Of a DNA stretch of 64,000 nucleotides, positions 1-64,000 are shown in pieces (position 1 is the first letter of the stretch; each line of letters opens with the position of its first letter). The translations under genes were made by a program, and so were the position numbers. This DNA comes from Tetraselmis striata (Eukaryota > Chlorophyta > Chlorodendrophyceae > Chlorodendrales > Chlorodendraceae), in assembly GCA_006384855.1 (NCBI GenBank), contig VCJN01001639.1, positions 119,347 through 183,346 of the forward strand, written 5' to 3'. The notes beneath the pieces are model-generated. The model worked only from the letters and a program-made list of their open reading frames with translations, was not told the origin of the DNA and ran no database searches.

Positions 1-505
1 GCATGCCTGTGTCGCGTGGGATCCTTTCCTATGAATAGTCGCAAACTGTCTGCCACGGCCCGGTTTGGGTTCTGGGCAGCCCTGGCGGTGGTGGAAAGGT
101 ATACTAGTAGCGACTAGTAGTACTGCGCAGCCCCCCCTCCACTCGAGTGGGCGGGATAAGGGATGGCGGCGGCGACGGCGAGTACAGTACTTTGCGCTGT
201 ATATGTATGTCTGTAGTACATTGTTTGGCGCGTGAGCTAGTAAATTGTCCCATTTTCAGTGAGTCAAAAGTGAAGTATAGTGGCCTCTACCGTTTACGCT
301 ATAATATTGCGCTTTTCTCGGGGGGGGGGGGGGAGGGGAATCACTATAGCTAAGCTAGTGATGTGAGATATGAGTGCAGCAACAGATATTGTGCAAGATA
401 TAATACGATGGCATGCAAGCGGGTCCCCGCTCTTCCACAATCATTGGCCCTGCTCCCTCTTGCCCCGCCCCCGGTGCCCTTTAGCTGCTCTCAGCATCCC
501 GAGTG

Positions 506-804
506 GGATGGGCGGGGCAGCGGTTGCTACCGAGTGAGGCGTAGCATCGTTTGCAGTAGCAACGCAGCCTTTCCGGTGTGACGCCGCCTGGATGTAACCC
601 AGCAGTACGCGCAAAGTGCAAGTGCAAGCTGCTGATGGCGGGGATCCCGCGCGGGGGGGGGGGGGGGGGCAGCGGTGGGATAGGCGCGGCAGCGGTTGCT
701 ACAGAGTGAGGCGTCGCATTGTTTGCAGTAGCAACGCAGCCTTTCCGGTTGCATAGTGTGACGCAGCCTGGATGTAACCCAGCAGTACGCGCAAAGTGCA
801 AGTG
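506..804. repeat. Direct duplication of a ~120-bp segment
   Basis: Two diverged copies of one segment lie head to tail at about 506-624 and 676-804, separated by a poly(G) tract (about 650-669). Both share the core 'gcagtagcaacgcagccttt' and end in 'gcgcaaagtgcaagtg'. The second copy has a short insertion after 'tttccggtt'. No gene is visible between position 1 and this repeat. Confidence 0.8.
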
Positions 805-1476
805 TTACACGTCCGTGTGCCCCACCCAATGACATTGCGCCCGACCTCGCTGACGGCATGTCTCGCTCTCCTTCAGCTCCTGGGCCGTCCGCCGCCTCAC
901 CCTGCGCACCCTACCAGCCGCGCGTGCCTTCTCGGAAGCCTCACACACGGCGGCGCGAGTCGCGTCGTGGAACGCGTCCCTGACATGGCGGAACTCCGCC
1001 CTCTTCGTGGCCGTGGTCGGGCAGGGGACTGCCCGCTGATGGGTCGCCATGCATGGGTACTTGGGGCCGCACAAAGCCGGGGTGCCGTCGCAGCAACACT
1101 CCCAGTCCGTCCGTTGGCCGCAGTCCACGCATGACGGGCGTCCGGCCAGGACACGCACATGATAGTGCATGTGGCCGCCTCCCGCCACTGCTCGTAGTGC
1201 TCCGGTCAACATGGCGACGAGCAAGTCGGCATGTCCCGCAGGTGGCTGCGGGGCGGGTGGCGCGAGCGCAGCCTCGCTCGCCTCGACAACCCCCTCAGCC
1301 CGATCAGTCGCCTCGACCACGGCCTCCTCCGCCTCCTGACGCGGCGCACCAGGCGCATCATCGTCGCCTGGCAGGGCGCCCCCCCCCGCAACGGCGCCGT
1401 CGGCGGTGGCCGACGCCGTCGTGGCGGGGTGTTGTGAGGAGGTGGCCCTAGACATAGGTGGGGCCGGCACCGCCAT
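805..1476 (-). CDS. Unassigned ORF with Cys/His zinc-ribbon-like C-terminus
   Basis: This minus-strand ORF is open from 1548; the first ATG is at 1476. The N-terminal half is low-complexity and rich in Ala, Pro and Thr. The C-terminal half has a Cys/His cluster of the form C-x2-C, W-x-C-C-C, L-C, C, then H, followed by a basic tail rich in Arg. That spacing resembles the C-terminal zinc-ribbon of piggyBac-type transposases, but no catalytic transposase core is seen nearby. It may be a transposase remnant or the last exon of an unrecognised gene. It reads through a GC-rich block, so ORF length alone is weak evidence. Confidence 0.3.
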   Translation of the reverse strand: MAVPAPPMSRATSSQHPATTASATADGAVAGGGALPGDDDAPGAPRQEAEEAVVEATDRAEGVVEASEAALAPPAPQPPAGHADLLVAMLTGALRAVAGGGHMHYHVRVLAGRPSCVDCGQRTDWECCCDGTPALCGPKYPCMATHQRAVPCPTTATKRAEFRHVRDAFHDATRAAVCEASEKARAAGRVRRVRRRTAQELKESETCRQRGRAQCHWVGHTDV

Positions 1477-1548
1477 GTGTTGCTCCACATGCGGTGCGGT
1501 TCCTGACGCGACAGCTCCGTCGCACCAGTACCGGCGCCGGCACCCCAC

Positions 1549-2436
1549 ACACGCCTGCTGGGCTTACCACCAACCGGCATGTTTCCTTTGGGAGGCGGTT
1601 CATCCACGTCGGAGGTGAGCGGCGGTGCCTGTGTGGGTGTGGATACTGCCCGGCCATTAGGGCTCCCGCCGCCTGTCGCTCCGCCGACCCACGCCGCGGC
1701 GTGTGCTGCGCCCCGCATAGTCGCCTCGAATATAATATACATGACGCGGGGACGGGGGGGGATTCGTGCGTTTCGTATGTCGGCGGAAAGGCGTGCGAAG
1801 CTGCGGCTGGCGAAGGTGGTGGAAGTAAGCGTGGCGGCATCGGCGGCGTATTACCGTGCGTGCATGCGTGCGCAACCCCGCGGCAGCAAGCGCCGGACTC
1901 GGCGTGTGCCGGCGGCAGAGCTACGTACGAAGGGACACGGTACGGGATGCCAAGTCTGGCTAAGCAACTGCCGAGGCTGGCGGCTTAACCCCCATGTCCG
2001 GCGGTTGAGGGACGGAAAGTGCGTAGAAGTTGATCGGGAAAGCGGGCATATAAGCCTGGCTGTGCTAGGTTCCTATTAAGTAATGGCGGTTTGTGCTAAG
2101 TAATTCTTAGGGGTAGACCATGCAGCGCAGGTAGGGGGCGGTATAAATGAGGCCGGGCACATATACTGCTCCACGAAACGACACTGTCGCACGTGTAGTT
2201 GAATAGACGCCCCCCCCCCCCCCGCCGGGTCGGCCCGCCGACCCGCCACGGCATGTAATATTTGTCATGCATCGCCGGGGTATGTGTGAGTGGATGCCCC
2301 GCCGCCACATCCCCCCCCCCCCCCCCCCCCCCATTTACACTTGTGCACTCGTTAAGTTTGGGCTGGTTTCGGAGCAGTACATGTACGTATGTATATACAT
2401 ACAATGGAACGTAGGACCTGCGCGGAAAGAGGGGGG
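1549..2436. other. No gene recognised
   Basis: GC-rich and then AT-rich DNA with overlapping ORFs on both strands, none with a recognisable domain. It contains poly(C) tracts near 2209-2222 and 2311-2331. I see nothing further to annotate. Confidence 0.5.
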
Positions 2437-3566
2437 GCTGGCGGAATGCGTTGGGGGTGCGTAGAGTAGCGTGTTGGTGAGATTCGGGGTGCATCGGACG
2501 CCGGATGCCCATCCACCCAGCGTAAAAGACGCCTACGTAATATTCACACTATATATATTCACACGCAAATGTGTGAAAACCGGACATTCCGTGCCGGATG
2601 GGTGGGAATACGGCGTCCGATGCAGCCAAAACCCCAGCAACACGCTATTCTGTGCACCGCCAATGCACTCCGCCAGCACCGCCTCATTCTCTGTCGATTT
2701 CGAAAACGCCTTCACATTACCCACCGCTAATTGCAATTGCCACCGTGTAATGTTGTCACGATGTGCGCACACAACAACACTTACTACCGGTTCCGACGCG
2801 GATGGAGGCGAGGCTTGCGGAGTGCGTTGGGGGTGCGTAGAGTAGCGTGCTGCAAATAATTGGGGTGCATCGGACGCCGGATGCCCACCCACCCGGCGTA
2901 AAAGACGCGTAATATTCACACTTTATTAACACACAAATGTGTGAAAACCGGACATTCCGTGCCGGATGGGTGGGAATACGGCGTCCGATGCAGCCAAAAC
3001 CCCAGCAACACGCTATTCTGTGCACCGCCAATGCACTCCGCCAGCACCGCCACATTCTCTGTCGATTTCGAAAACGCCTTCACATTGTCCACCGCTAATT
3101 GCAATTGCCACCGTGTAATGTTGTCACGATGTGCGCACACAACAACACTTACTACCGGTTCCGACGCGGATGGAGGCGAGGCTTGCGGAGTGCGTTGGGG
3201 GTGCGTAGAGTAGCGTGCTGCAAATAATTGGGGTGCATCGGACGCCGGATGCCCATCCACCCGGCGTAAAAGACGCGTAATATTCACACTGCTTTATTAA
3301 CACACAAATGTGTGAAAACCGGACATTCCGTGCCGGATGGGTGGGAATACGGCGTCCGATGCAGCCAAAACCCCAGCAACACGCTATTCTGTGCACCGCC
3401 AATGCACTCCGCCAGCACCGCCTCATTCTCTGTCGATTTCGAAAACGCCTTCACATTATCCACCGCTAATAATTGCAATTGCCACCGTGTAATGTTGTCA
3501 CGATGTGCGCACACAACAACACTTACTACCGGTTCCGACGCGGATGGAGGCGAGGCTTGCGGAGTG
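2437..3566. repeat. Tandem array of ~370-bp units containing long inverted repeats
   Basis: A unit of about 368-371 bp is repeated: 'gtgtgaaaac' recurs at 2571, 2939 and 3310, with a partial unit before the first copy. Each unit junction is itself an imperfect inverted repeat. The arm running from 'gcggagtgcgttgggggtgc' to 'gcatcggacgccggatgccc' reappears in reverse complement about 60 bp downstream, so each unit can fold into a hairpin with arms near 100 bp. ORFs through the array are by-products of the repeat. It may be a tandemly amplified fold-back or MITE-like element. Confidence 0.85.
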
Positions 3567-3690
3567 CACTTGCGGTGCACAGACTAGCGGGAGACTAGAC
3601 CCATTGTCGCTTATTTACAAGCACGGGCGGTGCTGCCAGACCTGATCGTCTACGGCCGATATAATATTCACACTATATTAACATCGGTGC

Positions 3691-3740
3691 ACACCGCCGC
3701 ACACCGCCGCACACCGCCGCACACCGCCGCACAACGCTGC
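3691..3740. repeat. 10-bp minisatellite (acaccgccgc)n
   Basis: Four exact copies of acaccgccgc (3691-3730) and one degenerate copy (3731-3740), just downstream of the fold-back array. Confidence 0.9.
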
Positions 3741-3946
3741 GCGCGCACATTCCTCGCACACATTATCCCGGATTCACTCGCCGTATCCATTACGCCGTGC
3801 TACTTCAACAATAAACATTGCGAAATTACACCGACACAATGCCGCACCGACTAGCTCTTGACAATACGTGCATATAAATAGAAGTGGCGCGCTGCTCCTC
3901 GCCTCCGATGTGTCGTTGACTGCTGCGGAAGGCGGTCGTCGACTGG

Positions 3947-4591
3947 GTGTTAGTTTCTCCACCTCGGCCGCCCCCCCCCCCCCCTTCACCGCTCACAGCG
4001 CCATGGCCGACCTCGCCCCCCCGGGCAAAAGTGGGCGGCGAGCCTTGTTGTCTCGCGTGTCCGCGCCGCCGGCATCGAGGAGGACGAGAAAGACATGAGG
4101 AAACCCGTGACAAGGTGGGCGCGCAACAAAACACTCCATCCTCCGCATTAGCACGCACCCACTCGTGGCTAACTTGTGCCGCGCGCAGGTTCGTCCGGGA
4201 GCGCCGTAAGGCCCACCTCAACGCCAAGGCTTCCACAGTGCCAGCGGCGCAACTCGTGGTGGCCGAGGAGGCCGCATCCTCAGCCGCTTAAAGGCGAAAC
4301 GATTGTGGCTTGTTGTGGGTGTCTGGGCACAGGGGGCGTCCCGACGCGAAGGTAAGGAAGCTCATGGCGGCGTCGTCGACGGCACAGCCTCCCGGGGTGG
4401 TGAAGACACTGACGGATGACAAGAAGCGGAAGAGGCCAGTGAAGAAACGCCGAGGTAAGAAACTGACGGTCGCGGAGTCGGAGGCGGAGTCGGAGGCGCA
4501 GGCGCAGGCGGAGGCGGAGGCGGAGGCGGAGGCAGCGAGATCGTCGAAGCGGAGGGTCCCCCGGGCACGCAAGAACAAGAACAAGCAGTAG
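3947..4591 (+). other. Possible small basic-protein gene, model uncertain
   Basis: Three short plus-strand open stretches follow one another. The first starts at ATG 4003. The second is a possible exon after a 'gcgcgcag' acceptor (about 4187-4291). The third (about 4310-4591) is rich in Lys, Ala and Glu, with an alternating Ala-Glu run of GAGGCG repeats and a basic tail. I could not splice them into one consistent frame. It may be a small nuclear protein or chance ORFs in a repeat-rich block. Confidence 0.2.
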
Positions 4592-4599
4592 CCCCCGCC

Positions 4600-4715
4600 C
4601 CCTTTACCCCCCCCCCCCCCCCCCCCCAGGCGGGAGCGGCTGGCGGCGAGGGGGGGGGGGGGGGGGCGGGGCGGGCGTGGCCCCCCCGCCCCCGCACCCC
4701 CCCCCCCCCCCCCGG
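4600..4715. repeat. Cluster of poly(C) and poly(G) tracts
   Basis: Three long homopolymer runs (C near 4608-4627, G near 4650-4668, C near 4698-4713) occur within 115 bp. Such runs can form G-quadruplex or i-motif structures and are prone to sequencing-length error. Confidence 0.9.
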
Positions 4716-5478
4716 GCCACATTCCCCGATGGCAGCTGTCGCGAATATTGTAATTCAATCATTCTTCGGCAAACCGCTGCCTGCCCCCGCCCTCCCCCTC
4801 GCGAATATTTATGTAACGTGAGCACTCTTTGGCAAAACATGGCAGCCAAACCGCCCATCTGATGACCTTTGATCGGACGGCTGGCAGGCCCGTTCAGCAG
4901 TACTAGCTATAATGTACACAAATTCCCCAGTGTTACCAAATACATACGGCTGCGATTTGCGCTCCCATGTACTAATAGTCGTAGTTATCCACAGGACGAC
5001 TAGGGTTCGTACTAGATACCCGGTACCGGCGTAATAAATATATCGCGTACTACCCGGTACTACACGGACAACCTTGTACCTTGTACGTCAGTGCCATCTA
5101 CGCTTCACCGGGCTGGTACGACTACCAGAATGATGACAAAAAGGATTTATCGCCCGCCGGCAATAACGCCGGATGTACTCGCACGTAACTGGATGGACGT
5201 GCCGCCACCAGCAGCAGCCTTCACGGATAAATAATAGTCGCTAGTAGTAGTGCTTCGTCACCTGTATGTCACATCTGAATCTCACAGTGCAAGCACGAAA
5301 GAGCCGAGGTGAAAAGATGGCTAGCCACGCCAACGAGACTGTCTCGACTCAGAGTAAGTCCATGCAAAAATACATGCAGTGGCAGCTAATAAGCTAGCCA
5401 AGCAAGTCGACAAGATCGACTTACACAAAAACAAATGACGGTGTTGAGCAGAATGCCAACCTGTGCCTCTCAATGTAA
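4716..5478. other. No gene recognised; 5' flank of Gypsy element
   Basis: AT-rich spacer. It contains a TAGTCGCTA motif at 5235-5243 and a short ATG-initiated reading frame near 5318 that stops after about 26 codons. The 12-mer agtccatgcaaa occurs at 5357, 5508 and 5533. No LTR matching the 3' side of the Gypsy element was found here. Confidence 0.5.
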
Positions 5479-8400
5479 TTGAGACAATCGACATTGACAT
5501 GTCGCCGAGTCCATGCAAAGAAATTGCATGTGAGTCCATGCAAACATGCATGCACTGCTAAACTGCCTGCTCAGCCCCTGCATGAGATCGAGGATACAGA
5601 TGTCGATATGGTTGAGCATTGCGCTCCCGCGGCACTGAACCCCTCCGACTCACAACCTGAGCATGAAGCTCATGGGTGTTCCTGTGCTCATTCACACCTC
5701 GTTGCCGACATCGAGGACGAGACAGGGTGCAGAGAAAATGTCGACAAAAATGTCAAAGACAAAAAGACGCATGCTAAACTGCATGCCAAACTGACTATCA
5801 TGCAAAAGAGATCTCGAGTGCGCAGAATGCGTACCAAAAACAGTAATCAAAAGAATGACACTGAAATTGACAAATATGCAAAACCAAATGCATGTCCAAC
5901 TGACCCTGTTGTGTTTGACCAAGCAGAATTCAAGAGACTGAATTATGCCTATGGTCCAGTCACTTTTGATGCCTGTGCCTCAGCATATGATGCTGTCTAT
6001 TCAGATTATTGCAGTGCTGAAAAACCATTTCTGCAACAAAATATCAAAGGTAAAACTGTGTTCATCAATCCAGTGTATGATGACACAGCCCTGCCTATCT
6101 TGCAGCATTTTGAGATGCAAAGACAAGAGTCACCTTTTGACACAAGAGGTATTATTGTTATGCCCAGATGGTCCTCACAATTAGGACAATCCTGGAAACC
6201 ACTGCTTTCAAAATATAAGAAAATTCATAGCTACCCGCCTGGAACATATCTGTTTCACACACCCAGTTCAGCGACTGATACTGAACCTATGGGACCCACT
6301 GAGTGGTATGTTGATGTCTACTTGGCTGACTACACTGTTGAGGAACGTTCAGCCCAGGCAATTAATGACGTCGTTACCACTGAGGAACTCAAAACCATGC
6401 TGGCTGAACAGCAAGGTAAGGAATATAAACCAAAAGCCACAAAGTCCCACCAGTCACGTATGATGACAGAAAAATGTTTTGTTACCAGCAAGTCTGATCA
6501 TGACTTATTGCTATTACACCCAACATGTGCTGAATTTAATATAACACCTTCCGTACTGGTCGACAGCGGTGCTACTTTGAACTTTGCCAGCACCAAGTAT
6601 GTCAAAGAAAATAAAATACCAACTACACCACTTCAAAACAAAGCAAGAGTTATTCTTGCTGATGGTAGAATGGTTCTCGCCTCACAAAAAATCACCCTTG
6701 AATTAAATATCAACAATTACACAATACCCATTGACTTCACAGTCACACCGTTACAACATAATTTCAATCTGGTTTTAGGGATGCAATTCCTGAAACAACA
6801 CAACCCACATGTTGATTGGGAATCTGGTCTGATGACATTTTCCAGAGGACTAAAAGTCCAATGCCAAACAGAGCCCCGCCAGGCTAATGTCAGAATGGTT
6901 CATGCTAATGCCATGGCCAGAGAAATTGCCAAGCATGATCCTGACACAGTCTATTTCTGCGCCATTGTTAAACAATACAATGCCACCAAAGAGAGTGATG
7001 AGCTCGATATTGATGATGAGATAAATACAATTGACACTGACCAGTCTGCAGCTTATACCGCTCAGATCAGAGACTTATTGCGAAAGCATAAACCAATATG
7101 CTCTCCGCTTGACAACCTTCCACAATTACGCCCTGGTCTTGATCATGAGATCCCTCTTGTTCCTGATGCTCAAGTTCCTGCAGGAAAAATGTACAGATTA
7201 TCACCTGCAGAATTAGAGGAACTAAGAACACAACTGAATTCTTTTCTTGAGAAACAGTTTATACAGGAGTCCTTCTCTCCATATGCAGCTCCTGTTCTCT
7301 TCGCCCGCAAGGCCAATGGCGGTCTGCGCATGTGCATTGACTACCGTCAATTGAATAAGTACACCAAAAAGGTCGAGTTCCCTGTTCCACCTGCTGATGC
7401 ATTACTTGATATGCTATCTGGTGCTACTGTCTATTCAGCTCTTGATCTCGCCTTAGGTTATCACCAACTCCGGATTAATCCACCTGATGTTCCTAAGACA
7501 GCGTTCCGAACTGTCTATGGCCAATTCGAGTGGCTAGTAATGCCATTTGGACTCACCAGTGCTCCCTCCTCTTTTCAACGCCTGATGACATCTATACTCC
7601 AGCCACACAAGCATACCTTTATACTTGTATACCTGGATGATGTCTTGATTTTTAGCAACTCGCTTGAGGAACATTTGCAACATTTGGACACAGCTCTTAC
7701 TATGCTCGAGTCTAATGACATTAGACTACGATTACAGAAATGCTGGTTTGCCAAGAATGAACTAGAATACCTTGGACATATGGTATCACACGCTGGCCTA
7801 AGACCCTCGCCTAATAAAATCAAGGCTGTTCAGGATTGGCCCAGGCCTAAGAACGTTCAGAATGTCCAACAATATCTTGGTTTCTGCAATTTTTACCGAC
7901 GCTATGTGCGCAATTATTCTGCTATTGCAGCACCGTTATATGCCCTCACAAGAAAGGATAATATATTTGATTGGACAGTTGAATGCCAAGCTGCATTTGT
8001 AAAACTGAAGCAAGCCTTGTGCCAGTCCCCAGTGCTGGCAAGCCCTGTCACCGGCAAAGATGCTGAGTTTGTAGTGGCTACTGACGCCAGCAAATATGCC
8101 TTGGGTGCAGTTCTGCTCCAGGCTAATGCTGATGGCCACTTACACCCTTGCAGCTATTATGCAAAGACATTGCAGGCTGCACAAACAAATTATCCCACCT
8201 ATGACCAAGAGCTCTTGGGTGTGGTATGTGCTCTGAAAGAATGGCGCTGCTACTTGGAAGGCAGTCGCCGTATTACAGTTATAACTGACCATGCCACATT
8301 CAGACATTTGCCTACACAGGAAGGACTAGGCAGACGCCATGCCCTATGGTTACATGAAATTTCACCATACATGGCAGTCAACCCACAGACTAATGAACCT

Positions 8401-9723
8401 GTGTTGCAGATATTATATCGCAAAGGCGCTGACAATGAGGCTGATGCTCTCTCTCGCCGCCCTGACTTGCATTATGCATTGACTGAATATGAAAACCAGC
8501 TGGTCGAAGCTGACCTTGAACAAATGCAGGACTATTTGTCAGCAATGTCCGCCTTGCAGATTGACAGCAAGCTAATAAACAAGATCAAAGCTGCCTACAT
8601 CACTGATGTTGCCTACAGCCATGGACGCACCCCCAACGGTGTGCGACAAGATGAGACTGATGGTCTCTACTACATGGCAGATAAGGTCTGTATACCCAAT
8701 GATTCTGAACTGAGAAAACTCATCATTGAGGAGTATCATGTTGGTAATGGACACCCCAACCATACCCGCACTCTTGCCAACACACTGCGTATGTTTTGGT
8801 GGCCACGCATGAATACCACAGTCAAGCATTACTGCAAACACTGTGATACTTGCGTTAGAATCAAAGCAGCTACCACCAAGCCTCATGGTTCTTTATTTCC
8901 CTTGCCAAAGGCAACCAAGCCTTGGGAGATAATCTCAATGGATTTCATAACCAACTTACCTGAGGTGGATGGCTATGATGCTATTGCTACGTTTGTTGAT
9001 ACATTCACCAAACAGTCACATTTTGTGCCATGCAATATTAAGATTGATGCGACACAGCTGGCCAGATTATATTTGGACAATATTTACAGACACCATGGTC
9101 TCAGCAGATGTATCATCTCTGACAGAGATCCCAGGTTCACTTCAGTGTTCTGGAAATCATTGTTTACAGCTCTGCAAACTAAGCTAAATATTTCCAGCGC
9201 TTATCACCCGCAAACTGACGGTCAAACTGAACGCACCCACAGAACTATTGAGCAAATATTACGTGCGTTTGTTCACAAGCAACATGACTCTTGGTTAAGT
9301 CATTTGGCTCTTGCTGAATTTTCTTACAACAATTCAGTCCATTCAGCAACACATTATGCCCCTTTTGAGGCAATTTATGGCATGATGCCACTGACACCAC
9401 CTGATCTGATTGCTACTGCCAACCAAGATGCACGCAACACAGTTGCAAATATTCAAGATATTCACATGTTGATTACTGAGCAACTGAAGCTTGCTGATGA
9501 ATATCAAAAGGTCTATGCCGACCGCAAAACCAGCCCTGTTGAGTTCGCAGAAGGAGACAAAGTCTGGCTCTCAACGGAGCACTTGCTCATACGCAACCAG
9601 CCGGCGCGCAAGTTCCGACAGCGCTACATCGGCCCCTACCCGGTCACAGCCAAGATCTCCAGCCAGGCGTATCGTCTGCGCCTGCCACCAACGTTCGACT
9701 GCCACAATGTGTTTCATGCTTGA
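5479..9723 (+). CDS. Gypsy pol polyprotein with N-terminal methyltransferase-like domain
   Basis: Residue numbers count from codon 5479 (TTG); the first ATG is at 5608. Residues about 144-285 form a domain with D164 in a T-F-D-A-C-A motif and N197-P-V-Y, resembling the Dam-like domain of DIRS elements. The aspartic protease has D362-S-G-A-T. The RT palm has Y718-L-D-D. RNase H starts at D869. The integrase has an HHCC zinc motif and a D,D,E core ending in the T-D-G-Q-T-E-R motif. The ORF ends at TGA 9721 after the usual N-V-F-H motif. There is no chromodomain in this frame. Reading frame and catalytic residues of protease, RT and integrase look intact. Confidence 0.9.
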   Translation: MRQSTLTCRRVHAKKLHVSPCKHACTAKLPAQPLHEIEDTDVDMVEHCAPAALNPSDSQPEHEAHGCSCAHSHLVADIEDETGCRENVDKNVKDKKTHAKLHAKLTIMQKRSRVRRMRTKNSNQKNDTEIDKYAKPNACPTDPVVFDQAEFKRLNYAYGPVTFDACASAYDAVYSDYCSAEKPFLQQNIKGKTVFINPVYDDTALPILQHFEMQRQESPFDTRGIIVMPRWSSQLGQSWKPLLSKYKKIHSYPPGTYLFHTPSSATDTEPMGPTEWYVDVYLADYTVEERSAQAINDVVTTEELKTMLAEQQGKEYKPKATKSHQSRMMTEKCFVTSKSDHDLLLLHPTCAEFNITPSVLVDSGATLNFASTKYVKENKIPTTPLQNKARVILADGRMVLASQKITLELNINNYTIPIDFTVTPLQHNFNLVLGMQFLKQHNPHVDWESGLMTFSRGLKVQCQTEPRQANVRMVHANAMAREIAKHDPDTVYFCAIVKQYNATKESDELDIDDEINTIDTDQSAAYTAQIRDLLRKHKPICSPLDNLPQLRPGLDHEIPLVPDAQVPAGKMYRLSPAELEELRTQLNSFLEKQFIQESFSPYAAPVLFARKANGGLRMCIDYRQLNKYTKKVEFPVPPADALLDMLSGATVYSALDLALGYHQLRINPPDVPKTAFRTVYGQFEWLVMPFGLTSAPSSFQRLMTSILQPHKHTFILVYLDDVLIFSNSLEEHLQHLDTALTMLESNDIRLRLQKCWFAKNELEYLGHMVSHAGLRPSPNKIKAVQDWPRPKNVQNVQQYLGFCNFYRRYVRNYSAIAAPLYALTRKDNIFDWTVECQAAFVKLKQALCQSPVLASPVTGKDAEFVVATDASKYALGAVLLQANADGHLHPCSYYAKTLQAAQTNYPTYDQELLGVVCALKEWRCYLEGSRRITVITDHATFRHLPTQEGLGRRHALWLHEISPYMAVNPQTNEPVLQILYRKGADNEADALSRRPDLHYALTEYENQLVEADLEQMQDYLSAMSALQIDSKLINKIKAAYITDVAYSHGRTPNGVRQDETDGLYYMADKVCIPNDSELRKLIIEEYHVGNGHPNHTRTLANTLRMFWWPRMNTTVKHYCKHCDTCVRIKAATTKPHGSLFPLPKATKPWEIISMDFITNLPEVDGYDAIATFVDTFTKQSHFVPCNIKIDATQLARLYLDNIYRHHGLSRCIISDRDPRFTSVFWKSLFTALQTKLNISSAYHPQTDGQTERTHRTIEQILRAFVHKQHDSWLSHLALAEFSYNNSVHSATHYAPFEAIYGMMPLTPPDLIATANQDARNTVANIQDIHMLITEQLKLADEYQKVYADRKTSPVEFAEGDKVWLSTEHLLIRNQPARKFRQRYIGPYPVTAKISSQAYRLRLPPTFDCHNVFHA

Positions 9724-10147
9724 CGTCGATGCTGGCCTCCTTCCGCCGGACGACAAGGCCCCTGCCGAAGACGATGATGATCTCATTGACGTCGATGAGG
9801 ACGCGGATGGTGTCTGGGAATCTCCAAAGCCTCAGAGGAGGGGGGCTGTTGCTATGGAGGACCTTGCTAGTTCGCCATTTCAGCTTGATGATGAGTTACA
9901 AACTATGCGAGAGCGCAAGGACAACCGCTCGGGCCCCTCCGTGGAAGTCAGGACTCCGTCAAAGCACCGCAGGAAAGCGCCCAAGCGAAAGCGCCAAGCA
10001 GCCGACGCTACGAATGTTTTGACAGACGACAATCAAGCTGTTGCAGGATGTCAACAACTCCCTGGGTTAGCATCTGGCGAGCCTGCAACTGTGCCCGCCT
10101 CCGTAGCTGCAACACAATGCGCTGCCCAACAATCTATTCAAATTTAG
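9491..10147 (+). CDS. Gypsy 3' ORF in +1 frame: acidic then basic tail
   Basis: This frame is open from 9491 and overlaps the end of pol by 233 nt; in-frame ATGs lie at 9707 and 9716. After the overlap it encodes an Asp/Glu-rich stretch, then a basic K-R-K-R-rich segment that could act as a nuclear localisation signal. It stops at TAG 10145. Beyond that single TAG the same frame stays open, Gln-rich, until TAG at 10324-10326. It may be the C-terminal part of pol reached by frameshift, or a separate protein. No chromodomain is recognised. Confidence 0.5.
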   Translation: MLMNIKRSMPTAKPALLSSQKETKSGSQRSTCSYATSRRASSDSATSAPTRSQPRSPARRIVCACHQRSTATMCFMLDVDAGLLPPDDKAPAEDDDDLIDVDEDADGVWESPKPQRRGAVAMEDLASSPFQLDDELQTMRERKDNRSGPSVEVRTPSKHRRKAPKRKRQAADATNVLTDDNQAVAGCQQLPGLASGEPATVPASVAATQCAAQQSIQI

Positions 10148-10326
10148 CAGCAAGCTTATGCTATTCATGCGCTTCAGCAATATGCGTTGCAACAACAGCA
10201 GGCGCAGCAAATGTTAGCTGCTGTTGCCGCCCAACATGGTCATGTGAACCCGCATGCTAGCACTGACAATTTAGCAAGCACTAGAGTTGCACCTAGTTGC
10301 CCATCTGATGCGCCAAGTGATGGCTA

Positions 10327-10539
10327 GAATGCATAGATAGTATGAGACCCAAACAGCCCGCTATATCCCTCATTGCTTCAAAAGCACTTGAGCATGGATG
10401 TCGTGATGTAAGGAATGTTGTGTTGCAAGTTTGCCAGAGTACAACACTAGGCTGCACTAGGGTGTTGGGTATAGTACTTTAAGCCTTTACAGGAGGAAAA
10501 CCACGACCTCTGGAAAAAACCATGGTTAACCATGGTTTG
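10327..10539. other. Spacer between Gypsy and hAT elements
   Basis: No ORF or repeat of note until the palindromic 'accatggttaaccatggt' block at 10519-10537, which flanks the hAT insertion. Confidence 0.5.
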
Positions 10540-10547
10540 GTTTTAAC

Positions 10548-11735
10548 CAGGGTTGGGCATAAGGCATAAGTTATTCCGGGAAACTTATGTTATGACATAA
10601 CATAAGTGGTTATGCTTATGAGGAAGTCCCATCGAAAATCGGCATAAGTCCCAGGCATAAGTGCCCGGCATAAGTGCCGATAAAACCCGCAGTTGGCTCC
10701 CCCGCAGACTGCGTACTGCTCGTAGATACAGTACCTATATACGAGGTGTTACTGTACGAGGCGATAGTACGAAATTATAAGTAATATACTCGTGATGCCG
10801 GCACACAGACGACCGTCGCAGAGGCAATCTTCCCGCCGGATCGCTATCCAGCACCTTGCCAGCAGGCGCACAGGCGCCCGCCATGACCACACCAACACCC
10901 CCAACGGGCAAGGACGAGGCAACGTTGACGGGCTCCGCCATGTCTACATGCGCTTGGAGGTCCGTACTGTCGCGCCATACTGCGGTTCGCAGCGAGATTT
11001 GCTCCGGTACGGGCGATGGCGGCTCCTCACCCGCCGCTAGTGAGCAGACACCCGCCGCCGCACCACCCCGTTGCGGCTGCTGCCACCGCCACCGCCCCAA
11101 CAGCGACGATTATTCGAACTTCCCGGCTTCCGATAAGGCTGAACGCGGCGCTTCGGACACACGAACTGCTGAGGGCATTCGCCGCGCGCGCGCACGGATT
11201 GAGCTAGTGAAGAAGAGTCTTCAGGCGTCATGGGGATCGCACGCGACCCGCAGGAAGTCGCCTTACTGGGGCTTATTCGTCGACAACTCTTCCCTGGAGG
11301 CTGACGACTGCGAGATTGTGGATGGCTCGTCCGCTGGAGAGGCAATATGCCGTATTTTGTGTTTCGGCTCGAAAACCAACGAGCTGCACCCGAAGTTTCC
11401 GAGAGAGGGGCCCTTCTGTGCGACTGTGGAGGAGCTGAACGCCAAGACGTGGGCTGAGCCGATGGCTGAGCTGGCCCTATCGTAACGGTTCCAAGCTGTT
11501 CCCCAAGTACGAGCTGACATACAAAGGTCGCGGTGGCGGTGTATTTCGGCCACTTCCTCACTTCTTATGCCATAAATTATGGCATAATTATGTTATGAGC
11601 ATAATTATTCAAAAATTATGTCATAACATAAGGCATAATTCCGCTTATGCCGGATCATAACATAATTATGTACTTATGTCACAAGTACTTATGTTATGAC
11701 ATAAGCGACCCAGGGGTCACTTATGCCCAACCCTG
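10548..11735 (+). mobile_element. Non-autonomous hAT transposon with 16-bp TIRs and 8-bp TSD
   Basis: Perfect 16-bp terminal inverted repeats CAGGGTTGGGCATAAG lie at 10548-10563 and, inverted, 11720-11735. They are flanked by an exact 8-bp target duplication GTTTTAAC (10540-10547 and 11736-11743). Length of duplication and termini are typical of the hAT superfamily. Subterminal regions at both ends are packed with cataagt/acttatg repeats in both orientations, the kind of sites a hAT transposase binds. At 1,188 bp it is too short for a full transposase, so it must rely on one encoded elsewhere. Confidence 0.93.
10883..11485 (+). CDS. Truncated ORF inside hAT element
   Basis: A 200-aa ORF from ATG 10883 lies entirely within the hAT element. 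The N-terminal half is Thr/Pro/Ala-rich with a C-x-C-C-H cluster. The second half has an S-P-Y-W-G-L-F motif followed by paired cysteines, loosely like the BED zinc-finger region at the N-terminus of hAT transposases. The DDE/RNase H-like catalytic core and dimerisation domain are absent. It is probably the leftover 5' end of a transposase gene; expression is uncertain. Confidence 0.45.
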   Translation: MTTPTPPTGKDEATLTGSAMSTCAWRSVLSRHTAVRSEICSGTGDGGSSPAASEQTPAAAPPRCGCCHRHRPNSDDYSNFPASDKAERGASDTRTAEGIRRARARIELVKKSLQASWGSHATRRKSPYWGLFVDNSSLEADDCEIVDGSSAGEAICRILCFGSKTNELHPKFPREGPFCATVEELNAKTWAEPMAELALS

Positions 11736-11743
11736 GTTTTAAC

Positions 11744-12573
11744 CATGGTTAACCAACCCGGCACCTCTGGATTACGTGTACTGCGTATAATATTGATTTA
11801 TTTACTGCGTATAATATTGTGCCTCTGCTACCCGTGCAACTAGCGACTACTCGCACCGCCGGTAAATTGCAGCACAAAGCGCTGTGGTCGCTATACATTT
11901 GCCAAAAACCCGCCGCTAACAAATGAACCACCGCAAAATTCCCTTTTATGTGTGTCTGGCAAGCACAGCCTGGCTGACCGTATAAAGTTTAAAGGCCAGT
12001 AACAAATAGCCACCGCAATGAACGGTAGCGCGCTGAAAGGGTTTGCTCAGGGATCAATCACACTACAGGCACAGTATACCGTAGGCGCCGCTTAATTAAA
12101 AGCAGCACTTACTGTACTGTCGTGAATATTACAAGAAGGCGGCAGCCGCAGCACAGCAGCAAATCCACCGCGCTAAAAGTAATATTGTACTGGTATGAGA
12201 TACGCTGTTATTCCACTGCTAAGCTCGTCGTATCGGGCGGATTATAACGGTAATGGATTAATTAATATACGGGTATAAATAATATATATAAGAATCGAAT
12301 TATTACCGCAGCGCACGCTACGTGTAGTAGTCGCTAACCAGTACCAGCAATAGCCTCACCAAACTGATTACAGGAAGACGAGGAATCCCTACTTTGATAT
12401 CACCACAGCACGACCACACGCCGCACCACCAGCATTCCGATATATAACCACTCCCACCTCGACGGCTAGTCAACCAGATCGCGAGCGAACCGGCGCTAAC
12501 CGCACACCGCGATACCAAAAAGCTCGCCGAGGCAGGGCCGAAGTAATAGCATTGTTCGGAGCTGCGGCGCGGT
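11744..12573. other. Intergenic region upstream of the 12.6-kb genes
   Basis: AT-rich with no ORF of note. It holds two copies of the recurring 9-mer TAGCGACTA or its complement (11841-11849 and 12328-12336). A TATA-like run lies near 12280-12292. Promoters for the following plus-strand genes should lie here. Confidence 0.5.
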
Positions 12574-12924
12574 ATGGAGCAGCAGGGCGGCGGCGACGCG
12601 TTGGTGTACTTAGTGCAGGTGGGGCTGTCGGATGCCATATCCCCGCCCCCCCCCCCCCCCTCTCCCTAACCCCCGTGCCCCCCTTTGCATGTGCTTCCGA
12701 GCCTGGCGGCGCCTCTGCCTTCTGACCAGCCCCCCCCCCCCCCCCCTCCTCCCTCGCCCCACCCCCGTCTGGTCCAATTTACTCGGCGGCTGGTGCTGGG
12801 CGGCGGGCAGCCCTCCGACCTGGTGCTGCTGGCGCTGGTGGTGTTCGCCCTGCTGGTGCTGCTGCCCCGCGCGGTGGCGAGGCTGTGGGCCCGCCGGGGC
12901 GCAGCGCCCGCCAAAGAGGACTGA
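12574..12924 (+). CDS. Small single-pass membrane protein (two exons)
   Basis: Exon 1 starts at ATG 12574 and ends at a CAG|GTGGGG donor after 12618 (15 codons). The intron holds two poly(C) tracts. The acceptor that keeps the frame is GGGCAG at 12810, giving exon 2 12811-12924 and a protein of about 52 aa. The product has a short polar N-terminus, one strongly hydrophobic Leu/Val/Ala helix, then a basic C-terminus ending K-E-D. That is the layout of a small tail-anchored or single-pass membrane protein. I do not recognise the family. The next gene starts 27 bp downstream, which is unusually close. Confidence 0.5.
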
Positions 12925-12950
12925 GCGCACCGCCCCCAGGCAAGCCGGGC

Positions 12951-13412
12951 ATGGCGGCGGCGGTGCGGCAACGCGGGGAGCGGCACGCCTGGCGGCGGCG
13001 GCTGGCGGAGGACGCAGCGGTGGCAGCGGCGGCGGAGGTGCCGCGTGAGGAGGGCCGGCTGGCGCGGCTGCAGGCGGCGGTAGGCGCGGCGGTGGGAAGC
13101 CTCGCGGCGGCGGATGGCCCCTCGCTGCGCCGCCTGGTGGACCGCCAGGCGGTGCCATACCTGCGGCAGGCGCTGTCCCGGGAGGGCGCTGCCGCCGAGT
13201 CGCTGTGCCGCGCGGCGCTGCACGCGCTGCTCTTCGCGGCGCTGCGGCCGCTGCGGGACGCGCTGCCCACGGAGGCGGTGCCAGATGAGCTGGCTGCTGC
13301 GTCGCGGTGGCGCCTCCCTGCTGAGGCATATGTACGCCTGGTGAGGGCGCTGCACCTGCAGGTGAGGATTTGAAACCCCTCAAGCAATCCGAAGCGCGCT
13401 TTAGATTTGAGA

Positions 13413-13454
<42 letters not shown>

Positions 13455-16400
13455 TGCATACCAATTCGATTTGGTACCCACATTGTTAGTGGTGCACGTG
13501 GGGTGACACAGCACCTATCAATCCAGGTCTTTGTGGACCATAATGCACTTTACAGATGTATGTGGCACACGGTGTACATATACGATAGTCAGATGAATAA
13601 CAACTTTGCATAACATCAGGTGTAGAGAGAGACAGAGGTGTTGGGGGGGGGGGGGGGGGGGGGTAAGGCGGAGATAAAGTCACTGGCGTCGAGCAATTTA
13701 TATGCGAGTATACGCAGATGGGCAACAACTCTGGGCAATCTTGGGGGGTCTGGTGGGGCATTTCGCTGTAGCTCTTATGTACTCACACCTGTGCATTCTT
13801 GCCGCGTTGGCAGGCAGAGGCGGCTCACTGCCTGCGCTGGCTGGGGGCGGCAGCGGGCACCGGCTGGGCGGCGGCCCTGGCGGCCGTCCTGCGGGACAGC
13901 GCCGCGCCGGAGCTGCTGCGGCTGCCGGGCCTGCTGCCGGCCCTGCTGGACCCGGAGGGCCTGGCGGGGGCGCCGCGCCCAGCGCCGGCCCTGCTGGGTG
14001 CGCTGGCGGACGCGGTGCCGTCCGTGGCGGAGCTCGCCCAGGGGGGCAGCGGCGGGGCGGCCGACGGCGCAGCCCTTGCGGGAGCGCTCTCCCGGCTGGT
14101 CTGCCACGGTACGTAGTGCGCCCCCCTCCCCGACCCCCCACTCGCACCCGCAACCGCTTCCACTGGGCGGACACCACGCCCTGTGGCAATGCGGGCTTTG
14201 AAAAGCAGTCCCTGGCCCACTCTTGCGTTCTGCTTGTGTATGGTTGTCGGCAACTCGCCAGGCCGGGCGGAACGGCGTCTTGGCCGGAAATGCTCGCCCG
14301 CCGATGGACCCATGGGGGCCGGATATACGGCAAGCCTCAAACCGGGTCTGCATGCAAGCTATGGATGGGAACATTGTTACCTATGGATGGGAACATTGTT
14401 ACCAAGTTCCGTTGTAGTTTAGTCTACATGTGAGGTCTGGCAGAAGGGGGGGGGGAGGGGGATTCTCCACAGTTATCGTGTCCTCGCTTTGGCACTCGTT
14501 GGCGCTGCCCTCCCTCAGGACGCTGCCCCCCCCCCCCCCCCCCCCCCCGCCCCCTCTCCCCTCTCTCTGATCCGCCTGTTGCCTTCTCTGATTGGCCTAT
14601 CCCCCCACTTTATGCAGGCTTGGCGGCCGGCTGGTTTGGAGACAACCCTGAGGAGGTGCCCGGGGCGTCGTGGGCGGTGGCAGCGCTGTCCGACCTGCTG
14701 GCGTCGGGTGAGCCAGCGCGCCCGTAGCCAGCCCGTAGCGGAGCGCGGTCCAGCCAGGCGCCTGATGGCCTGCTGCCTTGTGCCGGCAGGTGTGGAGGCG
14801 GGCGGCGTGTCGCGTCAGCTGCCCGCTGCGCTGGGCGCCTCCATCGACGCCACCATCGCCGCGCAGGCCGCCTCCCTGCCGCCGCACTTCACCGCGCGCT
14901 GCCACCTGCGGACGCAGCTGCTCCTCAGCGGTGTCGCGCGCCCGGCGTCCCCTGCCCCGGCGCCTGCCCTGCCCTCACCCCCGCCGATACCTCCGCCACC
15001 TGCCTCGCGGCCCTCCGAGCCGCTGTACCGGCAGCTGATGGGCAGCATCGGCCAGAAGTTTGAGGCGGGGGCCGAGGCGACGGAGCTGGGCGGCGAGGCG
15101 GAGGCGCGCGCACTGGGCCTGGCGGCGGCGAGCTGCCTCCCGGGGCAGCCCGCCTGCCTTCTGGTGCCGGCCGCGGTGTGGGCCGCCGCGTGGCCCTCGG
15201 GCACCGGCGGGGCGTCGCCGCTGCGCGTGGCGCTGGGCCTGGCCGGCATGCTGCAGGCGCTGGGGGCCGGGGAGGCGCAGCACGCGTGGCTTGTGCGCCT
15301 GCTGCGCGATACGCTCACGCTGGTGGCGGCGGCGGGGGAGCAGCGCGCCGCCGTGGGGCTGCTGGTCACCAATGGGTGAGGGGGGCGTGTCCTGCAGATG
15401 GATGGCAGCAGTGTCTGCCTTGATTATGCTCATCGCCCGGTCCATACAAAGTGTGGAGGCACTTTCGCTCTCCAGCAGAGCGGCACGCCCATTATTGCGC
15501 TCCATTAATGCGAGTCATTTTCACGTGCAATCTGACCGCTTCTGTGTGGCCGCCCCCTCTGCCTGGCCTCCGCCACCAGGTGGTTTGCGCCGTTGAGGAG
15601 GCAGATGGCGGCAGCGGGCCGCCTGAAGGCCGAGGCTGTACGCGGACTCGTCTCCATCTCGAACCGCATGGTCGGCGTCGACGACGCGGCCGCCGCCAGG
15701 GGCGTCGCCCCCGGCGGGATGGCACCCGCGGCGAACGGCGTGGCGGGCAGTCGCGCCGCCATAGACGAGGCTCTCATACAAGTACGGCGGCTGAGATTTG
15801 TCGTCTGCAACGACCTTGACATGTTTAGGGTTTGAATGACCTGTTACGTCGCGTTGTGTTTTGCTCGGGGGGGATGCAGAGGGCGCCGCTATCACTTGCC
15901 CGTTGAGCTTTCCCTCACTCCCCACCTGCCTGCCTGATCGCCCCCCCCAGGAGCTGCTCCCCCTCGCGTGCCTCCACCCGCACGCGACGCTGCAGCGGCT
16001 GCTGTCGGACGGGCTGCGCCACTCGGGGCAGCTGCCGGCCGTTCTGCTGGTGCTGCGCCGCCTGCTCGCCCTGCTGTGCTCGGACCCCGCCACGTTGACT
16101 ACTCCCCAGCCGCCAGCTCCTGAGACGGGCAACGTGTCCGCATGCTGCTCCGAACTGAGGCGGCAACTAGCGGCGGCATTGGCGGAGCCCGGCGCCGCGC
16201 GCGGTGTTATCAACGCAACGGCCAACATGCTGTCGAGCCTGGTGAGAGACGTCCCGGGTGATGCCCACGCGCCGCTGCTATCTCGGGACACGCTGCTGTG
16301 TCAGCTGGCGGTGCCTCTGATGGAGGAGGCGGAGGCTGCGATGCCGTCGACATCACTAGCGACCGCCTCAGGCAGCAATGCCTCTGCAACCCGCGCCATC

Positions 16401-18215
16401 CTGGCCATCGCAATCAACGCCGCCCGTCTCTCGCTTGGCCTTGTTGGGGCACCTGAGTGCGAGGCGCTGTCTCGTGAGGACTGGCGTGGTAGCCCTCTGC
16501 TGACAGCCGACGCGCGTGGCCATGTGCTCCGCCTCGTCCGTTGTCTGCTTCGACTATCAGGTAAGCTTATATGTGACTTTCAACGCTGATGGACTATGGG
16601 AAGGTTGATTGTGCCATTGTTTACTCACGAATACGTCTTCTTTATTCAATTCTGTCTGCCGGCTGCTCGAAAGCACGCGATTTTGCGGGCGGGGCTTGCT
16701 GACTGTGGCCTCGTCGCTGTGCTGTTGCCGGGAGCAGGGCTGCCTCGACGCGCAGACGATCACTGGATACCAGAGCGTGCCGCAGCGGGCGAGCTGCTGC
16801 GGAGCATTGCTGCTTCGCTCGCAGCTGTCTGCCACCCAATGACCGGCCGGCCAGTTCGCGCTCAGCGCGCACTGGCTCTGTCGCAGGAGCTCCTCGAGTG
16901 CGCGGCCGACGCGAACTGGTCGTCGCGCGTGCTGCTGGTCGAGCTGATGCCGCTGGGGCCTTCGGCTACTGCCGATGCTGCCTGGCACCCAGAGCATGGC
17001 GTCCCTCCGCTGCTGATGCCGCCTTCGCTGATGGCGGCGTGCCCAATCCGAGAACGGCCCCGCGGTAAGCAAGCAGAAAGCTTGCCACCTCAGCCTCCCA
17101 CCGCACAGGAGCAAGGCACTGTCCGCGACTGGTTCGTCCTTGGCGCGAGCTTGCCGCCTCGGCCCGCGACCCTGGTTTCGCCGACCTCCAGTAAGGCGAC
17201 CGACGCACCGTCAAAATGCGCCGCAACGGCTCTGTCGGCGATGCTTGCGCGTCGCGTGACGTCGCTGCCGGACGCTGGGCTCAGGCAGGCGCTGCTGGCA
17301 GAAGCGTGCACCTTCCTGCCGGGCCTCACGCAGGAAGAAGCTGCTCGCCTCACAGAGCACGCCATCCCTGCTCTGCTGGACACCTGCATAACCGCTGCCG
17401 TTGCTGCCGACTCCGCGAGTCCTGCGACCGAGGATCGGTCGCGAGGCCCTGGCATCAGTACTTCGATCACACAAGAGGCGCCCCGAGCCTGCCGGCCTGC
17501 CGCTGTTATCGCTGAGGATACTGTTCGCTGCGGCGAAAAGAGCGCTGTTGGGATATCCGAGAGCTTCCACCGAGAGGATGAGGCTTCGCACGCACCCATG
17601 GTTTCCGGCGTCGCTCGTGCGATAACGCTCGACCTGCTGCTGCGTGCCGCCATTGTGACGGGTCGCGCCGGCCAGGGCACAGCGAGTGATGCCCTGATCC
17701 GGCAGTACTGCGCCGCTGCAGAGTCCGCGTCGACGACGACTAAGGCGGAAGCTGCCGGCGCTGGCGCGCCGGCCTGCGCAGCTGCCGGTTTCTGTGTCGG
17801 CGGCGTGCCGCAGGCGTTGCGCTGCTTGCGCGACGGCAGCACCGCTGCTGCGGCTCTCGCCCGGATACCAGGTGCCGACGCCTCGCCGCTGTCGGTGCTG
17901 CTGATGCAGCTTTTGGAGCGCCTCGCACCTGCCCTCAGCGGAGCGACCAACGAAATCCGCGTCTGCTGCGACGCGGCGCGAGCTGCGATGTCGAAGGAGC
18001 TATGCTGCGGCAGCGGCACAAGGAGGATTTCTGACAGCGGCGACGAGGGGAGGACACGCACGTGCATCGGTACCGCGGAGCTGCTACAATGGGTGAGGGA
18101 GCAAGTTGCCTCCGCGCCGCCTTCGGTGCGGCAGCTGCTGGAGGTCGCAGTGGCTCGTCTAGGGCGCGCGTCGCACACTGAAGGTCGACCCGTAGCAGCA
18201 GCAGGGTCGGATTAG
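12951..18215 (+). CDS. Large alpha-helical protein, 7 exons, ~1,223 aa, function unknown
   Basis: Splice sites give exons 12951-13361, 13814-14108, 14618-14707, 14790-15375, 15580-15781, 15951-16560 and 16738-18215. Phases agree at every junction and the sum is 3,672 nt, ending in TAG. The protein is rich in Leu, Ala and Arg in regular amphipathic-looking helices, with a Pro-rich insert in exon 4 and Ser/Thr-rich linkers in the last exon. The pattern suggests an alpha-solenoid (HEAT/ARM-like), but I see no diagnostic motif and no catalytic signature. Introns carry a (TG)n tract, poly(G)/poly(C) tracts and a 22-bp duplication. The last acceptor (16737) is the least certain site. Confidence 0.7.
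13415..13453. repeat. (TG)n microsatellite in intron 1
   Basis: About 19 TG dinucleotides within the first intron of the 12951-18215 gene, followed at 13639-13662 by a poly(G) tract in the same intron. Confidence 0.95.
14359..14402. repeat. Tandem 22-bp duplication in intron 2
   Basis: The 22-mer beginning ctatggatggga occurs twice without a gap at 14359-14380 and 14381-14402. A recent slippage or duplication is the likely cause. Confidence 0.95.
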
Positions 18216-18279
18216 GGAATGATCCTGGATACGAGGACTGATGCCTAGCACCACTTTTTGCCGCATCGGTTCAAACACA

Positions 18280-18293
18280 TGTAATACTGTAAA
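18280..18293 (+). terminator. TGTAA poly(A) signals of the large gene
   Basis: TGTAA occurs at 18280-18284 and 18289-18293, about 65-75 nt after the TAG stop. TGTAA is the predominant polyadenylation signal of chlorophyte algae. Confidence 0.6.
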
Positions 18294-19555
18294 GAGCACT
18301 GCCAAAACTAAACTCTAGAGTTCTAGACGGTGGCCGTATGGGGTGCCCTGCTGCTATTGTGCTTCATCAGTCTGTACTTGTGCCAGCCAGCTGAGTCCTG
18401 AGCCGGCATGACTTGCCAGCGGACCCAAAAGCCGTGTTCCTGCCAGGGGGAACCCTGACAGCGCCAGCGCTCCGCCTTGAGGTACAGCCCGTCTGAGATG
18501 GTCAAGATTTGACTCTGACGGGCACCGCAGCGACTCTGACAGTGTTATGAATATAAATGCAACAGCACAGCCACACGCTGTGTGTCATTGTTCATGCGGC
18601 AGAACGGTCTATTTTATAGCAGAGTGAGTACGGCTAACTCAGTACCGAGGTCCATGGTCGGCATAAGCTGGCAATATCTACAATAGCCAGTACCTCTTGC
18701 CATGCTCACAAATCGCACACAGGGACTGCGCCGACTGCTGAATGTAGCACCAACCAAGCCCGGCGAGCAAATGAGTAGTAGTTTGCAGCTTCACTATCAG
18801 TGGATGCATGCAACGCATGACGCCCGAAGATGGTGTACATGGTGTACATGGTGCCCGCCCTGGACAACACCGCACCCACTAAGCTCACTACGAGCTCGTT
18901 CCCGTGGGTATGACATCGTTGCGGGCAGCCACGTGGCCGTGTAGATGTCCGTACGGCTGATGCACAGGGAATTTCAATACAAATTCCAAGATGATTGGAG
19001 AAATACGTCCAGCAATTCTAAACATGGACAACAGACAGGGGTGCGATTAAGCATCAATGACGGTGTATCACTGGCCGGAAACAGATGGATGTTGAGAGGT
19101 CCTGCGATATTGCTCATGTAGCCAATTGCAGCGCATGAGAAGTGGTTTGCTCAACATTTCGGCGTACACTATTCAGCGCTGTGGATTGAACAGATAATCG
19201 TACTCTCTTGGCAGGGACCACTCGTCACACCTTATTAGGCCCTTTCGGCCCAAGCAGAAAGTCGTTTTACCAGACCAGTACACTTGAAAGGCGTATTGCT
19301 CCTGGCTGACACACGACGCGCAGGTCCTTTGCCAAATAAGGACACACACACACACACACACACACACATCATACAACGCGGGTACCGGCTCCTGCGCATC
19401 CTCAAGTCAAACCTGGCAATCCCGGCGGAAGTGATGGTCTGGTGCTTGTTTACCTACAAATGCTGCGTGGCTGGTCACTGGTTGTGGCGCTGTGCTGCTT
19501 GACATGGCGCCGGCGGGAGTTGGTATGTATCGTTACACTGTGGGGGGTGGGTGGC
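18294..19555. other. Intergenic, convergent gene ends
   Basis: No gene recognised. This spacer separates the plus-strand large gene from the minus-strand uL4c gene, so it should hold both 3' ends. An (AC)n microsatellite lies at 19342-19368. Confidence 0.6.
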
Positions 19556-20790
19556 CTAGGCGCCGTACTTCTCCTGGATGACGGCCAGCGCGGGCTGCTC
19601 GACCACCACCTTGTCGGCGCGCAGCAGGTCGTAGATGTTGACGTTGTTCACGTCGGCGATGCAGAGCTTCTTCACGTTCTTGCCCGACTTGAAGACGTTC
19701 TCGTTCTTGCCGTTGGTGAGCAGGATGGCGTGCTCGCTCATGACGTCGACGCCCACCTTGGACAGCGCATCCACCAGGCTCTTGGTCTTGACCTCGGAGA
19801 AGCTCTCCAGCCCGTCGACGACCACCATGTCGCACGCCGCGTTCTGCAGCGCGGTGCCCATCGCCAGCTGGCGCTCCTTCTGGTTCATCTTAATGGTCCA
19901 GTCCTTGGGCTGTAAGCACCAGAAAAATGCCGGCGTCAGTGCCGCGTAAAATCTGCCCCATGAAGGCAAGAGCGCCGCCCAGGCATGGGTTCTCCTTCTC
20001 TACTCTCCCTGCGTGGGGTTAACGACCGGCTCGCTCGGCGCGAGAAGCGGCAGTCGCAGCGCGGCGGTCACCTTGGGGCCGAAGACGACACCACCGCCGG
20101 GCTTCAGCGGGGTCCGGGTGCTACCCTGCCGCGCCATGCCGGTGCCCTTCTGCTTGACGGGCTTGCGCCCACCGCCGCGCACCTCCGCCCGCGTCTTGGT
20201 GGATGCGGTTCCCTGCACAGCGGCCGCAGCTCGCCGGAGTCAGTGCGCGGAGCTTGCCAGCCAGCCAGCCAGATGCATCCACTTTATTGTTCCCAAATAA
20301 GGCCAGCCTGGACAGGGAACCTCCTGTGCGCTCACAAGCCAAGCCAGCATGCCCGAGCTGTGCATCCTGACGGCAGGTATCCCTCCTTGGAATTAGTATT
20401 ACCCTGTTCGGCGGCCAACAACGGCTGACCAGGGTGAACCGCGGGTCCTTTCCGGGCGGCCAATGTGCGGGTCCGGAGATGGGGTACCTGGCGGGCATTC
20501 TGGCGGACAGTGACGATGTAGCGGTGCACGAGGCCCTTGGCCTTGTCATCTTCGACGACCTTGAGCGCCAGATTCTCGCTTCCCTTGCTGCTGCCATCCA
20601 GTCCCTTCACGGTCAGGGACACGGGCTCGGCCACCACGGAGGCGGACACCTGCAGGGCGCGGCGCCCGGCGGCGGGCCGGCCGGCCAACGGGGCGGCCAG
20701 CGTGGCGGCGCGGGGTGCGGGGGCAGCGGCGCGGCGCATGCCTACGAAGCGCGCCGGAGCCGCAGCCCGGGCAGTCATGGCGGCTGGCAT
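19556..20790 (-). CDS. Plastid 50S ribosomal protein uL4 (L4), nuclear-encoded
   Basis: Exons on the minus strand are 20790-20488, 20212-20072 and 19909-19556. All junctions are phase 0 and the total is 798 nt (265 aa, TAG stop). Residues 1 to about 50 are rich in Ala, Arg and Pro with no acidic residues, as expected of a chloroplast transit peptide. The mature part shows uL4 hallmarks: V-R-Q-N-A-R-Q followed by [20 protein letters not shown]-x-A-R-Q-G-S, then [10 protein letters not shown] and K-M-N-Q-K-E-R. The protein binds 23S rRNA early in assembly of the plastid large subunit. I chose ATG 20790; a second ATG lies four codons later. An ORF extending upstream to 20871 begins with TTG and is not needed. 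Confidence 0.95.
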
Positions 20791-21276
20791 GGCGGCAGGA
20801 GTAGTCAGCAGGAGCGGTGCTGGTGCCGGGGTAACTGGCGGTGGGGGTGGCGGCGCTGTAGAGCGAGCCAATGCGCGATGGGGTTCCGCTGGCTCCCCGG
20901 CGGCGGGGGCGGATAAAGCCGCTCTCGCCCCTCAGACTGCCACGCGTCGGCGGCGCCTAGCGGTAAAGGCAAGGTACTAGGTACCAGTAAGGGTACCCAA
21001 GTACTGGTGCCGTGCGAGTATTTAGTCGGTTTTACACACGTGCTATCAAGAAAGTAATCACGGACCGTAAACATGGATTCTCAATCGGGCAAATATGTGC
21101 TTGGTCATTAATCCTTAAATGGGTGACATTAGTTGTCGCCATATACTACCGACAGGATACATACATTCCTCAGTGGGGAGAAAATGGGGAGAAATCAGAA
21201 CACGGCGATACTGGTGTGAATTACAAAACGGCTAGCACCAAATCCACCGCTAAAAGCAGTGAACACTAAAAATATC
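20791..21276. other. uL4c upstream region
   Basis: The promoter of the minus-strand uL4c gene should lie here. It contains clustered gtacc/ggtac repeats near 20985-21010. No gene is recognised. Confidence 0.5.
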
Positions 21277-22205
21277 AACACAGCAAGCCGCCCAAAAGCG
21301 GCCCGCATCCTATACGAGGCGGGATGGGTAGTGAGTGATGCGCGCACGGTTCAGTCCGGGCCACGCGTGCACGAGTGTGCGAGGGTGATCCCCGGACGTG
21401 CTGTGCAGCTTCGGCAACGGGATGGCGGACGAACCTTCGCCGTCGGATGATGAGGTAGCAAGCACGCTCTCGATGAGCCAGCACACCAAGCTCATGACCC
21501 CGAGGAGATATTGTGAGAAAAGCCTCCTGGTGAGCCCGGGTGGTGCACCGAATGCCCGCGATGAGAGGACACCCCGATCCGCGGCCAGGCATGCGACACC
21601 GCGCGCAGTGCAACGCACCCCCTTGCTCACCTCACCCAGTGTGCCAATGACCATGCGCCCGTGCACTCCGGCATGTCCATGATGTCTCGGAGGGGCCCTT
21701 CTGTCCCGGCTTCGTGTTGTGCCACGCCGCATCCAGCACTGTCAGGCCCCTTTGTATGTCGTCCGACAGGGAGCGCTCGACCGACGATCCGCAGCCGTGA
21801 TGGCCTGGGGCGCACCGCGCAATGTACGTGACCCCGTATCGCATAGTCTTGCTGAGCTCAAGCAGTGTGGGCTTCAAGCTCGACCGGGGATTAGAGTTCC
21901 CGGTCAGGACGTTGAACGCCGGGAGGGAGAGCTCTGCGTCCGGCACCGGGTCCTTGAGTTCATGCATGGGTACGTTGTTGCCGAGAGGCACTGCCAGCGG
22001 GAAAAAGTGATCCACCTCCCGGCGTATAGCGATGCCCTGTTCGTGAACACATTGGTCGCACAAGGTGTCACTTAGCGACAGCGTCGTGTTGTACACGCCA
22101 GTGAGCGTCTCCATGTGCCGGGAGGTACATGAGCGCGTCGCCATAAAGGTCGACAATGACGGGGTTGTGCTCTGTCGAGGGCATGATGATATGGCTCCCA
22201 ATAAC
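21277..22205 (-). repeat. Dispersed repeat R1, long copy, partly coding
   Basis: On the minus strand this block carries ORFs of about 140 and 189 aa. Its part from 21277 to about 21690 matches 33088-33476 in inverted orientation, including the end 'ggcggcttgctgtgttg'. The 189-aa ORF has a C-x2-C motif and a V-D-H-F-F-P-L segment but no family I recognise. Because it recurs, I treat it as a fragment of an unclassified transposable element and not a host gene. The longer copy here suggests 33.1 kb is 5'-truncated. Confidence 0.7.
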
Positions 22206-22301
22206 TCTCGGGGCCATGCATGGGCTAGGCATAAAGAAGTACCCGGCAGCGACTCACCTTCCGCAGCTCAAGCAAAGTCGACAGTCCGCGTGGTGGGGGA
22301 A

Positions 22302-22338
22302 CCCTAAAATCCCTTAAAATCCCTAAACCCTAAAACCC
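22302..22338. repeat. Short interstitial telomere-like repeat
   Basis: Reads as CCCTAAAAT, CCCTTAAAAT, CCCTAAA, CCCTAAAA, CCC. Both the plant-type CCCTAAA and the Chlamydomonas-type CCCTAAAA units occur. It abuts the left inverted arm of the 22345-23385 element. Confidence 0.6.
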
Positions 22339-22344
22339 ACGAGT

Positions 22345-23385
22345 GGCCCGAACTCCCGAACCACTCCGAATTGAAATGAGTTCGGCACAATACCTACCTA
22401 CCAAAGCGTGATCCCACCACCCGCCGCCGCCTGGGTGGGCCCGACGACAGTCCTCGGCCCTCGGAACCGCGGGCCCTTCCTCCGCCTCCACCCCCGGCTG
22501 GGGATGGGGGCGGGGATCGTGCACGGGGGGCGCCTTGGTAGCCTTGGCCCCGCCCGTGCTGCCACTGCCGCGGAGGAGCAGTGTGAGTTGGACACCGGCG
22601 TCTTACGTCGTTGCTGGTCCGGTCAAGTCCCCGTTCGTTGTTCTCTGAGCACCCTCTTCCTTCCTATCCCGTCGGCGCCTCCACATCACATTCGGCCTAG
22701 TGCCGCTATTGGAGTGGCCCGGGATGTTGTGCTGGGAAGGGAGTTCTACGTTTGGCGGAAGGGGACGAGACTGAGCTGGCGGCGGATATGGCGCTGGGCG
22801 GAACAAAGCGCGCTGGACACCGGCGTCTTACATCGTTGCTGGCCCGGTCGGCTCTGCATTCCCTACTCGTTGAGCACTTTCTCCCTTCCTGTCCTGTTGG
22901 CGCCTCCACATCACATTCGGCTCAGCGCCGCTATTGGAGTGACCCGGGATGTTGTGCTGGGGAAGGCGTTCTACGTGTGGCGGAAAAGGACGCGACCGAG
23001 CTGGCGGCGCATCTGGCGTTGGGTGGCCTGCGTCTGTTGCACGCCCGTGGCGCCCCGTTATGGGTTGGACCCCCCACTTCCGCTCCTTGCTGCGAGACCT
23101 CTACTTCGAAGCTCCTTTCCTGTCGGCGCCTTCACATTACATTCGGCCTAGAGCCGCTACTGGAGTGGCCCGGGATTGTGTGCTGGGGAGAGCGTCCCTA
23201 CTGCGTGGAGCGGCGGCTGGCTGGTGGCGATGCCTGGTCGGTGGCTACCATGGCGGTTCCCGCCTCTGTTGGCCCGTAGCTGGATTTCCTTCTGGATTTC
23301 TGTGTGGATTTCTTGAATGTCTAGCACATGTAATCATGGTTGTGCCGAACTCATTTCAACTCGGAATGGCTCGGGAGTTGGGGCC
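22345..23385. mobile_element. Element with 46-bp terminal inverted repeats enclosing tandem units
   Basis: The arms at 22345-22390 and 23340-23385 are inverted copies with about 4 mismatches in 46 bp; both end in 'gagttcggcacaa' (inward). Between them, three units of about 228 bp follow each other; 'catcacattcggc' or its variant recurs near 22683, 22910 and 23134. In one frame each unit reads as a similar peptide with W-R-K and S-W-R-R motifs, so the tandem may once have been coding. No target-site duplication could be found, and no known superfamily is assigned. Confidence 0.6.
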
Positions 23386-24045
23386 AAAACCGAACTGAAC
23401 CCCAAAACTTAGTTCGGCTTGAGTTGCCTCGAAATTCGCCCGAACTCAGGGTCTCCGACCTACTCCGAATTCACCATATATGACCCCAGCGAGTTATCGC
23501 AACGTCCGTACATGATGGAGATAACAAGGGCGTGTTCTACGGTGAGAAACTTGCCGCGCAACACACCCCATACCCCCTCCAAATAAGGTGCACCAATATT
23601 GGTGCACCGGCCGCCATCGGCTATGCAGCAGACGGTACTTCCATACTTCAACACCCAATGAAACCTAAACCATGTCCATTGTCAACATGATATGGAGTTT
23701 CCGCCCATCACGTCTCATGATCGCGGCGATGAGGACATAAAGACATATATGACGACACCAAATTGCTGCAACTCGTTGCCAATGCACGTTACTAAGTGCA
23801 TCAGCCAGTTCTAGGCGTACGTATTATTCATATTGCAGTTCGGTGCTTGGTAGTTCGGTGGCAGTTCGGTTGTAGTTCGGACTGAACTCAGTTCGGTTCG
23901 GGCAGTTCGGGCAGTTCACTTGTTCGGTTCAGTCCGAACTGTGGTTCAGTTCGGTCCGAACTGAATTCGGGGAGTTATGCCGAATTCAGTTCGGTCCGAA
24001 CCGAGCTCGGCCGATGTGAGTTAATATTCGGCACTACCCTGGCAA
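23386..24045. repeat. ccgaac/gttcgg-rich region
   Basis: From about 23386 and especially 23835-24010, the hexamers gttcgg and ccgaac occur many times in both orientations (for example agttcggtccgaact). The far end reads, on the minus strand, CAGGGTAGTGCCGAA, like a hAT terminus. It looks like the subterminal repeat zone of a DNA transposon related to the neighbouring inverted-repeat element. Confidence 0.55.
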
Positions 24046-24558
24046 GGATTAATGTTTAAATGAATTACTTATGTCATTTTGTCTCATCCAGCAGCAGTAG
24101 CAGTAGAATAAAAATGCCGAACATCAGTTGCTCTCCCTGTAACCAAAAAGTTCACATCAGTCGCTCCTTCACGTGGTCGCAACACGGGCGCGTACGTCCG
24201 CGACGCCGCCGCCCATCACGCGCACGGATCCCATCCCTGTGCATGTAGTGTACAGTTCATAATATACTACAATGTGTTAATTAATGGTACTTTTATTGCA
24301 TTGCTCCTGATGCTGAAGCATTTTGATGGTCGCCAAGATACCCGGACATGAGTGGATGAGACGAGAAAAAAATGTAACGCGCTGTAACAGCCACCATTGC
24401 TGGTGTGCGCTGGCGGCCGACCACACCTCGAGGCCACGGGGCACACTACGAGTGACCTGCAGGGCCTCAAACACACTGGGATCAGAGCATTTCAGGCCGC
24501 GACATAAGCCAAACTGGGGCGGGCTGTACTCGCCGTGCGCGCTCACCAAATCGTGGTG
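24046..24558. other. No gene recognised upstream of the zinc-finger gene
   Basis: Plain sequence with short ORFs on both strands. The minus-strand ORF at 24277-24789 overlaps the zinc-finger exon and looks like its antisense shadow. Confidence 0.4.
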
Positions 24559-25328
24559 ATGATGTTGAACTCTATTCGACGGGAGGAGGCGACGCTGCGG
24601 TCGAAGGGCCCTCCGCAGGTCGGGGTGGGCACACACGGCGCGTCCCCAGTGCCCTTGAAACTGCACGAGCCGCAGTGGAAGGCCTCGCACCGCGCAGTGC
24701 CGTGTCACATGCATGGATGCGGCGCGAAGTTTCACAGCAGCGACCAGCTCTCGACGCACTTGGCGGACGTTCATGCTGATCTCAGGCAAAGCCCATCAAA
24801 GCCCTCCGCGTGGTGGGCCACTTTTCGAGCAACTCGGGTTTCCACTCAGGGCAACGTACCCTCACTCTTATATCACCATTTACATGCGTCAAGCTCTACC
24901 GGTCAGAGGCAAACCGAATCGGCACACTAACTAACTGTCGTAGTACAAGTGTGTGTATCTGTGCGGTATGGGAATGGTCTTTGGATTAGCCTGCAACGCT
25001 CAGGCGGGGCTTTGGCCATCGGTCTTGGCTGACAGTTGCAATGGCTGCTTGTGAAAACAGATGCCAGGCGGCAAAGTGCTACATGTCATTTACCAACGCC
25101 GAGGCGCTGCAGAAGCACGTGCTGAACAAGCACCAGCGCAATATCTGTCCGATCTGCGCGGTGGAAGTCAGCTCTGAGGGACACCTGAAACAACACATTG
25201 CCTCCAAGCACGACACACCAGTGCCCAGATGGCAGCCCTCACAGGGTAAGAATGTCAGTTTTGAGATGTTCCAGGCCATGCTGCAGGGCAACATGATTCA
25301 GCAGAAGCGTAAGATTGCGGCAAAGTAG
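24559..25328 (+). CDS. C2H2 zinc-finger protein, three fingers
   Basis: Exon 1 runs from ATG 24559 to 24785 and exon 2 from 25061 to 25328. The intron would begin with GC (ag|gcaaag) and end in AAAACAG, a GC-AG intron. Spliced length is 495 nt (164 aa). Finger 1 is C-x4-C-x12-H-x4-H, and joining at this site puts finger 2 six residues after finger 1's last His. Finger 3 follows after a four-residue gap. The C-terminus is basic (K-R-K-I-A-A-K). It is likely a nucleic-acid-binding nuclear protein; target unknown. More 5' exons could exist. Confidence 0.55.
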
Positions 25329-27086
25329 AGACAAGCGCAATCGCTCCACGCTCCACAACCCGGGAGGATTCACTCGACCATTGCCCGCAATAGGGGTTGA
25401 CAAACGCCGGAACAACTGCAGTGCCCACCCACCAGGCATCGATAAGAAATTGGTTAGTGTGAGACTTTGGAGAATAAGCCTCAACCTGCCAGACATTAGT
25501 ACAGTCTAGATATCAATCTTGTGGATATTTGGATTGATATCTTCTGGTGAGTAACTGGTCTTAAGGTGCCACCTGATTCAATAACTACAATAACTGCCTT
25601 GCAGCACTCCTGAAGTCTTGATAGATTGCCCTTTCCCTCCCAGTCGTAATATGTTGTTAGCCGCACCATGTAACAGTACCTCGCGGCATGTGGATCCTGC
25701 CGGCGTGGCAGGTGCATAGTACACCAGGAATCGGGTTTCCTTCCAAACATGATGTGAAATCAAACATCATTGTGAAAGAGAAGTGGCTTTGCTGTGAAGT
25801 TGAATGGCCGCAATATATATGAAATAGCCAGGCACCAGTAAGGCAGGCAGCTGACATGTTGAACATATCACTCATGCAATGCATTCGATTTGTCAAACTT
25901 CACAGGAAATGATAGTGATGCGCATCCATACAAACATTCCCCAACTGATTGGGGCATAGCTTGTAACAGCAACACAGACAACATGGATGAGCATGTGCTG
26001 ATGGTGCATTGCTACAGCATACACAAACTACATGTCTTGCCAATATCGCTGATTGCTGCCGCCATTGTTGCTGATGCATATTTCACAACATCAGCGGCTC
26101 TCATCTTCCACAGACCCTTTGCTGCGCTTGCTCTGTGGTGCAGACTCTTGACACATGTAATGCTGCCCATCATGTACGTAGTGTCCGGCTCGCCGCACAG
26201 CAGCATGATAATGCAGATGCTACAGCGCCTACAGGAGAAAGAAAGGAAGAACGACTGATTGCATTATGCAATATGCATTGTGGTACGCAGATGTTTCATA
26301 GATATACTCGTAGTTGACCGTCTGATATTGATTGGTACTATCAAAGGTGCCTCCTTGCTCACGCAATACTCGAAAGAACGGCCACAACAGCACGCTACTA
26401 CTACATATTACCACAGCCGCAGAATGTGTATCATATTGTTCGCGTTCAGGTACCCATACCGGCGCGTGCCCGATCTTTTTTTTTGAACAACAATATAAGT
26501 TACCGTTGGCGTTATTATACAGTTGGAGTTCGCCACTACCCTTACTACCTGTATGAATATTCACCCAAATCCGAGCATTAATTATTGACATCAATGTGCG
26601 TTATATATGACATGACGATTTCTCGTTTGAGGCTACCAGTACCCGTACTCGAAGTCCCTCATTTAAAATTATTGTACAGTTATTCGATTTAACAATAATA
26701 TCACTCCGATACGGGTTTTTATACGGGATTGTAGAAGGGTTTTTGGCGATTAGTGCGTCGATGACCAGTCCCCGCCCCTATTTATAATACGGGTAGATTA
26801 TTAGAGACGACCCCCGGGGGTCGACAGTTTCGGTGCCCTAAGTTGTTAGGGCAAATATTTGACCGGGGGCGCCTGCCGACGGAGGTTCGGGGCAGGACGG
26901 GCAGTTTCAAGTTACCAGGTACTAATCCTTATCGGCAAAATCGAGGCGCGCACAGCATGCGCCCATGGATGCGGCGGATGGAATATCTTGGCCACCTGCC
27001 GCGCGCCTGCTGGCCGAGAGAGCGCTACGAGTACAAAAGGGGATAAGTACCGTTTGCTAGTACCTTAACACGCGGCTTGCTGTGTT
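25329..27086. other. Mostly AT-rich spacer with one hydrophobic ORF
   Basis: A plus-strand ORF from ATG 25983 to 26258 encodes about 91 aa with two or three hydrophobic stretches and a charged K-E-R-K-N-D end. It could be the last exon of a membrane protein, but no family or upstream exon is evident. The rest, 26259-27086, is AT-rich with no recognisable gene. Confidence 0.35.
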
Positions 27087-27590
27087 TGTTGGACCCAGGG
27101 TACCCCGGTACCCTGAATCCGCTTTTTCTCTCTGTGAAATCCGCATTTTTCCAGTGAACAGCTGGCTGCCGTACCAGTGCCTAATTTGGACCTTGTGGCA
27201 GAAGTACGGCACCCAGTGGTTACCAAAGCATGGCACCTAGGCATCTTTGCCAGTTGGCCTCCTTAGACGGAGAGGTGTCCGTCCTAATTGACATCTAGCC
27301 GGCTGGTATAAATTGCCAACCTCGGCTCCTTGTAATTCAGTCAACTGCTTTTCCAGAAATATTCCGACTCACACTTTCTCTCTCGTGACAGTGCCACTCA
27401 GCCATCACCACGGCGACAACGACTACCTATCATCCATCGCCCACGGCTCATAGCAGCCCTTTGCCTTTCCAGCTTGCACCTTGCTTGCTGGCACTCAACG
27501 TGATTCGACGCATGCACGCCGACTCTCGCCGACTCTCCCCCCATCAGTGACAGTGCCACTCAGCCATCACTTCGACAATCCCCTCCGACA
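27087..27590 (+). repeat. 5' LTR of the Copia element
   Basis: Directly repeated at 31414-31924 with scattered substitutions and small indels. It begins TGTTGGACCC and ends CCTCCGACA. Confidence 0.93.
27307..27313 (+). promoter_or_regulatory. TATA-like box in the 5' LTR
   Basis: TATAAAT lies about 220 bp into the LTR. The same site in the 3' LTR is changed (gtgtaac), consistent with age or decay of that copy. Confidence 0.5.
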
Positions 27591-27782
27591 GGTTACGGGC
27601 CCTCTCCTTTGGTTCGACGTCTTGCCCCGTGCTCGACGCCTGCCAGAGGCTTCAACCTGCGTGTATCTCGACCCTCGGCGGCTTTCGACGATCGACGGCG
27701 ACGTGCGACGAAACTTTTCTTCCCACCCGCCCACCCCTACAATTATATACATCTTCCAGGATAAGTGCGCCATCCTTCCACC

Positions 27783-29189
27783 ATGTCTACCAGCATCACC
27801 ACTGGCATGATGAACACCCCTCTGCCTAATCTAGTTGGGAGGAGTGCGGTCAAGAAGGACCCTGGCAGCGACCCACCGCCGCCTGACTTTAGTGACAGTG
27901 ATACCAGTTCTGAAGGCGCTTTCAGCCCACACGGTGCGTCAGACAGTGACTCCAGTGACATCCAGTGGATCAAGCCGTCTGCAGTGAAGCCGACACTCGA
28001 CCTCGCAACGGTCCCCGTGTGGGACCAGAACATCTCTACGCGTGATAATGCTCAGGCCATCAAGATCTCCCTCGGCAGCGCCGGCTACCTGGACACCACC
28101 AACGGCAAAGGCACCCACCAAGAGTAGCTCATTCTTCTGGCAGCCATGCGCCACGCGACAGCGAACTATCCCATGGCACTGGCCATCGTCGACAGCATCA
28201 GCATGGACTTCAGGAAGTGTGGATATGCGGCCTGGACGGCCCTATTTACTGAACTCCAGGGGTCTGCCATAGAGGAGCGCATGCGCTTGGAGGAAGAAAT
28301 CACAGCAGGCCATCTCCCGAATGAGCCGGTCCAGGTGTACGTTCGCCGCTGCCGGAACCTCTGGCATTTGTTGAGCAAGGTACATGGTCAGTGGACATCC
28401 GAGTACGTGGCCATCAACTACCTCATCCCAGGACTTCACCCAGCAAACGATCACATTGTCGACGCCACCATCTCGGCAACCAATGTCAACAAAAGGCTGG
28501 CAACCATCATAAGTGCCGGGCAGAACATGGAGGCGCGCACGTGTCAGCGTCAGCAGCGCGCCCGTTCCCGCACGCCAACCCTCAATTCCTGTGACCCCAA
28601 GGACCAACTATATGCCACCAGACCCAACATCGTCTGCAGCAGGTGTGACCGTCCAGGCCATGCTCAACAACAGTGTTTGGCCAGGCGCCATGCCAACGGC
28701 CTGCGTCTCCTGGGTGACACCGCCCCACCCAGCACCATGCACAACCCTAGCTATGGTAACTGTCAGCGCGCGCCTGCGGAGCGTCACGTCAACGCCAACT
28801 ATACCCACAACATGCGCAGCGACTACAACCATCAAAACAGGCCCCAGCGGCTGCAATATTGGCCCACCCAGAGCGACAACGACGACATGCAGCGCCATCA
28901 CCAGCCATTCGGCTTCGTCTCCCCGGCCGGACATCACCACCACGGACATCACCCGGCCAACAACGACTCCGACCAGCAGCCGACAGGAGGCCAGGAGGCC
29001 TACCCGGTAATGGGTGTGTCCTCGTTGGCACCACACCACAGCGGCCTGCCCGTCATGCTCACCTGCACCACCACCGCTCCAGGAGGGGCAGCCACCGGAG
29101 CGCAGGAGGGGGAGAGCGAGGACGACGAAGACGATGAATTATATGAATCCTGGCACGTCCCCTACTCCACCTCTGACGACAACCTCTAG
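27783..29189 (+). CDS. Copia gag, interrupted by one in-frame TAG
   Basis: ATG 27783 has the good context ccaccATG. The N-terminus is Ser/Asp-rich. The capsid-like region follows, with a Y-V-R-R-C-R-N segment, then a canonical zinc knuckle C-S-R-C-x4-H-x4-C near 28640-28680. The C-terminus is His/Gln-rich then acidic. A single TAG at 28125-28127 breaks the frame, with coding clearly continuing in the same frame behind it (next ATG 28146). This is a disabling mutation or a readthrough site. The 3' end overlaps the next ORF by 56 nt from its first ATG. Confidence 0.8.
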
Positions 29190-30126
29190 TTCCCGTTCTC
29201 ACACCCATGGCGTGCCCGCCACTTCCGCTCTCAACCCATTCTCACCCCAATTCAACCTCTATGCCTCGCTTCACCCGCATTCCCAACCTCAGCGGCACTG
29301 GCGGCCCACGACGTTCATACGGGGCAGGGCGCCCTACGTGGAGACCTGCCACCGCCGCTCCCGATACTCACCGCTGCCCCACTCCTCCATATGCCAAACT
29401 CTTCCTTTGGTAATCGAGCATCTCTTCTCGCCCTGCCATGGCCCACCGGCATTTGAGGTGGAGGCTGTGGTGGAATACGGCTTCTCCATCCTCGCGTTCA
29501 TCGGCGCCGACCCATCAACGGAGGCTCGCACTATGTGGCCACATCACCTACAGGTCATAAGGAACAAGTACCCGGGCCGCCTGCCTCCATCAGCATTTCA
29601 GGACTGTCATGACGGGACCCCCATGAACATCAACGACATCACCATCAGGGAGCTAGAGCGGCTGCGCCCGTTCACCCTCGTCGTGTCAAGCACACCGTGT
29701 CAACCATGGTCACGCACGGGCTCACGCCTTGACTGGCAGGACCATCGCCCTCGTGCCTTCGCCTCCGTCATCGGTTTCGCCCGCTTCTACCTGTCTTCTC
29801 AGCCCACACCAGTGCGCTATATTGTGCAGAATTTTCCAGACGCGCTGGCCTTACCTGAAGTACTCTCCTCACTTGGCGCATGCAACATCGTGCGCGCGGC
29901 GTCCTGCGGCTTGGCGGCTCACCGCGACACCCTTATGTGGACCATTATCGCTCAACCGCAAGACATCCGGAACTGCGGCAACAACGTCGCCGCCATCAGG
30001 CTCGCCGACCCGGGCCCCTTCAGTGGCTGCCGCATCTACAACCCGGCTACCGGGCGCAAGACCCCGCCTCTCTCTATGCCGGCCTTTCAGTTATCCAACA
30101 CTGACTACCTTATGGACGCGTTTTAA
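29134..30126 (+). CDS. C5 cytosine-methyltransferase-like protein in the Copia element
   Basis: A 330-aa ORF in the +1 frame relative to gag; the frame is open from 29014 and the first ATG is 29134. Motif I is visible as E-H-L-F-S-x-C-x-G, followed by A-F-I-G-A-D-P in the motif II position. The catalytic motif IV is S-T-P-C-Q-P-W-S with C189. The motif VI position reads V-Q-N-F, Gln232 replacing the Glu of the usual E-N-V. The motif VIII position reads G-L-A-A-H-R-D. Motif order and spacing fit the Dnmt/Dcm superfamily. The missing Glu suggests weak or no catalysis. It occupies the place where protease and integrase normally lie. An alternative is a captured host or phage-type gene. Confidence 0.8.
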   Translation: MNYMNPGTSPTPPLTTTSSSRSHTHGVPATSALNPFSPQFNLYASLHPHSQPQRHWRPTTFIRGRAPYVETCHRRSRYSPLPHSSICQTLPLVIEHLFSPCHGPPAFEVEAVVEYGFSILAFIGADPSTEARTMWPHHLQVIRNKYPGRLPPSAFQDCHDGTPMNINDITIRELERLRPFTLVVSSTPCQPWSRTGSRLDWQDHRPRAFASVIGFARFYLSSQPTPVRYIVQNFPDALALPEVLSSLGACNIVRAASCGLAAHRDTLMWTIIAQPQDIRNCGNNVAAIRLADPGPFSGCRIYNPATGRKTPPLSMPAFQLSNTDYLMDAF

Positions 30127-30345
30127 CCCTCGGGCCAGCAGGAGGGGCCCCACGCACCGCCACCCATGCTGCCATCGGCGGCGCTTGCTTCGGGGCAAGA
30201 GGGGCCCCCACCTCCACATCACAACGGGCAGCACCCTCCGCACCCTTAGGAGGGGGACGCCACGGCACTGTCGGCTTCTCACACCAGCAAACAGGGACAA
30301 CTGACTTCCCATTACGTCGACCTCAGCGACTACCACCCAACACTG

Positions 30346-31406
30346 GTGGCATCCGCGATCGCGGCGGTTGTGCGCCCCCGCTCAGCGCGGCTGACAGGCC
30401 TCGCCCTATCAGCACCCATTGTCCGCGTGTCCACGGCGCCGCGCAACTATCAGGAGGATATCTCCAGCACTCGCCCCGATGACTGGAAGAAGTCGGTGAA
30501 CCATGAGATCAAGTCTATCACCACGATGGCACTTGTCGCCTGGGTCAACGTCCCTGAGTTTCGACGCGACAACGAGTCAGCGGTCATCCAACGGACGGCG
30601 TGGGTCTTCGCGGCGCAGCACGAGGATGGCAACATCATCAAGCGCGAGACCGGCGTGATCGTTCGCGGCAATCTACTCACCACCGGCGAGACCTATGCCT
30701 ATGACTACCTCCCCCTCGGCTGTGGCCGTAAGGACCGGGCTTGGCATCCCGTTGAGGCACTCTACGACTTGCCGCACGCATCCAAGGCATGGTTTCTGTG
30801 CTTTTCTTCCTTTCTACATGACTTCGGCTTCATCGGCTCAAAGCCGGGCGGCGTGAACCATCTTCATCGGGAAACCTGCATCATTGACATTCTGACTACC
30901 TTTCACATGACGGAGAGCAAGCCTCGCCGCCTGCTCTGCACGCTGAATACCAACTTTCATAACATTGCAGTCACCCACCGTGCGCAGGTTCGGAGGCAGC
31001 GTGGCCATGTCTACTGCCGCAGCGGAGTTCGTGGCGCTCTGCGTGGTCTGCACATGTCGGGCGGTTATTCGCGTTCTTCTGCGCCAAGCTCAGCCACCCC
31101 ATTGCTGCGCCGGTGCAAGTATGCGGGGACAACCGCGCATGCATCGTTCACGTGCAACATGGTATGATTACAGGCGCGCAACGCCACATTGACCTCCGGT
31201 TTCAGTATGCGGTCCAACTCTACCAAGACGGCATCATCTACATGCACTACACGCCTACCCCGGCCCACCTGGCCGACTTCTTCGCTAAAGCGCTGCCGCT
31301 GACTACCTTTCTTCATTTCCGCGCTGTCCTGATGGGGTCATCCGAGGAGCCTTGCGTTGCGCCCCTGCCGCCATCAGTCCTGCGCCCGCGGGATTCCACA
31401 GGATGA
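30346..31406 (+). pseudogene. Decayed Copia RT/RNase H
   Basis: The start (about 30450-30720) matches the Copia RT N-terminus, with W-K-K-S-V-N-H-E and I-V-R-G-N-L motifs. It jumps to A-L-Y-D-L-P-H-A-S-K-A-W, then loses the palm: no Y-V-D-D is present. RNase H remains as S-T-A-A-A-E-F-V-A-L in a second frame and G-D-N-R-A-C-I, H-I-D-L-R-F and A-D-F-F-A-K in a third (31113-31406). Internal deletions and at least two frame changes make it non-functional. Confidence 0.85.
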
Positions 31407-31413
31407 GGAGGGG

Positions 31414-31924
31414 TGTTGGACCCAGGGTACCCCGGTACCCTAAATCCGCTTTTTCTCTCGGTGAAATCCGCATTTTTCAGTGAACAACTGACTGCCGTAC
31501 CAGTGCCTAATTTGGACCTTGTGGCAGAAGTACGGCACCCAGTTGTTACCAAAGCATGGCACCTAGGCATCTTTGCCAGTTGGCCTTCTTAGACGGAGAG
31601 GTGTCCTTCCTGATTGACACCTAGCCGGCTGGTGTAACTTGCCAGCCTCGGTTCCTTGTAATTCAGTCAACTGCTTTTCCAGAAATATTCCGACTCACAC
31701 TTTCTCTCTCGCTCGTGACGGTGCCACTCAGCCATGATCACCACGGCGACAACGACTACCTTTCGTCCATCGCTCACGGCTCTTAGCAACCCTTTGCCTT
31801 CCCAGGTTGCATCTCGCTTGCTGGCACTCGACGTGATTCGACGCATGCACGCCGACTCTCGCCGACTCTCCTTCCATCAGTGACAGTGCCACTCAGCCAT
31901 CACTTCGACAATCTCCCTCCGACA
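31414..31924 (+). repeat. 3' LTR of the Copia element
   Basis: Copy of the 5' LTR with single-base changes and small indels (for example an extra ctcg after ctctctcg). It ends CCTCCGACA before flank gatttgtta. Confidence 0.93.
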
Positions 31925-31994
31925 GATTTGTTACTGCCCTTTTTGTAATTCACACCAGTACCTTAACAAGTACCACTACCAGTACCTGGCCCGC

Positions 31995-32026
31995 CCGATG
32001 TATTTTCGGCAATAGCGTCTCGGCGT
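31995..32026 (+). repeat. SINE body fragment
   Basis: The run 'gatgtattttcggcaatagc' matches the region directly behind the tRNA-like head of the SINE copies at 32590-32843 and 55311-55556. Confidence 0.6.
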
Positions 32027-32204
32027 TTTTTCCCCGCCGCCGGGACAGGACTGGCACCAGTGCTGAAACCCTTGCAGCGTCTCTACGACGGCAGTTTAGG
32101 CAGCAATCTAGTTACGGATTGCTCTTTTGCTGGCAACCTTTCATAGTTGCTGTTAGTTATGTTTCTAGTGCGCATTTGTGGAAGCCCTGATGTAATGATT
32201 ACAT
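32027..32204. other. Spacer, no feature
   Basis: Nothing recognised between the SINE fragment and the next dispersed repeat. Confidence 0.4.
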
Positions 32205-32495
32205 GTGTTAGCTGCAAAATTTAAGAAATGCACGCAGAAATCCAGAAGAAAATCCAGCTACGGGCCACAAGAGGCGGGAACCGCCATGACAGCCACCGAT
32301 CAGGCATCGCCACCAGCCAGCCGCCGCTCCACGCAGTAAGGACGCTCTCCCCAGTACACAATCCCGGGCCACTCCAATAGCGGCACTAGGCCGAATGTGA
32401 TGTGAAGGCGCCGACAGGAAAGGGGCTTCGAAGTAGAGGTCTCGCAGCAAGGAGCGGAAGTGGGGGGGTCCAACCCAGGACGGGGCGCCACGGCT
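32205..32495 (-). repeat. Dispersed copy of the third 228-bp unit and flank
   Basis: In reverse complement this matches about 23050-23335: the stretch with 'tggagtggcccgggattgtg', the 'gctggatttccttctggattt' region with small changes, and the end near acatgtaatcat. It shows that the unit inside the 22345-23385 element is a mobile sequence present elsewhere. Confidence 0.8.
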
Positions 32496-32589
32496 GATGT
32501 AATTAATCTTTATCCAGTTACGGAAAGCCCTGGGTAGGCGACGCTCCGTTATAGTCCCGGCGTGTCCTAGGTTTACCCGATTGATGCAT

Positions 32590-32843
32590 TAAAGTAAAGT
32601 AAAGTTCGCTCCGGGACATCGGCCGAAGCCGCCCCAGCACTGCTTGACCTCGTGCGCAAACTGCAGTCGTAGGTCTGGCATAGCCCGTAGACCATTGCCT
32701 CATTCGAACCCTGAAGGGCTAATGCATCAACCGGGTAAACCCGGGACACGCCGAGCGGATATTGCCGAAATACATCGGCCAGGAGTCGAACCCGGGTCTC
32801 TCGCATACGAGACGAACGCTCTACCGAGCGGACAAGGGATGTA
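32590..32843 (-). mobile_element. tRNA-derived SINE copy
   Basis: On the minus strand the head (from 32842) has an A-box-like gctcggtagagcg. An anticodon arm with loop ctCGTat (Thr, CGT) follows. A T-arm with B box gggttcgactcc completes the head. The D-loop is four nucleotides short and the acceptor stem has two mismatches, so it is not a functional tRNA. A body of about 170 bp follows, ending in an actttacttta tail. Behind the tail an inverted piece of the same body follows (32555-32590), showing a second insertion in opposite orientation. Confidence 0.8.
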
Positions 32844-32851
32844 CTGTCGCT

Positions 32852-33063
32852 AGCCTTCGGGGTTCGAAAAATGAGGCAATTTTCTATGGACGTTTTCTAT
32901 TGCCTTTTCGGGGGTTTCCTCATCGCCTTTTGCAGCTAGCTCAGCATGTAACAAGGCAATGGTCTACGGGCTATGCCAGACTGCAGTTGGCGCAAGTGGT
33001 CACGTGCTGGGGCGGCCTCGGCCGATGTCCCGCCCGGGGCGAGCTTTATTTTACTTTTTATAC
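32852..33063 (+). mobile_element. SINE copy, 3' part, interrupted
   Basis: Plus-strand body sequence (ccttcggggttcg, gaggcaat) is interrupted by about 65 bp at 32881-32945, then resumes with 'caatggtctacgggctatgc' and ends in an attttacttttta tail. It lacks the tRNA-like head. Confidence 0.7.
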
Positions 33064-33087
33064 CAGTAGCGACTACTGTACCATGCA

Positions 33088-33476
33088 TGTCGGAGTACAC
33101 GGGCAGGGTCTTCGGCACAGTGGGTGAGGTGAGCAAGGGGGTGCACCGCACAGTGCGTAGTATCGCATGCTTGGCTGCTGATCGGGGTGCCCTCTCATCG
33201 CGGGGCACTCGGTGCATCACCCGGGCCCACCAGGAGGCCTTGCTCGCAAGAGACTTCCTCGGGGTCCTGAGCTTGGTGGCCGCTCGAGAGCACGCTAGCT
33301 GCCTCATCAGACGGCGCAGATTCGTCTGCCATCCCGTTGCTGAAGCTGCACAGCACGTCCGAGGATCACCCACACACACACGTGCACGCGTGGCCCGGAC
33401 TCTGAACCGCGTGCGCATCACTCATCCATCCCGCCTTATGCGGGATGCGGGCCGCTTTTAGGCGGCTTGCTGTGTT
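33088..33476 (+). repeat. Dispersed repeat R1, truncated copy
   Basis: Inverted relative to 21277-21690. The shared reading frame shows the motif G-E-V-S-K-G-V in both copies and a common end ggcggcttgctgtgttg. Confidence 0.8.
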
Positions 33477-33868
33477 GTTTTTCAAATTCTGGGGAACTGC
33501 CCCCTTTGTAATTCACACCAGTAGCGACTATGTACTACGGATACCGGTCCTGGTAATTCTTCAGCGGTTGCGCAACACTGCACGAGGTGCAGATAGCTAT
33601 TACCGATTCTAGAGGACTGTACTGTACTGCCGAATAGGAAGGGGGTTACGGGTACTGCTCGTAAAAGCACAGGAACGTTGTCAGCACAAGCAGCCGCGTT
33701 TCAGCACCTACAGCCAGCAGGCTGACAGCACATCAGACGGGCTGTCGGGGCCAAAACTGAAGGTATTTGCCGTTCACCAGCCACCGACGGCGACCTGGGC
33801 ACACCTGACAAAATTTCGACGGTGAAGCTCGAGGTAAATACCTGCGGTGCGAGGAAGGGAGCGGTCCG
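33477..33868. other. Spacer upstream of the 33.87-kb gene
   Basis: It contains TAGCGACTA at 33522-33530 and the sequence resembling both flanks of the Copia insertion. No gene is recognised. Confidence 0.5.
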
Positions 33869-34139
33869 ATGGCTGGCGAGTCGTCGGGGTCGGCGCGCGC
33901 GGCGGCAGTCCGGCAGCTGGGGAACCCGCCTAGCCAGGCGGAGATAGCCGCGCTGCACAACGTCCACCCCTGCCCTCTCAACGCGGACGGCAGCCGCTCC
34001 ACGGCTACCGGCCACCGTATTGTCAGCGTCACGTTGCAGGAGGCGGGGCAGCTGCTTGCGGTGCGCCAGTTGCTCGCTGCCGGAGGCAAGGTTGAGAAGG
34101 TGTCCCAACACTACCAGGCGAGTGAACCCTCCTCCCTCA

Positions 34140-34171
<32 letters not shown>

Positions 34172-34252
34172 CGTCCTTATTTCCGGCCGGGCACCCAGGC
34201 CAGTTCCAGCCGCCAGGAGAATTTCGAAAGTGGTGTATGGGCCGTACTGTAG
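33869..34252 (+). CDS. Putative first exon of an unassigned gene
   Basis: From ATG 33869 about 83 codons look like real protein: a Ser/Ala-rich start, then a helical stretch ending in K-V-E-K-V-S-Q-H-Y-Q. The ORF then runs into a 29-nt poly(C) tract read as polyproline, which is more likely intronic. A GC donor (cag|gcgagt) after 34117 would end the exon. No family is recognised. How it joins the exons from 34413 onward is unresolved. Confidence 0.4.
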
Positions 34253-34412
34253 GTAGGACCGTGCCGGTTTACATTTATCGTTCTCCGGGGTACAGCGAAG
34301 CGCTCATCTCAAAGCTCAGTTGCTGTACCTGTACCTGTAGGCGGGGTTGAGCGAGGGTGATGCCACGAAGATAAATCGCTGATCCGATGAAGAGTAGGGC
34401 GGGGCCGCCAAA

Positions 34413-37322
34413 TGAAATCAATTATTAGGCGGTCAATAAAGTATGGACCGGAAGGCAAAATCCGCTCGATGTTTGTGGCGTGGAACTCCACCTCCGACAC
34501 CTTTCTCTCGCCGAACGACTGTGACAAGGTCGCTGAGGCGTGAGCGGCCAACAGGCGATCAATACCAAGATGTTAAAGATGATGGGCACGGTGCTGGACG
34601 GCGTGGAGTCCGGTGCGGTGCCGGTGGAGGTGGCGACGGCGGCGTTCGGGGCCGGCTGGGTGCACGACACGGAGGGGCGCACCGTGATCGAACTGCCGCC
34701 GGAGGTGCTGGCGGGCTATGTAAGCGCCAGGCGGTGGCACACCAATTGTCTGGCTTCGCTGGTGGGTGTCCCTGCGCCCCCACCCCTCCCCATCCAAATA
34801 CGCAGCTTCGACTAACCTGCCTGTGTTAATCTCTTTTTTTTAATACGAAGATATCGATTGAATACTTATTTTAAAATCGGATCGTCTGTTTTTCCCTTGT
34901 TTATTTTGAAGACGTTACTTGAATCGGTTGAACAGTTAAGAAAAACGTGAGGCTGCAGCTCAGCTGAGTGTGCACCCCGGGTGCCTGCTTGCGATGCCAG
35001 TCCAAGGTCACGCATGCAGGAGCGTCTCAGCGGCCAGACTCCACCGCAGCCTCAAAATCCGCCCACATGCCCCCTCCGCCTCCGAGGGTCGCCGCCTCTG
35101 CCCCCACCGCAGCCGCCCCCACACCCACGCCCATCCCCCCCAACACCTCCGCGGCGCCCGCCTTGCGCACCGTCATCGCCATCCCCACCGCCTCCACGGC
35201 CCCAGCATCGACGCCCTCCGCGTCCGCCGCGCCCCTGACAGCTCCCACCGTCTCCCCTTCAGCTGCCTCATCCACCACCCCAACCCCCGCCGCCGCAGCC
35301 CCAAAACCAGCCGCAGCCCAGCTTGACCCTCAACCCGCCTCCCCCTCAGCTCCCTCATCCACCACACCAACCCCCGCCGCCGCAGCCCCAACACCAGCCG
35401 CAGCCCAGCTTGACCCTCAACCCGCGTCCCCCTCAGGCCCCACCACCGTCTCCCCCTCAGCTCCCTCATCCACCACACCAACCCCCGCCGCCGCAGCACC
35501 AGCCGCAGCCCAGCCAGACCCTCCACCGCCTCCCCCCCCTGCCCAGCCAGGTCTTCGCGCCCCCCACTCGCCCGGCACCACAGCCCTACCCCACACCGCC
35601 ACCCGCGACGAAGACGGCCCAGCCCCAGCCCCAGCCCCAGCCTCCCCTGTCACCAATGCCCCCGCCTCCGTTCCCACCACAGCCCTCAAGGCACACCCGG
35701 CAGCCCCGCCTGGGCCCGCCGAATCCTCGGGCAGACCCCCCGTAGTCCCTGCACCCGCAGCCGCGCCCCTGCCAGCCCAACCGCAGCCCCCAGCAGCAGC
35801 AGCAGCAGCAGCAGCAGCCGCGCCGGCGCCCGCGCAAGGCGCGGATGAGTACTGGCGGAAGGCGCAGGCAGCGGCGGCGGCCGAACTGAAGGTGCGCAGT
35901 CCCGAGGCGTTTGCGCTGGTGATGAAGCTGCTCGAGCGTGGGGCGCCGGAGTGCGATCGCGAGCGGCGCGCCGCGCTGGACGAGGTGCGGCGCACCCTGC
36001 CGGCGGCGGCGCCGCTGGTGCACGCCACTGCGCAGCGGAGCCGGCTGCGGCGCCTGACTGCGCTCCCAAAGCCTCCCTCAAAGCAGCAGGCCGCAGCACC
36101 TGCCATCTCAGCAGCTCCGGGGGAGCCCCCCGCTGCCGCCCTTGCCCTCGCAGCAGATCCTGCGCCGGCTCCTCCCGCTGCACACGCGACCTCCCCAAGC
36201 CCGGAGCCCCAAGCGAGTGCAGAGCGGCCCACCATCACCCGGGGGCCGCGCCTTGCTGCCCGTCAGCGCCCCGCCCCCTCCACGCCGCCGCGCCCAGAGG
36301 AGTCCCTACCCGCCGCTGCGGCGCCTGACATTGGGCGCTCCACTCGCGAGCCCACTCCCCCGGTGCCGGAATCGAGTCCGCAAGAGGTCACCGTGCCGTG
36401 CGTCGCCACGCAGGCCCCCGCCTCCATCACCGCAGCCCCGCCCTTTGCTCCCCACCAGCCCCCGCCCCCATCCGCAACCCCGCATCCAGAGCAGTCCCCA
36501 TTGGCCTCTGCAGCTCCTGAGGTAGGCGAGGTTGCCCCCATGCCTGCCGAGGCCCATGCCGCGGCGCCGTGTCCTCCAGCAGAGCCTGCGCAGCTCCGCG
36601 CCATGCCAGCCGCCCCCACCCGGGCCGGCTCCCTGGCTGCCTGGCTCCCGCCGGAGGCCCCGCAGCCCACCGCGCCCACATCCGCCCCGCCGGACCCACC
36701 GCCGCCCGCACCGCCCACCCAGCGCGGCTCTCCCACCGCCTCGCCCGGCCCTCCTGAGCCCCAGCTACCTGCCGCGCCGGGCGCGGAGGACCAGGATGCG
36801 ATCCCGGGGAGCAAGCGACGCCGGGCGGAGGCGGCGGCGGCAACAAGCTCGTGCGCGGAGGGCCCAGATGCAGGCCTAGGGAGCAAGCAAAGCCGGGCGG
36901 AGGCGGCGACCAGCTCGGGCGCGGATTTGGAGGTCGCCACGCCGCCGCCGGCCAAGCGGGCACGGGAGGGCGGCACATACGCGGGCGCGAATGAGAAAGG
37001 CGACACATGGTATTCCGACGGGGACCAGGACGGCTTTGTGCAGCCTGCCCGCTTCAGCCCTGCGCCGGAGCAGCCGCCGTCCCACACGGACCGCCCCGCT
37101 GATGTCCCGCCACCGGCCGGGCAAGGAGGCGGTGATGATGGCGGGCCGGTGTTGCCGGCGTTTGACGCGGGTACGAGTGAGGGGGAGGGCGGCGCGCCGG
37201 GTGAGGCTGCGGAAGGCGCGGAGGAGGTGGCGCATAAGGCGAGTGTGATGGCGGCGGCCGCGCCGATTGTGTTCCTCGAGGACGGCGACGGGAGCGACGG
37301 CGAGGAGATCATGGAGCTGTGA
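34413..37322 (+). CDS. Pro/Ala-rich protein, probable gene, model partial
   Basis: A frame from ATG 34413 shows Y-G-P-E-G-K-I-R and F-V-A-W-N-S-T-S-D-T, ending at TGA 34536. A second frame (about 34551-34753) has M-L-K-M-M-G-T-V-L-D and W-H-T-N-C-L-A-S-L. A phase-0 donor at 34754 (ctg|gtgggt) joins acceptor gatgccag at 35000, opening the long ORF to TGA 37320. The ORF is very rich in Pro, Ala, Ser and Thr. It holds three imperfect repeats of S-A-P-S-S-T-T-P-T-P-A-A-A-A-P type, a poly-Ala run, one compact charged region (about 35846-36060) and an acidic end. It may be an intrinsically disordered nuclear or cell-wall-related protein. Family unknown. Confidence 0.5.
35265..35525 (+). repeat. Tandem coding repeats in the Pro/Ala-rich ORF
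   Basis: Three imperfect copies, beginning near 35276, 35361 and 35475, of a Pro/Ala-rich unit with 'accccaacccccgccgccgc' or a close variant at its core. The middle spacing differs because one copy carries a short insertion. Confidence 0.8.
35789..35818 (+). repeat. (CAG)n tract coding for poly-alanine
   Basis: About nine CAG units read in the GCA frame as an Ala run inside the Pro/Ala-rich protein. Confidence 0.9.
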
Positions 37323-37360
37323 GTGGCATCCCGCCTTCTGAAAGGATATCTAGGGTCGTG

Positions 37361-37389
37361 TGTAAGTCAGGCATGGAAATGTGATGTAA
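37361..37389 (+). terminator. TGTAA poly(A) signals
   Basis: TGTAA at 37361-37365 and 37385-37389, about 40-65 nt after the TGA stop of the Pro/Ala-rich ORF. Confidence 0.6.
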
Positions 37390-39336
37390 CATGTATATGC
37401 TGGTAGCATTAGCGTAACATACCGTGTGGTAAACTGAGTACGGGTGCTGATCGCGACGGACCTATAAGGTCTTTGCCAGATCCTTGGCCGACGCCCACGT
37501 GAGGCCCTTGTATTCCTCCGTGTGATCCGGGGGGTAGGTCATCTTGGCGACCGGTTCAGACCACTTTTAGGTCTAGATTGCGACGGACCTATAAGACTCA
37601 AACTGGGCTTGCATGCAACCATTGAGAACATTCGCTAAAAGTTCTGCTACATGTTGGTCTACATTTATTGAGCTCTTACAGTGCACTCAAACGTACAGAA
37701 CTCGTGCAGCACGGCGATGTTGGTATCGGGTACAGTAATCTGAGGATGAAATGGAAATGGTGAAATCCTGGTACGAATGTGATTTCGCCTCGTCCCAAGC
37801 ACGGTGCCCACAACACCTCCGGGGACCACGGTCGCCGTCCAGGACGGCACTGACAGGGCAGCAGCCTAGCTACGATGCTAGTCCGCCCTCCAGTCTTCGC
37901 CAGGACCGGCTGTGGTCGACGGCTGGCGGCCTGCAGACAGGCTGACATCAAAAGTATTCGGATACCGTGCGTTGCACCCGCTGGGTCATGTCACCAGCAT
38001 GCCATCAAATCATATAGAGCTATAGACATAGGCGCTACGAATAGGTGAGCGAGCAGCGGCCGCGGGTAGTTGTCCTCGTCAAAAGAACTGCATCTGCGGT
38101 ATGTCTGGTGCACTGTGCTGGCAGGCATATCAGGGTCTTATTCTTTGCAGTGTTTGGCTCATACCTGCGCCGGCAATCCCAAATATCGAATGACGCCCGT
38201 CACAGTCGCAGAATCATAACGGATTGGCACACGACCCGCCGCAGTGTTTGTTTCGCTGTTTGATTCCGTTTTTTTTTATGTTTCATCTGTCTTCGGGTGC
38301 CCCGGCGTGCCTCTCACCAAATGACGGCATCTGAAGGATGGTGCCGCAGCATTTGTCCATCCACAACTATCAAGGAAATGAACTCCTTAAATGAGCATAT
38401 CCTGCAAAAGTGAAGGAACGAAGGCCCGCGAAGGGTCGGGTCCCTTAGTGGCGACTACACCCTGCTTTGGGCTTGCTCCGTGTTGTTGTCGGACGCGTCA
38501 TGAAAAAAGGTAGATGTGGCATGTATTTGGAAGACCGTCAGAATCCGCAGTGAGTATAAGAAAGTATCGTGGTCGCCATTGCAGTACAAGGGAATCCATT
38601 TCTGGCTGGTCAGGGAGCCAAACACCTCGTCATTTTTGGAGTGCTGGCGGCAAACTGAATTCAAAAGCCGCTGAATGCCACCGTAACATTTTATAGGGTG
38701 CCCTGGTCGGAATAAGTAAACTGTTTTTCAGGACCGAGTTGGAGTATGCGTGATGTATAGTTCCAGATAAAGAAAGTTTTTCCCTCTCCTCCCGCGGGGG
38801 GGGGGGGGGGGGGGGGGATGAAGTACGGTAGCCAGGTTGAACGCCAACAATGATTTCAAACGGCCCTTCAGGGGGGGGGGGGACCATGGCCTCTTTAACT
38901 AGTTAGACATTGGCGGCGAGATTCCGGAGCACGCTTGCATTTGTACAGGGGCTGCCTACATCTTTGGAGACTGTTGCCAAGCCAGCAGGCGGTGGCATCA
39001 CCGTGCGCACAGGGCGAGCTAGGCTGGGACCACATCGGAGAAAGGCCTCTCATCACTACTTTCTATGAAACTCATCAAAACTATGGATCACGTGGCTGTG
39101 CATATATACGTATTCGGCTAAGCACGTGTAGCTGCGTTGCCATTGTGCGGACAACTTCTTCACAATTACCCCCCCCCCCCCTTCCGAGTCTCTACATTGT
39201 GTGCAGCGTTGCGGCACCTCATGTCACCAGGATACGCACTCAAGCCAGGCTTCGCTGCGACTGCGTCAGACTAGCTTGTGGGCGTCCGGACGGGCGCGCC
39301 TCCCACTACCCCAGCAGGTTCTGGCGCTTTGCCGCC
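37390..39336. other. Intergenic, no gene recognised
   Basis: Short unrelated ORFs only. Two copies of 'gcgacggacctataag' lie near 37453 and 37579. Poly(G) tracts lie near 38800-38818 and 38872-38881 and a poly(C) tract near 39170-39181. Confidence 0.5.
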
Positions 39337-41738
39337 TCAGTTGCCGTCCTCCTCGTAGTCGACAGTGTAGTCAAGCCCATTGGCGTGGTACTGGGGCGGC
39401 AGCGTGCCGTCCGGGAGAGGGAGGCAGTCCCCGCCATCCTTGCCACACGCGTCGTTGTTGCAGACGTCGATGCAGTAGCCGTCGCCCAGCCACTCAAGGT
39501 AGCAGCCCGGGGCACACCTGGGCGCGAGCGGGCCGGGGGAGCGCGGCTCAGTTGACACAGCCTATATGGCTGCACTGGGCAGCTGCGTGGCAGGTGCTTG
39601 CCGGGCACTCACTCCTCGTCCTCCTCATAGTCGGTGGTGTAGTCGCGCCCATCGGCATAGTAGACATGCGGCATCGTGCCGTCCGGCAACGGCAAGCAGT
39701 CCCCGCCGTCCTGCTGGCACGCGTCCGAATTGCACACGTTGTCGCAGTAGCCGTCACCAATCATGTCGGGCTCACAGCCTGGAGCGCACATCCCGTCGCA
39801 GTCCCCGCCATCCTGCACGCGCCAGGGACAGCACGGAGATGCGATGTGATTATGCGGCATCTCAGTACAGCTTCAGGATGCATGTGGGCTTGGCGGCAAT
39901 GGCGACAGCGGTGGGTGTAGGCGTGCACCATGCGGCACGCCTCGTTGTAGCAAACCAGGTCGCAGATGCCGTCGCCGAGCATGGACTTGGCGAAGCAGCT
40001 GCCGTCCGGATCGCAGGTGATACTGCGCAGGGCACGGGGAAGCCGGGCAGTGACAGTCAGTGAACCGAGGGAATGGATCGCCCTGCAGAAAACCAGCGAC
40101 CCACCGACCCAGCAGCATGTAGGGGCAGTGCGATTTGATGGGGTGAACGCACAAACAGCTGCGCGCAACTCACCAGTCTCCTTTGTCATTATTGCACGCC
40201 GTAGTGTTGCACTCTGGGTCGCAGACGCCGTCTCCAAGCATGTTGCCCTCGCAGCCGGGCGCACACTGCGAGAAGCTAAAGTTTGGGGCGATCGCAAGCA
40301 AAATTTGCTATCGGGGTATTGGGCCGACACGTTTATGACATACTATATGCCATAAATACTTGTGGTAATGGCTTGAAATACTCATTTCGGGATGTGTAGC
40401 TACTCGTGCATGTCGCTACGTTTCACTCCGTAAGACATATCTCCTGCTTTGTGGCATAGGCTGTCCCAGCGGGATGTATGCGCAGCCCTGGCAAGAACCC
40501 ACCAGTCGCCCTTGTCGAACTCGCACGCCAGGTTGAAGCACTCGGGCTGGCACTCCCCGTCGCCCAGCAGGGGCAGAAAGCAGTCGGCGGCACACTCCTC
40601 ACTGATAAAACGATGGTGAGAGGTATTAGTACACCCCCCTCCCGGCCCGCTGATCCACATTCGGCTCCCTCTGTCCCCGCCGAAAGCAAGTACTGCTGGC
40701 TCGGGATGCGCACCAGTCTCCACCGTCGAATCCGCACTCCTCGACATTGCAAACGCTGTCGCACAAATCGTCGCCAATCCAATCCGTGGGACACTCCGAG
40801 GGACAATTGTTGGTGCTGCACATACCCATGACAGGACGGGGTCAGGGCCAAGATGACCGATTCAGCTAGTCGGTGTGTGTGTGGGGGGGGGGGGGGGGGA
40901 TCACGACATGCGGAGAGGCGTCGAGGGTTAGGGGACCCGCGAGCGCAGCCACCCACCAGTCTCCGAGGTCCCAGTCGCAAGCCTCGTTGAAGCAAGCTAG
41001 ATCGCACTTGCCATCTCCTACCTGGCGGTCGAGGTGCGCACGCATCATTAACGGACAGGTGGGGGAGGCGCGGCAGGGGGGGGAGGGGTAGGGGGCAAGG
41101 GCGACATGTGCAAGTGTAATGTTGACCGACGACGACTTTACGGGGCATCATTACGACCGGTCAAAGCCAACGCCGGCGGCGTACCTGTTTCATTTCGCAG
41201 CCGGCGAGAAAGCACGCGGCCGCAGGGTTATTCTTCCCCAGCTTGCTGGCCAGAATGTCCCTGAATTCGGTTGCGCGGCGATTTTTGTTGTTGGTGGGGG
41301 CGCGGGGGGGGGGGGGGGGGGGGGGGGGGGGGCGGACAAAGAGGGGAAGTTAGAGTGTCAATCGGGGCGTCACCATCACCGGGGCGTCACAGCTTCCAGG
41401 TGGCGGCGTAAATAACGTGGCAGCGCAGTGCAGCTCCCTGCAGGCGGATCGTCGGCTGCAAAAAAGCCGGCGAAACATATACATATCGAGCTGAGGCAGG
41501 TGCTCGGTACGAGATGGAAGGTTTGGAGCTGATCAGGCGTGGTACCCTGGCAGTGTATGCCGCAGGGCGTGTGGCTACGATCGGATCGAGGCCGATCGTC
41601 GCGTTCACCCGCCCCAGGCGATGCGGGCGGGGCTGTGCCGAACAGCGTCTCGCACCTGCCAAGCACGCCGGTACCGACGAACAGGGCAAAGAGCACCACG
41701 ACAAGCCGCTGCGCGGCAGGCTTTATGCTGGAAGACAT
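39337..41738 (-). CDS. Secreted LNR (Notch-type) repeat protein A
   Basis: Nine exons: 41738-41656, 41260-41185, 41021-40957, 40815-40714, 40601-40503, 40275-40174, 40022-39929, 39812-39613, 39517-39337 (1,002 nt, 333 aa, TGA). Exon 1 encodes a signal peptide with hydrophobic core [10 protein letters not shown]. Seven Lin-12/Notch repeats follow, each with six Cys and a D/N-x-G-D-C end, such as C-A-P-G-C, L-G-D-G-x-C, C-N-N-x-A-C and D-G-G-D-C. Most introns split the last Cys codon as tg|N. The two final repeats are each followed by an acidic linker with a D-G-x-x-P ... Y/H-A-x-G-x-D-Y core and D-Y-E-E-D. LNRs bind calcium and here have no Notch transmembrane or EGF part. Likely extracellular; partner unknown. 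Confidence 0.88.
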
Positions 41739-42548
41739 ATTGATGGTATATACGCCAGCGAGAGGTTGGACGGTTGAGAGAAAGTGTAAGCAATAGTGCT
41801 GAAGTTTGCAGCTGGGCGTAGCATCACGCGCCCCAACGCGCGCCCCAACAGACGACGTAAGTGCAAGTCATCCGGTCAGCAGCACCGGCGGACCCACACC
41901 GGCGGACCACCCGCCCGGGCGGCGCCCCGGCTGCGCGACTCGCGCGCCAGCATGCCATCCATCCGGAGCAGTAATAATAATATGCCATAAATCCGGATGA
42001 GCAGTAATTCAGCAATACAGGGTATGGATTCATCAGCATCGTCATGGGTAGGTCATCGCCATCAGTTCATCACACGCAATAGATACGAGGTATTGTGTAA
42101 GGTACTACCACTGCGGGTTGCCAGAGAAAATCCGTGTACGAGTATGTGCACATGTCGTGCATTGTTCGGAGGTTCCTATCTTCTATAATCGCGCCGCGCA
42201 CCCGATGCATCCTGTACATTCCAGCGCGCACATGCTACTATACATTTAAAGCCCAGTCGCTAGCTATGGTATGTATTTCAGGCTGAAGCGTGCGCGCTGA
42301 CGCTCATGGATGGTGAATTGGTGATCCATAGGGACCTACTCAATAGCCAGCTCTCAGCTTACGGAGTTTCAGATAAGGACTACTTGTACAGGACCTTATG
42401 GCATGGAAGGCAAGCTGCAAGGAGATGTAATTGAGAATGATGGAAAGGCCCACAATGAAAGCCCCCTTCTCCGACTGCAATAAGTGAGTAGCAGCAGATG
42501 ATGCGGAAGCGACCACACGCAGCCGCCCCAGCCACGTGCACGCCAGTA
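41739..42548. other. Spacer between LNR-A and the DIRS element
   Basis: Upstream region of LNR-A. A hydrophobic minus-strand ORF at 42340-42588 has no recognisable family and crosses the element boundary. It contains tandem ggcgcgcccc-like and cggcggaccca repeats near 41835-41905. Confidence 0.5.
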
Positions 42549-43072
42549 TTTCTGAAGAGATCATGAGGCAGTGTGTTGGTAACCTCACAGGGGGGCGGTT
42601 ACATGGGTGTGTGGGAGAAGTCCTGCCACTGAGTAACAGCGGTGTCTGTGAAGACGCCGCTGCACTCCCCGGAGCGGGTGGGCGGGAGATACTGAAAATT
42701 CTGGCTGTTGTGAGGAACAGCCCCGGCTGCCCCCCTGGTTACTAACAAACGCACTGCGTTTCTAGACAGCCCTGGGGGCAGCCCCAGGTCTGCTGGCAGT
42801 TGGGTCCCCTCACGGATCCAACTACCAATTACTAATCCTTGTAACTACATCTTTTTCTAATAATTCTTGGTCTTGAGCTTCTGTTGCCTCATCCTTCATC
42901 TCTGCAGAAAACCGGTGTGGCTCTGGCCCACAGGCCACCACCAAACATGCCTTTCTGAAGAGATCATGAGGCAGTGTGTTGGTAACCTCACAGGGGGGCG
43001 GTTACATGGGTGTGTGGGAGAAGTCCTGCCACTGAGTAACAGCGGTGTCTGTGAAGACGCCGCTGCACTCCC
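42549..43072 (-). repeat. B2, A2 and B1 repeats of the DIRS element
   Basis: B copies at 42549-42669 and 42952-43072 start tttctgaagag on the plus strand and end gctgcactccc. The A copy between them (42687-42951) matches 49127-49391. B1 and A2 are contiguous, while A2 and B2 are separated by 17 bp (42670-42686). Confidence 0.95.
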
Positions 43073-43093
43073 ATTGGTCCAGTGAAGAAATAG

Positions 43094-44365
43094 TTAGAGG
43101 GCGGCGATGAGCCGTAGAATCTCGGTGGCAGACGTCTTGAAGTAGGCGTCCAGTGCGTCCTGGCGGCACTCCCAGTGCCCGACGTGGGCGATGACCCGGG
43201 CGGACCTGTAGCGGTCCCAAAGCCATTGCGCGAGGGACTTGCGGCCAGAGTGGCTGCCGACACGGTCCAGGGGCGTCGTGCGGGTGGCTGGGTCGGGGAA
43301 GGCGCGCGCGTAGGCGGCCTTGAACGCTGAGTTGAAGCCCGAGTAAGGGGTGGTGTGAAAGGCCTGGGGTCCGATGCGGGAGGACTTGGGTGCGGCCAGC
43401 AGGCGGCTTCCCGAGGGTGGGCGGAACACGCGGAGGTAGTCCTCAAGCATGTCAACCGGGCGGACAGCCAGGCAAGGCACGTGGTCTGGGATGTAGGCGA
43501 AACACTCGTGACGGGCGTCAACGTTCTTGTCGACATCCACGCGCAGGCGGATGTAGCGGCAGCCCAGCTCCGCGTTGAAGAGCACGCGGACAGCGCTGAG
43601 GTCCGTGTAGGACACGGCGCCGGAGCTGGACACGCGGTAGTCGCAGGTGAGTGCCGCGGCGGCTGCGCGGCGGAGGCACCCGAGGTTAAGGAAGGTGATG
43701 CACAGGCGCTGGTGCCTGCCAAAGGCTGACGACAGGGGGAAGCCGCGATGAAGCATCGCGCGCAGGTCCGGGATCCGAAGAGGAAGTCGGCCCTTGGCTG
43801 GGCGCACGGTCCGGCGCTCCAGGATAGAGATGAGGGTGTTGATGCTCTCGTCCTTGCACGGGTTGAGCGTGGAGCGGCCCGCGAGGCGCAGGTGCGGGAG
43901 CTGGCGCCTGTGCCAGTCGGAGATGGCCGCCAGCCGGCCGGCAATGGTGGAAGGGGCGAGCGAGCGGTCGCTCATGCAGTGGTAGATGTAGCCCCGCAGG
44001 AGACCTAGAGTGGCGGGGAGGGGGGTGGCACCCCTCGCGGTGCAGAAGGAGCAGTAGTCGCGCAGGCTGCTGCGGTAGGTGTCGGTGGTAGATGCGCGGA
44101 GCCGAAGATCCTCGAGGCGGTCGGCGCCCATAAGCAGGCGGCGCCACTCGGGGAGGTGGGCGGTAGGCACCGCTGGGGCAGCGCACGAGGGACATGTGTA
44201 AAGTTCAGGCATCCCTGTGTCCGGGCGTCCTGCGCACCGGGCGCACAAAGCCGTCCTGCAGCTGGCGCAGGCGTAGAAGGTCCCTGGGGCCATCGCCTGA
44301 TAGGCGCGGCATCGCGATGGTGGCTTGGGCAGAGAGGCTGTCAATGGGGCCAGCGGGGGGAACAT
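43094..44365 (-). CDS. DIRS tyrosine recombinase
   Basis: A 423-aa ORF from ATG 44365 to TAA 43094. The N-terminus has C-x2-C pairs (C-A-S-C, C-A-R-C, C-P-S-C), probably a small zinc-binding module. The core-binding region follows, then the catalytic domain: R in G-C-L-R-R, H-x-x-R in H-S-G-R-K-S, a G-H-W motif and the nucleophile Y in D-A-Y-F. The enzyme would integrate the circular DNA copy. It overlaps the end of pol by 161 nt in another frame, as is common in this group. Confidence 0.93.
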   Translation of the reverse strand: MFPPLAPLTASLPKPPSRCRAYQAMAPGTFYACASCRTALCARCAGRPDTGMPELYTCPSCAAPAVPTAHLPEWRRLLMGADRLEDLRLRASTTDTYRSSLRDYCSFCTARGATPLPATLGLLRGYIYHCMSDRSLAPSTIAGRLAAISDWHRRQLPHLRLAGRSTLNPCKDESINTLISILERRTVRPAKGRLPLRIPDLRAMLHRGFPLSSAFGRHQRLCITFLNLGCLRRAAAAALTCDYRVSSSGAVSYTDLSAVRVLFNAELGCRYIRLRVDVDKNVDARHECFAYIPDHVPCLAVRPVDMLEDYLRVFRPPSGSRLLAAPKSSRIGPQAFHTTPYSGFNSAFKAAYARAFPDPATRTTPLDRVGSHSGRKSLAQWLWDRYRSARVIAHVGHWECRQDALDAYFKTSATEILRLIAAL

Positions 44366-46988
44366 GGATCAGTACGACGCCCCAAGTGGTGGGGCCTCGG
44401 TACCCACGGCGCGAGGGGACGGGGTTGGTCCGGCTAGCATCTCTCCACTCAGGGGAGGTGAAGAGGGCGTGGCCGCGGCGGAAATATGCGATGACTTGCG
44501 CGCCGCCCGTGAGCCGCCACCACGGGGCCGCCGCCCAGACCGGGAGCACAAAGGTGCCCGCCGTGGTCGAGGGGGCAGTGGCGTAGCACGCCCAGAAGTG
44601 GCGGAGGACGTCGCGCATGGCGGCGAAAGGAGGGTTGCAGTAGACCCGGCGGCCAGCCCAGTCGTGGGCAAGGCAGCTGTCTATCGCTGACCAGAAGGCG
44701 GGGCAGAAAGAGTTGCGGCCGAGAGGGTCGGCGCAGGCGTCGACATCGAAGGGGCCGCAGGCGGCCTCCAGCGCGCGGAAGATGTCGCTGAGTAGGCGCC
44801 AGTCCTGGTCGTCGATTGCGCCCCGAAGCCGGGAGAGGGAGTCGGCGAGGGTGTTCTTCCGGCCCGGGATGTGACGGGCGATGAGTGCAATGTCGTAGCG
44901 CTCCAAGAGTTCGAGAAGCCACAGGAGCAGCTCGAGGGAGTCCGGGTGCGGGGATGCGCCCTTGTTGACCGCCCCTACCGAGGAGGTGTTGTCAAGGCGG
45001 AAGAGAACGCTGCTGCCGGCGAGGCGCGCGCCGATCTTTGCGATGGTCCAGGGGACCATGAAAAGCTCGCGGAGGTTCGCGGACGTGCTCCACTGCTGGA
45101 GCTGCTCCGGGTTGAAGGCGTAGTGGAGGCGGACGTCGCCCCACCAAACGCCTCCCGCCCAGCCCGAGGCGTCGGAAGTAACGACCTCAAACCCCGCCGA
45201 GCCGTCCAGAGGAAGCTGGGGGTCGCCAGGAAGGCGGGGGATCATGGCCTTGGACCAAAGACCGGGGAAGGCGGGGACGCGGCGATAGCTGCGCTCAAGG
45301 GGCTGGATGGGGTCAGAGGGGGAGGGTGTCATGCGCGACGCGCCCGCTGCCAGGGTGTCACGCCACCAGAGGAGGTCCGCACGAGCCGCAGGGTCCACGC
45401 TGCAGGGTTCGGCGGGATCCCAGCTGTCGATCGAGTTGGTCGAAGCGTCGCTGACGAGGCAGTCACGCGCGCGGTAGAGGCCGACCAGGTGTGCCTGTCC
45501 GGGCAGGACGACCGGACAAGTCCACTGGACTTTGCCGATGAAAGAGGCCAAAGCACCTCGGGCAGTTGTACCCGTGACGTCCACCTCGGTCAGGAGGGCA
45601 TCCGCGCGGGCCCTGAGCTTGCCGCAGCGGGCTGCTGAGACGGCGACAGTGCCCCGGACCGTGTCGATGAGGACGCCGACGAACTCGCAGCGAGTGGAGG
45701 GCCACTCGTTCTTGGCCAGTTTGACTGGAAGGCCGTACTTGTTCAGCGTGTTGACGCACGACAAGTACATCAAGCCATGCTGCCACAGAGACAAGGAGCT
45801 GTTGAACTTGAGGAGGAAATCATCCAGGTAAGTTCCCGCGACGCCGAAATTTGCGTACGAGGCCTCAGGGGACCCGGGTACGCAGAATTGGAGGCCCTCC
45901 CGCAGCAGGATGTCGCGGATGACATGAGCCCAGCGCTGCTGCAGAGCCGGGGCCTGGCGATTGCCGAAAGGGACGTAGCGGTAGCGGTAGTACTCCCCCG
46001 TGGCTGGGTGCTGGAAACCTTGGTAGTCGCAGTCCGAAGAGGCAGTGGGCCAGCAGAAGAAGGCGTCGGTGAGGTCAATCTTGCCGAGGGCGTCCCCCGG
46101 CTGCAGTGACTCAAGCACACCGTGGATATCGCTGAGCTGGCAGGAAACCCGGGCCAAACAGTCATTAACCCCGGATTGTTTGAAGTCCACGACGTTGCGG
46201 ACCTTGTACGTTGGTACAGTCTTGATGATGCACGCGATCGGGTTGACGATCCACGGAAGGTAGTGAAGGGGGCCTTCACAGAAGCCGAGCGCAATGATGC
46301 GGTCGAAGTCAACGCCGGCGGCGTTGTTGTTGTCGAAGCACGACTTGTAATTGTTTTTGCGGGAGCGCGGGGGGCGGCCCGTCCACAGGAGAGGGGCGCC
46401 CTCGAGAAGCTGCGCCTTCAGGTCCGATGGCACATGTGGGCTCATCAGCAGGGCCGCAGTGTTTACGCGGAGGCCGGGCGTGTAGACGCCGCGTATGCTG
46501 TCGTCGATTCCGGCCTGACCCCGGTACCATTCCGCCCAGTCAGCGGCGTGGCCGGGGGGAACTGTCCATGTCAGCGTGGGGGGCGCGCTGTCGCCGCGGC
46601 ACCCTAGCTCCAGGTAGCGGCGGTTCGCGGCCTCGCGTGCGCCGGAGGGTTTGAAGGAGCGCCGCACGATGCGGAGCCCGTCCAGAAAAGCCTGCAGCTC
46701 GGCTTCAGGCGCTCGGAGCGGAGCGGCCGTCAGACCGAGTCCGGCAGCCAATTGGGCGAGCATCAGCTTCTGGTAAGCTGTGCCGTCACTGGAATAGATG
46801 GGCCTGCAGTCAGCGCCGTCCAGGTCGGCGTAGGCTGCAGGGATGTGGACGCTCGCCGCCGCGCAGGTCCGGACGACCAGTAGGGCGTGGTCGATGCCAA
46901 ACTTGCGCAGCAGCAGAGCGGGTAGCGGTGAGCTGATGGGGGTAGAATCAGCGGGGCCCGAGCTCCACGGGCCCCACGTCCGCCCTTG
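44205..46988 (-). CDS. DIRS RT - RNase H - adenine-methyltransferase-like polyprotein
   Basis: The frame is open from 46988, directly behind the gag TGA and in the same frame; the first ATG is 46763. Counting from that Met: RT near residues 140-400 with the palm motif G-T-Y-L-D-D near 310; RNase H from about 527 with S-D-A-S-G-W; a Dam-like domain from about 669 with F-D-V-D-A-C-A and the catalytic-type C-N-P-P-F near 708. That C-terminal methyltransferase domain is a known feature of DIRS elements. All motifs look intact. Confidence 0.93.
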   Translation of the reverse strand, partial: QGRTWGPWSSGPADSTPISSPLPALLLRKFGIDHALLVVRTCAAASVHIPAAYADLDGADCRPIYSSDGTAYQKLMLAQLAAGLGLTAAPLRAPEAELQAFLDGLRIVRRSFKPSGAREAANRRYLELGCRGDSAPPTLTWTVPPGHAADWAEWYRGQAGIDDSIRGVYTPGLRVNTAALLMSPHVPSDLKAQLLEGAPLLWTGRPPRSRKNNYKSCFDNNNAAGVDFDRIIALGFCEGPLHYLPWIVNPIACIIKTVPTYKVRNVVDFKQSGVNDCLARVSCQLSDIHGVLESLQPGDALGKIDLTDAFFCWPTASSDCDYQGFQHPATGEYYRYRYVPFGNRQAPALQQRWAHVIRDILLREGLQFCVPGSPEASYANFGVAGTYLDDFLLKFNSSLSLWQHGLMYLSCVNTLNKYGLPVKLAKNEWPSTRCEFVGVLIDTVRGTVAVSAARCGKLRARADALLTEVDVTGTTARGALASFIGKVQWTCPVVLPGQAHLVGLYRARDCLVSDASTNSIDSWDPAEPCSVDPAARADLLWWRDTLAAGASRMTPSPSDPIQPLERSYRRVPAFPGLWSKAMIPRLPGDPQLPLDGSAGFEVVTSDASGWAGGVWWGDVRLHYAFNPEQLQQWSTSANLRELFMVPWTIAKIGARLAGSSVLFRLDNTSSVGAVNKGASPHPDSLELLLWLLELLERYDIALIARHIPGRKNTLADSLSRLRGAIDDQDWRLLSDIFRALEAACGPFDVDACADPLGRNSFCPAFWSAIDSCLAHDWAGRRVYCNPPFAAMRDVLRHFWACYATAPSTTAGTFVLPVWAAAPWWRLTGGAQVIAYFRRGHALFTSPEWRDASRTNPVPSRRGYRGPTTWGVVLIHVPPAGPIDSLSAQATIAMPRLSGDGPRDLLRLRQLQDGFVRPVRRTPGHRDA

Positions 46989-49049
46989 TCACTGGTCCGC
47001 GGTGGGACCCGCGGGGCATGGGGTGGCCAGCTTGCCAACCAGTGCGTGGGGGTGGCGGCACCTGGGGCAGGGTTGGGGAATCGGTTCTTCCGCCGGGTGC
47101 TGGCTTGTCTTGTGGTCGCCGAGGCAGTAGGCGCATGCCTTGGGGATCGACGGGGCCGGGTTCGGATTGTTGCGGCTTGGGGCATGCGGGTGTTGTGCAT
47201 GGGGGCGGCTCATGGTGCCGCGTAGCTCGTCCAACCAGCTGGTGTTGAGGTTGCCGCGCGCAGCGGAGATGAGTTGACGCTGGAGGTCGTCGTGCAGGTG
47301 CGGCGCTGCCCCCTTGTGGAGCAGTTCCAGTTGCTTGGCCTGCAGCTGCGGGAACCACTGGTCGAACAAGCACAGCTCGCGAGAGACCAGGAACGCGCGG
47401 TGGTACCGTTGCATGTACGCGTAGACCGAGGGCCAACTCAGGGCGGGCCCGCCGTCGCCGTACTCGCAGGCCTTTTGCACGGCATGCATGAAGCGGATGC
47501 GGCCAGAAACGCTAAGGATGGTCTCCACGCGCCGCTCGCCGTCGGGGGAATTGTCGAAAAGCGGGGAGTCGACAACGTGCAGCAGCTCCCAGTGCCAGGT
47601 GAGCATGTTGACGTGGTAGGCCTCCAAGTGGTGGCGGTCGGGGTAGGTTTGCGCCGAGTTGGCGGGGGGCTGGTAGCCTTGGAGCTCGTGCCACTGTCGG
47701 GCCTTGTCGTCAGTAGGCTTGGCAGCCAGGAGGTCGAGTTGCGCCCCGTACGCCCGGTTGGCGTAGTGCAGTGGAGAGCTGACGGCTCGGCCGCACGCGT
47801 CGAGGTGGTCTTTGGAGCCTTGGTAGGATTTAATGTAGGTGCGGCAGGCCGTGTTACCCCAGCGGTGGGCGGTCGCACCTGTGGACGAAAGCAGCTCCGC
47901 GGGAGTCATGTAGTCGCCTGGGGCTGCCTCGGGTGGAGGCTTCGGAGCCGCCGGTACGGCGCGAGGCGCGCCGGCCTGGGCTTGGGCCCGCAGGGTTCGG
48001 TTCTCTTTTACAACTTGGTCGACCTTGCCGGTAAGGGCCGCAACAGCTTCGACCAGTTTGTTGTAGTCGGCAGAGGTGAGGGTGAACGGAGCAGGCCGGG
48101 CCGCGGGCTCGTAGGCCGCGGGGGCGCGTGGGCGCGGGGCCGCGGCCCGGGCTGTAGCTGGCGCCGGTGTAGGAGTCCTCGTTGTCGGCGTTGCCAGCGG
48201 TAGCCTCGCGGGGGTAATCCCATCCGCGAGGCCACGCGCTGGCGCACGCTCGACTCGCGGGGTGTTAAGCCGGCGCGTGGACCTGGCCGTGATCGTGGTG
48301 GGTAGCAGGTCAGGTTGTACGGGTAGGCGGTAGTACTGCGGGACAGCCGGCTCGCCTGATTCAGTGACGGCGTCGGTGAGGATTAACCCCCATCGGTCGC
48401 GCACGCCGGAACAGCAGTCGCAGATCACTCTGGCGTCTGACGGGAGGTCAGCTCCCAGTGTCTCGGCGGCGCAGGCAGCAGCGATGCTGGCGGCACAAGT
48501 GGTGCAGTTGAACGTGTAGACGCCGTCGGCCTCCTCGCTGTCGGTGGGGTGGTCGTCGCTCGGCTGCCCGCATCCGAAACACACGTAGCTGTGTCCGTGG
48601 CCAGTGGCACCGTCGTCGTCGTGCGCCAGCAAAGGGAGTCCGTGGTTGCTGTGGCGCTTGCAGTAGGGGAGACCGTTACCGCTGCGGTACGGGCACCTCT
48701 GGCCGTTAACTTGGGCCGCCATACAGTGTGCGGCTGAGTCGTCCTCTAGGAGACGCAGAATGCGCCCCGTGTAGTCACAGAACGCGATGCGGTCGGCGTC
48801 CGTCAGTCGAGCGATAGTATCGCGGTGGGACAGTGCCCGCGAGAGAAGCACCAGGCTGGCCAGGTGGAACCAGTCTGTACGGTGGACGTCGGCGGTGTCG
48901 TGCAGCCAACTCGCCCATTGCACTGGGGTGAAGGTCGCGTACAGGTCGTGCGCATGTTCTTCATACAATTCGGCGAGTGTCTCGGTGGCGGCTCGTGCCG
49001 GCCCCTGGTGGCCTTCGTCGACTGCGGGGCCTCCCGAGCCAGACGCCAT
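46989..49049 (-). CDS. DIRS gag-like protein
   Basis: A 686-aa ORF from ATG 49049 to TGA 46989. Several Cys/His clusters lie in the N-terminal third (for example C-F-G-C-G, C-T-T-C and C-D-C-C). A Pro/Ala/Thr-rich linker, a coiled-coil-like K-V-D-Q-V-V-K-E-N segment and a larger helical domain with conserved Trp and Tyr residues follow. The C-terminus has C-A-Y-C-L-G-D-H-K and C-P-R-C motifs. Such ORFs are assigned to gag by position. The single TGA separates it from pol in the same frame. Confidence 0.85.
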   Translation of the reverse strand: MASGSGGPAVDEGHQGPARAATETLAELYEEHAHDLYATFTPVQWASWLHDTADVHRTDWFHLASLVLLSRALSHRDTIARLTDADRIAFCDYTGRILRLLEDDSAAHCMAAQVNGQRCPYRSGNGLPYCKRHSNHGLPLLAHDDDGATGHGHSYVCFGCGQPSDDHPTDSEEADGVYTFNCTTCAASIAAACAAETLGADLPSDARVICDCCSGVRDRWGLILTDAVTESGEPAVPQYYRLPVQPDLLPTTITARSTRRLNTPRVERAPARGLADGITPARLPLATPTTRTPTPAPATARAAAPRPRAPAAYEPAARPAPFTLTSADYNKLVEAVAALTGKVDQVVKENRTLRAQAQAGAPRAVPAAPKPPPEAAPGDYMTPAELLSSTGATAHRWGNTACRTYIKSYQGSKDHLDACGRAVSSPLHYANRAYGAQLDLLAAKPTDDKARQWHELQGYQPPANSAQTYPDRHHLEAYHVNMLTWHWELLHVVDSPLFDNSPDGERRVETILSVSGRIRFMHAVQKACEYGDGGPALSWPSVYAYMQRYHRAFLVSRELCLFDQWFPQLQAKQLELLHKGAAPHLHDDLQRQLISAARGNLNTSWLDELRGTMSRPHAQHPHAPSRNNPNPAPSIPKACAYCLGDHKTSQHPAEEPIPQPCPRCRHPHALVGKLATPCPAGPTADQ

Positions 49050-49126
49050 GTTGCAGGGCAGATGGTGCAGGCTCGTGTCGAGGGGCGAGGCGCAGTTTCA
49101 GGGTGACTTGTTACGCTGGTGGTTAC

Positions 49127-49391
49127 AGATACTGAAAATTCTGGCTGTTGTGAGGAACAGCCCCGGCTGCCCCCCTGGTTACTAACAAACGCACTGCGTT
49201 TCTAGACAGCCCTGGGGGCAGCCCCAGGTCTGCTGGCAGTTGGGTCCCCTCACGGATCCAACTACCAATTACTAATCCTTGTAACTACATCTTTTTCTAA
49301 TAATTCTTGGTCTTGAGCTTCTGTTGCCTCATCCTTCATCTCTGCAGAAAACCGGTGTGGCTCTGGCCCACAGGCCACCACCAAACATGCC
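49127..49391 (-). repeat. A1 repeat of the DIRS element (5' end)
   Basis: 265 bp matching 42687-42951 with no mismatch seen by eye. It is followed on the plus strand by unrelated flank (gtccacag). Confidence 0.95.
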
Positions 49392-49899
49392 GTCCACAGG
49401 GAAAAGTGCATGCCATCATCATGGTGGTGGACGGTGTAGAGGGCTGCGCTGCCTAGCTGCGATTTACAGCAAAAGTACATTGATCACTTCGCCGTGGTGA
49501 CACATCAACGGCCCCTTTTGCGAAAGCTGCTGTTGGATAGCATGCCATGTAATCCTTATAATACTAGTAATGAAGGTGCGCGCTTGCAATCAGTGATAAA
49601 ATCATTGTTACATGGACAATAATGTTATCTACATTACAAATACAGAAGCTGTACAATTGCGCAGTAGTCTCCATACCGCAACTGCGGTATGACGTAAACT
49701 ATTTGGGACAGCTGCACAGGGCACCCCTGCGATGCCACGCAGTCTCGTCTCCAAACCCGGGGCGCGTCCAGCGCATTACTGGCGGTGATTTTATGGTGTG
49801 GAAGAGCTGGGGTAACGGAAAATTGTTGGATGCCACCATTTGCAACTAGGAGACTACACGCCCAGCGATGCGCCGGTAAATGCGTTCTCGACTACATGT
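49392..49899. other. Spacer downstream of LNR-B
   Basis: 3' flank of LNR-B on the minus strand; no gene is recognised. A small palindrome, taccgcaactgcggta, lies near 49674-49689. Confidence 0.5.
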
Positions 49900-52159
49900 T
49901 TAGTTGCCATCTTCCTCATAGTCCACGATGTAGTCCCGCCCGTCCGCGTAGTACACAAGCGGCATGGTGCCATCAGGGCGCTGAAGGCAGTCGCCGCCAT
50001 CCTGTGAGGGGACAGTGCGCGTGATTGGCTTTGAGAACAACGCGGGAGAGGTGAGAGGGAGAAGTCAAGGGTGTACATCTCGCAGGTGCTCATGAGGTGC
50101 GCAACACGGTCAGGAATCAGCCTCGTAGCTGAAGCTTACCATGTGGCATGCAGTGTTGTTGCACACATCAATGCAGTAGCCATCCGCTAGCATCTCACGC
50201 TCACAACCAGGGGCGCACTGCTCGCTGCAATTCCACAAGCAAAAGCCCAAGGGAAGAAGGATTAGCGGATTGGCAAGGCAGATGTCAATTAAGGTGCAGA
50301 GGCCATTTGACAGCTAACTTGCTCACGCACTTACTCCTCGGGCTCATCGTGCTCGTAATCAACTATGTAGTCCCGCCCGTCCGCGTAGTACACATGCGGG
50401 ATCACGCCATCTTCGCCGGGCACGCAGTCGCCAGCATCATACTTGCAAGCCGCGTTGTTACACACATCAATGCAGTGACCATCGCCCAGCATGTTGACCT
50501 CGCAGCCAGGAGCGCACTCGGCCTCCCTGCATGGCCACAAAGATCGCCATGCGTTATTTGTGTCGACTGAGGGTAGCGGGACCTACGGGAAGCAAGACCC
50601 GAAGGGGAGGTAGAGCGCTCACCAGCTGTCCTGCTCATAGTCGGTGATGTAGTCGCGCCCATCCTCGTAAAATATGTGGGGCATGGAGCCGTCTGCCAGA
50701 GGCAGGCAGTCCCCACCATCCGCAGAACAAGCCTCGTTATTGCATGGGTCGTAGCAGAAGCCGTCGCCAAGCATGCTTGCCTCGCATCCGGGGGCACACA
50801 TTCCCTCGCAGTCGCCACTGTCCATCTGGCATGCTTCGTTGTTGCACTCCACGTGGCAATATCCGTCACCCACCATGCTTGCGGTGAAGCAAAGGCCTTC
50901 AGGATCGCAGGTCGCGCTGCAGTGACAAACCCAATCGGCAACGCGGTCAGCCCGTCCGCCTCGTGCTCAAAATCTATTCGGCGAGGAAACACTCTGGCAG
51001 TCACACTGGTCAAACTCGACGCGCACCAGTCCCCTTCGTCGCGATTGCACGCCTCGTTGTCGCACACCGAGTCGCAGACGTTGTCACCTGCAGAGAAACC
51101 CAGTTAGCGATCTCAAACCAAGAAAACTTTGTCAAGCGCAGATATTGCGAGCTGGAGATACTATGTAGGCGGATCCCATACCCAAGAAGCTCGGCTCGCA
51201 TCCTGGCGCACACTGGCCGTCACTGCGTGAAAATAAGCAAATGATGGGGGGGCAAAATTAGCCAAGAGCGCCGCATTAACGCGCAGCTGGTCAAAACTTG
51301 GCTCCGTGGGTGCGCTTACCAGTCACCGGCGTCGAAGTTGCACTGCGAGTTGAAGCACTCGCGCTGGCAGTGGCCGTCGCCAATAAGAGGCAGAAAGCAG
51401 CCTGGCGCGCACTTCTCGCTGCGTGCGTAACGAATGGCCACCAAAGTCAATGTCGTTTTCCGTGGTCGTTTGTATTTGCACAACGTAGTTGCAGCAGAAG
51501 AGATACAGGCACGGCACCGGCGCGGTCCGTCTGGTGAGAAGCGGCGACGGCTTACCAGTCGCCACCGTCGAAGTTGCACGCCTCGACATTGCACGCGCTA
51601 TCGCACAAGCCGTCACCCAACCACTCCGGGTTGCAGTCAGACGGGCAGCGGGTGGCGGAAAGGGTGCCGAACTTGCTGAGGGCAGAGTTCCTGCGAAAGT
51701 CAGCAGTCAGGTCAGCGCAGGTAGGTGGCGCGTACACCGACGGGTTGCCTCGGCGAACATCCCTTCCGTGGACCGGGGCGTCATATTATGACTTTAGTAT
51801 AGACACTTTACTGCAGAAAATGAGACCTTGGGTGGCGGACGCAGCACAGGGGGGGGGGGGGGGAGGGGGGCACTCAGGTCGAGGCAACCGGCTTCGCGAG
51901 ACGCCTGGATATTAAGCCGGAGAGAGGAGGATAGGCAGGGAGCTTTGTCCGTCGGGGTGCGCTGGGATAGGCAATGTGATTTTGGTCAAGTAGGTGCCAC
52001 GACGTGCAACCACCCCGGGGGGCTGGGTCCCAAACGAGCAGCTAGTTTACTTGCTAGATCGTCACACCCGAGCGTGACGAACCTTGCGAGCGAACTCGGA
52101 AGGGCTGCTGCCGCCAGCAGCACTGCGACAGCTAGGATTTTCTGGTACGTCCGTGCCAT
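49900..52159 (-). CDS. Secreted LNR (Notch-type) repeat protein B
   Basis: Nine exons: 52159-52083, 51690-51556, 51418-51320, 51222-51182, 51087-51027, 50916-50623, 50526-50335, 50224-50140, 50001-49900 (1,086 nt, 361 aa, TAA). Exon 1 encodes a signal peptide with core I-L-A-V-A-V-L-L-A-A-A-A-L. Seven LNRs follow. The last three are each followed by the acidic linker: D-G-S-M-P-H-I-F-Y-E-D-G-R-D-Y and two close variants. It ends D-Y-E-E-D-G-N, as LNR-A does. Compared with A, one 102-nt exon is split by an extra intron (41+61), two exons are fused (94+200 becomes 294), and one repeat-linker module is added near the C-terminus. Clearly a tandem paralogue. Confidence 0.9.
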
Positions 52160-52639
52160 TGTAATCCTGTGTTCTGATGCGCGTATGAGTGCGGTCGAGT
52201 GGCGGGGATGGTTTGGTCAGGGTCTGACGAGGGAGGTGAGGCGCCCGGATATAAATGCAGGAGTCGTATCACCGCCGCCCTCGACCCGCCAGTCAGCGCA
52301 GGTCTGGCGCCCGCGACATCATAGATATTGACCGCCGCCTCCGCACGCGCGTCGTCGTGCGATGATCCGCTGGTACGAGGCCGTACTGGTGACAATACAG
52401 GACTAGTCGCTACTGGTGACAGTACGTACTGTCTGAGTGTTTGTGCCAAGATACCATGTTTGCGATACATTCCGTCAACACGTCAGCATGCCGGCCAGGT
52501 GCGGCGGCCCGGTCGCCCCGGTTGTGATGCGCGCCCCGCGCCCCGCGCCCCGCCACACCAGTCATTCTTAGATATATAAATAAGACCAATAAGAACAATT
52601 AAGAGCAAAAAGAATTCTGAAATCCTTAAGGGATTTCAA
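52160..52639. other. LNR-B upstream region
   Basis: Promoter region of LNR-B. It contains TAGTCGCTA at 52404-52412 within two 'actggtgacaatac'-like repeats. The C-rich stretch near 52530-52560 is low complexity. No gene is recognised. Confidence 0.5.
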
Positions 52640-53045
52640 AAAGCAATGGAGTCTGGCTTTGTCAAAAAAGGGTGCGGAGGTTGTGTTACACGGAAAAGCG
52701 CTATTTTATGGCTCGGAAGGTTCAGCAAAGGGGGGAGGGGGGAGGGGTGGTCGGAGGAGGGGCCGCAGGGCGGAGGCGGAAACGGGAGGGCGCTGCCGAA
52801 GGCAGCGAGCTGGAAGATGGGAGACGAGCTGGGGGTAGCTGTCCTAAGTAGCTCCCCGGCCGGAGCGCAGGGCTCGTAGGCGGTGAGGCAGCCCGTATTG
52901 AAACCAGATGATACCGATAACCAAATCGGACGGTTGAAACCACCAACAGACCGTACGGGTCGCACTAGGACAGTTAAATTGTTCGGAAACCCCATAAACA
53001 CGTTTAAATCATTTCAACATGCAATCGAGTCTGGTTTTGCTCGTG
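52640..53045 (+). repeat. Diverged direct repeat, copy 1
   Basis: From about 52795 to 53010 it resembles 55036-55240: both share gaaggcagcgagctgga, agctccc, cgtacgggtcgca and aggacagttaaattgtt. A second short repeat, gagtctggctttg / gagtctggttttg, brackets this copy at 52649 and 53029. Confidence 0.75.
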
Positions 53046-55000
53046 TACTACACGCGTTCCGTGTACGATTGCGACCGTGGGCAGCAGTCGGCATGCATGC
53101 CGCGACAATCAGACTACGAAGGCGGAAGATGATATCTTGAGTTGTAGAAGGGGTCTCGCGCCGAGAGGTTAGGAACCTCTATCGAGGCGCATGCGCATAA
53201 TATACGACGCGGACGGGAGATGTTGACGGCGCGAACGCCGACGCGACATAGGCCGAACGTGTCGCGGATTTACGGTGCCGTCTCCCGACGGCGCCCTACA
53301 GCATTTGCCGCATGCCGTAGTGGTGGCGTGCTGCAGAACGAGCCGGAATTGCAGGCCAGTTGAAGCGGCAAAGTTGGCGACGAGTGCCCATAAGAGGAGC
53401 GGTACAGTAGGCACTAGTAGGACGCGAGAACAGCTGCGCGCACGGGCGTGCGAGCGCGCCGCGTACAACCAAATGAAGTAGTATTGGTACTACGTTGTAC
53501 GCGACGCAATGGTATCTTTGCACATGTAGCAGTACGTACTGGCGATGCATTACGAGGGGGTGGACACGCAACCCCGCGCGATGACAGCGGTGTAAGGCCG
53601 CTGCCATCACCAGCGGTGGTCGTCTCGCCGACTCGCGTGAAGGGCAACGCGGGTGACACACACGACGCCTAGGGGCGCGGAACGGGGACCCCGCCGTGTG
53701 GTCGTGCCGTATTAGCTCTTATTTATTAGGTGCATTGCCGGGGTCGGTTGTCGGCGACGTCGCAAAAGCCCCGCAGACTCGGTAAGCTGTCGCCGCGGAT
53801 CTTGCTTCGCGGAGTGCGGTGAGGCGGCCGCCGCTGCAGCACCAGCGACGGTTGCCGACCACCTTATTATTACACAAATCTCAGGCTTTTGTTGATGACG
53901 CTGCGAAACCCACAAGTCGCGTTACTAGGTGGCGGAGCTGTCCCCCAGCGGGCAGGTCGTGTTGTCACATATGAGATGTTGTGACGTCGGGAACTACGGG
54001 TTGGCCGGCGTAGAGGCCCTTGTAGCCTACTATGCCGGCCCGTAATGATGTCAAGGATGTCGGGGGGAGGGTGACGACGACGCGAGGCGGCCGCCGCTGC
54101 TGCACCGCCAGCGACGTTCGCCGAGGTTCCAAACCCGGGGTCGGAGAGGGGTATTAGTAGCCACGACACCACGAAACGTCAAGCACGCCGCCATGTGCTA
54201 GTAGAGCTGCCCCCCGGCGGGCAGCTGCAGATTGTCGTGATCCTTGTGACGACGACGTTGCAGTAAGAGGCGTCGAAGAGGCGCCGAGACGAGCCGCACA
54301 AACGCCTCCCACTGCGCAACCACAGCAAACGTTGCTACATCTCGATTAGGGCGAGGGCAACGAGCCCTCGTCTCAATAAACCTGCGCATGAGCGGCGCCA
54401 GCCCCGTAACGGACCAATTACGCGAGTAGTTGCGGAAAGCCACAGCGTGTATAACGACCGTTGATGCCACGACGCCATGCTGCGAGGACACGCGTTCCGG
54501 GTTATACTGTCTTGCGGGACAGCAAGTGGCCGCCCTAACGACACGGACGTCCGCCTCCGTCCGCGCCGATTTGTTGCGGTAGGCCTAGTTGTCGTCGTTG
54601 ACAACCGTGACGAGCAGCGGCCAGGTGCCGAGCGCGTCCACCTCACCTAACCTCAAAGATCAATTGACTACAGTGCGCGAGGGTGCTCCACTGCGGGAGC
54701 CCCGAAGGCATGCACTGCGACTCGACTTCGGGTGTTGAAGTTTAACTTACCCCCCCCCCCCCCCCCCCCCAACGGGGAACCCCCAGCTCCAATTCCTTGC
54801 CGTGCCCATCGCTACCCGAAAACGTCCCAGCTGTTGCAAAGCAAAGGCGAAAACGGAAAACGACTTCGGGCGCACGAGTAGGGAAAATCGCATTATACCG
54901 CCGCCGAGGGGCTGTCTGTCGCTGCTTGATGTAGTTGTAAGGCATGTGCGCGGCACGACGACTCACTATACCGGGTGGGTGAACCTCGGCGCGGACTTGT
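53046..55000. other. Possible degenerate element interior, no gene
   Basis: Lies between two diverged direct repeats. It contains two related segments beginning cggccgccgctgc near 53826 and 54087 and a poly(C) tract near 54751-54770. ORFs on both strands show no domain. It could be the body of an old LTR-type element, but no coding motif supports that. Confidence 0.4.
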
Positions 55001-55035
55001 TAAGCCTCTGTGACCCTCGCGCGCACAAATATGCG

Positions 55036-55240
55036 AAGGCGTTGCGCCGAAGGCAGCGAGCTGGAAAATGGCCGACGAGCTGATGGTGGGTGTCGTAAGT
55101 AGCTCCCTAGTGGGCGGGGCAGCCCGTACTGAAACCCGATGCTGGCGGTACCGGTAACCTAACCGGTTGAAACAATTAACATACCGTACGGGTCGCATCA
55201 CTGCTAGGACAGTTAAATTGTTGGGAAACCCCACAATGGC
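55036..55240 (+). repeat. Diverged direct repeat, copy 2
   Basis: Partner of copy 1 at 52795-53010, about 2.2 kb apart in the same orientation. Confidence 0.75.
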
Positions 55241-55310
55241 ACGAACGCGTTTAGATAGGTCGATAATGTACTTGGGATTCGGTCGTTACGCTACAGATAC
55301 CGCACATTGG

Positions 55311-55556
55311 TACATCCCTTGTCGCTCGGTTGAGCGGTTGAGAGGTCCCGGTATCGATTCATGGCCTATGTATTTTCGGCAATATCGTCCTGGCGTGTCC
55401 CGGCTTTACCCGGTTGATGCATTAGGCCTTCATTCGGGGTTCAAATGAGGCAATATGGTCTACGGGCTATGCCAGACCTACGACTGCCGGTGGCGCAAGA
55501 GGTCAAGTGCTGTGGCGGCTTCAGTCGATGTCCCGGTGCGAACTTTACTTTACTTT
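55311..55556 (+). mobile_element. tRNA-derived SINE with target-site duplication
   Basis: A 246-bp element flanked by 13-bp near-identical repeats (taccgcacattgg at 55298-55310; taccgcacatcgg at 55557-55569). The head has an A-box-like gctcggttgagcgg and a degraded B-box region (cggtatcgattca). The body matches the 32.6-kb copy and the tail is actttactttactttt. The long flanking duplication is the mark of LINE-machinery-driven insertion. Confidence 0.88.
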
Positions 55557-55569
55557 TACCGCACATCGG

Positions 55570-56373
55570 CGGGTGGAATAACAAATACAGTAGTCGAGGA
55601 AACATACACTAACGCTGACAACAATCCCGGTACTAAAGGCGATAGCCCTCTAGAGGTGCCGACTCCGGTGAAGTGACACTTTCTCGTGAGGACACCCTCA
55701 GATGACGGGCCAATAGTGCGACATCATGGCATTTTTAAAGTTCAAGCTTTGGTTGGCGTAACGAATAATAGTTCGCCATTTCACGTATACAGTTCGTCTA
55801 TTATTCGTCATTTGCAGTCGTGAACCCGCAAAGCCTAAATATGCTCGCGGAATTATGCATGTAAAAAGGATCGCTGTGGCCGCCCCGCCCGGGCGCCGGC
55901 TGCCGACCGGCGCGAGTGGTCGATAATCGGTGGACGTGAGCGATAGGTCGCTATATTTAATATTGATTCGCAGCATATATATATGATATTACACGTATTT
56001 TCATGCGCTATCGTCCTAGCTACAAAATAAAGACGATTAGGAAATCACCCTATTAATGCCACTTAGAAGCATATCATTGTTTTAGATGCCCCCCCCCCCC
56101 CCCCCCTATTTCGTCTGCCCTCCCCCCTTTATTACTTGCGGTCCGCTGGACGCTAAGTACTAATATTGTACTGCAGTCCCCGCCAAAGGCCCAAACCACG
56201 TTGTTGTTGTCTATTGTGCATCAGGTGTGAGTGGCCCCAGGGTGCCTCTGGCATGTTGCTCGTACTCTGCAGCCCGTTCCAGGGAGCATGGAAGGGGATG
56301 GGGGCATCCTGCTTGTATTGTGCTGCCTTAATAAGGGGCGCCTGGGGTTACAACTATTATCGTAATTGAAAGC

Positions 56374-56417
<44 letters not shown>

Positions 56418-58178
56418 CTATGTATGTATCACTGAATACTCCCACATACACACCCACACAACGAGTTAGTGCTTGCTAATGACACGGCATGTTGCGACAC
56501 CAATCATATATAATACGCGAGTGTAATGACCCGCTGAATCTTTAATCATAATTCCATATAGCACACACATTTGTGTTTTTAATATCGGACAAATGTATCA
56601 TCAGGAAATTGATACAGCACGACGATCATCGACACTGCTGATGCACGGTAGAAGAACAATCCGTGCGCCCGTCTGCAATAATGATGATTGCAGGGACCAA
56701 CCCGCAGCAGTAGTACCACTAGCAATACACAACACTGATATGATGTACTATAACGAACAATACATGTTGATAAATAAATATATGTAGTACTAGTCGCTAC
56801 ATGGTACGATATACTATGTGTTATTGATTCCCACTATTATGCTGGATGATAATACAATCAGTATATGACCGCCCGGGAGAGCAGCAGTTCAAATTCAAGC
56901 AGTAATAATTGCAGGACAGCCACAATAAGCCGACTTTACGCAAGATCGGTGGGTTGCTATATGGCAACATGCAATATTCGTACAATAATTTCTTTTCCTT
57001 ATTATCAACATAACAAACAAGCAAGTGAGGCCGACCCGTTGCAAGAGCAGATTTAACTTGCGCGTTACGATATGTAAGGGAATACGGCGGATGGACAGAC
57101 AGACGCTACGGATAGAGCATCAGTGTTAGTGCGCCACAGACCGGCAGACATGTTTTTACGAGTTAGTGCAATTTCGCCAAACGTAAGGCGGATACATCAG
57201 TACGTGCGATATGCGAGCAGAGACTGAGAACAAATTAACGTATAGAAGGATTGTGCTGATGCGCATTATACGTCTACATAGCGTCATTAGTAGCATTAGC
57301 AGACCTGAGCTTAGGTTCGCCATCATGCAGAGACGTTGTGCTCCGTAACCATGGTGTGATATTTGGATCCGGTGATATAATTAAGCTAATCACACTTGTT
57401 TTAGAGCAGGCTGGGTGGGAGCTGCACTGACGTCGGAACCCACAGTAACGAACACCTGCCGTCCTTCAATAAATAGTAGCACGCTGGTCCGATGCCAAAA
57501 TATGTCAGACTACCATCATATCGTGCTCTGATAAGGGCGCCGGCGTACTTACAAGAACAGGTATATAGAAAACATGCACTGCAGTTTAGAGGTCAAAGTG
57601 GGACAAAATAATCATGTATATAGCAGAGGTACGATCAGTGTGGTAGCACCCCGATTCTGTCAATTACAATGTGGGTTCTCATAAGTGCGCCGACGCCCGT
57701 AGTTGTTAGAGTACGCGTCCATCTGAGTAGGTATTCATCCAATTCCCCATTGAGTGCAGCGTTGCCTGCGGAATCTTGCGTGAGCTGCACTTCTGTCCAC
57801 ACACGGGCAGCTCCTTTCTTTGCTTAACGCCGGGGTTTGTGTTTTGATTCTTTCTGGATGTGACGACCCCTGGCGGCAATGTGAGGCCTTACCGCTCTGG
57901 GAGTGTCACACTTCACGGCTAATGATGCCCTGCCAAGAGACCCTCCCCCCTCCTCCTCCCTGCGTCCTTTCCCTTGCCCTCATTTCTTCAATCAAGGAGA
58001 CGGCTAAGAAAGCGACCGTTGCATTTCTTGATCTCCGATGTTCGGTGCTTCAAGATAATCGAGAAGAGCTGATAGTGCTGGGCATGCCAGCAGCGGGGCA
58101 CGGCCAGCTGGGGATCTATCCCCTTCAACTTTGCCAATGCGTGATCTCTTCGTCCTGATGACGGGGTCGGGGCGGGCC
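55570..58178. other. Long AT-rich spacer
   Basis: No gene recognised. It contains a poly(C) tract near 56090-56106, a (TG)n microsatellite at 56377-56415, a TAGTCGCTA motif at 56791-56799 and several ATAT-rich stretches. The 57.9-58.18-kb part is probably the 3' untranslated region of the next minus-strand gene. Confidence 0.5.
56377..56415. repeat. (TG)n microsatellite
   Basis: About 19 TG units, similar in length to the one at 13415-13453. Confidence 0.95.
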
Positions 58179-60296
58179 CTACGCGCGGCGAGCGCGGCGG
58201 CCGCTGGGCCCAAGCACGCCCAGGCCCCGCAGCTCGGCCTCCTGGTGGGCCGGCAGCCGCCGCCGCTGCGCCGCCGCCACCTGTGCCTGGGCCCAGCGCG
58301 CCAGGTGGCGGTGCTTGCCCGTCTCGGGCGGCACCCGCCCGTGGCCCGCCCACCGCTGGAACGCCGCCAGCTCCGCCAGCCGCTCCCGCCAGCGCGCCTC
58401 CTTCGGCTCCCACACGAAGCCCAGGCCATCCAGCGCCGCCACGCGCTCCGCGCTCAGCTCTCCGCGCCGGCGCTGCGCGCGGATGTTGCGCACCCAGGCG
58501 TGCAGCCGCTGGCTGCTGAACTCGGGCACCTGCCCCCCTCCCCCACACGCCAAAGGCCACCCCACAGGAGCATCCCTCAGCAACTCTTCACGAGGCCGTC
58601 CAGGTGCTGCAGCGATAACAGGCGAACATGAACATTGGAAAGTTCCAGGAGGAGTGGCCGCACCTGGAAGTGGCCATGCTTGGCGTGGAAGGCGCGCAGC
58701 TCCTCGAAGCGCTCGCTCCACTCCTCCTCCTTCGGCTCCCACGCCAGCCCCAGCGCGCTCAGCGCCGCCGCGCGCTCCGGCCGCAGCCGCCCCGCGCGCC
58801 GCGCCGCCCGCTGCGCCCGCACCCACAGCGACAGCGACGGCCGCGCGCCGTCCTCGCCCAGCGCCGGCACGCGGCAGTGCCCCGCCGCGCCCGCAAACTC
58901 GCGCAGCTCCTCGAAGCGGCTGTGCCAGTCGGCGTCGGCGGGGTCCCACACAAAGTCGAGCTCGTCCAGCGCCGCCGCGCTGCCAGCAGTAAACAGCTGA
59001 CATCAGCGCTTACGCATCAGCAGTCCCACCAGGCCCTTGAGGTTTCACTTTCCCCAGTAGCACGCCTATATATCGTCACCTCAGTCCATAATGGTAAATT
59101 GCATTCGTCAGAGAAATACACATTTCCAATAAATATTATACTCAAGCAAGGTACAATGGCAGTTCATGTAAATGCGAATGTATAATAACTTGCAGCAATT
59201 CACACCTCCATGACTCTGCTCCCAGCCGCCCACCCCTCATCAGCGCCCACCTCCTATCGCATGCCCCGCCTGCCCAGCGCAGCAAGCGGGGGTTCTCACC
59301 GCTCGGGCGGCATCGCCCCGCGGCGCGCCAGGCTGCGCTGCCTCGACACCCACCGCCCCAGCGCCGGGTCGTCGGGCCAGCTGTACGGGACGCGTGTGTG
59401 GTCGTGCTCCTCGCGGAAGGCGGCCAGCCGCGCCAGCATGCGCCGCCAGTCCGCCTCCCCGGGCGCCAGCTCAAAGCCCGCCGCCGCCAGGTCGGCCACG
59501 CGCCTGCGCGGCAGCCGCCCCGCCCGCGCCGCCGCGCGCTGCTCCTCCACCCAGCGGCCCAGCCCGCCCTGGTCGGACGGCACGCGGGCGTGGCCCTCGC
59601 GCTCCGCAAAGGCGCGCAGCTCCGCCAGCCGGCCGTCCCAGGAGGGCCGGCTGCTGGGCCCCCCCTCCGCGGAGGCGGCAAACCTGGCAGCAAGGGGACA
59701 GGCCGATGGAAACAGCGCCATGAGGAGCGGTGAGAGGATGCAACAGTCGCTGGAGATATCCAGCATGCTGATTCATAGCTTACGGGCTTTTTCGCACAGA
59801 AATGCAGAGTGACCACGATGATAATGGGGTTATTATGGACTGGGAGGTTCTCTACGTGTCTCTGCGATCCGGTTGTTGTGGACGATGTAGTTTCAGCTGC
59901 AGAAGATATTGTTATTGTTGCAGATTGGGCATCGGCCCTTGGCATGGCCATCGGGCGGGGGACTCACCCGCGAGCTGCCGCCACCGGCCGCCAGCACCCG
60001 CCGCCGGCACCGCCCGCGCTTCCCACCGCCCGCACCACCCAGCCCGCCAGAACACCGGCGGAATGCTGGCGCGATCGGGCGCGGTGGCACTGCCTCCGCC
60101 GCGGAAAGGCGATCAGGGCGGCCGGGTCTCGTGGCGGCTCGCCGCGCCCCGAGCTCGCGGAGCGCTCGCCCCCGCTCGCCGATGCTGATGCTGTGGCCGC
60201 TCGGCAGGTCGGCTGCCTCACTGCGTGCTGGGAGGATGGGCACGCCGCACGCCAGCACGCGGCGGTGGCGACCAGCAGGCGCCTGTCGCCTGCCAT
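58179..60296 (-). CDS. Helicase-associated (HA) domain repeat protein, 459 aa
   Basis: Exons 60296-59968, 59683-59300, 58979-58664 and 58529-58179 join in phase (1,380 nt, TAG). The N-terminal ~110 residues are Ala/Arg/Ser-rich with few acidic residues, possibly an organelle transit peptide. Five HA-type repeats follow, each with W at the start, an L-x-x-F segment, G-H-x-x-V-P, a central W-V-x-x-Q-R and an L-x-x-x-G-F-x-W end. Examples are E-G-H-A-R-V-P and A-G-H-C-R-V-P. No helicase motor is present. HA domains occur beside bacterial helicases and in many stand-alone algal proteins, presumably binding nucleic acid. Introns fall inside repeats 2 and 4. Confidence 0.85.
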
Positions 60297-61037
60297 CCCG
60301 CCGCCGTTGTCTGTCTTTGCACGGAACTCTCGCCACGCTTTTCAGCTAGTGGCACTCTTCGTTACTTCCCACAATATTTCGTCGCTGCCTGGTCCATCCC
60401 AGGAACTTGCTCTTAAAAATCAAGCCTCCTTATTGGTTGTCTCAGGTTATTCCGACGTTTCAACAGCCTTGGGCCGATAGAAAGAGATCGGCGTGCTGCT
60501 GACGCCTCACAGGGGCGACGACGCGGTGGATGCGCCCCACAGACCCTGGGAGTAACAACGCCGTCAGGCGTCAGCGCGTGCCTCTCGCGGATCGCCGTCG
60601 CGCGCGCCAGCAGTGGCCAGGCGTGCCCGCGGAGTTCAGCGGCGGCGGCGCGGTGCGGCAAGGGCGGTCCGACGCGACGACAATGATTGTGCCAGGGTTT
60701 TTTCTACAACCTAGAAAGGGTTTGTGCGCCCTAATCCGCCCCACCGCCTCGCCGCGCGCCGGACGTTGCTCGGATGCTGCTGACGACGTACCCGTACGGT
60801 GCAGTGTACGCACCCGCCAACGACCATCAACGGCCACTCCCACCTCTCGCGCCTGGTGACAGCGCTAGCCGTCTCAACCCCGCGCCCTTGGCGACGATTA
60901 TTCTCCAGCGCGCTGCATCGGAGACGCGACGACCAGCGCAGCTGATGCGAGGCGGCTTGTGCGGGTTCAACTGCCGGGCGACAGCCAAGAATCGCCGAGT
61001 ACAATATCTTGAAAAAAAAAACGCCGCGACCTGCAGC
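60297..61037. other. Divergent intergenic region
   Basis: 741 bp between the HA-repeat gene (minus) and the glycosyltransferase-like gene (plus). Both promoters should lie here. An ORF upstream of 61038 in the second gene's frame reaches ATG 60774, but the signal peptide starts at 61038. Confidence 0.5.
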
Positions 61038-62657
61038 ATGCGCCCCGTGTTCCTCCTGGCCGCATGCGCGGCGGCGCTCATCGCGGCCCCGGCTACCGAG
61101 GGATCCATACGTGGCGGCCGAGTTGTGGTGGGACGAAGCAGGAGTTCGCCTGCAGCCGCATCGTCGGGTAGGCCGCAGTCGGGCTCCGGGTCGCGAGCCA
61201 CCAGGACGACGCAGGTCCCGGGCGTCACAGCGGAGCGTCGTCGGAGCGTCTCAGTATCTCGAGCGACAGTCCGGCGGAGCGTTACAGCTCGCCGCAACTC
61301 CACCACAGCCGCCGCCACGCGACGCAGTGTGACGTGGGTTCCCGGCGATCCACGCTCTGTGGCGTCTGGTGATGCGGACAGCCTCGGCGGTCGGCCGCTG
61401 CTCACGCCGTTCGGGCGCAGCCTGCGCACGGTGGTGGTGGTCGGCTTGGCGGGCGGCGTCTGCGACGTACGGCGGGATGACTGGCGGAACACGCTACCGC
61501 GCGCGCTGGCCGGTTTCGTGTCACATGCTGAGACGGTCGTTTACGCACCGACGATATACAGCACCAAGCAGTGCTTCCATTGCCGGAGCGGCGGCGGCGG
61601 CGGGCAGACGTTCGACTGTGACGAGTGGCACTCGCGTCGGAAAGACCGACGGTCGGCCGACCTGCTGATTATCATCGGCACGGGCCGCACCAACACCGGA
61701 CGCGGCAAGGCGCCCACCAACTCTACCCGCGCATACCCCTCCGTGAACGAGGCGCTCCGCAAACGCTGGGTGGGCCGGGACACAGTCGTGGTGATGCTGC
61801 CCGTCCGGAAGCTGGGCGGTCTGATGACCAACCCGCACGGGTTCCAGATGATGATCCCCGACGCCTCCTTCTTCAAGCCGCTCGCGCCAGGCATCGCGGA
61901 CAAGCTCGCCCTGTGCGCGCGGCCAGAGGTCCCCAAGGCAAAGGACCTGATGTACGTGGCGCGGTACCAGGGCGAGAAGGGGCAGCTCAACTTTCTACAG
62001 CACGTGGAGCCGCGCTTGATGGATGGCTACACCGTCAAGTTTTTCGGCAAAGGGGCTGGCGGCTATGCGCAGCGCATACGAGACGCCGCGGGGCGGCGGA
62101 ACATCAGCGCGGAGGTCAGCCCGCGTCACATCAGCCACGAGCGCCTGATGCTGCAGACGTGCGCCTCCCGCGGGCAGGTGCACCTGGCGCAGGCGGACAG
62201 CCACCCGCGCGCGGCGTACGAGGGCCTGTACGCCGGCAACCCGCTCCTGGTCAGCCGGCGCGCCAACCTGCCGGACGCCCTGCTGCAGCAGCCTTTCGTC
62301 GTGGCGGTCGACCCGGCCGACCCCGCATCGCTGAACGAAGGCGCCGCGCGCTTCATGGAGCTGGTGAAGCGGGACACACGGCAGGAGATCGCGGGGTGGC
62401 TGGCAGCCAACGCCGCCCCGCGCGCTGTCTACTTTGAGCTGTGCGTGCGCATTGGCGTCTGCGCCTACGAGGGCACGCCGGGCGCGGGGCCCGTCTGGGA
62501 CCGCACCACGCTGGGGCTCATCGACACCATCAGCGGCGGGCTGGCGCTCGAGGCGCGGGGCGGCGCCGACGGGGAAGAGGGGGGCGGTGCGGTGTGGAGT
62601 CCCCATAGCGAGGGCGAGGCGGAGGATGCGGGAGAGAGGGGGGTGGGTGACATGTAG
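61038..62657 (+). CDS. Secretory-pathway glycosyltransferase-like protein, 539 aa
   Basis: ATG 61038 starts a clear signal peptide or anchor (M-R-P-V-F-L-L-A-A-C-A-A-A-L). An Arg/Ser/Thr-rich stem of about 85 residues follows, as in many Golgi enzymes. The globular part begins near residue 115 with V-V-V-V-G-L-A-G-G. The C-terminal half has Y-V-A-R-Y-Q-G-E-K-G, V-K-F-F-G-K-G and S-H-P-R-A-A-Y-E-G-L followed by G-N-P-L-L-V-S. That pattern resembles the nucleotide-sugar-binding half of GT4/GT1-type glycosyltransferases. The acidic Gly-rich tail ends at TAG. No intron is needed. Donor, acceptor and pathway are unknown. Confidence 0.65.
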   Translation: MRPVFLLAACAAALIAAPATEGSIRGGRVVVGRSRSSPAAASSGRPQSGSGSRATRTTQVPGVTAERRRSVSVSRATVRRSVTARRNSTTAAATRRSVTWVPGDPRSVASGDADSLGGRPLLTPFGRSLRTVVVVGLAGGVCDVRRDDWRNTLPRALAGFVSHAETVVYAPTIYSTKQCFHCRSGGGGGQTFDCDEWHSRRKDRRSADLLIIIGTGRTNTGRGKAPTNSTRAYPSVNEALRKRWVGRDTVVVMLPVRKLGGLMTNPHGFQMMIPDASFFKPLAPGIADKLALCARPEVPKAKDLMYVARYQGEKGQLNFLQHVEPRLMDGYTVKFFGKGAGGYAQRIRDAAGRRNISAEVSPRHISHERLMLQTCASRGQVHLAQADSHPRAAYEGLYAGNPLLVSRRANLPDALLQQPFVVAVDPADPASLNEGAARFMELVKRDTRQEIAGWLAANAAPRAVYFELCVRIGVCAYEGTPGAGPVWDRTTLGLIDTISGGLALEARGGADGEEGGGAVWSPHSEGEAEDAGERGVGDM

Positions 62658-62982
62658 CCAGGGGGGCGCCGGGGCTCTTGGGTTGCGTTTAAATGATGCA
62701 AATGGCGCACACCGGTGGGAGGGACGGCCTCGCCATCCCACGCTACGTCATCCTCTATTGTGGCACGAGATGCCGCTGCCGGCTACTGCTCTATACCCCG
62801 GCGCCGGGATCCAGCCGCCGCCTCGCCAGCTCGTCCAGCTGCGGCCCGACCACCTGCCGACAGAGCAGCCCACAGATGCATCAGACGACAAGCTGGGCAG
62901 GGGGGCTGCAGAGGCAATGCGGGTAGTGCACATCAGCCCCAAGGTGCGCCTCCAGGAGCGCCGCAGGAAGAAACCCTACTAA
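62658..62982 (+). other. Possible 3' exon or small ORF
   Basis: A frame ending at TAA 62982 reads like a protein C-terminus with M-R-V-V-H-I-S-P-K-V-R-L-Q and a basic R-R-R-K-K-P-Y end. An acceptor (cctcgccag) lies near 62828. It could be a last exon spliced from the glycosyltransferase-like gene or from something unseen. Confidence 0.25.
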
Positions 62983-64000
62983 ACGGATGAGCCTTGTGAA
63001 TATGTTGCATACATACATACATACATACATATAATTATCTATGCTAGCGCGTAGGAGGCAAACAATTTTAATGGCGGGCCTGGCCGTCTTTAATGAGCCG
63101 GACTTCTAGCGTTTTTTTTATTTCTATAATATTCCGCTGTTCTCTGGTATTTCATTCTTGCTTTTGCTGAAGTTCCATGATTGTAGACAGTTTATACGCG
63201 GTGCTAAGGATTATGTGATCATGCATGTCTACACCGCTTGACTACAAGTACGGCGCATATTGCAATCCTTACCAAACACGCTGTTACGAGTATACTCCTT
63301 ACCGTACATATGCGTTATATACGCGTTAATTTTACCTGGTAATTTACCGATAATTTTACCGAGTGCCAGAAGTAAAAATCACGAAAATACGGCGAGAAGG
63401 ACATTACCCGTAACTAATATTAACGCATAGTTATCGCTAACGCAATCTTATCGGTATGCATTCCTGTATGTTTCGCAATCTAATTTCAAACAATGTACGT
63501 ATACTTTTCCACAATAAATGCCCAATGCAAACTCAAACAGTGCACTTAGTGCTTTCCGAAATCAGTTCGCAATGCGACAGATGATCCTGCTGTCATTCGT
63601 TCATGTAACAGTGGAACCCCCCCCCCCCCCCCCCCCCCCGTGTCGTTATCTCATGTGTATCATGCAAACCTACATAATAGTAAATGATATATAATCAGGG
63701 TGCCGACACTGTTACAAGAGCACTCAGAGCTGCTCTTAGGAGAAAGAGCCTTGCCTGCCAGAGGCCAAATGTAGCCGGAATTACAGCGAATGGTCTCTCT
63801 GGTTGCATGCAAGCCCCAATCGGAGGCTTTAAAATAAGGGATCCTATAGGTAGGTGCGGCGGCACCCACAGATATGCAGTGCGGTATATAGCCACATGTG
63901 CGCATACGCATGGCATGACGGATAGTCGGGCGGAGGGCGGAGCAGCCCCCAGCACAGGGCGATGAGGGCGATGGCGAGGCACCTCCAGCAGCGCGGGGTT
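62983..64000. other. AT-rich spacer to window end
   Basis: An (ATAC)n microsatellite lies at 63009-63033 and a poly(C) tract near 63617-63638. A minus-strand ORF in the last 300 bp has no recognisable domain. The final 40 bp turn GC-rich and may enter another gene. Confidence 0.5.

Follow-up and report, generated by a model that had tools for sequence, protein, structure and literature searches.

A DNMT3-like cytosine methyltransferase carried in frame by Copia retrotransposons of the chlorophyte alga Tetraselmis striata

Introduction

Cytosine methylation is a main weapon against transposons, and because it is used against them, transposons that themselves carry a methyltransferase present a paradox. 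Retroelements bearing a DNMT are known from a Gypsy element of Klebsormidium and from DIRS and LINE elements of Symbiodinium (PMC5890265). According to that paper, de novo CG methylation in yeast was obtained with the DNMT3 of a DIRS element; no activity in yeast was shown for the Klebsormidium Gypsy enzyme or the LINE enzyme, an outcome described as inconclusive; and the Copia elements of Symbiodinium are devoid of any DNMT. Its authors proposed methylation of the cDNA, and CG depletion was found in the LINE type only (PMC5890265). A paper from 2025 states in one sentence, citing this 2018 study, that DNMT3 members occur in LTR Copia and DIRS elements of streptophytes and dinoflagellates (PMC12344493). 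It says Copia where the earlier study describes the element of the streptophyte as Gypsy (PMC5890265), and the accessible portion of its text contains no chlorophyte Copia case (PMC12344493).

We analysed a stretch of 64,000 nucleotides from Tetraselmis striata (hereafter the window), in which a first-pass annotation had proposed that an ORF inside a Copia retrotransposon encodes a C5 cytosine methyltransferase, and had compared it with captures in dinoflagellates and a charophyte alga. That comparison stands in so far as DNMT-bearing retroelements are known; those described are, however, Gypsy, DIRS and LINE elements (PMC5890265), so that carriage by Copia in a chlorophyte is an extension of them and is what is new here. 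In the open-licence literature we found neither a chlorophyte case nor a described Copia clade with a DNMT. The question bears on how mobile elements borrow the silencing enzymes of cells.

The window element is a degenerate Copia copy

The element occupies positions 27087-31924 of the window, with all of its features on the forward strand. Pairwise comparison of its 5' LTR (27087..27590; TGTTGG...CCGACA, with ends as in loci L031-L034) and its 3' LTR (31414..31924) gave 474 identical positions among 503 aligned (94.2%), with 22 transitions and 7 transversions. A purine-rich tract lies immediately 5' of the 3' LTR, and the bases adjoining the element ends hold no clean target duplication, as expected of an older copy. 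Three-frame translation and by-eye comparison with the continuous frame of the truncated copy L031 identified a gag remnant (27783..29189) with the CCHC knuckle C-S-R-C-D-R-P-G-H-x4-C (about 28635-28676), which was sub-threshold in the Pfam scan (PF14787, E 0.014); an early stop interrupts this remnant, and a second stop ends its frame ahead of the methyltransferase.

The ORF that follows (29134-30126, 330 residues) is composite. Its first 89 residues (29134..29400) are a linker in a frame that differs from the coding frame of L031 and of the full-length relative L033, and the methyltransferase remnant takes up about residues 90-297 (29401..30021). The last ~33 residues belong to the integrase C-terminal region, brought adjacent by a deletion whose junction (30025..30126, RIYNPATG, running to the ORF end) is marked by a jump in the alignment to L033 from 4837 to 6490. 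The L033 sequence missing between those points codes for the C-terminal part of the methyltransferase, for the protease and for most of the integrase, and three further stretches in and after the RT are also absent. Alignment to L033 shows that what is left of pol (30346..31413) consists of RT pieces and the RNase H end, with the catalytic YVDD region of the RT deleted; a Pfam scan of 30346-31164 gave no match.

The original proposal was borne out as to the position of the domain between gag and pol remnants within matched LTRs and as to the assignment to Copia, the latter through the RVT_2 match (9.5e-45) of L033. The whole element aligns with L031 over 4845 positions at 92%, and L031 has the same anatomy and LTRs that are 99.8% identical, so the large deletions are a property of a non-autonomous lineage and not of the window copy alone. 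The window thus contains a degenerate copy, unable to move on its own, from a group of Copia LTR retrotransposons. Inverted repeats flank it on both sides (21353-23318 and 32219-33401; four pairs, 84-94%). Neither the Rfam scan nor the tRNA scan of the window gave a match, and a viral-contig scan gave one weak relative.

The window ORF matched PF00145 with 23.8 bits against a cut-off of 22 (E 3.6e-5, residues 163-214), and against solved structures it gave weak matches to DNMT2 (best E 0.0013). The remnant shows a motif I-like HLFSPCHGP, motif IV as STPCQPWS with its Cys nucleophile present (PCQ), and motif VIII as AAHRD; motif VI reads QNF instead of ENV, and the C-terminal motifs IX/X are deleted. 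Linker (ORF residues 1-89) and methyltransferase align as one piece in L001-L005, L001 being the window copy itself; in the other 25 of the 30 places L001-L030 the linker and the methyltransferase part give separate alignments. Thus the reading of a 330-residue C5-methyltransferase frame holds for about residues 90-297, where PF00145 scores above its cut-off, and fails for the linker at one end and the integrase piece at the other. We rejected the ORF as a working methyltransferase gene, given QNF for ENV, the C-terminal deletion, the off-frame linker and the broken gag frame; judged from its motifs, the remnant is very probably inactive.

Counting its neighbours, three retroelements of the window (Copia, DIRS and Gypsy-type) may carry methyltransferase-like domains. 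A Gypsy-type ORF (5479-9720, forward strand, 1414 residues) has a Dam-like match below threshold (0.0053) that precedes the protease; FINPVY stands there instead of the usual NPPY-type motif. In a DIRS-like element on the reverse strand (42991-49097), RVT_1 (1e-8) and a Dam adenine methyltransferase (PF05869, 1.2e-11) share one ORF (44208-46988), and the neighbouring frame gave a phage-integrase N-terminal match that stayed below threshold (0.0086). Dam in DIRS elements is already known (PMC5890265).

Five full-length Copia families encode the domain in frame

With the window ORF as query, the 224-Mb assembly gave at least 128 matches (a lower bound; 121 of 568 candidates were scored), some of which, as in the other searches, are pieces of one copy, and many of which lie in open frames of 1000-2162 residues. 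A PF00145 profile search gave at least 123 (123 of 337 candidates scored), many in long frames that the window ORF query had missed, and the methyltransferase domain of a LINE, described below, gave 152, further Copia families among them. A light-harvesting search of the assembly (63 matches) returned pairs of contigs that scored the same or almost the same (such as C476/C1576 and C48/C2047), which suggests that both haplotypes are present and that copy counts may be partly doubled. Split matches and near-identical contig pairs together mean that the match counts do not equal numbers of independent insertions. The light-harvesting matches point to a photosynthetic host; the one such protein read resembles chlorophyll a-b binding proteins, with chains of 9vfj and 9jzr as best hits and 6kac next. 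The rubisco large subunit scored highest against 1gk8 of Chlamydomonas (1044 bits), followed by 8q04, 9hvm and 9chz (1012 or more) and by 4hhh, of a land plant, and others (990 or less), in agreement with a chlorophyte.

Also among the PF00145 genome matches were about ten places with intronless Dcm-type methyltransferases of 323-341 residues. The five that were read (L040, L042, L045, L046 and L047), of which two are partial, hardly differ from one another and show EQS instead of ENV, and two contigs with Dcm-type places (C776, C1230) also bear clustered Copia elements. A bacterial-looking methyltransferase in a 630-residue frame (L044, contig C2009) may be assembly contamination.

A complete DNMT3-like methyltransferase lies in frame between the gag zinc knuckle and the protease in five Copia families, designated B, D, E, F and G. 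The representatives read were L033 and L034 (B), L036, L037 and L038 (D), L039 (E), L050 (F) and L052 (G); pol is broken in L038, L037 ends early, and the others continue in a single frame. Stop-to-stop frames containing the domain run to 2130 (L033), 2162 (L034), 2299 (C663), 2483 (C2193), 2152 (C1860) and 2147 (C1430) residues. Their modules come in the order gag CCHC-type knuckle, methyltransferase, protease motif D-S/T-G-A, integrase, SH3, RVT_2 and, where covered, the RNase H end. Pfam recovered zinc knuckle, PF00145, protease barrel, pre-integrase, integrase, SH3 and RVT_2 in this order in L036, and in the other families some modules fell below the Pfam cut-offs, rve and the knuckle often just under. 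PF00145 itself matched 6 of 6 full domains at E up to 0.1 (best 3.7e-13; 40.3 bits in L033), and the whole frame of L052 (G) scored 18.7 bits against it, below the cut-off.

LTRs of six full-length copies drawn from the five families are 98.7-99.8% identical. Five of the six copies have 5-bp target duplications (GTTTC and ATGTC in B, ATGTA in E, GTTTG in G and CGGAG in F), the family D copy showing no clear one; with two non-autonomous copies included, seven out of eight young copies have such a duplication. With their LTR pairs, 5-bp duplications, gag-PR-INT-RT-RH order and RVT_2, the full-length families fit Ty1/Copia, and those that carry the domain have been recently active.

Physical linkage was assessed from same-strand methyltransferase matches within 4.5 kb upstream of RT rows. 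Among the matches listed, one was present for all 13 F-type RT rows (the 42% rows) and for 14 of 21 B-type rows (the first 21 of the same listing). Of the 31 rows assigned to G by a profile start of 2, some of which may belong to other families, 19 had one. The first-pass annotation had proposed, besides a phylogeny with retrotransposon-borne and host Dnmt proteins, a PF00145 search with the ORF and a search for further LTR pairs enclosing the domain, and had named as refutation either the lack of a significant match or an ORF found once and never within LTR-bounded copies. The PF00145 match of the window ORF is significant, and the six full-length copies show the domain to be multicopy within LTR pairs.

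The domain is conserved in full-length families and decayed in the truncated group

To describe the state of the domain we sampled 42 copies from the full-length families, 12 in longer loci and 30 fetched. The catalytic Cys is retained in all 42 and ENV in 41, and motif IV of L050 is unusual (GPCCEPW) with its Cys kept. By frame, 37 are full length without a stop, a single stop interrupts 4 more, and the remaining one is partial; the sample was picked from high-scoring matches, often in long frames, and may include allele pairs of one insertion, so these intact counts are inflated.

Pooled pairwise pN/pS was 0.28 in family B (19 copies), 0.26 in D (12 copies) and 0.29 in G (3 copies), values obtained from non-independent pairs and therefore to be read as contrasts, not as tests. 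The measure covers these three families, since E offered two copies with one difference and F a single copy, neither of which yields a ratio. In the truncated group, where 24 of 30 places were usable, the ratio rose to 0.71, against 0.29 for family B over the same region. We infer from these contrasts that the methyltransferase is selectively preserved in B, D and G, the families measured. It is a multicopy, intronless DNMT in frame with a retroelement ORF and with low pN/pS (B, D and G for selection), features by which DNMT-encoding retrotransposons are recognised. The central claim made for the window, capture of a C5-methyltransferase by Copia, is upheld by five families in which the in-frame domain is intact and the LTRs are almost identical, and by the low pN/pS of B, D and G.

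The truncated group differs at the catalytic positions as well. Gln replaces the Glu of ENV in 30 of 30 places (L001-L030), and the catalytic Cys is kept in 14 of them and lost in 16; a Pfam scan of the truncated L031 frame, with E allowed up to 0.1, came back empty. Two truncated copies nevertheless have LTRs that are 99.8% and 98.6% identical, with 5-bp duplications CACCT and GCATC.

A further Copia element, L051, has a frame of 1561 residues and no methyltransferase. Among the best 150 RVT_2 rows, 119 share the profile start of L051, many of them with a 1561-residue frame, L051 being the one read. The Copia type without the domain thus appears abundant, which means that the enzyme is not essential for Copia spread in this genome. 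RT rows of this type (frame 1561) are clustered on contigs C1776, C805, C440, C411, C1303 and C1230, with seven inside about 40 kb on C1776; a centromere-like arrangement is possible.

The domain is DNMT3-like and its acquisition appears old

A profile built from six retroelement domains and searched against solved structures matched M.HaeIII best (4e-9), then DNMT3A (7e-8) and the DNMT2-type structures 6fdf (8.5e-8), 4h0n (3.2e-7) and 1g55 (1.2e-6). The alignment with DNMT3A runs through motif I, motifs IV to VIII and a C-terminal GF-D-LS-R-LLG block in unrearranged order, the first and last of these scoring low alone; this C-terminal block is retained in the full-length families. A tree of 17 rows, from which DNMT1 and DNMT2 were left out, placed the retroelement domains in one clade (97/98), which fell on the side of DNMT3A and two phage enzymes, apart from three further methyltransferases encoded in the assembly (100/99). 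DNMT3A entered this tree in pieces, and a long branch and the odd compositions of the two phage rows were flagged. On this evidence we describe the domain as DNMT3-like, which falls short of a proven DNMT3.

The methyltransferase and pol trees concur in the groupings (B,F) and (G,(D,E)). Support for (B,F) in the methyltransferase tree is 88/90; all the other forks reach 96/94 or more. Domain identity is 27-51% across families and 27-34% between the two groups, similar to the 31-33% of pol. Since the two trees agree, the capture looks old, and one old acquisition inherited by descent would be the simplest reading. The family without the domain joins between the two groups in a pol tree without outgroup, where loss and later gain fit alike.

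The domain is also found in a LINE on contig C2687 (L054 681-6500, L053 1-4695), whose single frame of 3505 residues contains endonuclease, RVT_1, PCIF1_WW (4.4e-15), PF00145 and RNase H, with the methyltransferase downstream of the RT. This domain falls in the same clade as those of Copia, to which it is 27-34% identical, but the tree gives its branch no firm position relative to them; four places match it closely. Either an exchange between element classes or a double capture from one host gene would account for this.

Discussion

The reading that we favour, with a probability of about 0.6, is that the enzyme of the Copia relatives, held in the particle with RT and integrase, would methylate the element's own cDNA or fresh insertion and so aid its survival, the truncated group being moved in trans. 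The methyltransferase would be released or displayed within the virus-like particle and would methylate cytosines either in the cDNA just synthesised there or in the element once newly inserted. A copy so methylated might survive better, for example by resembling host DNA or by gaining a chromatin state compatible with later transcription. The truncated group keeps its LTRs and part of gag and would presumably be moved by the full-length elements; with no need of an enzyme of its own, its methyltransferase could have been left to decay.

Base composition does not bear on this in either direction. CpG observed/expected ratios were 0.82-0.98 in the families with the domain, 0.80 in L051 and 0.97 in the rest of the window, so that the families with the methyltransferase are not lower than L051 and show no element-specific trace of deamination. 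CpG depletion as a trace of self-methylation was dropped as a line of support because the depletion was not seen, and the values neither support nor exclude methylation of the elements.

Another way to view the enzyme is as one that acts on the host genome, where it could rewrite host methylation, interfere with silencing or limit copy number. Purifying selection is silent on the target, and host effects and rate limitation were both raised as possibilities for the earlier elements (PMC5890265); the placement of the domain inside the Copia polyprotein, between gag knuckle and protease, instead favours delivery in the particle, and we regard a host target as unlikely, if still deserving of weight. 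We think it very unlikely that the enzyme modifies the element's RNA, with effects on packaging, stability or escape from RNA sensing: DNMT2-type tRNA enzymes (6fdf, 4h0n, 1g55) are indeed among the profile matches, but the collinear match that extends to the C-terminal block is to DNMT3A, and the tree, albeit one that lacks DNMT2, puts the retroelement domains on the side of DNMT3A and the two phage enzymes. Slightly less credible again is retention of the domain for nucleic-acid binding or as a link between gag and pol, with catalysis irrelevant. Recent movement of truncated copies with a catalytically decayed remnant speaks for such a role, but binding alone would not require the Cys and ENV to be kept across families at 27-51% domain identity. 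Finally, although the window domain taken alone is barely above the Pfam cut-off, a chance motif or assembly artefact is ruled out for practical purposes by more than 100 matches on many contigs, by 5-bp duplications in seven of eight young copies and by PF00145 in 6 of 6 full domains.

Methylation by the element of its own copies remains our preferred account of the enzyme. A wider proposal, which we hold tentatively and at somewhat less than even odds, is that a C5-methyltransferase may be a selected and long-standing part of a whole chlorophyte Copia clade, that it may also have moved between Copia and LINE in this genome, and that methylation of an element's own copies may be a strategy shared among its retroelements and not the result of an isolated capture. 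The findings suggest that retroelements have acquired DNMTs, or passed them on to one another, at least once more than was known. Additionally, five divergent families with the domain, a family without it and a truncated group in which it has decayed, all in one genome, provide natural controls for the benefit of the enzyme to the element.

Compared with the catalytic domain of human DNMT3A (PDB 6w89, 5yx2), the domains described here have collinear motifs IV, VI and VIII, together with motif I and the C-terminal GF-D-LS-R-LLG block at low scores; they differ in an identity of about 18-27%, in their retroelement polyprotein context and in having no animal DNMT3 companion domain in Pfam scans. 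With SymbioDIRS-Dnmt3 and SymbioLINE-Dnmt they share many intronless copies, a DNMT tree congruent with the RT tree and the coexistence of elements without a DNMT, and as in Symbiodinium more than one class of retroelement carries a DNMT in one host (PMC5890265). The Symbiodinium carriers are DIRS and LINE elements, whereas here they include Copia, and the DNMT of SymbioLINE-Dnmt lies mostly in an ORF upstream of the RT (PMC5890265), whereas in the LINE found here (L053/L054) it is downstream of the RT in one frame. A further likeness is to KnitGypsy-Dnmt3 of Klebsormidium nitens, which as described in PMC5890265 is likewise an intronless DNMT3-type domain in the pol polyprotein of an LTR element of a green-lineage alga, with catalytic residues kept and purifying selection. 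That element is a Gypsy with DIRS-like repeats, from a streptophyte (PMC5890265). The elements of T. striata, in contrast, are Copia elements of a chlorophyte, with ordinary LTRs and 5-bp duplications, in which the domain sits between gag knuckle and protease in five divergent families.
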